Shown: in pieces, positions 1 to 33,490 of the stretch
Layout of the letters: the number at the start of each line of letters is the position of its first letter
Numbering within the stretch: position 1 is the stretch's first letter
Source: an uncultured bacterium
GTDB lineage: Bacteria > Bacillota_I > Bacilli_A > RFN20 > CAG-826
Assembly (NCBI GenBank): GCA_949297055.1
Contig: CASFRI010000059.1
Coordinates: 1-33,490 of the forward strand
Direction of reading: 5' to 3'
Length of the DNA stretch: 33,490 nucleotides
Translations under genes and position numbers: made by a program
The notes under the pieces: generated by a model
The model's database searches: none
Told to the model about the DNA's origin: nothing
Seen by the model: the letters and a program-made list of their open reading frames with translations, nothing else

Positions 1-2
1 GA

Positions 3-131
3 AGACGATTAGATTATAAAACAAAGAAAGATAACAAACTTAAAAACAGTTTCGTTGCAATGAGTTTGTCAGTTAACATTCTCTTTTTTAAAAACTTATT
101 TTCTTTACAAAAAGATTTTAATCTTTCATAA
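3..131 (+). CDS. possible 3' end of an upstream gene (partial)
   Basis: A frame open from the left edge runs 42 codons to TAA at 129-131, while the other two plus frames close within 20 bases. The residues are mostly Lys/Asn-rich and then hydrophobic (MSLSVNILFFKNLFSL near the end). I recognise no family. The pheS promoter overlaps the last codons, as is common for gene ends in this window. In AT-rich sequence a chance open frame of this size is possible, so this is only a candidate C-terminus. Confidence 0.25.
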   Translation, partial: RRLDYKTKKDNKLKNSFVAMSLSVNILFFKNLFSLQKDFNLS

Positions 132-132
132 T
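104..132 (+). promoter_or_regulatory. sigma-A promoter for the pheST T-box transcript
   Basis: TTTACA at 104-109 and CATAAT at 127-132 are separated by 17 bases. This predicts transcription from about 139, just before the T-box leader begins. The call rests on consensus match and position. Confidence 0.6.
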
Positions 133-138
133 TAAAAT

Positions 139-358
139 GCGTCGAAAGAGAAGTAGTAGCTAGATTCCTTCTTTTTTAGGGATAGATGGCAAAGTGAAAA
201 CATCTAATTAGAAGCCTAGTGAATTCAGCTCTGAGCAAGAATGTTAAAAGCATTCCGTCTCCCGCGTTAAGGGGAAAGAGGCATATTAGATAAATATGTG
301 AATTAAGGTGGTACCGCGGAATAGTTTTTTCGCCCTTTGGCATCATCTTTTATTTTTT
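139..358 (+). promoter_or_regulatory. T-box riboswitch, Phe-specific, upstream of pheS
   Basis: The conserved T-box core AAGGTGGTACCGCGG lies at 305-319 and would pair with the ACCA end of uncharged tRNA. AAGG (305-308) can pair with CCTT (334-337) to form the antiterminator. In the Stem I region, GAATTCA at 221-227 offers a UUC triplet (224-226) as Phe specifier, which agrees with the downstream pheST. The competing terminator is weak to the eye: GCC-CTTT-GGC at 332-341, followed by a long T-rich run to 360. Uncharged tRNA-Phe should increase read-through into pheST. Confidence 0.88.
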
Positions 359-378
359 TTAGGAGTAGTGAAAGTCTT

Positions 379-1437
379 ATGGAACTTAAGGAAATTGAAG
401 CACTCGTGAGTAAAATCAAACAAGATATTGAATGTTGCGATTGCTTAAAAGATTTAGTGGATGTAAAAAATGAACAATTAGGTAAAAAATCTACTTTCTT
501 TAGCGTCGCACTTGAAGGAATAAATCAAATGATTAGAAGTGCACCTATTGAAGAAAAAAAGAAATTAGGAGCGTTAATCAATAAATTTAAAAATGATGTT
601 TTAGATTGTTATAACAAGAAAGAAATTATTTTAAAAGAAAAACTAGAACTAGAAAAATTAAAAGAAGAAGAAATCGATATTTCTTTACCTGGAAACGATT
701 ATAGTGCTGGAAGTAAAAATCCACTTTTTATCATAAGAGATGAAATTATTAATTTTTTCACTTCGTTAGGCTACGATGTCTACGCTGGTCCAGAAGTAGA
801 AAATGATCATTATAATTTTGAACTTTTAAATACTCCAAAAGATCATCCTGCAAGAGATATGCAAGATTCATTTTATATCGATGAAAGAACTTTACTTCGT
901 ACGCATACTTCTCCCGTGCAAGCTCGCACGATGTTAAAAAATCCTAATACTCCTATTAAAATGATTGCACCTGGAAAAACTTATCGAAGAGATGACGATG
1001 ATTTAACTCATTCTCATCAATTCATGCAAATTGAATGTCTAGTAGTGGATGAAGGAATTAATCTCGCTCATCTTAAATCGACTTTAGAAAAATTTATGCA
1101 CCATATTTTTGGGACGAAAAGAACGATTAAATTCGTTCCCTCTTACTTCCCATTTACCGAACCATCATTCGAAGTAAATGTTAGCTGTGCGAATTGTCAT
1201 GGCAAAGGATGTAATATGTGCAAGGGCACTGGTTACATCGAAGTATTAGGAGCAGGAATGGTTCATCCTAACGTTTTAAGAATGTGTGGCTACGATGATA
1301 AACGCTTCAGCGGCTTTGCATTCGGCGTTGGAGTAGAAAGACTTGCCATGTTACGTTATGGCATCGATGATATTAGAAGATTTTATCAAAACGATGTCCG
1401 TTTCTTAAAACAATTCAAAGAAGAATTTCGTAAATAG
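379..1437 (+). CDS. pheS: phenylalanyl-tRNA synthetase alpha subunit
   Basis: Catalytic subunit of the alpha2-beta2 enzyme that charges tRNA-Phe in the cytoplasm. About 352 residues, full length for the family. An N-terminal coiled-coil arm occupies roughly residues 1-90. The class II catalytic core follows, with THTSPVQARTM, the motif 2 segment YRRDDDDLTHSHQF, FTEPSFEV and the motif 3 segment GFAFGVGVERLAMLRYG. A Cys4 cluster (CANC...CNMC) before GAGMVHPNVL is the zinc-binding type seen in Gram-positive PheS. I place the start at ATG 379, giving MELKEIEAL. The longer open frame from TTG 337 would begin inside the T-box terminator and encode a Phe/Ser-rich stretch atypical of PheS. AGGAG at 361-365 is a rather distant ribosome binding site. 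pheT follows 12 bases later. Confidence 0.97.
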   Translation: MELKEIEALVSKIKQDIECCDCLKDLVDVKNEQLGKKSTFFSVALEGINQMIRSAPIEEKKKLGALINKFKNDVLDCYNKKEIILKEKLELEKLKEEEIDISLPGNDYSAGSKNPLFIIRDEIINFFTSLGYDVYAGPEVENDHYNFELLNTPKDHPARDMQDSFYIDERTLLRTHTSPVQARTMLKNPNTPIKMIAPGKTYRRDDDDLTHSHQFMQIECLVVDEGINLAHLKSTLEKFMHHIFGTKRTIKFVPSYFPFTEPSFEVNVSCANCHGKGCNMCKGTGYIEVLGAGMVHPNVLRMCGYDDKRFSGFAFGVGVERLAMLRYGIDDIRRFYQNDVRFLKQFKEEFRK

Positions 1438-1449
1438 AGGTGAATAGAT

Positions 1450-3855
1450 ATGCAAGTAAGTGATAAATTATTAAGACAACTTGTCGATTTAGAAGGTCTT
1501 AGTCCGCAAGATATTAAAGATAAACTTTGCGAAAGCGGTATCGAAGTAACTGGTTTTGCTTCTTTGGCTGAAGGCGACAAATTAATTATTGGCCAAATTG
1601 AAGAAGTAATAAATGTCGAAGGAAGCGACCATCTTCATCTTCTAAAAGTTAATGAAGGAAAAGAAATTGGTGTCGTCGATATCATCTGCGGCGCGCCTAA
1701 TGTTAGGGTTGGTTTAAAAGTTGTCATAGCTAGACCTGGTTGCAATTTAAAAGCTGGAAAAATTAACGAAGCAAAAATCTTTGGCCACGTTTCATTAGGA
1801 ATGTGTTGTTCTTATCAAGAACTTGGCATTCATCATAAATATTTAAGCGAAGAAGAAACTAAAGGTATCATCGAACTTCCAGACGATGCACCTGTTGGAG
1901 AAAAAGAAGTTTTAAAATACTTACATCTCGATGACATCATTTATGATGTAGAACTTCTTCCATCTCGTTCTTATTGTTTATCGATGATTAATTTCGCAAA
2001 AGAATTAGCCGCTATTTTCGATCGCAAGTTAAAAGAAATTAAAGTCGATGTGAAAGAAAATATTAAAAACGATTTTGAAGTGGGAAGTTTAACTTCACTT
2101 TGTCCGCAATTCGCTATCCGAGTTATAAAAGATGTCGAAGTGAAGCCTTCACCAGCTTGGTTACGTTTCTTGCTCGTCGCTTTTGGTTACCGCAGCATCA
2201 ATAATATCGTCGACATCGGAAACTTTGTTATGATTTTAACCGGTCAACCATTGCATATGTACGATCTTGATAAATTAGCGAAACATTCACTCATCGTTAG
2301 AGATGATTTAAAGAAAGACTTCGTCGCTTTAGATGGAAATCATTATGCGATTGAAAATGGTGATATTTGTATTACTTGCGATGGAGACATCATGTGTCTT
2401 GGTGGTGTAATGGGGGCCTTAGCATGTGAAGTGGATGAACATTCGAAAAATATTGCCATCGAATCAGCTTCTTTTTATCACGCAAGTATCAGACATACTT
2501 CGCGTAGACTTAATCTTGTCAGTGAATCTTCGATGCGTTTTGTCAAAGGCACGAACACTCATCAAGCTCATGAAGTTTTAGATTTAAGTGCCAAATTATG
2601 TTTAGATTTGGCTAATGCGAAACAAGTATCTAATATTGCTTCTTATTCTTCTTTAAAAGATGAAAAGACGATGATCGAAGTAACTTTAAGTTACATTAAT
2701 CAAAGACTAGCGACTTCTTTAAGATTAGAAGAAGTTTTAGAAATATTTAAACGTCTAGAATTCGAAGTAAATTGTAACGGGGAAAAAATGCTTGTCACCG
2801 TCCCGTTTTATCGTATCGATTTAAAAGAACCATGCGATTTAAGTGAAGAAGTAATTAGATTCGTCGGCTTTGAAAGAGTTAACGAAGAAAATTTAAGAAG
2901 TGAAGAACATCCAGGAGGTGTTTCTTTAGAAGAAAATAAAGTTGATCACATTCGTCATCTCCTTTTGATGCGTGGTTTAAATGAATGTATCACTTATTCT
3001 TTAGTGAATGAAAAAGATATTTTAAAGTTTAATTATTTAAGTGAAGGTAAAGAAGCGGTGAAATTGCTTCACCCTCTCACCGACAAACATGCTTATTTTA
3101 GAGTCAATTTGCTTCCTTCATTGCTTGAAGTAGCGTCTTATAATTATACGCATCAAAATAGAGACTTTGCTCTTTTTGAAGTAAGCGATGTCTATTTCGA
3201 TAAAATCGAAAATAAATCGACTAGACTTTCCCTAGTCTTAGTGGGTCAAGAACATCTTCATTCAGCGTTAGAAACAAGAAATTATTCTTATTATTCATTA
3301 AAAGGTTATTTAGAAGCTATTTTAAATGTTTTAAATATTGATCAAAGTCGTTACGTTATTAAAAGATTAGATTCTACTAAGAAAGAATTTCATCCTGGAA
3401 GAAGTGCTGGAATTTATTTAGGAAAAAATCTTATTGGCGTGATGGGTGAAATTTATCCTAATTTGAAAAAAGAATACGATTTTGGTAGAGAAAACGTCGC
3501 TTTGATGGAATTAGATTTATCAGCTTTATTAGATGTAAAAGTTTCCCCGTTAACTTTTAAAGAAATTAATCGCTTCCCGACAGTTAAACGTGATTTAGCT
3601 TTAGTGGTAAAAGATGATATTAGTTACGCAAGCATTCGTAAAGTGATCAAAAATAGTGGTCACCAATTAGTGGTGGATGTAACACCTTTTGATTTGTATC
3701 AAGGTGAACATCTAGAAAAAGGTTATCATTCCTTAGCTATTACTATCACTTATGGTGACATGAAAAAAACTCTCGTCGATGAAGAAGTTAATCGAGCGGA
3801 GAATGATATTAAGTATGCTTTACATAAAGAATTAGGTATCGAACTTAGGAGTTAA
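1450..3855 (+). CDS. pheT: phenylalanyl-tRNA synthetase beta subunit
   Basis: Partner of PheS, carrying tRNA binding and editing; about 801 residues, normal for bacteria. The order of domains is visible: an EMAP-like OB-fold tRNA-binding domain at about 40-150 (IIGQIEEV...DIICGAPNVRVGLKVVIA), the B3/B4 editing region at about 200-380 (NNIVDIGNFVM, QPLHMYDLDKL), the B5 domain around 400-480, the catalytic-like core, and a C-terminal FDX-ACB anticodon-binding domain (INRFPTVKRDLALVV onward). AGAGGTG at 1437-1443 precedes ATG 1450. Transcribed with pheS under the Phe T-box and followed after one base by yceD. Confidence 0.97.
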   Translation: MQVSDKLLRQLVDLEGLSPQDIKDKLCESGIEVTGFASLAEGDKLIIGQIEEVINVEGSDHLHLLKVNEGKEIGVVDIICGAPNVRVGLKVVIARPGCNLKAGKINEAKIFGHVSLGMCCSYQELGIHHKYLSEEETKGIIELPDDAPVGEKEVLKYLHLDDIIYDVELLPSRSYCLSMINFAKELAAIFDRKLKEIKVDVKENIKNDFEVGSLTSLCPQFAIRVIKDVEVKPSPAWLRFLLVAFGYRSINNIVDIGNFVMILTGQPLHMYDLDKLAKHSLIVRDDLKKDFVALDGNHYAIENGDICITCDGDIMCLGGVMGALACEVDEHSKNIAIESASFYHASIRHTSRRLNLVSESSMRFVKGTNTHQAHEVLDLSAKLCLDLANAKQVSNIASYSSLKDEKTMIEVTLSYINQRLATSLRLEEVLEIFKRLEFEVNCNGEKMLVTVPFYRIDLKEPCDLSEEVIRFVGFERVNEENLRSEEHPGGVSLEENKVDHIRHLLLMRGLNECITYSLVNEKDILKFNYLSEGKEAVKLLHPLTDKHAYFRVNLLPSLLEVASYNYTHQNRDFALFEVSDVYFDKIENKSTRLSLVLVGQEHLHSALETRNYSYYSLKGYLEAILNVLNIDQSRYVIKRLDSTKKEFHPGRSAGIYLGKNLIGVMGEIYPNLKKEYDFGRENVALMELDLSALLDVKVSPLTFKEINRFPTVKRDLALVVKDDISYASIRKVIKNSGHQLVVDVTPFDLYQGEHLEKGYHSLAITITYGDMKKTLVDEEVNRAENDIKYALHKELGIELRS

Positions 3856-3856
3856 A

Positions 3857-4366
3857 ATGCAAATTAATCTTAAAACCTTAAAAGTTGGTGAACCACTCCA
3901 TATTGAAACATCTTTAAAAGATGAATTAAAATCTTTGTTACCAACCTTTAAAATTAAAGATGTTTTAAGTCTCGATGCTAAAATTAATTTAGCGAATCTA
4001 GGGCAAGAAATTTATAGTTTAGATATCGAAACAAAAGGTAAATTTATTCTCGTCTGCGCTTATTCTTTAAAACCTTTTATAAAAGAAGTAATCACTAAGG
4101 ACCATTTTTATCTTACTTACGAAGAAAGTGACGATTTAGAAACTTTACAAATTGATTCACCTCATCTTGATATCGATGGTAGTTTTTTACTTCCTTTGAT
4201 CGATGCAGAAATTGGTTTAGCCCCAGAAGGCCCAGATGTCGATATTTCTAAAATTGAAGGGTTAAAAGATGAAGTTACTTATCTCAAAGAAAAAGAAGAA
4301 AATTTAGACCCTAGATTAAGTGCATTAGATAGTTTTCATTGGGAGGACGATGAAGATGAAAAATAA
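3857..4366 (+). CDS. yceD: YceD/DUF177 family protein (rRNA accumulation)
   Basis: A 169-residue acidic protein of the DUF177/YceD type. Homologues affect 23S rRNA accumulation in bacteria and plastids. Seen here: a central strand region with ILVCAYSLKPFIKEV, where the family usually has the Cys-containing 'C-x-R-C-L' segment; only the first Cys is kept. A later DAEIGLAPEGPD segment and the C-terminal DPRLSAL tail are also typical. ATG 3857 follows TAGGAG (3846-3851) within the pheT end. In many Firmicutes this gene precedes rpmF (L32), but here it is followed, with an 11-base overlap, by a sugar-nucleotide dehydrogenase. Assignment is by motif resemblance and is moderately sure. Confidence 0.7.
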   Translation: MQINLKTLKVGEPLHIETSLKDELKSLLPTFKIKDVLSLDAKINLANLGQEIYSLDIETKGKFILVCAYSLKPFIKEVITKDHFYLTYEESDDLETLQIDSPHLDIDGSFLLPLIDAEIGLAPEGPDVDISKIEGLKDEVTYLKEKEENLDPRLSALDSFHWEDDEDEK

Positions 4367-5558
4367 ACGTATTTGCATCGTTGGATCTGGTTATGTCGGA
4401 TTATCGTTCGGCATCGTTTTAGGTTTGAAATATGATGTTACTTGTTTTGATATTGACTTAGCGAAAGTTGAAATGATAAATAGACGTATTCCCCCATTTG
4501 ATGAGCCTTACATTCAAAGTGCTTTTAACGATGAAAATTTATCTTTAAAAGCGACGAGTGATAAATTAGATGCTTATTTAGATAAGGATTTTTATATTAT
4601 TTGTCTTCCGATTAAGCCAAATAAGAAAGATGAACATTTCGATATTTCTCCTTTAAGAAATGTCATAAAAGACATTTTAGATCTTAATAAGTCCGCCCAT
4701 ATCGTCATCAAATCGACTTTGCCCATCGGCATTAGTCAAAAGATGCAAGAAGAATTTCATCATAAATTTATTTTGTTCTCTCCTGAATTTTTAAGAGAAC
4801 AACACGCTATTTATGACACCTTATATCCGAGCCGCATCGTCGTAGGTGGAAATAAAGCTGACCCAGAAGTAGCAGCATTGATGCAAGAATATGCGATGAT
4901 GATTCAATCTTGCATTTTAAAAAGTGATGCACCTATCGTCTTTTGTTCCACTAAAGAAGCAGAAGCTATTAAGTTATTCTCCAATTCTTATTTAGCGACA
5001 CGCGTCGCTTTATTTAACGAAATCGATTCATATTGCTTAAAAGATGGGGAAATGTCTACAAAAAATGTCATAACTGGTATGGGAATGGATGATAGAATTG
5101 GTGATTTTTATAATAATCCTTCATTTGGTTATGGTGGCTTTTGCTTACCTAAAGATATCGCTGAACTTTCATTAGATGAAAATTATGATGGTTTCATTTT
5201 TAAAGCCACCAAACTATCGAATGAAAAAAGAGTGGAAGATATCGCAGATGCGATAGTAAATAAATTAGCGAATAAAAATGATGTTGTTGGCATCTATCGC
5301 TTAGCAATGAAAGCCAACACGAATGATTTCCGTACCTCAATCATCTTCTTTTTAATCGCTGCTTTAAAGAAAAGAAACATCAATCTTATCATTTATGAAC
5401 CATCATTCAATCTTGAAAAATATGATGATATTTCAATTTGTCGCGAACTCGATAAATTTAAAAAAGAAGCTGCCATTATCGTCGCAAATCGCTTAGACGA
5501 TAATTTAGAAGATGTCTTTGAAAAAGTATTTAGCCGAGATTTGAAGCGAATCGATTAA
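4356..5558 (+). CDS. UDP-glucose 6-dehydrogenase (HasB-like)
   Basis: NAD-dependent oxidation of a UDP-sugar to a UDP-uronic acid, normally feeding capsule or glycolipid synthesis. About 400 residues. Seen: a Rossmann start (ICIVGSGYVGLSFG), IKSTLPIG, SPEFLREQ, the Lys-containing segment EAIKLFSNSYLATRVALFNE, and the catalytic-cysteine motif NNPSFGYGGFCLPKD. The short form with YRLAMKANTNDFR resembles streptococcal HasB more than the longer Ugd proteins. Start: GGAGG at 4342-4346 is only 3 bases from ATG 4350 but 9 bases from ATG 4356, so I prefer 4356. It overlaps the end of yceD. No glycosyltransferase or synthase lies nearby, so the use of the product is unknown. A terminator follows. Confidence 0.9.
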   Translation: MKNKRICIVGSGYVGLSFGIVLGLKYDVTCFDIDLAKVEMINRRIPPFDEPYIQSAFNDENLSLKATSDKLDAYLDKDFYIICLPIKPNKKDEHFDISPLRNVIKDILDLNKSAHIVIKSTLPIGISQKMQEEFHHKFILFSPEFLREQHAIYDTLYPSRIVVGGNKADPEVAALMQEYAMMIQSCILKSDAPIVFCSTKEAEAIKLFSNSYLATRVALFNEIDSYCLKDGEMSTKNVITGMGMDDRIGDFYNNPSFGYGGFCLPKDIAELSLDENYDGFIFKATKLSNEKRVEDIADAIVNKLANKNDVVGIYRLAMKANTNDFRTSIIFFLIAALKKRNINLIIYEPSFNLEKYDDISICRELDKFKKEAAIIVANRLDDNLEDVFEKVFSRDLKRID

Positions 5559-5612
5559 TTAAATTTAAAAAAATCTCCCACTTTTATTATTAAAATTGAT
5601 AATTTTTGAAAG

Positions 5613-5637
5613 ATAGATGCATAGCATCTATTTTTTT
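5613..5637 (+). terminator. Rho-independent terminator after the pheST-yceD-dehydrogenase operon
   Basis: Perfect 8-base arms ATAGATGC/GCATCTAT with a 3-base loop, followed directly by a run of T. Confidence 0.85.
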
Positions 5638-5681
5638 AATTAATGCTAGTTATAAAAAAATAAAAAATCCGCATTTTCCTA

Positions 5682-5711
5682 TTTACATTTCCCTATTATA
5701 TGCACTATAAT
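5682..5711 (+). promoter_or_regulatory. promoter of the mraZ operon
   Basis: TTTACA (5682-5687), 18-base spacer, TATAAT (5706-5711). Predicted transcription start is near 5718, ten bases before the first strong MraZ box. Confidence 0.75.
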
Positions 5712-5727
5712 TTAGTTACATTGGTAG

Positions 5728-5744
5728 AAAGTGGTAGAAAGTGG
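5728..5744 (+). promoter_or_regulatory. MraZ operator: direct AAAGTGG boxes
   Basis: AAAGTGG occurs at 5728-5734 and again at 5738-5744, a 10-base period. A degenerate third copy, ACATTGG, lies at 5718-5724. MraZ of mycoplasmas is reported to bind AAAGTG(T/G) repeats of this period upstream of its own operon, and other MraZ proteins bind GTGG-type direct repeats. Here the boxes sit between the predicted transcription start and ATG 5746, where the ribosome binding site should be. Confidence 0.75.
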
Positions 5745-5745
5745 T

Positions 5746-6180
5746 ATGTTCTTTGGTTCCTATTTCCATTCATTAGATGATAAAGGACGTGTCGTCATCC
5801 CATCCAAGATGAGAGAAGAAGCTGGACTTCGTATCTACATCATGCGCGGTCATGAAGGTGCGTTAGAAATTTATCGCAAGGAAACATTTGAATCTAAATT
5901 AGAAGAAATCACTCATCTACCTTATAACCAAAAAAGTTCTCGTGACTTTGTTAGACTTACTCTCTCTAGCGTCGTCGAACTCGATGTCGATCGTCAAGGA
6001 AGAGTACAAATACCTCAACAAGTAATAAGTGATTACGCCATTAGCAAAGATGTGGCTATCATCGGGGTATATGATCATATTGAAATATGGTCGCGTGACA
6101 AATGGTTAAGTTACGTGAAAGATGGTGAGGAATCTTACGATGACAACGCAGAACGACTCCCAACAAATAACGTGCGTTAA
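5746..6180 (+). CDS. mraZ: MraZ transcriptional regulator
   Basis: DNA-binding regulator of the division/cell wall (dcw) operon, forming ring oligomers in known cases. About 144 residues with two SpoVT/AbrB-like halves, each carrying the D-x(3)-R signature: SLDDKGRVVIPSKMR near the N-terminus and LDVDRQGRVQIPQQ near residue 80. I start at ATG 5746 (MFFGSYFHSLD), matching the usual 'M-x-x-G-x-Y-x-H-x-L-D' beginning. The upstream GTG 5731 lies inside the operator repeat. No good Shine-Dalgarno precedes the ATG; the AAAGTGG operator takes its place. rsmH overlaps the last 41 bases. Autoregulation through the upstream repeats is likely. Confidence 0.95.
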   Translation: MFFGSYFHSLDDKGRVVIPSKMREEAGLRIYIMRGHEGALEIYRKETFESKLEEITHLPYNQKSSRDFVRLTLSSVVELDVDRQGRVQIPQQVISDYAISKDVAIIGVYDHIEIWSRDKWLSYVKDGEESYDDNAERLPTNNVR

Positions 6181-7123
6181 CGAGAATGATTACCAGCATG
6201 TCCCAGTTCTTCTAAATGAAGTAATCGAGGGACTTAACATCAATCCTGACGGCATCTACGTCGATTTGACGTTAGGTCGAGCAGGGCATTCTCAAGCGAT
6301 TTTAGCCAAGCTAAACAAAGGACTTCTCGTCGGCATCGATCGCGATTTAGAAGCGATAAGAGCAGCGAAAGAAATCTTAGCGAAGCAAAAACGCCTTTAC
6401 ATCATAAGAAACGCAAATTTTAAAGATGTACATCTCATCTTAGATGAATTGAACATTCGTAAGATCGATGGTGCATTGTTAGATTTAGGTGTTTCTTCCC
6501 CTCAATTTGATGATCCAAGCCGTGGATTCTCATATCGCTATGATGCAAGACTAGACATGCGAATGGATCAAAAGCAAAATTTTAGCGCTTACGATATCAT
6601 CAATTCTTATAGCGAAGCTAAACTTACTTACATATTCAAAGAATATGGAGATGAAAAATTTGCTAAAAGTATTGCTAAAAATATCGTGAACGCTCGAAAA
6701 ATTAAGCCGATTGAAACGACGTTTGACTTAGTAGAAATTATTAAAAGTAGTAAACCTAGTCGAGAATTAAGAAAAATCGGTCACCCCGCCAAACAAGTCT
6801 TCCAAGCTTTAAGGATTGAAGTTAATGATGAATTTAATGCTTTAAAAGAAGTGTTAGATAAAATAACTGAAAGACTTAATATCAACGGTCGACTTGCTAT
6901 CATCACATTCCACTCTGGTGAAGACCGCATCGTCAAAAATTATTTTAAGAAATTAGCGGTCATCGAAGGCGATAGAAGTGCACCTCCTATCAATCCTAAA
7001 AATCTAGAACAACCTAAATTTCGTCTAGTAAATAGGAAAGCTATCGAACCATCGGAAGAAGAAAAAGAACGAAATCATCGCGCGAGTAGCGCAAAACTTC
7101 GTATCATCGAACGTATTGGCTAA
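6140..7123 (+). CDS. rsmH: 16S rRNA (cytosine-1402 N4) methyltransferase RsmH (MraW)
   Basis: SAM-dependent methylation of C1402 in 16S rRNA. About 327 residues. Seen: HVPVLLNEV, the SAM-binding VDLTLGRAGHS, GIDRD, DGALLDLGVSSPQFDDPSRG, the MraW insertion helices, QALRIEVNDE, and FHSGEDRIVKNYF (most relatives have FHSLEDR, so Gly replaces Leu). ATG 6140 with GTGAGG at 6125-6130 is preferred over the GTG at 6122. It overlaps mraZ, so translation is probably coupled. The next gene is a short ORF, not the usual ftsL-pbp-mraY series. Confidence 0.96.
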   Translation: MTTQNDSQQITCVNENDYQHVPVLLNEVIEGLNINPDGIYVDLTLGRAGHSQAILAKLNKGLLVGIDRDLEAIRAAKEILAKQKRLYIIRNANFKDVHLILDELNIRKIDGALLDLGVSSPQFDDPSRGFSYRYDARLDMRMDQKQNFSAYDIINSYSEAKLTYIFKEYGDEKFAKSIAKNIVNARKIKPIETTFDLVEIIKSSKPSRELRKIGHPAKQVFQALRIEVNDEFNALKEVLDKITERLNINGRLAIITFHSGEDRIVKNYFKKLAVIEGDRSAPPINPKNLEQPKFRLVNRKAIEPSEEEKERNHRASSAKLRIIERIG

Positions 7124-7154
7124 TAGACTATTAGCCTATGAAAGGAGAAAAAAT

Positions 7155-7376
7155 ATGAAAGATAAATTAGTGAAATTCAATCATAAAGCAACCTATTACC
7201 GCATGCGTAAAATTGGTGTCGTTTTCGCTTTTGTCTCGGCTTTTTCTCTTTCTGTCGTCCTTCCCGTGTCTGTTTCCTTAGTGAATGCCGCTAAGGCGGA
7301 TAATGAACAAAGAGAAGTGCAAGATGATAAAGAAGTAAATGCTTTAATTATGCATGTAGATTCTTATTATTGTTAA
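7155..7376 (+). CDS. small basic/hydrophobic protein in the ftsL position
   Basis: 73 residues from ATG 7155, which has a good AAAGGAG (7141-7147) seven bases upstream; an earlier TTG at 7116 lacks one. The N-terminal 20 residues are basic (KFNHKATYYRMRKIG). A hydrophobic segment (about 21-42) and a possible signal cleavage region (NAAKAD) follow, then only about 27 polar residues ending in YYC. In walled Firmicutes this slot holds ftsL, a single-pass protein with a longer external coiled coil. The YYRMRKIG start also recalls KxYKxGKxW-type signal peptides. It could be a shortened FtsL analogue or the remnant of a secreted protein; I recognise no family. A terminator follows. Confidence 0.6.
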   Translation: MKDKLVKFNHKATYYRMRKIGVVFAFVSAFSLSVVLPVSVSLVNAAKADNEQREVQDDKEVNALIMHVDSYYC

Positions 7377-7445
7377 GAGCAAAATACTAACTTTTCCCTC
7401 TAACTAACTACGATAAAATCCTTAACCTAATAAGAATTTGACTTA

Positions 7446-7476
7446 AAGGCTGTGCATTCTCTCCCACAGCCTTTTT
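7446..7476 (+). terminator. Rho-independent terminator after the mraZ operon
   Basis: Arms AAGGCTGTG (7446-7454) and CACAGCCTT (7465-7473) with a 10-base loop, followed by T residues. It separates mraZ-rsmH from ftsA-ftsZ. I see no gene in the rest of 7377-7583; it holds this terminator and the ftsA promoter. Confidence 0.88.
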
Positions 7477-7538
7477 TAATGTTTTAGTAATAAATTAGTA
7501 GTTTTTTATATGTATTTTCATAACTTTATAAAATTGTG

Positions 7539-7567
7539 TTGTCTAACTAGCGTGAATTGTCTATAAT
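7539..7567 (+). promoter_or_regulatory. promoter of ftsA-ftsZ
   Basis: TTGTCT (7539-7544), 17-base spacer, TATAAT (7562-7567). The predicted start near 7574 leaves a leader of about 10 bases before ATG 7584, and no Shine-Dalgarno is visible. Confidence 0.7.
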
Positions 7568-7583
7568 TTTTATATAGAAAATT

Positions 7584-8810
7584 ATGGATAGACCAATTGC
7601 TGCCTTAGAAATAACGTCCAAAGCCGCGAAGTTAATCGTTGGTTACGTCATCGATGACGAAGTGTGCGTCGTCTATTCTTCGATGTTGCCTTTAGAAGGG
7701 GCGATTGTCGATGGTGAAATTCGTGATTTTGAAAAAGTTAGCGACGTTCTTAAAACACTAGCTAATATTAAAGACGAGTCTAAAAAGTTAAAAATTAATA
7801 TTTCTGAAGTCGTCTTAGGTTTACCGCCTATCGGCTTAGAAGTTTATCAAAATGATAAGGTGACGAACGTCGTAAGTGACGATGGTCGCATTTCTCGCGT
7901 CGATATTAGTAACGTCATCTCACTCGTCAAAAAAGAACAAGTAAAAACAGTCGATAAAATCGTCGATATTATTCCAGATGTTTTCATTCTTGACCGTGAC
8001 CAAGTATTTTACACCCCACCTATTGGTAAAGTGTCTAACTCTCTAGCGTTGAATGCGAAAGTGCACACCTTACCTAAAAATATTATCGATGGATATTTAA
8101 GAGTTTGCGAAAATGCTTCTTTACGCGTGAAGCGCATCATGGTCACACCTTATGCATTAGGGGAACTTTTTAAAACTTACAAAGATATTCCTGATCATTA
8201 TTTGCTCATCGATATGGGGGCTAATCTTACAACTATTTCTTTGATGGGCAATAAATCTCGTTTATTCGCTTCGACTTACATCGCTAAAGGCGGGGATGAT
8301 TTGACTAATTTTCTCCAAGATAAATTTCATCTAGATTTTAAAGTCGCGAACGATTTAAAAGAATTATATGGTGATGACCTTAGTCCAGTTTCGCCTGATA
8401 TTTCTATTTTAGAAAATGATGCGAACAAATCTATCTATCTAAAAGATTTTAAAGAAGCGGTTGAAAGCTGGTTACTTACTTATTGTAACGACATCAAATT
8501 AGCGTTAAATGTTTTGCTTAAAGAATACGATGAACGTTATTATTTGCTCCCTTTACTTTTAAGTGGCGGAAATAGTTTACTTAACGGTATCGAAGTTTTC
8601 TTTTCTAAAGCTTTTAAAGATAACGTTGTAAAAGCAATTATTCCTACTTCTTTTGGAGCAAGAGATCCATCTTACTTCAATTGTTTAGGCTTAATTAAAG
8701 CCGCTTCAATTTATCGCGGAACTTTAGAAGATGAAAGAATTAGAGTTTCGCCTTTGAACCGTAAAGGCAATGAAAATAAATCATATAGTGAAATGGATGA
8801 TGAACTTTAG
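7584..8810 (+). CDS. ftsA: cell division protein FtsA
   Basis: Actin-like ATPase that normally tethers FtsZ to the membrane. 408 residues. Seen: an N-terminal phosphate-1-like segment (AALEITSKAAKLIVGYV, with Glu where most FtsA have Asp), the SHS2/1C region (about 80-170), phosphate-2 LLIDMGANLTTISL, and the adenosine motif LLLSGGNSLLNGIEVFF. Family membership is strengthened by ftsZ starting 14 bases later. The C-terminus is odd: after the actin fold it ends in about 25 polar, charged residues finishing SEMDDEL. I see no amphipathic membrane-targeting helix such as FtsA usually carries. Start ATG 7584 has almost no leader. Confidence 0.88.
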   Translation: MDRPIAALEITSKAAKLIVGYVIDDEVCVVYSSMLPLEGAIVDGEIRDFEKVSDVLKTLANIKDESKKLKINISEVVLGLPPIGLEVYQNDKVTNVVSDDGRISRVDISNVISLVKKEQVKTVDKIVDIIPDVFILDRDQVFYTPPIGKVSNSLALNAKVHTLPKNIIDGYLRVCENASLRVKRIMVTPYALGELFKTYKDIPDHYLLIDMGANLTTISLMGNKSRLFASTYIAKGGDDLTNFLQDKFHLDFKVANDLKELYGDDLSPVSPDISILENDANKSIYLKDFKEAVESWLLTYCNDIKLALNVLLKEYDERYYLLPLLLSGGNSLLNGIEVFFSKAFKDNVVKAIIPTSFGARDPSYFNCLGLIKAASIYRGTLEDERIRVSPLNRKGNENKSYSEMDDEL

Positions 8811-8824
8811 GAGGAAAATAAACG

Positions 8825-9961
8825 ATGGATGCTTACAATTTAGATAATTTCGAACCCGCTGCACGCATTATCGTCATAGGTGTCGGTGGTGCAGGTAATA
8901 ATGCGGTCAATCGCATGATTGATGATAATATTTCTAACGTCGAATTTTTCGTCGCTAATACTGATAAACAAGCTTTATCGACGTCTCGGGCTAAAAATCG
9001 CTTAATTCTTGGTCAAGAAATTACTAACGGTTTAGGAGCAGGAGGCGATCCTAACGTTGGAAAGATGGCAGCTGAAGCTAGCACTGATGATATTAAAAAA
9101 ATTGTCGAAGGGGCTAATATGGTTTTCATCGCCGCCGGTATGGGTGGCGGAACTGGCACTGGTGCAGCGCCTGTCATCGCAAAAATTGCAAAAGACGCTG
9201 GAGCGCTCGTCATCGCTATCGTCACTCGTCCTTTTACTTTCGAAGGCAAAGAAAGAATTGCTAATTCAGTCGAAGGTTTAAACAATTTAAAAGCTGTAGT
9301 CGACGCTATCATCGTCGTAAGTAACGATAAATTGCTCATGGTCAACGGAAACGCTTACATAAGCGATGCTTTCTCTGAATCTGATCGCGTCTTAGCTCAA
9401 TCTGTTAAGACTGTGACTGATTTAATTTTGATGCCAGCCATTATCAATTTAGATTTTGCTGACGTGAAAAGAACTTTAAAAGATAGTGGTGTAGCGTTAA
9501 TTGGCTTTGGTGTGGGCGAAGGCCCAAATCGTGCCCAAGACGCCGCACAAAGTGCGATTAATTCACCTTTATTAGAAACTTCTATTACTGGTGCTAGAAG
9601 AGCAATCATTGCTGTAACATGCGGTGCAAAAGTTTCTTTATATGAAGCACAAGAAACGGTCAATAGACTCGTCGAAGCCGCTGGTAGTGGCATCAACGTC
9701 TTATTTGGCGTAAGCATCAATTCGGAACTTGAAGACCAAATTCTTGTCAGCGTCATCGCGAGTGATTTTATTGAGGATATCGATTTCACCGACGTGCCCA
9801 AATATCAAGCGCCGCTTAAACCATACGTCAATACGTCTAATAATGCCACTAACGATAATAACGTTAGCCTTGGTTTAGAAGATTATTCTAAAGCGGAAGA
9901 AAGTGTTAACGAGGAAGAAGATATTCTTCCACGCTATTTTAAAGATTTACCTCGTTCTTAA
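8825..9961 (+). CDS. ftsZ: cell division protein FtsZ
   Basis: Tubulin-like GTPase forming the division ring. 378 residues. Seen: VIGVGGAGNNAVNRMI, NTDKQAL, the tubulin signature GGGTGTGAAP, the NLDFADVK T7-loop region, and a variable linker (about 325-365). It ends in ILPRYFKDLPRS, which fits a C-terminal partner-binding peptide. TAGGAGG at 8809-8815 overlaps the ftsA stop and gives good spacing to ATG 8825. Transcribed with ftsA. The ileS promoter lies across its 3' end. Confidence 0.98.
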   Translation: MDAYNLDNFEPAARIIVIGVGGAGNNAVNRMIDDNISNVEFFVANTDKQALSTSRAKNRLILGQEITNGLGAGGDPNVGKMAAEASTDDIKKIVEGANMVFIAAGMGGGTGTGAAPVIAKIAKDAGALVIAIVTRPFTFEGKERIANSVEGLNNLKAVVDAIIVVSNDKLLMVNGNAYISDAFSESDRVLAQSVKTVTDLILMPAIINLDFADVKRTLKDSGVALIGFGVGEGPNRAQDAAQSAINSPLLETSITGARRAIIAVTCGAKVSLYEAQETVNRLVEAAGSGINVLFGVSINSELEDQILVSVIASDFIEDIDFTDVPKYQAPLKPYVNTSNNATNDNNVSLGLEDYSKAEESVNEEEDILPRYFKDLPRS

Positions 9962-9974
9962 TTTTATTTATAAT
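9946..9974 (+). promoter_or_regulatory. promoter for the Ile T-box/ileS transcript
   Basis: TTTACC (9946-9951), 17-base spacer, TATAAT (9969-9974), overlapping the end of ftsZ. Predicted start is near 9981, at the base of T-box Stem I. Confidence 0.65.
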
Positions 9975-9980
9975 CTAGAA

Positions 9981-10224
9981 GGCGTTAAAAGAAGACACGC
10001 CTCTTAAATTCACCTGCATAGCGAGTTAGGGATGGTGAAAGCCTAACGTAGATTATTTAGGAGGTATCACTTCCGAGCCGAATGCTGAAATGCTAAATTA
10101 GTAAGCAATCCGGGTTGTTCCGTTATAAACTTAATGAGGGCTATAAATATTAATATTTATAGAACTAAGGTGGTACCGCGCGATAGATGAAGCGTCCTTA
10201 GGTGGGACGTTTCATTTTCTTTTT
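9981..10224 (+). promoter_or_regulatory. T-box riboswitch, Ile-specific, upstream of ileS
   Basis: T-box core AAGGTGGTACCGCG at 10167-10180. AAGG pairs with CCTT (10196-10199) for antitermination. The competing terminator is strong: GAAGCGTCC (10189-10197) with GGACGTTTC (10205-10213), then a T-rich run. GGTATCAC in the specifier region gives an AUC triplet (10066-10068), the Ile codon, matching ileS. Uncharged tRNA-Ile should allow read-through. Confidence 0.93.
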
Positions 10225-10238
10225 AAAGGAGAGCAGTT

Positions 10239-12434
10239 ATGGAATTAAAAAAGTCACTAAAGATGCCAAGAACTGAGTTTGAAATGCGAGGCAATTTAGC
10301 AAAGAAAGAACCAATCTATTTAAAGGAATGGGAAGAAGATCATCTATTTAATAAGATGAACAAGGATAAAAATAAAGATTTATCTTTCGTTTTACATGAT
10401 GGTCCACCTTACGCGAACGGGGCTATTCATTGTGGGACGACAGTGAATCGCATTTTAAAAGATATCATCGTTCGATATAAAAATATGTCAGGCTTTTATA
10501 CACCTTTTAAACCAGGTTGGGATACACATGGCTTACCCATCGAAGTTAAAGTGACAAAATCAGGAGTGGACCGTAAACATATGCCGGCGAGCGAATTTCG
10601 TAAGCACTGTCACGACTATGCTTTAAGTCAAGTAGAAATTCAAAAAGGACAATTTAAAAGATTAGGGGTCGTGGGTGATTTTGATCATCCTTACTTAACC
10701 TTATTAAAACATTACGAAGCAACGCAAATTAGACTATTTGCTAAAATGGCTTTAAAAGGCTACATCTACAAAGGTTTTAAACCAGTCTATTGGTCACCCT
10801 CGAGCGAATCCGCGCTTGCGGAAGCAGAAATCGAATATTATGATGTCGAATCTTATAGCATCTACGTTGCTTTTGAAGTAAAAGATGGAAAAAATATTTT
10901 AAAACCGGGCGATAAATTAGTCATTTGGACGACCACTCCTTGGACTATTCCTGCTAATTTAGCTATTTCTGTCCATCCACGTTTCACCTATGGTTTATAT
11001 GACACTAATATTGGTCATATCTTAGTGCTAAAAGAATTCGAAGATAGATTGAAAGATGAACTTCATCTAGAAAAGATGAAATTGTTAAAAGAATTTAAGG
11101 GTAATGAATTAGAAGGAATTACTTGTGTCCATCCACTTTATGAAGATAAAGAATCGCTCGTCATCGTCGGTGAACACGTCACGAACGAAACAGGTACTGG
11201 TCTTGTTCATACGGCACCAGGACATGGTTTAGAAGATTATGTCGTTTCCTTGAAATATCATCTTCCCGTCTATTGCCCAGTCGATTCTTTAGGTAAATTT
11301 GACGCAAGTGTAGGCGATAGACTTAAAGGTATGTTCTATGAAGACGCAAATCCTATCGTCTTAAAAATGTTAGAAGAAAAAGGTCTACTTTTAACTTCTA
11401 ATAAATTCGTGCACGCTTATCCTCACGACTGGAGAACGAATAAACCACTCATTTTTAGAGCCACTCCACAATGGTTCTTTAGAATCGAACCCTTGAAAGA
11501 AAAATTATTAGAAGCAATTAAAGAAGTGAAGTGGAAACCTAGTTGGGGTGAACTTCGTATGTCTAATATGATCAAAGATCGCTCCGACTGGTGCATATCT
11601 AGACAAAGACTTTGGGGTGTACCAATTCCTATCATTTATAACGAAGATGATACCCCAATCATCGAAGAAGAAGTGTTCGAACATATCGCTAAATTATTCG
11701 ATGAATTTGGTTCTGATGTTTGGTTTAATAAAACAGCGAATGAATTATTACCAGAAGGTTATAGGAATGAACATTCACCAAACGGTAATTTCTATAAAGA
11801 AAAAGATATTATGGATGTCTGGTTCGATAGCGGTTCATCTTTTGCTTACACTTTAAAAGAACAAGGGGAAAAATATCCTGCAGATTTATATTTAGAAGGA
11901 AGCGATCAATATCGTGGTTGGTTCAATTCTTCTTTAATTATTAGTGTAGCTACTGAAGGAGTAGCCCCTTATAAACAAGTTATTTCGCACGGCTGGGTGA
12001 TGGATGAAAATCTTAGGAAAATGTCTAAATCACTCGGTAATGGTATCGATCCTAATCAAATCGCTAATGTCTATGGGGCGGATGTTTTAAGACTTTATAC
12101 ATCGACTATTAGTTACGATCAAGATATGCGTATTGGCGACAATATTATCAAGCAAAGTAGCGAAGTTTACCGCAAATTAAGAAACACGTTTAGATTCTTA
12201 CTTGGCAATTTAAATGAATCGTTAGATGGATTACCCTTTGATCCAAAAAAAGTAAAAGAAAAAAGTTCTTATTTAATTGATAAACTTGTATTAAACAAGT
12301 TCCATCGTGTCCAAAACGATTTTATTGAAGCGATGAAACGCTTTGATTTCGCAAGCGGGATGGCGAAAATTTTAAATTTCTTAAGCTTTGATATGTCTTC
12401 ATTTTATTTAGATATCACCAAAGAAATTTTATAA
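10239..12434 (+). CDS. ileS: isoleucyl-tRNA synthetase, N-terminal part ended by an in-frame TAA
   Basis: Class I synthetase charging tRNA-Ile. 731 residues before TAA at 12432-12434. Seen: the HIGH-type PPYANGAIHCG, the catalytic and CP1 editing domains (WTTTPWTIPAN, GTGLVHTAPGHG), and KMSKSLGNGIDP. The frame stops after FYLDITKEIL, in the anticodon-binding domain. It would continue directly with CEPLDSN and the rest of IleS, and relatives have Tyr (L-Y) at the stop position. A single TAT/TAC-to-TAA change therefore explains the break. The joined protein would be about 927 residues, the normal size. The truncated product lacks part of the anticodon-binding region and the zinc domain. Alternatives are sequencing or assembly error, read-through, or a real lesion backed by another ileS copy. 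Confidence 0.93.
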   Translation: MELKKSLKMPRTEFEMRGNLAKKEPIYLKEWEEDHLFNKMNKDKNKDLSFVLHDGPPYANGAIHCGTTVNRILKDIIVRYKNMSGFYTPFKPGWDTHGLPIEVKVTKSGVDRKHMPASEFRKHCHDYALSQVEIQKGQFKRLGVVGDFDHPYLTLLKHYEATQIRLFAKMALKGYIYKGFKPVYWSPSSESALAEAEIEYYDVESYSIYVAFEVKDGKNILKPGDKLVIWTTTPWTIPANLAISVHPRFTYGLYDTNIGHILVLKEFEDRLKDELHLEKMKLLKEFKGNELEGITCVHPLYEDKESLVIVGEHVTNETGTGLVHTAPGHGLEDYVVSLKYHLPVYCPVDSLGKFDASVGDRLKGMFYEDANPIVLKMLEEKGLLLTSNKFVHAYPHDWRTNKPLIFRATPQWFFRIEPLKEKLLEAIKEVKWKPSWGELRMSNMIKDRSDWCISRQRLWGVPIPIIYNEDDTPIIEEEVFEHIAKLFDEFGSDVWFNKTANELLPEGYRNEHSPNGNFYKEKDIMDVWFDSGSSFAYTLKEQGEKYPADLYLEGSDQYRGWFNSSLIISVATEGVAPYKQVISHGWVMDENLRKMSKSLGNGIDPNQIANVYGADVLRLYTSTISYDQDMRIGDNIIKQSSEVYRKLRNTFRFLLGNLNESLDGLPFDPKKVKEKSSYLIDKLVLNKFHRVQNDFIEAMKRFDFASGMAKILNFLSFDMSSFYLDITKEIL

Positions 12435-13022
12435 TGTGAACCGCTTGATTCTAATAGACGATTGATGGTGCAAAAACTCATCTATGAAGTGCTTGAAACT
12501 TCCATGCGTTTACTTAATCCAATCTTGCCTTTTACGATGTATGAGGTGAATAAATATCTACCTGGTAGAAAAGTTGATAATCCAACTTATCTATCTTATC
12601 CTACGACAGTAGAAGTTGAAGAAAAATTAGATGAATTATATTCTTCTTTCTTGAAATTAAGAGATGACGTTTTAAAAGTTTTAGAAAATAGACGTCAAGA
12701 AGGAGTAATTGGTTCTTCACAAGAAGCAAGTTTACTTCTTTACGTTGAAGATAAAACTTTAAGTGAAGCTTTAAATAAACTAGATTTAAAAGAACTAGCG
12801 AGACTTTTCATCGTTTCTAAAGTTACTTTAGTAAGTGCCTCTAATGGATTAGAAAAAGGAGAAGTTTCTTATTTAAGTGTTAAAAAGCACGACGGACACA
12901 AGTGTTTGAGATGTTGGAATTATGAAGACGCTTCTCACATGCACGAAGTCGATGGTGAAGAAGTGTGCGATCGTTGTTATGAAGCTATTAAAAATTTAGA
13001 GGAACAAAACGATGAAAAATAA
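12435..13022 (+). pseudogene. ileS: C-terminal part of ileS, downstream of the in-frame stop
   Basis: Continues the ileS frame without any shift. It contains the rest of the anticodon-binding domain (LLNPILPFTMYEVNKYL) and the C-terminal zinc finger (CLRCWNYEDASHMHEV...CDRC). The first possible internal starts are TTG 12462 and ATG 12465, with no Shine-Dalgarno in front, so independent translation of this 186-residue piece looks unlikely. Its intact reading frame and kept zinc cysteines argue against old decay. lspA starts inside its last codons. Confidence 0.85.
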
Positions 13023-13689
13023 AATAAAAACGTATGGAAAATGGTTTTTCCTTTCTTTCATTTGGCTTTTTGTTTTACTATTTTTAGTCGATTTAATAAC
13101 TAAATTAGTGTGTGAAGCCTACATCGAAAGCGGAACGAAAATTTATCTTATTCCAAATTTCTTATACGTTACATTAACTTATAATACCGGTATGGCTTGG
13201 GGTTTATTTGGCGGAGAAACAGGACGCATCATTTTAACTGTTGTCTCTTGGATTGCTTCCATCGCTATCGTCGCAGTTTATATTTGGAAATTTAAAAAAT
13301 TTAATAAATTTTGGAAAGCCATGCTCGCTATGCTACTAGCGGGCACTTTAGGCAATTTAATCGATCGTACTTTTTACTCTAATGGTGTCATCGATTGGAT
13401 CGGTTTCCAATTTGGTTCTTATTTCTTCCCTGTCTTCAACCTAGCGGATTCTTATCTTGTCATCGCTATTATCGTCATCGTCATCTATCTTATCGTCGAA
13501 TGGATTATTGAATATCGAAACGAAAAGAAAAATGCTTTGAAAGAAGAAAAAGCGATAAACACCGAGAAAAATCATAAAAAACCTATCTTATCGCAAGAAG
13601 AAATAGCAAAATTAGAAAAGAAACTTGAAGAGCAAAAAGTTTCAAAAGAACTTATTATCGATGATAAAGAAGATCAAAAAAACAATTAA
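13012..13689 (+). CDS. lspA: lipoprotein signal peptidase with a charged C-terminal tail
   Basis: Aspartic membrane protease that cleaves prolipoproteins at the lipobox. 225 residues, against about 150-170 usual. Four membrane segments lie in residues 10-170. Seen: YNTGMAWGLFGG, GNLIDR (first catalytic Asp) and FPVFNLADSYLVI (second catalytic Asp). The extra 55 or so residues are a Lys/Glu-rich cytoplasmic tail, probably helical. ATG 13012 overlaps the end of ileS and the ribosome binding site is GAGG within it. A likely substrate in this window is the lipoprotein at 14567-16087. Confidence 0.95.
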   Translation: MKNKIKTYGKWFFLSFIWLFVLLFLVDLITKLVCEAYIESGTKIYLIPNFLYVTLTYNTGMAWGLFGGETGRIILTVVSWIASIAIVAVYIWKFKKFNKFWKAMLAMLLAGTLGNLIDRTFYSNGVIDWIGFQFGSYFFPVFNLADSYLVIAIIVIVIYLIVEWIIEYRNEKKNALKEEKAINTEKNHKKPILSQEEIAKLEKKLEEQKVSKELIIDDKEDQKNN

Positions 13690-14590
13690 AATTGAAGAAA
13701 AATATATTGGTGAACGTCTCGACGTCTTTTTAAGTGAAGTTTTAAATATTAAAAGAAAAGATGTCCAAACAGCCATCGAAAATGATGAAATTTTAGTGTC
13801 TAATAAAACATCTAAAAGTGGTTATAAACTTAAACTAGATGATGAAATTCAAATCGATTTAACTATTAGAGATGAAGAAAATTTAAAGCTAGATGCAGAA
13901 GATATTCCTTTAGATATAATTTATGAAGATGAAGATATCATCTTAATTAATAAGCCTAAAGGCTTAGTGGTTCATCCCGGCGCCGGTAATTTTTCTCATA
14001 CCTTAGTGAACGCTCTTTTATATTATTCAAAAAATTTGTCTTCATTAAACGGCGAATTTAGGCCAGGAATCGTTCATCGAATCGATAAAGATACATGGGG
14101 GCTATTAATCGTAGCTAAAAATGATAACGCTCACCAATATTTATCTAAACAATTAGAAGATCATACGATGCATCGTAGTTATCTTGCTTTAGTGAAAGGA
14201 ACTTTTTCTAATAATAAAGGCGAAATTGATGCCCCGATTGGAAGAGATCCATCAAATAGATTACGTATGAAAGTTAAAGCAGGCGGTAAAAGTGCAATTA
14301 GTTATTATCAAGTAGTGGAAAGATTTAGTCATTATACTTTATTAAATTTAGATTTAAAGACGGGAAGAACTCATCAACTTCGTGCTCATCTTGCCTTCAT
14401 TGATCATCCAATCGTCGGTGATGATTTATATGGTGGAAAATCTTCGTTATACGAAAATGGACAATTACTCATCGCTTATAAAATAGTTTTTAAAAGACCA
14501 AAAGATGAAAAAATGATGGAATTTAAAATACCTTTGCCAAAAGAATTTGAAGATGTAATAAATAAATTAAAGTCCGAGAATGCAGGTTGA
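13661..14590 (+). CDS. RluD-type 23S rRNA pseudouridine synthase
   Basis: Converts uridines in 23S rRNA (RluD/RluA family). About 309 residues from ATG 13661, which overlaps the lspA tail by 29 bases; the earlier TTG 13625 adds an atypical Lys-rich start. Seen: an N-terminal S4 domain (ERLDVFLSEVLNIKRKDVQTAI), INKPKGLVVHPGAGN, the catalytic HRIDKDTWGLLIVAK (Trp where most have Ser or Thr), and LKTGRTHQLRAHLAF. It ends in TGA, supporting standard code, and its 3' end overlaps the opposite-strand lipoprotein gene by 24 bases. The family member cannot be fixed. Confidence 0.92.
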   Translation: MIKKIKKTIKIEEKYIGERLDVFLSEVLNIKRKDVQTAIENDEILVSNKTSKSGYKLKLDDEIQIDLTIRDEENLKLDAEDIPLDIIYEDEDIILINKPKGLVVHPGAGNFSHTLVNALLYYSKNLSSLNGEFRPGIVHRIDKDTWGLLIVAKNDNAHQYLSKQLEDHTMHRSYLALVKGTFSNNKGEIDAPIGRDPSNRLRMKVKAGGKSAISYYQVVERFSHYTLLNLDLKTGRTHQLRAHLAFIDHPIVGDDLYGGKSSLYENGQLLIAYKIVFKRPKDEKMMEFKIPLPKEFEDVINKLKSENAG

Positions 14591-16087
14591 ATAATATAAA
14601 GTATCTTTTACTTCGTTAAACATTTCACTTACATCGCCAATAGGATAATTTACTTCACTATTCCAAGCTCCGTAAAGGGAACTTTTTAATGGTGAACCAT
14701 GCATGTATAAACTTGTCAGTCCATCGCTTATGAAGTGAGTCGTACCATTTAAGTAATTAAGATAAACTTCCGTTTCCCTTCTATTTTGATAATTGTATAG
14801 TCTTTCGATCGTTTGGTCGTGTGGATGACCCGCGCATATTCCATACGTTCCATCATAACTTTCATCTTGGCTAGGTCTACCAGCGGAGATGATAGCGACT
14901 TGAGGATTTAATTTATTTAATAAAGCATAAGAAGAAGCAAGATAAGAACCATGATGAGCAACTTTTAGCATAGTTATTTGATGGAAATTTGGATTATTTT
15001 CGTTTATTTCTAATAAAGAAGCTTCACCATCTATTCCAGGATCACCATAACTTGCTTCGCCTTGTAAGTCACCATTAAATAAGAAAGAAAAATTATTAAA
15101 ATTTAAAATTCCTACGATCGAAGTAACATTTTCATCACTATATAAGGAAGAAGAAGTAAGGACTGGATTATAAAGTCCAGTATCGATCCAATCAATGAAA
15201 GCATTCGGAGCAAGATAAAATCTTGAAGATAAGTTACTGACCCCATGCGTGACATCGTAAATCGAACGATATTTTGCACCTTTAGCAAAATAATTTAAGC
15301 GGACGTTATCAGTGTAAGCGCTGGCGGCATTATAACCGTAATCAAAGATGTAATTAATTTTATCAAAACTAGCAGTTAAAGCTGGCCAGCCGCCGTAATG
15401 ATCAGCGTGTGGATGAGTAATAATTAAAACATCTAATTCTCTATCTGGGATATAAGTTTGATAAATTTCACTTAAATATTGACCATAATTTGTTCCATCA
15501 TCATAATTTTCGCTAGCGAAATTACCGACGTCCATGATGATAGAGATATCATCGAGCATAATTAAAAATGCATCACCATATTCGATTGGTTGTTCAATAC
15601 TTATTATTTCTATCGTTTCTACTTCATCTAGCGAAAGAGGATTTTTAGCTTCGCCTTTTGTAAAAGAAGTATCAATTGAAGTAAGTAGCGGAGCGCTTAC
15701 ATCATCGCTTGTCAAACTTACATTAGTGAGCTTACTATTCGACACTAAATCTAAATAAGTATTACTTATTTCTTTTTCTTCTACTGTATAAATAATTTCT
15801 TTAGTTAGTTCTTCGTAAGTTAATGTGATGGTAGAACTTCCTTCACTTAAAGCTTTAATTTCACCAGTTTGAGAAATATCGATAACATTTTCATTCGAAC
15901 TAGAAAAAGATAATTTATTAGTTTGATAATTTCCTTCAAGATGATAATCTAATTGATATTTCTGACCCATTACAAGCGTTTTAGAAGGCGAATCGATAAA
16001 AACATCGACTCCGTCTTTTAAGCCTTCGTGAGCGCAGCTAAAAGTAAAGGCTAATACACTTAAGAAAGAAAGATATTTATATTTCAT
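14567..16087 (-). CDS. secreted lipoprotein: Big2 domain plus ComEC-like metallo-beta-lactamase domain
   Basis: 506 residues. An N-terminal lipoprotein signal (Lys-rich start, hydrophobic run, SC at residues 17-18) is followed by an Ig-like Big2 domain (about 30-105, with FSSSNENVIDI and GSSTITLTY) and a linker. A metallo-beta-lactamase fold (about 165-460) comes next: ITHPHADHYGGW metal ligands, LFNGDLQ, and KVAHHGSYLASS, the arrangement seen in the ComEC/Rec2 hydrolase domain. The last 45 residues are unclear. A phosphodiesterase or nuclease acting outside the cell is a reasonable inference; the substrate is unknown. GGAGG in the end of rnhC, 3 bases away, precedes ATG 16087, so the two genes form one operon. 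Confidence 0.85.
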   Translation of the reverse strand: MKYKYLSFLSVLAFTFSCAHEGLKDGVDVFIDSPSKTLVMGQKYQLDYHLEGNYQTNKLSFSSSNENVIDISQTGEIKALSEGSSTITLTYEELTKEIIYTVEEKEISNTYLDLVSNSKLTNVSLTSDDVSAPLLTSIDTSFTKGEAKNPLSLDEVETIEIISIEQPIEYGDAFLIMLDDISIIMDVGNFASENYDDGTNYGQYLSEIYQTYIPDRELDVLIITHPHADHYGGWPALTASFDKINYIFDYGYNAASAYTDNVRLNYFAKGAKYRSIYDVTHGVSNLSSRFYLAPNAFIDWIDTGLYNPVLTSSSLYSDENVTSIVGILNFNNFSFLFNGDLQGEASYGDPGIDGEASLLEINENNPNFHQITMLKVAHHGSYLASSYALLNKLNPQVAIISAGRPSQDESYDGTYGICAGHPHDQTIERLYNYQNRRETEVYLNYLNGTTHFISDGLTSLYMHGSPLKSSLYGAWNSEVNYPIGDVSEMFNEVKDTLYYSTCILGL

Positions 16088-16090
16088 AAA

Positions 16091-16999
16091 TTATTTTTCC
16101 TCCAAGATTGCATTAAATGTCTTAAAATGTAACTTAGCGACATTTTTAAAATCATCGATAGAATATTTATCAAGAAATTCTTTTCCAGTTTTAATAACTT
16201 CGTAAGAGGCTCCAAAGGGGAAGTGCATTTGATATTTATCATCGAGTTTTTGCATGTATCTTAAAAAAGCGTAACGAGCGATACAAGAGGCGATAGCGAT
16301 GCTAGGATAATGACTTTCACCGTGCACTTTAAATGTAATGTTGCTTAATATTTCTTTTTCATCTTTTACGTAACGATAAAATAACTCTTCGCTACAAAAT
16401 TTATCGACATAAATATTTTTATTAAAATGATATTTCTTACTTAAGTTAAGTAAAGCTTGATGATGAAGAAGGGCTTTTAATTTATTCAAGTTATAACCTC
16501 TTTCATACATCTCATTATATTTTTTGTTGTCTAAGACCATCAAAGAATAATGTGTACGTTTTAAAATGCTTGGAACGATCTTTAATATTTTTCTATCATC
16601 CAAAACTTTTGAATCAGCGAAACCTAAATCTTGATAATAAGAAATATCTTCTTTTTCTAAATGAACTGCGCAGACGACAAGTGGGCCAAAAAAATCTCCT
16701 GCTCCGACTTCGTCGGAACCAATTTGAGTTTCTAAAGAATATACTAGTTTGTTAGAAGCATCTACTTCATCATTTTCTTCTTTTAAATTTGGATCGAACA
16801 TCTTAGCGATTTTATAAGCGTCTTTGCCATAGAAGTTAACGCTATGAAGAGATTTTTTTTCGATGTAAACATCGATTTTAAAATTCTTATCTTGATAAGA
16901 AGTAATGACGTAAGCAGGAAGATTATCTTCCACTTTAAAAGGACGATAAAGTTCATCGAGTTTCGTTATTTGTAGAGCGTTAAGTTTAAGTGAATACAT
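16091..16999 (-). CDS. rnhC: ribonuclease HIII
   Basis: Degrades RNA in RNA/DNA hybrids. About 302 residues. Seen: an N-terminal TBP-like region (about 1-80), the catalytic IGSDEVGAGDFFGPLVVCA, the DSK motif (FADSKVLDD), VDKF, and HGESHYPSIAIASCIAR. GSDEVG with FGP separates HIII from HII. I choose ATG 16999 (MYSLKLNALQ); the earlier GTG at 17020 falls in the promoter -10 region. Divergent from uvrC across 66 bases. The mRNA is probably nearly leaderless. Confidence 0.93.
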   Translation of the reverse strand: MYSLKLNALQITKLDELYRPFKVEDNLPAYVITSYQDKNFKIDVYIEKKSLHSVNFYGKDAYKIAKMFDPNLKEENDEVDASNKLVYSLETQIGSDEVGAGDFFGPLVVCAVHLEKEDISYYQDLGFADSKVLDDRKILKIVPSILKRTHYSLMVLDNKKYNEMYERGYNLNKLKALLHHQALLNLSKKYHFNKNIYVDKFCSEELFYRYVKDEKEILSNITFKVHGESHYPSIAIASCIARYAFLRYMQKLDDKYQMHFPFGASYEVIKTGKEFLDKYSIDDFKNVAKLHFKTFNAILEEK

Positions 17000-17011
17000 A
17001 TCGTAATAAAT

Positions 17012-17017
17012 ATAATA
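17012..17017 (-). promoter_or_regulatory. -10 box of the rnhC promoter
   Basis: TATTAT on the minus strand lies 12 bases before ATG 16999. The -35 region is poor, although a TG directly precedes the box. It shares the 66-base divergent spacer with the uvrC promoter. Confidence 0.5.
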
Positions 17018-17047
17018 CACTAATTTAACTGATTAATATATTAAATG

Positions 17048-17056
17048 TGTTAAAAT
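17048..17056 (+). promoter_or_regulatory. extended -10 promoter of uvrC
   Basis: TGtTAAAAT (17048-17056), only 9 bases before ATG 17066. No Shine-Dalgarno is present; a leader of about 0-4 bases is predicted. Confidence 0.55.
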
Positions 17057-17065
17057 AAATACGAT

Positions 17066-18829
17066 ATGAACGATAATCTAAAAGTAAAAATTCATAACTT
17101 AGTGACAAGTCCTGGTGTCTATTTAATGTATGATAAATTTCATCATATTATTTACGTTGGCAAAGCTAAAAATTTAAAGAATCGTGTAAGCCAATATTTC
17201 CTTCGCCCACAAGTGGGGAAAGTGATGAAGATGGTAAGTGAAATTGAAGACTTTGAAACGATTGTTACGCGCAGTGAAAAAGAAGCATTAATACTTGAAT
17301 TAAATCTCATTCAAACGCATTATCCTAAGTTCAATATTTTATTAAAAGACGATAAGCATTATCCTTATATTGCTATCAAAAAAAGTAAAGATCCTTATCT
17401 AAGAATCGCAAGAAAAAAAGATGATAAAAATAGCATCTATTTTGGACCATTTCCTAATTCGACAAGTTGCTATGAAATGATTGATATATTAAATACCATA
17501 TTTCCACTAAGAAAATGCCAAAAATTGCCTAAAAAGCCTTGTTTATATTATCACATGGGTGAATGTCTCGCACCTTGTATCAATGATATTAATAGCGAAA
17601 TTTATGGTGCTTTAGTAATGAAAATTAAACGATTTTTAAATGGCGATAATAAAGAAGAAAAGCAAGCTTTAATTAATAAGATGAATAATCTTTCAAATAA
17701 TCTAGATTTTGAAGGGGCAAATCGTATCAAAAAGATGATTTTAGCTATCGATCATATCAACGATACGCAGAGGGTCGAGATGAATGATTTAAAAGACCGC
17801 GACGTCATTGCTTTTTCTTCAAAAGAAGGCTACGTTACCATCGCAATTTTAACTTATAAAAGAGGAATTTTATTAGGCAAAAATACATTTACTTCCGCTC
17901 TCATTTTTGATGTTTATGATGATGTGTGTTCCTTAATTGAACAATATTATCAAAATAACGAACTACCGAATGAAATAATTATTGGTGATGGAATATTAAA
18001 AGAAAAATTAGATGCAAGTTATGAAGAATGTAAAATTATTCATCCTCAAAGCGGAAAACTTTTAGATATTTTGCTTATGGCACAAAAAAACGCTGTCGAA
18101 GGATTAATTTTACATTTTCAAACAGCAAGATTAAAAGATGATAACTATGCCTTAATTGAAAAATTAGGGGAATTACTTCACATTCCTACACCTAACCATA
18201 TCGAATTATTTGATAATTCACATTTACAGGGCGACGACCCAGTTGGGGCGATGGTTTGTTTCATTAACGGCCTTCCGCAGAAGAAGATGTATCGTAAATA
18301 CAATTTAGAAAATTTTAAAAGACAAGATGATCTTCTTTCTATGAAAGAAATTGTCTATCGTCGTTATAGAAGGTTAAAAGAAGAAAATAAATCTTATCCT
18401 GATCTTATTTTAGTGGATGGTGGAGTTAATCAAATTAAAGCTGCGAAAGAAGTTTTACGTGAACTAGAAGTAAATATTCCAGTTTTTGGCTTATATAAAG
18501 ATAGTCATCATAACACTAAAGGTTTAGTGGACGTTAATGAAAATATTTATCCTTTGGACAATGAACAAAAATTGTTCTTTTTACTTGTAAGAATGCAAGA
18601 TGAAGTACATCGTTTCGCTATTAGTTTTCATCATCAAAGAAGAGCTAAATCATTATTTGCTAGCCCATTAGATGGCATCGAAGGATTAGGAGAAAAAAGA
18701 AAGATGAAACTATTAAGTGTCTATGGAAGCGTGGAAAAGATTAAAGAATCATCTTTAGAAGAGATTGCACAACTTGTTCCAAAAGATGTAGCAAAGCGCG
18801 TGAAAGATAAACTCGATGAAATGTTGTAA
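17066..18829 (+). CDS. uvrC: excinuclease ABC subunit C
   Basis: Makes both incisions in nucleotide excision repair with UvrA and UvrB. 587 residues, normal length. Seen: a GIY-YIG domain (SPGVYLMYDKFHHIIYVGKAKNLKNRV), the four-cysteine segment KCQKLPKKPCLYYHMGECLAPC typical of UvrC and linked to an iron-sulfur cluster, a UVR domain (about 205-240), the RNase H-like nuclease domain (IELFDNSHLQGDDPVGAMV, DLILVDGG) and a C-terminal helix-hairpin-helix (GLGEKRKMKLL). ATG 17066 has no ribosome binding site. The tRNA-Arg promoter overlaps its stop codon. Confidence 0.97.
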   Translation: MNDNLKVKIHNLVTSPGVYLMYDKFHHIIYVGKAKNLKNRVSQYFLRPQVGKVMKMVSEIEDFETIVTRSEKEALILELNLIQTHYPKFNILLKDDKHYPYIAIKKSKDPYLRIARKKDDKNSIYFGPFPNSTSCYEMIDILNTIFPLRKCQKLPKKPCLYYHMGECLAPCINDINSEIYGALVMKIKRFLNGDNKEEKQALINKMNNLSNNLDFEGANRIKKMILAIDHINDTQRVEMNDLKDRDVIAFSSKEGYVTIAILTYKRGILLGKNTFTSALIFDVYDDVCSLIEQYYQNNELPNEIIIGDGILKEKLDASYEECKIIHPQSGKLLDILLMAQKNAVEGLILHFQTARLKDDNYALIEKLGELLHIPTPNHIELFDNSHLQGDDPVGAMVCFINGLPQKKMYRKYNLENFKRQDDLLSMKEIVYRRYRRLKEENKSYPDLILVDGGVNQIKAAKEVLRELEVNIPVFGLYKDSHHNTKGLVDVNENIYPLDNEQKLFFLLVRMQDEVHRFAISFHHQRRAKSLFASPLDGIEGLGEKRKMKLLSVYGSVEKIKESSLEEIAQLVPKDVAKRVKDKLDEML

Positions 18830-18851
18830 TTTTTCATAGTTTCTTTATAAT
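18824..18851 (+). promoter_or_regulatory. promoter of tRNA-Arg
   Basis: TTGTAA (18824-18829), 16-base spacer, TATAAT (18846-18851), ending 9 bases before the mature tRNA. Confidence 0.6.
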
Positions 18852-18860
18852 ATTGCTTGT

Positions 18861-18937
18861 GCCCTCATAGCTCAGTTGGATAGAGCAACGGCCTTCTAAG
18901 CCGTAGGTCAAGCGTTCGAGTCGCTTTGAGGGCGCCA
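18861..18937 (+). tRNA. tRNA-Arg (anticodon UCU)
   Basis: A complete cloverleaf. Acceptor arms GCCCTCA and TGAGGGC pair over 7 bases, the D arm is GCTC/GAGC, and the anticodon stem is ACGGC/GCCGT around loop CTTCTAA (anticodon TCT). The T arm is AAGCG/CGCTT around TTCGAGT. The discriminator is G and CCA is encoded. It reads AGA, the main Arg codon expected in AT-rich genes. Confidence 0.97.
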
Positions 18938-18953
18938 CTAGAAAAGAAAGTCG

Positions 18954-18978
18954 GACTTGATTTAACCAAGTCTTTTTT
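18954..18978 (+). terminator. terminator after tRNA-Arg
   Basis: GACTTG (18954-18959) and CAAGTC (18967-18972) around a 7-base loop, then six T. I see no convincing gene in the remaining bases up to 19115. Confidence 0.8.
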
Positions 18979-19115
18979 CTTTATTTATCGCTAAAAAAGG
19001 AGTGAAAATTAATCAACAACTAAACATAATAAATAAAAGTGTTAAAAAATTAAGAAAAATTAAAAAAATTGCTATTTTTTAGAATTATTCCCTCATAAAA
19101 TGTGAGAAAAAAGTT

Positions 19116-19352
19116 ATGTATCTTAGAAGAAAAATTGATCAATATTTAATGGATTGGAAAAATTTGAATGGTCATAAACCTCTAATTGTTAAAGCTGCGC
19201 GTCAGGTAGGCAAAAATGAATCTATTATGCATTTTGCTAAAAATAATTTCACAAATATTATCTATCTAAATTTCGCTCTTGCTAATAATATTTATTCTTT
19301 CCCTTGCTTTTGTACTTTTCTCATACTAGATTATTTAAAACAACTTGATTAG
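19116..19352 (+). pseudogene. remnant of an AAA ATPase (DUF4143-type) gene
   Basis: 78 residues. The first 50 or so match the start of the AAA-ATPase/DUF4143 family: MYLRRKIDQYLMDWK, PLIVKAARQVGKNES and IIYLNF. The P-loop reads AARQVGKNES, with Asn replacing the Thr/Ser after Lys, so ATP binding should be lost. After LNFA it jumps to NNIYSFPCFCTFLI, which resembles the C-terminal end of such proteins. The roughly 300-400-residue core is therefore probably deleted in frame. No good ribosome binding site. Most likely a decayed accessory gene. Confidence 0.6.
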
Positions 19353-19385
19353 AACGACTTCTTTTTCATTTTTGAAATAAAAAAT

Positions 19386-19394
19386 TGCTATAAT
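19386..19394 (+). promoter_or_regulatory. extended -10 promoter of the helical protein gene
   Basis: TGcTATAAT (19386-19394), 9 bases before ATG 19404; no Shine-Dalgarno. A leaderless mRNA is predicted. Confidence 0.6.
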
Positions 19395-19403
19395 TATGTC
19401 GTT

Positions 19404-20282
19404 ATGAATAAAATTAAGCCTTTATTTGAGCAAGAAAAATATGAAGAAGTAATCAAACTTAGTGAGAATTCTAAAAATATTGATGATCTTTACTTTCGAG
19501 CGCTTTCTTTTTATGAACTACATAATTTCATCGATTTTCAAAATCTAACTCATCTTCATCTTTATGATTTTTTATTAAAAGGGGATGAATATTTTTTAAA
19601 TAATTATATTAAGTCTTTCTTGATTAATAAGGATTACGTTAAGGCTTTAGAAGTTATCGAAGAAATTAGAGAATTACCTTACATTTCTATTTCATTGCTG
19701 GATACTTTGATGAATCTAAAGAAGATGGTCCTTAAAAAACTTGATAAAAAAGAGAAAAATCCAGTCGAGCTTATCGAAGAAGGTTTAAGTTCTAATGATG
19801 ATAAATTACGTTATAAAGCGATAAGTGTTCTTGCTAAAAATAGATTAACTCCAGCTTATAGAAAAAAATTAGAAGAGATTTTATTAGGAAAAGAGTGGGA
19901 TGATACTTTAAAAAAACTTATCGTTCTTTCAATGTTTGAAGATGAAAATAATCAAGGTTTTGTAAAGATTAATTATCAAGATAAGATTTTAGAAATTAAT
20001 TTAACTTCCTATCTCAATCCTAATCTTCCTCATTCTTATTTAGAAGAAGTTTTAAAAATTAATCGAAAAGAGATGGAAGATATTGGTGTTTCTAATATTA
20101 ATGATGAGCTTATTAAAAGATATTTTTATCTACATTTTTTAGATGAAGATTTATTGGAAGAAAATGAACTTTATAATTATATTAATTATATTTCTCGTTC
20201 CCTATTCAATTTAAAGAATGATGAGATGAACGAAAAACAATTGAAAATAATTGCCAAATTAAAAGAAGAGTTACTTTCTTAA
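19404..20282 (+). CDS. helical-repeat protein upstream of tig (MG237/MPN330-like candidate)
   Basis: 292 residues, almost all predicted helix, Glu/Lys/Leu-rich, with repeated short helix pairs like TPR or HEAT proteins (for example FEQEKYEEVIKLSENSK, NKDYVKALEVIEEIREL, DDKLRYKAISVLAKN). No catalytic motif or membrane segment. In Mycoplasma genitalium an uncharacterised helical protein (MG237; M. pneumoniae MPN330, DUF3196) sits directly before tig and lon, the same order as here. That synteny is my main reason for the tentative link; similarity must be checked. Function unknown; a role around nascent-chain handling is only suggested by position. Spacing to tig is 86 bases. Confidence 0.6.
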   Translation: MNKIKPLFEQEKYEEVIKLSENSKNIDDLYFRALSFYELHNFIDFQNLTHLHLYDFLLKGDEYFLNNYIKSFLINKDYVKALEVIEEIRELPYISISLLDTLMNLKKMVLKKLDKKEKNPVELIEEGLSSNDDKLRYKAISVLAKNRLTPAYRKKLEEILLGKEWDDTLKKLIVLSMFEDENNQGFVKINYQDKILEINLTSYLNPNLPHSYLEEVLKINRKEMEDIGVSNINDELIKRYFYLHFLDEDLLEENELYNYINYISRSLFNLKNDEMNEKQLKIIAKLKEELLS

Positions 20283-20368
20283 AAAATAAAATTCAACAAA
20301 ATGCTAGTTTTACTTCGCTTCCTTTTTCTTTTGTCTTATAGTGGTAGATGTCAAAGGAGGCATAAAAT

Positions 20369-21646
20369 ATGTCAAAAAGAACAGTCAATGAAATTAAAGA
20401 ATCACGCTTCGAAGTCGAAGTAGAAGTCGATAAAGAAACGTGGAAAAAAGCCCAGGAAAAGGCTTTAGAAAAATTAGCGAAGGATGTAAACGTCAAAGGC
20501 TTTAGAAAAGGTAAAGTACCGGCAGAAGTGGCGAAGAAACATATCGATCAAGGTCAACTTTTTAACGAAGCTATCAATTCTTTACTTCCAAGCGTTTTTA
20601 AAGAAGTATTAGATGAAGAAAAACTTCGTCCATTCACTCGCCCAAGCGTCGATGTGACTAAACTTAGCGATGATGATTTAACGCTTAAATTCAATATCAT
20701 TACCGCTCCAAAAGTTAAACTTGGTCAATATAAAGATCATCACTTAGGTAAAGAAGAAGTTAAAGTTAGCCCAGAAGAAGTTGAAAATGCAATGAAGGCT
20801 AGATTAGAACAAAATGCTGAACTTGTTTTAAAAGAAGGCGCTTCTGAAATGGGCGATACTGTCGTCATCGACTTCGAAGGATTTATCGATGGTAAACCTT
20901 TCGATGGCGGTAAAGCAGAAAATTATAATCTTGAACTCGGTTCACATTCTTTCATTCCAGGTTTTGAAGAACAACTCGTCGGAAAGAAGGCAAATGATGA
21001 ACTTGACGTTAAAGTCACTTTCCCTGAACAATATATCGAATCTTTAAAAGGTAAAGATGCGACATTTAAAGTAAAAGTGCACGAAGTTAGGGCTAAAAAA
21101 GTTCCAGAACTTAACGATGAATCTGTTAAAGAATTAGATATTAAAGGTGTGGAAGATCTCGCTGGCTTAAGAAAATACGAAGAAGAACATCTTCGCAGCC
21201 ACAAAGAACAAGATGTGCGCCGTGCTTATTGGGAAAAATTAATTGATGCTATCATTAAAGATAGTGAAATGAATATTGAAGACGAAGTCTTAGATGAAGA
21301 AGTGCACGCTATGAAAGATAATCTTACTCGTCAAGCCGCTCAAAGTGGTATGAGTCTTGAACAATATCTTTCTATCACTGGTCAAAGTGAAGAAGATTTA
21401 GATAAGACTTTAAGAGTGGAAGCGGACAAAAATATTCGTACCGTCTTAATTATGGAAAAAGTCGCTGAACTTGAAGAATTACAAGTTACTCCAGAAGAAA
21501 TCGACTTTGAAATTGCTAAGATCGCTGATACATATAAGATGGAATTTAATAAAGTTAAAGAATTATTAACGAAAGATATGGATCGCTTCACGCAAAATAT
21601 CCGTACGCGCCGTATTGAAGATTTCTTATTCGCTCACAATGATTAA
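20369..21646 (+). CDS. tig: trigger factor
   Basis: Ribosome-bound chaperone with prolyl isomerase activity. 425 residues. Seen: the ribosome-docking signature GFRKGKVPAEVAKKH (about 45-60), the FKBP-type PPIase domain (about 155-245: GDTVVIDFEGFIDGKPFDGG, FIPGFEEQLVG), and a long helical C-terminal domain. AAAGGAGG (20354-20361) precedes ATG 20369. No terminator is seen before lon, 37 bases on, so the two are probably co-transcribed. Confidence 0.97.
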   Translation: MSKRTVNEIKESRFEVEVEVDKETWKKAQEKALEKLAKDVNVKGFRKGKVPAEVAKKHIDQGQLFNEAINSLLPSVFKEVLDEEKLRPFTRPSVDVTKLSDDDLTLKFNIITAPKVKLGQYKDHHLGKEEVKVSPEEVENAMKARLEQNAELVLKEGASEMGDTVVIDFEGFIDGKPFDGGKAENYNLELGSHSFIPGFEEQLVGKKANDELDVKVTFPEQYIESLKGKDATFKVKVHEVRAKKVPELNDESVKELDIKGVEDLAGLRKYEEEHLRSHKEQDVRRAYWEKLIDAIIKDSEMNIEDEVLDEEVHAMKDNLTRQAAQSGMSLEQYLSITGQSEEDLDKTLRVEADKNIRTVLIMEKVAELEELQVTPEEIDFEIAKIADTYKMEFNKVKELLTKDMDRFTQNIRTRRIEDFLFAHND

Positions 21647-21650
21647 TTAA

Positions 21651-21668
21651 TCTTATTTTTAAATAAGA
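21651..21668 (+). promoter_or_regulatory. inverted repeat just upstream of the lon ribosome binding site
   Basis: TCTTATTT and AAATAAGA are perfect arms around TT, ending next to AAGGAGG. A very similar 18-base repeat lies in the obg promoter. It could be an operator or a weak RNA hairpin affecting lon translation; low certainty. Confidence 0.3.
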
Positions 21669-21683
21669 AAAGGAGGTGCTAAT

Positions 21684-24062
21684 ATGGCAAATGAACAAAA
21701 CCTCAACAACATTTTAGATGATTCAAACCCTACGCATATGGACTTGATGCTCCTTGTGACAAGAGGTTTAGTTATCTTACCTGATGGAAACGTCCAAACA
21801 GTCGAAGCTGGTCGAGACTTTTCGATGAATGCTGTCTTAAAAGCTAAAGAAATTGAAAATTCACTCATCGTAAGTGTCTCACAAAAAAGTTTTGAAATAG
21901 ATAATCCGAAGCAAGAAGATATTTATGATGTTGGAACTTTATGTCGCATCGTAAGCCTTACGCAAGTAAAAGATAAAGGTTACGTTCGCGCAAGATTAGA
22001 ACCTTTACGTCGTTTTAAGATTGAAAAGGTTTATCTTCCAAACGAATCATCTAATTTCTACGCCTGTAGCGGAGAAACTTTACTTCCTATTAATGAAGAT
22101 AGTCCAAATACCCAAGTTGCGTTCAAACATCTCGCGGATGAACTTATCAAACTTGCAGGACAAGGTGGACCTAAATTCCCACGCAATTTCCCTTTTAATT
22201 TCTCTCGTACGCAAAAAGCTTCTAACGTCACCGACTTAGTGGCAAATTATTTAGAAAACGTTTCTAACGCGGAAAGACAACAAATTCTCGCAACTGCGGA
22301 CGTGGAAGAACGTATTAAATTATTACTTGCTTTCATCGAAAGAGAAAAACAAATTTCCGAAATTGATCGTAATCTAACTCAATCGATTCAAAAATCGACG
22401 GAAAAATCGCAAAAAGAATATTTCTTAAGAGAAAAACTTAAAGCGATTAAAAAAGAATTAGGAGAAGATGTCGATGGGGAAAATTCCGAAGAAGGAATTA
22501 AAGACCGATTAGAAAAAAATCCTTATCCAGAACATGTTAAAGCTAAAGTAAGAGCGGAATTAAAACGCTATGAACTTATGCCTCAAGGAACGCTTGAAGC
22601 GTCTTTAATCAAAGCTTACATCGATACTTTGATGGATGTACCATGGTATCAAAAGACGGAAGATAATGATGACTTAGATAACGTAAGAAAAATACTTGAT
22701 GAAGACCATTATGGTCTTAAGAAAGTGAAAGAAAGAATTATCGAATATCTTGCAGTCAAGAAGATGACCGGTAATTTGAAAGCTCCTATCTTATGTTTCT
22801 ATGGTCCGCCAGGATGCGGAAAAACTTCTTTAGGTAAAAGTATTGCAAGAGCTTTAGGAAGAAAATTTTTCAAAGCTAGTTTAGGTGGTATTAGCGATGA
22901 AGCCGAAATTAGAGGTCATAGAAGAACTTACGTCGGAAGTATGCCTGGAAGAATTATTTCCGGAATGAAAAGATGTAAGACAATAAATCCTGTCTTCTTA
23001 CTCGACGAGGTCGATAAATTATCAAATTCTTATAAAGGTGACCCTTCTAGCGCACTTCTTGAAGTGCTTGATCCCGAACAAAATTTCGCTTTTAACGATA
23101 ATTATTTAGAAGAACCTTATGATCTATCTAACGTCTTATTCATTGCAACTGCAAATTATTTAGAAAATGTACCAGAACCACTTCGTGACCGTCTTGAATT
23201 GATCGAAGTTCCTTCTTATACAACTTTAGAAAAATGTGAAATCGCTAAGAACCATCTCGTCAAAAAACAAATTCAGGCAAATGGTTTAAAAGATAATCAA
23301 GTAACAATTAAAGAAGAAGCAATTCTTTACATCATCGAAAGATATACAAGAGAAGCTGGTGTACGTGAACTCGAACGTCAAATTGCATCGTTATTACGTA
23401 AGATTGACGTCGAATTACTCACCAATAAAGATGTGACGCACATCGAAGTGGATGTCGAAGCAGTAAAAAAATATCTTGGCGTAGAAATATTTGATTCTTC
23501 TAGTAAAGAAAAAGAAGCTCAAGTTGGTGTAGTTACAGGCTTAGCTTACACTCAATTCGGTGGTGATATCTTACCGATTGAAGTTAATTACTTCCCTGGT
23601 AAGGGACAACTAATTCTTACTGGTAAACTTGGCGATGTCATGAAAGAAAGTGCTTCTATCGCCTTAGATTACGTTAAGGCTAACGCAAAGCGTTACGGTA
23701 TTGATTCTAAGCTCTTTGCTGAAAACGATATTCACATCCATTTTCCAGAAGGCGCTATTCCAAAAGATGGGCCAAGTGCTGGCATTGCTATTTCAACTGC
23801 CATCTATTCTTGTCTTACTGGGAAAGCAGTGGATAATAATGTCGCTATGACGGGAGAAGTCACTTTAAGAGGTAACGCCTTACCGATTGGTGGATTGAGA
23901 GAGAAATCTCTCGCTGCTTTAAGAAGCGGAATCAAGACAATCATCGTCCCAAGTGAAAATAAGAAAAGTGTAGCAGAACTTCCTAAAGAAGTGATTGATA
24001 ATTTAAATATCATTTACATGAAAAATGTCGATGATGCCTTAAAGGTGGCTATCAAACAATGA
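21684..24062 (+). CDS. lon: ATP-dependent protease Lon
   Basis: Cytoplasmic AAA+ serine protease that removes damaged and regulatory proteins. 792 residues. Seen: an N-terminal substrate domain (about 15-210), a coiled coil (about 215-290), Walker A FYGPPGCGKTSLGKS, Walker B PVFLLDEVDKL, the sensor region FIATANYLENVPEPLRDR, and the C-terminal protease domain with catalytic Ser in PKDGPSAGIAIS and Lys in LREKSLAALRSG. AAGGAGGTG precedes ATG 21684. Its TGA stop overlaps the engB start (ATGA). The upstream inverted repeat may regulate it; no CIRCE or CtsR box is visible. Confidence 0.98.
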   Translation: MANEQNLNNILDDSNPTHMDLMLLVTRGLVILPDGNVQTVEAGRDFSMNAVLKAKEIENSLIVSVSQKSFEIDNPKQEDIYDVGTLCRIVSLTQVKDKGYVRARLEPLRRFKIEKVYLPNESSNFYACSGETLLPINEDSPNTQVAFKHLADELIKLAGQGGPKFPRNFPFNFSRTQKASNVTDLVANYLENVSNAERQQILATADVEERIKLLLAFIEREKQISEIDRNLTQSIQKSTEKSQKEYFLREKLKAIKKELGEDVDGENSEEGIKDRLEKNPYPEHVKAKVRAELKRYELMPQGTLEASLIKAYIDTLMDVPWYQKTEDNDDLDNVRKILDEDHYGLKKVKERIIEYLAVKKMTGNLKAPILCFYGPPGCGKTSLGKSIARALGRKFFKASLGGISDEAEIRGHRRTYVGSMPGRIISGMKRCKTINPVFLLDEVDKLSNSYKGDPSSALLEVLDPEQNFAFNDNYLEEPYDLSNVLFIATANYLENVPEPLRDRLELIEVPSYTTLEKCEIAKNHLVKKQIQANGLKDNQVTIKEEAILYIIERYTREAGVRELERQIASLLRKIDVELLTNKDVTHIEVDVEAVKKYLGVEIFDSSSKEKEAQVGVVTGLAYTQFGGDILPIEVNYFPGKGQLILTGKLGDVMKESASIALDYVKANAKRYGIDSKLFAENDIHIHFPEGAIPKDGPSAGIAISTAIYSCLTGKAVDNNVAMTGEVTLRGNALPIGGLREKSLAALRSGIKTIIVPSENKKSVAELPKEVIDNLNIIYMKNVDDALKVAIKQ

Positions 24063-24643
24063 TCAATTTTGCGAACGCTAAATTCATAAAAAGCGTTGCA
24101 AGCGATATGGACTTTCCTTCGCCTCGGCTTTGGGAAGTCCTTTTTCTTGGCCGTTCGAACGTAGGAAAATCTTCTATTATCAATGCCTTGTGCAATAAAA
24201 AATCTTTAGCGTTCGTTTCAAAAAATCCTGGCCATACGACTTTATTAAACTACTATTTAATCGATGATAAATTTTATCTGGTGGATGCACCAGGTTATGG
24301 CTTTTCAAGTCGCGATAAAAATCATTATAAAATATTCGCGAGTCTTATGGATAATTATTTTAAAAAAAGCGATAAATTAAAATTCGCTATCGTGTTATTA
24401 GATATTCGAAGAAGAATTAATGAGGATGATAAATTGATGATTGATTACTTAGTGGCAAATCATATTCCTTATCGCTTAGTGTTTACAAAATATGACCAAG
24501 CTAATCAACAAGAGAAAGCCAAAGCTAAGAAAATGTTAATGGATATTTATAACATTGATAAGTTAGATATCATCTTTACATCTTCAAAAGATAAAGTAGG
24601 TTTAGAAATTTTAAAAGAAACAATTGAAAAAGCATTAAAATAA
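24059..24643 (+). CDS. engB: ribosome biogenesis GTPase EngB (YsxC)
   Basis: GTPase needed for late 50S subunit assembly. 194 residues. Seen: G1 GRSNVGKSSIINAL, the switch region PGHTTLLNYYLI, G3 DAPGYGF, G4 TKYD and G5 TSSK. The start overlaps the lon stop by four bases, so translation is coupled; lon-engB adjacency is common in Firmicutes. A hairpin terminator follows, the first of two near-identical copies flanking the abiE genes. Confidence 0.96.
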   Translation: MINFANAKFIKSVASDMDFPSPRLWEVLFLGRSNVGKSSIINALCNKKSLAFVSKNPGHTTLLNYYLIDDKFYLVDAPGYGFSSRDKNHYKIFASLMDNYFKKSDKLKFAIVLLDIRRRINEDDKLMIDYLVANHIPYRLVFTKYDQANQQEKAKAKKMLMDIYNIDKLDIIFTSSKDKVGLEILKETIEKALK

Positions 24644-24666
24644 ATTATAGTAATTTATAAAAGCAG

Positions 24667-24697
24667 GGGAAACGCTATTACAAGTAGCGTTTTTTTA
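24667..24697 (+). terminator. engB terminator (left copy of a flanking repeat)
   Basis: AACGCTA (24671-24677) and TAGCGTT (24685-24691) around a 7-base loop, then T. The segment from GGGAAACGCTATTA through the T-run recurs at 26213 with two differences in about 28 bases. Confidence 0.85.
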
Positions 24698-24725
24698 ATG
24701 TTCACAATTTAGTTTAATTTCAATA

Positions 24726-24754
24726 TTGATTTTTTTAAAAAATATCATTATTAT
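24726..24754 (+). promoter_or_regulatory. promoter of the abiE genes
   Basis: TTGATT (24726-24731), 17-base spacer, TATTAT (24749-24754). Predicted start is near 24761. Confidence 0.6.
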
Positions 24755-24765
24755 TTATGTATAAA

Positions 24766-24790
24766 TCCGTAAAAATTGAAAAAATACGGA
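24766..24790 (+). promoter_or_regulatory. candidate AbiEi operator (inverted repeat)
   Basis: TCCGTA (24766-24771) and TACGGA (24785-24790), centres 19 bases apart, lie just downstream of the predicted start. AbiEi antitoxins are known to repress their operon by binding inverted repeats at the promoter. Confidence 0.5.
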
Positions 24791-24810
24791 AAAATACTTT
24801 AATTAAATTT

Positions 24811-25353
24811 ATGATTTACACTTATCAAGAATGCATTGAAATGTTTGGAACTTATTATGCTTTTAGCAAAGCTTTGGCGGCTAAAAAAATCTTTAAAATT
24901 AAAGAAGGAGTTTACGCAGATGAAAATAAGCCAAAAGAAATAGCGATTTTTGTAAAAGAATATCATAAAGCAATTTTTACGATGCAATCTGCGTTTTATT
25001 ATTTAAATATAAGTGATGTTGTTCCAAATAAATATTATGTCGCTACCGATAAAGATGCATCAAAATATAAGAAAGATAACATCGTACAGTATTTTTTAAA
25101 CAATGGGTTAGATAAAATTGGTGTAACGACGATGAATTATGCCGGTACAGAAATTAAGCTTTTTAATAAAGAAAGAATGCTTATCGAATTAATTCGATAT
25201 AAGAATAAAATCCCATTTGATTATTATAAGGAAATCATCAATTATTACCGTGAACATATCGATGAAATTAATATTCCCCTAGTGGTCAAATATCTAAGCA
25301 ATTTTCCAAAGAAAAGCCTAATTAAAAGAACGATTGAATTAGAGGTTTTATAA
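24811..25353 (+). CDS. AbiEi-type antitoxin/regulator
   Basis: About 180 residues from ATG 24811. Seen: a winged-helix-like N-terminus (MFGTYYAFSKALAAKKIFKIKEGVYADE) typical of AbiEi antitoxins, then a helical C-terminal domain with AGTEIKLFNKERMLIELIRYKNK. The earlier ATG 24757 lies only 2 bases after the -10 box and would precede the transcription start, so I reject it. No Shine-Dalgarno is evident. The role is to neutralise the downstream AbiEii toxin and repress the operon. Codon use is more AT-rich than in the core neighbours. Confidence 0.75.
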   Translation: MIYTYQECIEMFGTYYAFSKALAAKKIFKIKEGVYADENKPKEIAIFVKEYHKAIFTMQSAFYYLNISDVVPNKYYVATDKDASKYKKDNIVQYFLNNGLDKIGVTTMNYAGTEIKLFNKERMLIELIRYKNKIPFDYYKEIINYYREHIDEINIPLVVKYLSNFPKKSLIKRTIELEVL

Positions 25354-26160
25354 TTGATAAATTTAAAAGATCTTCACCATCAAATTGAAGAAGATGGTTA
25401 TAATGGCGAGATGATTGAGGCTAAAATGTGCCAAGATATTATGCTCCTTTTACTTTCAAAGAGCAGATTTAGTAAAAATATAACAATTAAAGGCGGGGTA
25501 GTAATGAGTAGTATATCTAATAATATTAGAAGGGCTACTATAGATTTAGACTTAGATTTTATAAAAATTCCTTTAAATAATAATCAAATTAAACGTTTCA
25601 TCAAGGAATTGAACTGTGTAGAAGGAATTACAATTAAAATAGTTGGCAAAATTGAAAAATTGAGACATCAAGAATACAAAGGAAGAAGAATTTATTTAAA
25701 TATTCGAGATTCATTCAATAATTCAATAAATGGCAAATTGGATATTGGGGTGCACAAGTACATGACATTAGAACAATGCGAATACTGTTTTGATATCTAT
25801 GCTTCTGATGAAGGAGTGTCTCTTTTAATTAATTCGCTTGAACAAATTTTTACTGAAAAAATAAAATCATTGCTCAAACATAGTATTTTTTCTACTCGAT
25901 ACAAAGACATATATGATATTTATTTTTTTCTGGATAAAATTGATAAAAATAGCTTGCGTCGATGTTTCGAAATGCTAATTTATAAAGATAAAGGATTATC
26001 AGAAAATAATATTAGCGATCTTTTTAATAGCATCAAATTTATCTTCTCTGACGTTGGCTTTAGAAAGAAATTATATTCATCTTCGAGAAATTGGATTGAT
26101 GTAGACAATGATATTGTATTGAATTCTATATTGGAATTCTTGTTTTCGTTAGTTAATTAA
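25354..26160 (+). CDS. AbiEii-type nucleotidyltransferase toxin
   Basis: 268 residues. Seen: the family signature IKGGVVMSSISNN followed by RATIDLDLDF (nucleotidyltransferase GG and D-x-D acid residues), LDIGVHKYMTLEQ, and LEQIFTEKIKSLLKHSIFSTRYKDIYDIYFF, matching the E-K...R-x-K-D-x-Y-D block of AbiEii toxins. Related enzymes transfer nucleotides, in MenT cases to tRNA, to arrest growth or block phage. The start is TTG 25354 directly after the antitoxin stop, with AGAGGT 7 bases upstream; the two are a bicistronic pair. Phage defence or stabilisation is inferred from the family. Confidence 0.82.
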   Translation: MINLKDLHHQIEEDGYNGEMIEAKMCQDIMLLLLSKSRFSKNITIKGGVVMSSISNNIRRATIDLDLDFIKIPLNNNQIKRFIKELNCVEGITIKIVGKIEKLRHQEYKGRRIYLNIRDSFNNSINGKLDIGVHKYMTLEQCEYCFDIYASDEGVSLLINSLEQIFTEKIKSLLKHSIFSTRYKDIYDIYFFLDKIDKNSLRRCFEMLIYKDKGLSENNISDLFNSIKFIFSDVGFRKKLYSSSRNWIDVDNDIVLNSILEFLFSLVN

Positions 26161-26212
26161 CGATTTGCTTTTAAATAAAACAATTTTCGATAGTTAAAAG
26201 ATAAAATATCAA

Positions 26213-26242
26213 GGGAAACGCTATTATAAGAAGCGTTTTTTA
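26213..26242 (+). terminator. terminator after abiE (right copy of the flanking repeat)
   Basis: AACGCT (26217-26222) and AGCGTT (26232-26237), then T. It nearly duplicates the engB terminator. The rest of 26161-26276 shows no gene. Confidence 0.75.
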
Positions 26243-26276
26243 AATTTCATATATACTGAAATCAAGAAAGAAGTTT

Positions 26277-26824
26277 ATGTTACAAGAAAAGACAAAAAAA
26301 TATAATTCTAAGTATCTATATCGCGATCTTTTCTTTGCTTGGATTATTCTTATTAATTTTTACTATTTTTCTTTCAGCGATATTAATCTCACTACTAGTG
26401 TTGCAAAGTTATAATTTTACGAATTATTTTGTTGCTTGCAATTTAACTGCGCTTGCGGAAGATAATCGAACTTATCATCTCATTATCTCTCCTATCAACG
26501 AAGCAACTTTTTTTAGAAGCGAATGGGATAAACGTAGTCGAAGATCAATCGATTGCTAGGACGCATGATTATTGGAATATTTCTTTATCATCTATAGATA
26601 AAAATGGATTAGGTTGACAAGAATATACATTCTCTAATTTTGAGATTAACAAAGTTATATCGCACACAGAACTTTCCTATTGTTGCAGTTTAAATAATAA
26701 TTCTGAGGCTATGATTACCTTAGGAGAATATCCTTATAATGAAGACGAAAAACAAATTGCTTCTATCATTCTTGATATAAATAATTCCAATTATCGTTTA
26801 ATTAACTTCAAAACTAATAACTAG
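26277..26824 (+). pseudogene. broken gene for a membrane-anchored protein of unknown family
   Basis: Three lesions interrupt one gene. An ATG frame at 26277 (MLQEKTK) runs into a 7-A run (26294-26300). Taking one A away joins it to a hydrophobic segment (about residues 9-45, AIFSLLGLFLLIFTIFLSA) and then ALAEDNRTYHLIISPINEA. A 7-T run (26508-26514) again needs one base removed to enter FLEANGINVVEDQ and RTHDYWNISLSSIDKNGLG. TGA at 26615-26617 interrupts this frame, which then runs on to TAG at 26822-26824. The restored product is about 181 residues: one membrane segment and an external domain. I recognise no family. If not sequencing errors, the gene is dead or slippage-switched. Confidence 0.65.
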
Positions 26825-26843
26825 AAGTATTTAATATATTAAC

Positions 26844-26872
26844 TTGACAATCTAAGAGAAAGATTGTTAAAT
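26844..26872 (+). promoter_or_regulatory. promoter for the Val T-box/valS transcript
   Basis: TTGACA (26844-26849), 17-base spacer, TTAAAT (26867-26872). Start predicted near 26879. Confidence 0.7.
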
Positions 26873-26878
26873 TTTTAA

Positions 26879-27100
26879 TGTCTTAGACCCAGAGGAGTAA
26901 GAAATAACTTCACTTTGTTAGAAAGATGATTCAAGGCTGAAAGATCATCAGTGAAATTTCTGAAGGTCGCTGGCGAGATAGGCTCATCACCCGTCACTTC
27001 GCGTTAAGAAGTAAAAAATGAAGCGTATAATGATATCATTATAAATCAAGGTGGTACCGCGCATACTTTGCGTCCTTGCTAGGACGTTTTTTATTTTTTA
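26879..27100 (+). promoter_or_regulatory. T-box riboswitch, Val-specific, upstream of valS
   Basis: T-box core AAGGTGGTACCGCG from 27048. AAGG can pair with CCTT (27074-27077). The terminator is CGTCC (27071-27075) with GGACG (27082-27086), followed by a T-rich run. GAAGGTCG in the specifier region gives GUC (26967-26969), a Val codon, in agreement with valS. Confidence 0.92.
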
Positions 27101-27116
27101 TAGGAGGTAATAGATT

Positions 27117-29711
27117 ATGCTCGATAAACGTTATGATCATAAATTAGTTGAAGAAGGGCGTTACGATAAGTGGTTAGAAGAAGGTTATTTTTCATTGCAC
27201 GATTTAACTAAAACACCTTTTTCTTTAGTTATTCCACCTCCAAATATTACTGGTAAATTACATTTAGGGCATGCTTGGAATACGACTTTGCAAGATATAA
27301 TCGCTCGTTATAAGAAAATGAAGGGGTTCGATGTTCTTTGGCTCCCTGGTATGGACCATGCTGGTATTGCGACGCAAGCACGCGTCATGGCGGAACTTCG
27401 TAAGCAAGGTATCGATACGAAAAAACTTACACGTGAACAATTTTTAAAATATGCCTGGGAACATAAAGATACTTTTTCTAAAACTATTCATGAACAATGG
27501 AAGATGATGGGCTTAGCCTTAGATTACACGCACGAAAGATTTACTTTAGATGAAGGCTTATCAAAAGCGGTTAACGAAGTATTTGTTAAATATTATAACG
27601 AAGGTTTAATTTATAAAGATAAACGTATTATTAACTGGGATCCAGTTCAGATGACCGCTTTATCAAATATCGAAGTCATCCATAAGGATGAAGAAGGTGA
27701 TTTCTTCTATTTTGCTTATCCTATTGTCGGAAGCGAAGAAAAATTAATTATCGCGACGACAAGACCCGAAACGATGTTCGCGGATGTGGCAATAGTGGTT
27801 AACCCTAACGATGAACGTTATAAAAAATACATTGGTATGAAAGCCATCAATCCTGCGAATGATGAACCTTTAATTATTATCGCAGATGATTACGTCGATA
27901 AAGAATTCGGCACTGGGGTGATGAAATGTACACCTGCACATGATCCAAACGATTTCTTAATTGGACAAAAATATCATCTTCCGATGCCAGAATGTATGAA
28001 TAAAGATGCGACGATGAATGAACTTGCGAAAGGCTACGTCGGTCTAGATCGTTACGCATGTAGAAAAAAACTTGTCGAAGATATTAAAAATAAAGGTCTA
28101 TTAGTAAAAATTGAAAAAATCGTGCACGCGGTCGGCCATAGCGAAAGAAGCAATGCAGTCGTGGAACCAATGCTTTCAAGCCAATGGTTTGTAAGAATGA
28201 AACCTCTAGCGGAAAAAGCCCTTGCTATGACGAAGAAAGAAGAACACGTCGAATTTATTCCATCTCGTTTTGAACAAGTCTTTATTCGTTGGATGGAAAA
28301 TTTAGAAGATTGGTGCATTTCTCGTCAACTTTGGTGGGGGCATCAAATTCCTGCTTATTATCATAAGGTGACAGGCGATTTAGTGGTCTCTGTTAATCCA
28401 CCTAAAGATATAGAAAATTATCAAAGAGATAATGATGTTTTAGATACTTGGTTTTCTAGTGCTTTATGGCCTTTTGCTACTTTAAATTGGCTAGAAAATA
28501 GTAAAGATTATCAAAGATATTTCCCAACGGACGTCTTAGTGACGGCTTACGATATTATTTTCTTCTGGGTATCACGCATGATCATGCAAAGTTTATCTTT
28601 GACCGATAAGATTCCATTTAAACGTGTTTTGATTCATGGTTTAGTAAGAGATGAACATGGTAAGAAAATGTCTAAATCAGCTGGAAATGGTGTCGATCCA
28701 ATCGAAGTTATCGATAAGTATGGTGTGGATGCATTGAGATATTTCCTTACGACTATTTCCACTCCTGGGCAAGATATTCGTTATAGCGAAGAGAAAATTA
28801 TTGCTTCATCAAATTATTTAAATAAGATTTGGAACGCGACTCGTTACGTTTTAACTTCATTAGAAGATATAAAATTAGATGATTTAAACTTCGATGAATC
28901 TCTTCTCACTAGTGTCGATTGTTTAATTATTGAAAGATTTAATAAGACATTAAAAGAAGTTGAAGAAGCGATGGAACGTTATGACTTTAACATGGCAAGC
29001 ACGCATTTATATAATTTTGTCTATGATGATTTCTGTTCTTCTTATTTAGAAGCTTCTAAAACTATTTTAAGAAGAGGGGAAGAAAAAGTTAAAGTTAATA
29101 CCGCAAAAGTTTTACTTTTAATGGTGAAAAATATTATTAAAATGATTTATCCTTATACGCCTTTTATCGCTGAAACTTTATATTTATCTTTGCCTACGCA
29201 TTTAGAATCAATAAATTTAGAAACTTATCCAGAAGAAATTAAGATTAAATTAGATGAGGATTTACTAAAAGAAGCCGCCTTAGTGTATCAATCAATTTTC
29301 GCTATTCGTTCATTTAAAGCGGAACAAAGACTTCGCCCACATGACGAATTAAATTTAGAAATTGTAGCCAAATTTCATGTTTCTAACTATGCTCCCTTAA
29401 TCTTAAAAGATTTATTACATCTTGGTGAAGTAAATGTAGTTAACGAAGATAAATTAGATAAGAATGGTAAAAATTTTATTTTCAATGAAACTAAAATTAA
29501 TTTGATCATCAAACAAGACGAAGAAGAAATAAACGCTCAAATTAGTAAGCAATTAGAAGCGATTGAAAAAGAAATATTACGTTCGAAAAAGATGTTAGAA
29601 AATCCATCTTTCTTAGCTAAAGCTCCCGCCGAATTAGTCAAAAAAGAAAAAGAAAAATTAGCATCTAATACCGCCATTAGAGATCAATTAGTCTCAAAAT
29701 TACATCAATAA
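27117..29711 (+). CDS. valS: valyl-tRNA synthetase
   Basis: Class I synthetase with CP1 editing domain. 864 residues, full length. Seen: PPPNITGKLHLGHAW (HIGH), TTRPETMFADVA and MKCTPAHDPND in the editing domain, WFSSALWPFATLNW, GKKMSKSAGNGVDP (KMSKS), the anticodon-binding domain, and a C-terminal coiled-coil arm (about 795-864). TAGGAGGT at 27101-27108 gives good spacing to ATG 27117. Controlled by the Val T-box. No terminator is visible before the small peptide gene, so valS, the peptide and radC may share a transcript. Confidence 0.98.
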   Translation: MLDKRYDHKLVEEGRYDKWLEEGYFSLHDLTKTPFSLVIPPPNITGKLHLGHAWNTTLQDIIARYKKMKGFDVLWLPGMDHAGIATQARVMAELRKQGIDTKKLTREQFLKYAWEHKDTFSKTIHEQWKMMGLALDYTHERFTLDEGLSKAVNEVFVKYYNEGLIYKDKRIINWDPVQMTALSNIEVIHKDEEGDFFYFAYPIVGSEEKLIIATTRPETMFADVAIVVNPNDERYKKYIGMKAINPANDEPLIIIADDYVDKEFGTGVMKCTPAHDPNDFLIGQKYHLPMPECMNKDATMNELAKGYVGLDRYACRKKLVEDIKNKGLLVKIEKIVHAVGHSERSNAVVEPMLSSQWFVRMKPLAEKALAMTKKEEHVEFIPSRFEQVFIRWMENLEDWCISRQLWWGHQIPAYYHKVTGDLVVSVNPPKDIENYQRDNDVLDTWFSSALWPFATLNWLENSKDYQRYFPTDVLVTAYDIIFFWVSRMIMQSLSLTDKIPFKRVLIHGLVRDEHGKKMSKSAGNGVDPIEVIDKYGVDALRYFLTTISTPGQDIRYSEEKIIASSNYLNKIWNATRYVLTSLEDIKLDDLNFDESLLTSVDCLIIERFNKTLKEVEEAMERYDFNMASTHLYNFVYDDFCSSYLEASKTILRRGEEKVKVNTAKVLLLMVKNIIKMIYPYTPFIAETLYLSLPTHLESINLETYPEEIKIKLDEDLLKEAALVYQSIFAIRSFKAEQRLRPHDELNLEIVAKFHVSNYAPLILKDLLHLGEVNVVNEDKLDKNGKNFIFNETKINLIIKQDEEEINAQISKQLEAIEKEILRSKKMLENPSFLAKAPAELVKKEKEKLASNTAIRDQLVSKLHQ

Positions 29712-29731
29712 AAGTCTTTTCATCTCTTATA

Positions 29732-29750
29732 TCACGTATTAATTTCGTGA
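29732..29750 (+). promoter_or_regulatory. small hairpin next to the peptide gene's ribosome binding site
   Basis: TCACG (29732-29736) and CGTGA (29746-29750) pair around a 9-base loop; the right arm runs straight into GAGGGGG. It may modulate access to this site. Confidence 0.3.
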
Positions 29751-29763
29751 GGGGGTGAAAATA

Positions 29764-29946
29764 ATGCAAGCATTAAAGATGCAGGATGAAGAAATGAAGA
29801 TGACGGAAGTCGGAGCAGGTATTACTCTTACGAGTGTGATGGCTATTTTAACTATCGGTATCATCGCCGTCATTGCTTTCAAACTTTTCATGTCGAGCGA
29901 AGGCAAGACGACCATTCCAGGTGGTTTTAAATTCGAATGGAATTAA
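29764..29946 (+). CDS. 60-residue hydrophobic peptide, bacteriocin-like layout
   Basis: From ATG 29764, with a very strong GAGGGGG (29749-29755) about 9 bases upstream; the in-frame GTG 29755 lies in that site. Layout: a charged N-terminus of about 16 residues (MQALKMQDEEMKMTEV), GAG, one strongly hydrophobic segment (about 20-45, ITLTSVMAILTIGIIAVIAF), and a tail ending IPGGFKFEWN. A charged leader ending in a Gly/Ala pair before a hydrophobic core is the plan of double-glycine bacteriocin precursors. No transporter or immunity gene is nearby, so a plain small membrane protein is equally possible. radC starts 3 bases after its stop. Family not recognised. Confidence 0.65.
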   Translation: MQALKMQDEEMKMTEVGAGITLTSVMAILTIGIIAVIAFKLFMSSEGKTTIPGGFKFEWN

Positions 29947-29949
29947 GAA

Positions 29950-30636
29950 ATGAAAATAAAAGCCATTCCTAAAGATTTAAGGCCGCGTGAAAAAGCTTTA
30001 CTAAAAGGAATTGATAGTCTAGACAATAGCGAACTTCTCGCCTTGATAATTCAAAGCGGAACAAAAGGTCATTCTTGCTTAGATATTTCATTAGAAATAC
30101 TTAAAAAATTCGTCTATCTTCACGCTTTAAGTGAAGCAAAATACGAAGAATTATTAACTTTTAAAGGATTATCTAAGGCAAGCGCTCTTAAGTTGCTGGC
30201 GACTTTCACTTTGATGTCGCGTATGGAAAAAGAAAGAGTGGAAAATCAAGTTAGATTGGACGCTGAAGAGATATTCAATTTTCTTAAAAATTCCTTAGGT
30301 TTAGAAGATCAAGAAAATTTATTACTTTTATCATTCAATAAGCGAAAAGTTTTAGTAAGAATTGATGAAGTATATCGTGGAACAAGTAAGCAAATTGTCG
30401 TCCATTCTAGCGATATAAAAAAACGCATTTATCTATCAGGTGCGAAATATTTAGTACTCGTTCACAATCATCCAGGAGGTGAGGCATATCCTAGTGAAGG
30501 AGATATTATGGTAACGCTAAATTTGCTTCACAAATTATCTTCTTTTCCTATAGAACTTTTTGATCACATCATCGTTACACAAGGAGGGTATTACTCATTT
30601 AGAGAAAATCATCATTTATTCGTATCTAATAAATAA
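29950..30636 (+). CDS. radC: RadC family JAB1/MPN-domain protein
   Basis: 228 residues. Seen: an N-terminal helix-hairpin-helix-like part (RPREKALLKGIDSLDNSELLALII, FKGLSKASALKLL) and the C-terminal JAMM domain with EVYRGT, VLVHNHPGGEAYPSEGD (His-x-His and Asp metal ligands; Gly in place of the usual Ser of HNHPSG). Despite the name, a repair role for RadC is doubtful, and a metal-dependent hydrolase acting on an unknown substrate is plausible. Its 3' end overlaps the opposite-strand epimerase gene by 25 bases. Confidence 0.93.
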   Translation: MKIKAIPKDLRPREKALLKGIDSLDNSELLALIIQSGTKGHSCLDISLEILKKFVYLHALSEAKYEELLTFKGLSKASALKLLATFTLMSRMEKERVENQVRLDAEEIFNFLKNSLGLEDQENLLLLSFNKRKVLVRIDEVYRGTSKQIVVHSSDIKKRIYLSGAKYLVLVHNHPGGEAYPSEGDIMVTLNLLHKLSSFPIELFDHIIVTQGGYYSFRENHHLFVSNK

Positions 30637-31610
30637 TCGACCATGGACTTGATCGTTTCTTCAATTGGTCTAGGAGCGTAAGCTAAATCACTTTTAGCTA
30701 AATCATGAAGATAAGTTGTATGAAGCGAAATGGTTCTTAATGCATAGGGGGTAAATAGAGGTGATTTATGTAGATGCCAAGCAAAAAATTCAATCATTGG
30801 TGCAAAAATCTTTGCAAGCCATAAAGGGAAGATGATTGGTTTTCTTTTAATCGAGGCTATCTTTCTTACTAAGAGCAGAAGCTCTTCAATAGTGTAGAAG
30901 TGGTTAGAAATGATGTAACTTCTAGCCACTTTTTCTTTTTTAGTTATAGTAACGATAGCTTTTGCAACATCTCTAACATCGACGAAATCAAAGCCACCTG
31001 TCGCCCCGTTAACGTGACCGTTTTTTAAATAATTCGCACTCAATTTTATTACTAAATTATGCCCTTTATCATAAGGTCCTATAATGGCGCTTGGATGGAC
31101 GATACAAACGTCTAATTTATCTGCATAATTATCTATAATTAAATTACCAACTTTAGCTTTAATTTTTGCATAAGCGCCTTTAAGATTTTCATCGTATTGA
31201 CTCACTTCTTTAACAACATTATTTTTCTTCACTTTAAAAGCATCGACACTAGAAATATAAATGTAACGCTTCACTTTATATTCTATGGCTAAATCTAAAG
31301 TATTCTTGGCTCCATTGTAATTGATATCATAAAAAGTATCAGTCATCTTTTTAAAAATCGAGATGAGCCCAGCTGTATGAATAAAATATAGTTCTTGATT
31401 TTCTTCTTTTTTAAAAAGTGGACGAAGCGATTCTTTATTTCTTACATCACCTCGAACAAGTTCGTGATTAATATTATTTAATTCTTCAGGTATTTTTTCA
31501 GAAGGTAGGGCTAATCCTCTGATAAGAACATCTTTTTCTTTGCTTAAAGCAATGGTTAAGGCTCTACCAAGATGACCATAAATTCCCGTGATGACATAGA
31601 TTTTTTTCAT
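30612..31610 (-). CDS. NAD(P)-dependent epimerase/dehydratase (extended SDR)
   Basis: About 332 residues. Seen: a Rossmann start with TGIYGHLGRAL (G-x-x-G-x-x-G), FIHTAGLIS, YISSVDAF, the catalytic Tyr-x(3)-Lys in GAYAKIKAKV, VHPSAIIGPYDKG and FDFVDVRDVAKAI. Closest in style to dihydroflavonol reductase-like or sugar-nucleotide epimerases; the substrate cannot be told. I start at ATG 31610 (MKKIYVITG), because the longer frame from TTG 31667 adds 19 atypical residues running through the divergent promoter region. No Shine-Dalgarno is seen. Divergent from cdd. Confidence 0.85.
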   Translation of the reverse strand: MKKIYVITGIYGHLGRALTIALSKEKDVLIRGLALPSEKIPEELNNINHELVRGDVRNKESLRPLFKKEENQELYFIHTAGLISIFKKMTDTFYDINYNGAKNTLDLAIEYKVKRYIYISSVDAFKVKKNNVVKEVSQYDENLKGAYAKIKAKVGNLIIDNYADKLDVCIVHPSAIIGPYDKGHNLVIKLSANYLKNGHVNGATGGFDFVDVRDVAKAIVTITKKEKVARSYIISNHFYTIEELLLLVRKIASIKRKPIIFPLWLAKIFAPMIEFFAWHLHKSPLFTPYALRTISLHTTYLHDLAKSDLAYAPRPIEETIKSMVDYLLDTNK

Positions 31611-31641
31611 ACGTTTATTATTGAACACTATCGAGTGATTA

Positions 31642-31658
31642 AAAGCAATATTTGCTTT
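31642..31658. promoter_or_regulatory. palindrome between the epimerase gene and cdd
   Basis: AAAGCAA-TAT-TTGCTTT, 7-base perfect arms, lies in the 101-base divergent region, upstream of TATAAT (31670-31675) and TAAAAT (31680-31685) that could serve cdd. A possible operator for one or both genes. Confidence 0.35.
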
Positions 31659-31711
31659 ACTATACAACTTATAATTTGTTAAAATTTACTTCCCAATGTA
31701 GGAGGTAAAAT

Positions 31712-32122
31712 ATGGAATTTAGTGAACTTTATGAAAAAGCCTTTTTAGTCTCCAACGAACAATCGATTTCAAAAGACGCAGAAATAGGTAGTGTCGGAGC
31801 AGCGATACTTAGTGAAAGTGGACATGTCTACGTCGGTAAAAATATCGATATGAGTTGCGCTTTAGGGATGTGTGCGGAAAGAAATGCTATTTCTACGATG
31901 CTCACTTTTGAAACTTCTAAGATTTTAAAACTCGTCTGCGTCCATAAAAGTGGAAAAATTATTTTACCTTGTGGAGCGTGCGTCGAATTTTTAAAACATC
32001 TTGAGGATTTATCAAAAGATACAGAAATTCTTGTTTCCTTAAATCCACTTAAAACGATTAGAGTCGATGAAATATTGCCTTATTATTGGAGAGATCAAAT
32101 TAACGGAAAAAGCGAACTCTAA
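31712..32122 (+). CDS. cdd: cytidine deaminase family protein
   Basis: Zinc-dependent deamination of cytidine or deoxycytidine in pyrimidine salvage. 136 residues, normal. Seen: VGAAILSESGHVYVGKNID, the catalytic CAERNAIS, and LPCGACVEFL with the remaining zinc cysteines. Cys-Ala-Glu marks the tetrameric Cdd type; a blasticidin-S-deaminase-like relative cannot be excluded. TAGGAGG (31700-31706) precedes ATG 31712. Confidence 0.88.
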   Translation: MEFSELYEKAFLVSNEQSISKDAEIGSVGAAILSESGHVYVGKNIDMSCALGMCAERNAISTMLTFETSKILKLVCVHKSGKIILPCGACVEFLKHLEDLSKDTEILVSLNPLKTIRVDEILPYYWRDQINGKSEL

Positions 32123-32133
32123 TAAAAAAATAG

Positions 32134-32161
32134 TTTACTATTTATCTTACTTTGCTATAAT
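32134..32161 (+). promoter_or_regulatory. promoter of the rplU-prp-rpmA operon
   Basis: TTTACT (32134-32139), 16-base spacer, TATAAT (32156-32161) with an upstream TG (extended -10). Confidence 0.7.
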
Positions 32162-32167
32162 TTTTAA

Positions 32168-32273
32168 TGTTGTCGCCTTCAAAGCTACAACCGCCTAGAA
32201 GAGGTAATTTACAATAATCGCTTCGCGATTAACCTCAATAGCGAGTCATTATCTTAAAAGAAGGAGGGATCTT
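32168..32273 (+). promoter_or_regulatory. ribosomal protein L21 leader (candidate)
   Basis: The roughly 106-base leader before rplU holds stacked hairpins: GTTGT (32169-32173) with ACAAC (32187-32191), and GAGGT (32201-32205) with ACCTC (32232-32236) enclosing TAATCGC/GCGATTA (32215-32231). Firmicutes carry an L21 leader motif at this place, thought to mediate feedback by L21. Assignment is by position and structure. Confidence 0.6.
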
Positions 32274-32585
32274 ATGTACGCCATTATCGAAACCGGTGGA
32301 AAACAAATCCAAGTGGAAGTTGGTTCTAAGATTTACGTGGAAAAACTTCCCGGTAACGTAGGTGAAAAAGTCGTTTTAGACAAAGTTTGCTTACTTAAAG
32401 ATAACGCCATCAAAGTCGGTAAGCCTTACCTCAAGAATGCAAGTGTTACTTGTAAGATTGAAAAGCAAGGATTGAACAGAAAGATTAAAGTGTTCAAGTA
32501 TAAGAATAAGACGAATGAACGCAAAATGATTGGCCATCGTCAACCTTATACCTTACTTACCGTCGAAGCAATCGAAGTTAAATAA
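32274..32585 (+). CDS. rplU: 50S ribosomal protein L21
   Basis: 103 residues, the usual length. [14 protein letters not shown] at the start and [18 protein letters not shown] near the end are typical. AGAAGGAGGG precedes ATG 32274. First gene of rplU-prp-rpmA. Confidence 0.98.
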
Positions 32586-32586
32586 G

Positions 32587-32901
32587 ATGGTTAAAATCTA
32601 TTTCACTTACGAAAGCTCTAAATTCGTTCATTTCCTTGCCGAAGGACATAGTCTCTTTGCTAAAAAAGGAAAAGACATCGTCTGTGCTGGAGTAAGTGCT
32701 TGTATCGTCGGAGCGTTCAACGCGATTGAAGAGACGAAAAATTTCCAATTCACATTGAGTGATGGAAAAGCAGAGCTAGAAGCTCTAAGTCGAGTAAACG
32801 AACATGATGAAATAGTCATTCAAACGTTACTTACTCAACTTAAAACCATTGCCGTCAGTTACAAAGATTACGTTAGTGTAACGACGGAAGAGAGGAGTTA
32901 A
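32587..32901 (+). CDS. prp: ribosomal processing cysteine protease Prp (YsxB)
   Basis: Cleaves the N-terminal extension of ribosomal protein L27. 104 residues from ATG 32587, one base after the L21 stop; the open frame from 32530 runs inside rplU. Seen: the catalytic His in [21 protein letters not shown] and the catalytic Cys in the same motif. The substrate is encoded next door with a matching cleavage site. Confidence 0.94.
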
Positions 32902-32906
32902 TAATT

Positions 32907-33191
32907 ATGTTATTCATTCTAAATCTACAACTCTTTGCTTCGAAAAAAGGTGTCGGCTCGACTAAGAACGGTCGTGATTCAGTCTCTAAAAGACTCGGAA
33001 TGAAAAAGGCTGATGGCCAAGTAATTAAAGCCGGTCAAATCATCTATCGTCAAAGAGGCACAAAAATTTATCCAGGGACGAACACGATGAAAGGTGGAGA
33101 TGATACAATCTTCGCTACCGCAAGCGGTGTCGTGCGTTATGAAAGAGTCGGAAAATCTCGCACGAAAGTTTCCGTCATCGTCGCTGCTTAA
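32907..33191 (+). CDS. rpmA: 50S ribosomal protein L27, with a Prp-cleaved leader
   Basis: 94 residues. The first 11 ([11 protein letters not shown]) form the extension found in Firmicutes; the [11 protein letters not shown] junction fits Prp cleavage after FA. Mature sequence [14 protein letters not shown] and [11 protein letters not shown] are typical of L27. Starts 5 bases after prp, with GAGAGGAG just upstream. A terminator follows. Confidence 0.98.
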
Positions 33192-33217
33192 TCGCTATTT
33201 CGTATCAGTTTAGAATT

Positions 33218-33240
33218 AAAAGGCCCTATGGCCTTTTTTT
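33218..33240 (+). terminator. terminator of the rplU-prp-rpmA operon
   Basis: AAAAGGCC and GGCCTTTT around CTAT, ending in a run of T. Confidence 0.9.
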
Positions 33241-33296
33241 GTATTTTAATTAATGTATTTCTTTTCTTGTCTTATTCCCTTTAGTCATTTAATTAA

Positions 33297-33490
<194 letters not shown>

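Follow-up and report, generated by a model that had tools for sequence, protein, structure and literature searches.

The AbiE toxin–antitoxin module in the window (the whole 33,490-nt stretch of DNA analysed, from the genome of a rumen Bacilli bacterium, here G000) very probably represents horizontally acquired DNA that entered at the engB terminator in this lineage, with duplication of that terminator.

The repeated engB terminator

The 29-base terminator hairpin at 24667–24695 (GGGAAACGCTATTACAAGTAGCGTTTTTT) is present again at 26213–26241 (GGGAAACGCTATTATAAGAAGCGTTTTTT), and the copies are identical at 27 of the 29 positions; an earlier sequence-only reading of this DNA, which had reported a repeat behind engB and abiEii with two differences in about 28 bases, was accurate in this respect. 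When the alignment is extended, the identity is about 84% over 44 nt, and the longest exact stretch common to both copies is 14 bases. The left copy (24667–24696, forward strand) is the engB terminator and has an 8-bp stem (AAACGCTA/TAGCGTTT) with an A-T extension and a 7-T tail; its core is that of the single terminator in the relative G001, and it folds into a terminator hairpin with a T-run at −12.6 kcal/mol (z −5.7). The right copy (26213–26241, forward strand) folds in the same manner at −8.8 kcal/mol (z −3.9), has six Ts, and is followed by the host sequence that in G001 comes after the lone terminator. The left copy has the same base as G001 and a second relative, G002, at each of the two substituted positions; the two changes in the right copy are private and shorten the stem, which makes the right copy look like a relaxed duplicate.

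The two copies are the only matches in the host genome (1.06 Mb) when up to three mismatches are allowed. Among the family's 224 genomes, the 29-mer was found three times, namely the two copies in the window and the engB terminator of G001; the case that had been named as telling against the earlier reading, a hairpin widespread behind unrelated genes, is thus not what the family holds. This uniqueness in genome and family rules out a common genomic terminator or repeat. A looser pattern, AACGCT-N(3-14)-AGCGTTTTT, retrieves one additional, unrelated hairpin in the host genome, on contig 10, and viral contigs gave no match to the hairpin. As a control, bracketing direct repeats were sought in the window and in about 260 kb of sampled stretches of the same genome; the other pairs are paralogous coding genes (two seen as ABC-transporter genes, plus a third, weaker pair), and none of the pairs inspected is non-coding. 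The terminator repeat is far beyond chance expectation.

The inserted segment and its neighbours

The copies enclose a segment (24697–26212, forward strand) that is absent from G001, G002 and the more distant G003. Its GC content is 0.259 against 0.333 for the window, which places it in the lowest 0.8% of stretches of the same size and bears out the earlier description of the module as more AT-rich. The accompanying suggestion of a less ordered codon style is weak, with GC3 at 0.24 in the abiE genes against 0.26–0.28 in lon, engB and valS. The only ORFs of at least 80 aa in the 1.5-kb insert are abiEi and abiEii, leaving no transposase, recombinase or integrase ORF of that length. None of the 25 longest of 41 inverted-repeat pairs joins the ends of the insert, and neither AbiEi nor AbiEii has a PHROG match. 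With respect to target duplication, a terminator of about 31 bp that is single in G001 and G002 is duplicated here; with respect to an att-type arrangement, direct repeats are present and an integrase ORF is absent from the insert.

Upstream of the segment lies engB (ysxC/yihA; 24059–24643), which encodes a GTPase (NCBIfam TIGR03598, 184.8 bits). Downstream are a decayed small membrane-protein gene (26277–26823) that is intact in G001 (about 180 aa) and partly deleted in G002, the T-box leader of valS (26875–27080; Rfam RF00230, 99.8 bits) and valS itself (27117–29711; NCBIfam NF004349), all on the forward strand. The window has a second class-I aminoacyl-tRNA synthetase gene behind a T-box leader (10239–13022), which is probably ileS; it reads as 731 aa with an in-frame TAA, either a sequencing error or a real stop, and the frames of congeners are about 925–931 aa.

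The AbiE genes and a candidate operator

The gene pair is, judged by its profiles and motifs, a bona fide AbiEi/AbiEii pair. The predicted antitoxin and autorepressor gene abiEi (24811–25353, forward strand; 180 aa) matches PADLOC AbiEi (PDLC02238, E 2.6e-61) and has relatives in PDB 6y8q and 9hlo_A. The profile begins at residue 19 of a longer ORF that starts at 24757, and the true start is therefore probably 24811. The stop of abiEi abuts the TTG start of abiEii (25353/25354), giving an adjacent abiEi–abiEii operon. The predicted toxin gene abiEii (25354–26160, forward strand; 268 aa) encodes a DUF1814 nucleotidyltransferase (PADLOC AbiEii PDLC02310, E 1.3e-101; PF08843, 65.7 bits; relative PDB 9hlo_B). 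AbiEii nucleotidyltransferases have four motifs (hG[G/S]; DhD with an upstream R; a K/R motif III; and +DxxD), and residues of motifs I–IV are needed for toxicity in Streptococcus agalactiae (PMC3985639). In the alignment, all four are intact in the window protein (invariant G47 and G48, R60, D64, D66, K169, R182, K184-D185 and D188).

A palindrome, TCCGTA-N13-TACGGA (24766–24790), centred 33 bp 5′ of the abiEi ATG, is a candidate AbiEi operator (cf. PMC3985639). It overlaps a candidate forward-strand promoter (24776–24803) with a −35 TTGAAA (24776–24781), a 16-bp spacer and a −10 TTTAAT (24798–24803), read from the sequence as a consensus match. The earlier claim that abiE has its own promoter holds in that a promoter-like site exists, with this overlapping site as the better placed candidate. 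Since the palindrome does not exceed shuffles when the window sequence is taken alone (p 0.42), support for an operator is positional and comparative: in about 17 of 29 family abiE loci, the best palindrome is centred exactly at −33 from the ATG. The arms vary with the abiE subgroup (TCCGTA, CTAGGT, AGAAGGA and others; loci L088–L209) and stay self-complementary, and the subgroup palindromes are candidate AbiEi operators of differing specificity. The abiE operon is known to be autoregulated by AbiEi (PMC3985639, PMC7319586), which the position of the window palindrome over the putative promoter would match. At one locus (L178, in G150), an operator-like palindrome, GGAAGGA..TCCTTCT, is repeated directly after abiEii, possibly as an extra AbiEi site or as the remnant of a tandem module.

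The engB site in related genomes

The genome of the window was compared with three others of its genus (G001, G002 and G003), and a wider contig search for congeners returned the same three. In G001, whose engB is 95% identical, engB is followed by a single terminator with the core of the left copy and then by AAATTTCATATATACTGAAATCAAG, the sequence that in the window directly follows the right copy; the flanks are collinear and no module is present. An empty site with one terminator copy, as the sequence-only reading anticipated in relatives, is therefore found. In G002, the engB terminator is split by an insertion sequence (IS); joining its flanks, minus one copy of a 4-bp duplication, gives GTAGGGACCGCTATTACGAGTAGCGGTTTTTTG, one terminator whose stem changes compensate each other, followed by the same downstream sequence as in G001 and the window and without abiE. 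G003 has a different engB terminator, lacks the hairpin and has no abiE. A search for AbiEii found none in G002 or G003, and in G001 only a weak AbiEii-like match (24%) at another locus.

With G003 as the outgroup, G000, G001 and G002 stand at about the same distance from one another, so the simplest history has a single gain, in G000. Together with the empty site of G001, the single terminator of G002 and the absence of both hairpin and module from G003, this suggests that the abiE module was most likely gained in the G000 lineage and that this gain duplicated the host terminator. Entry at the terminator, as first proposed, gains backing from the G001 and G002 sites and from the uniqueness of the hairpin; among the four genomes, the insertion at engB is seen only in G000.

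abiE modules elsewhere in the family

Relatives of AbiEii occur in 65 of the 224 family genomes with a patchy distribution, and the near neighbours of the window module occupy other loci between other genes; in G108, abiE sits before a gene named as pth from its translation. Another locus (L091 of G179, 2445–5242) holds a direct tandem of two abiE modules that are divergent from each other, inserted before a gene whose translation reads as uppS. No AbiEii relatives were found in viral contigs, and those on plasmids or phages are all below 60% identical (22–30% for those listed).

A duplicated host terminator like that of engB is absent from the approximately 53 other abiE loci tested. A handful of these do have bracketing direct repeats, and the ones inspected are of other kinds: one lies beside an IS30-like ORF (L204), one is a long non-coding duplication (L199) and one has a copy inside a gene (L186). 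The abiE module of G066 is flanked by 66-bp repeats, of which G066 has only two full-length copies. Because shorter partial copies are found elsewhere in G066 and in congeneric genomes, and because the repeat begins exactly where G066 diverges from its close relative G063 (the island edge), we regard this repeat as part of the insertion and not as a duplicated target. These loci rule out a general tendency of abiE modules to duplicate terminators, and the duplication at engB is peculiar to that one event; a search for the repeat around other modules, as the earlier reading proposed, ties it to the engB insertion.

An insertion hotspot and a hairpin-splitting element

The gap between engB and valS is an insertion hotspot, with a different insertion in each of the four genomes. 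G000 has abiE, G001 an element with GTGACAAACTCATTGCAACG ends, G002 an IS3-family element inside the loop of the engB terminator, and G003 an element that has TTTGAGTTCCCCG ends and seems to have duplicated 8 bp, CTTTTATA (the G001 and G003 elements were judged by eye at contig ends). The transposase of the IS3-family element has Pfam rve and HTH_21 domains, and a complete copy of about 1.47 kb is present in L246. All five mapped sites (in G002 and G003; loci L161–L166 and L240–L246) split a terminator-like hairpin at its loop with a 3–4 bp duplication, and the engB terminator of G002 is one of these five. The rejoined flanks form hairpins, four with a T-run and the fifth with an A-run, as a terminator read from the other strand would show, and good folding is obtained only for matched left and right flanks. 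As contigs break at the element, flanks were paired by complementarity and the shared 3–4 bp duplication, and their folding is therefore not independent proof. IS1397 and ISKpn1 target hairpins at REP elements (PMC1525189), and IS1272 is reported to insert at inverted repeats (PMC5678879); given these precedents, we regard the hairpin targeting as a variant of known behaviour. As a side finding, it is perhaps more interesting than the abiE module.

Discussion

We suggest that a horizontally acquired type IV AbiE module was inserted at the engB terminator, in the non-essential gap before valS, and that the host terminator was duplicated during this event. The left copy would still terminate engB; the right copy would terminate the abiE operon and join it to the old downstream sequence. 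The duplication may have arisen by illegitimate or homology-assisted recombination or by a switch of replication template at the hairpin, and not through a module-borne enzyme. Homologous recombination in the terminator, the route first envisaged, is one possible means of entry; both recombination with an abiE-bearing congener and hairpin-associated repair or template switching would yield the duplication. A duplication of about 31 bp with no recognisable recombinase is unusual. By analogy with the family, the promoter-overlapping palindrome would let AbiEi repress the abiE operon, and AbiEi would, without direct contact, counter AbiEii, which would arrest growth as a GTP-binding nucleotidyltransferase.

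The right copy could instead derive from a donor, by homologous recombination with congener DNA that already had abiE beside the engB terminator. The genus-specific hairpin and the two substitutions of the right copy, absent from the left copy, G001 and G002, would fit such an origin, but no such donor is present among the four genomes compared, the private changes fit a relaxed duplicate too, and the original duplication is merely shifted to another strain; we consider it unlikely. A T seemingly shared by the right copy and G002 was dropped as a sign of donor origin with the G002 terminator taken from both flanks of its IS. Ancestral presence of abiE at this site, followed by loss in the relatives, is very unlikely. 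Excision by recombination between the terminators, which the sequence-only reading had also considered, is possible in principle and would yield exactly the single terminator of G001, but at least two losses (across G001, G002 and G003) would be needed against one gain, and exact identity between the copies extends over only 14 bases. The direction of change, gain or loss, is not strictly fixed by the three relatives; that the empty ones never carried the module is the simpler reading.

It is also improbable that the insert is a non-autonomous transposon, or a cassette mobilised by an integrase, that was moved in trans and made an unusually long duplication of its target. The clean direct repeats at its two ends, an empty site, and hairpin-targeting elements in the sister genomes would all agree with this, but the insert has no recombinase ORF and no end-joining inverted repeat among the pairs listed, the roughly 53 other abiE loci are without an equivalent duplication, and the IS3-family element of G002 splits the hairpin with a 3–4 bp duplication and does not duplicate it. 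Misjoining of the metagenome contig through the repeat scarcely merits belief: congener contigs do break within the engB–valS interval, but those breaks fall at IS-like ends, and the two copies differ, are both unique in the genome and have different unique flanks. Insertion with duplication of the terminator is the reading that we retain.

The module is a further member of the known AbiE (phage-defence type) family and a clean but fairly ordinary gene gain. With the AbiE of S. agalactiae (AbiEi COG5340 and AbiEii DUF1814; PMC3985639), it has in common the abiEi–abiEii order, nucleotidyltransferase motifs I–IV, a palindrome overlapping the promoter, and a mobile, patchy distribution. It differs in its short AbiEi (180 aa), in a 6-N13-6 palindrome where the S. 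agalactiae system has two 23-bp repeats, and in standing alone in a chromosomal intergenic gap and not on an ICE or plasmid. As with the target-site duplications of insertion sequences, host sequence is directly duplicated on both sides and a relative has the empty site; here, however, the duplication of about 31 bp is the entire terminator, and a transposase and terminal inverted repeats were not found in the insert. The result is an empty-site and filled-site pair, with junctions at base level, for a free-standing defence module without its own recombinase. Because duplication of the terminator leaves the abiE operon as well as its essential neighbour properly terminated, such insertions would be harmless and easily kept.

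Hairpin DNA is likewise the insertion point of IS1397 and ISKpn1 (PMC1525189) and of IS1272 (PMC5678879), and the IS3-family element of G002 lies in the same engB terminator. These transposase-bearing elements split the hairpin or take its place, whereas the abiE insertion leaves two whole hairpins. It is a speculative and rather doubtful extension that the terminator hairpins of the genus are general landing sites for mobile DNA, at which abiE-like cassettes enter by hairpin-dependent recombination or a template switch that copies the whole terminator, alongside IS3 insertions into loops; a newcomer cassette would then arrive insulated, bringing its own stop. The IS3-family element, found only in terminator loops, provides a testable explanation of why mobile DNA may land safely in terminators that follow essential genes. 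In a further locus of the family (L213 of G207), a 107-nt block is duplicated around a transposase-like gene (16877–16983 and 18756–18862), and this block contains a terminator with compensating stem changes.
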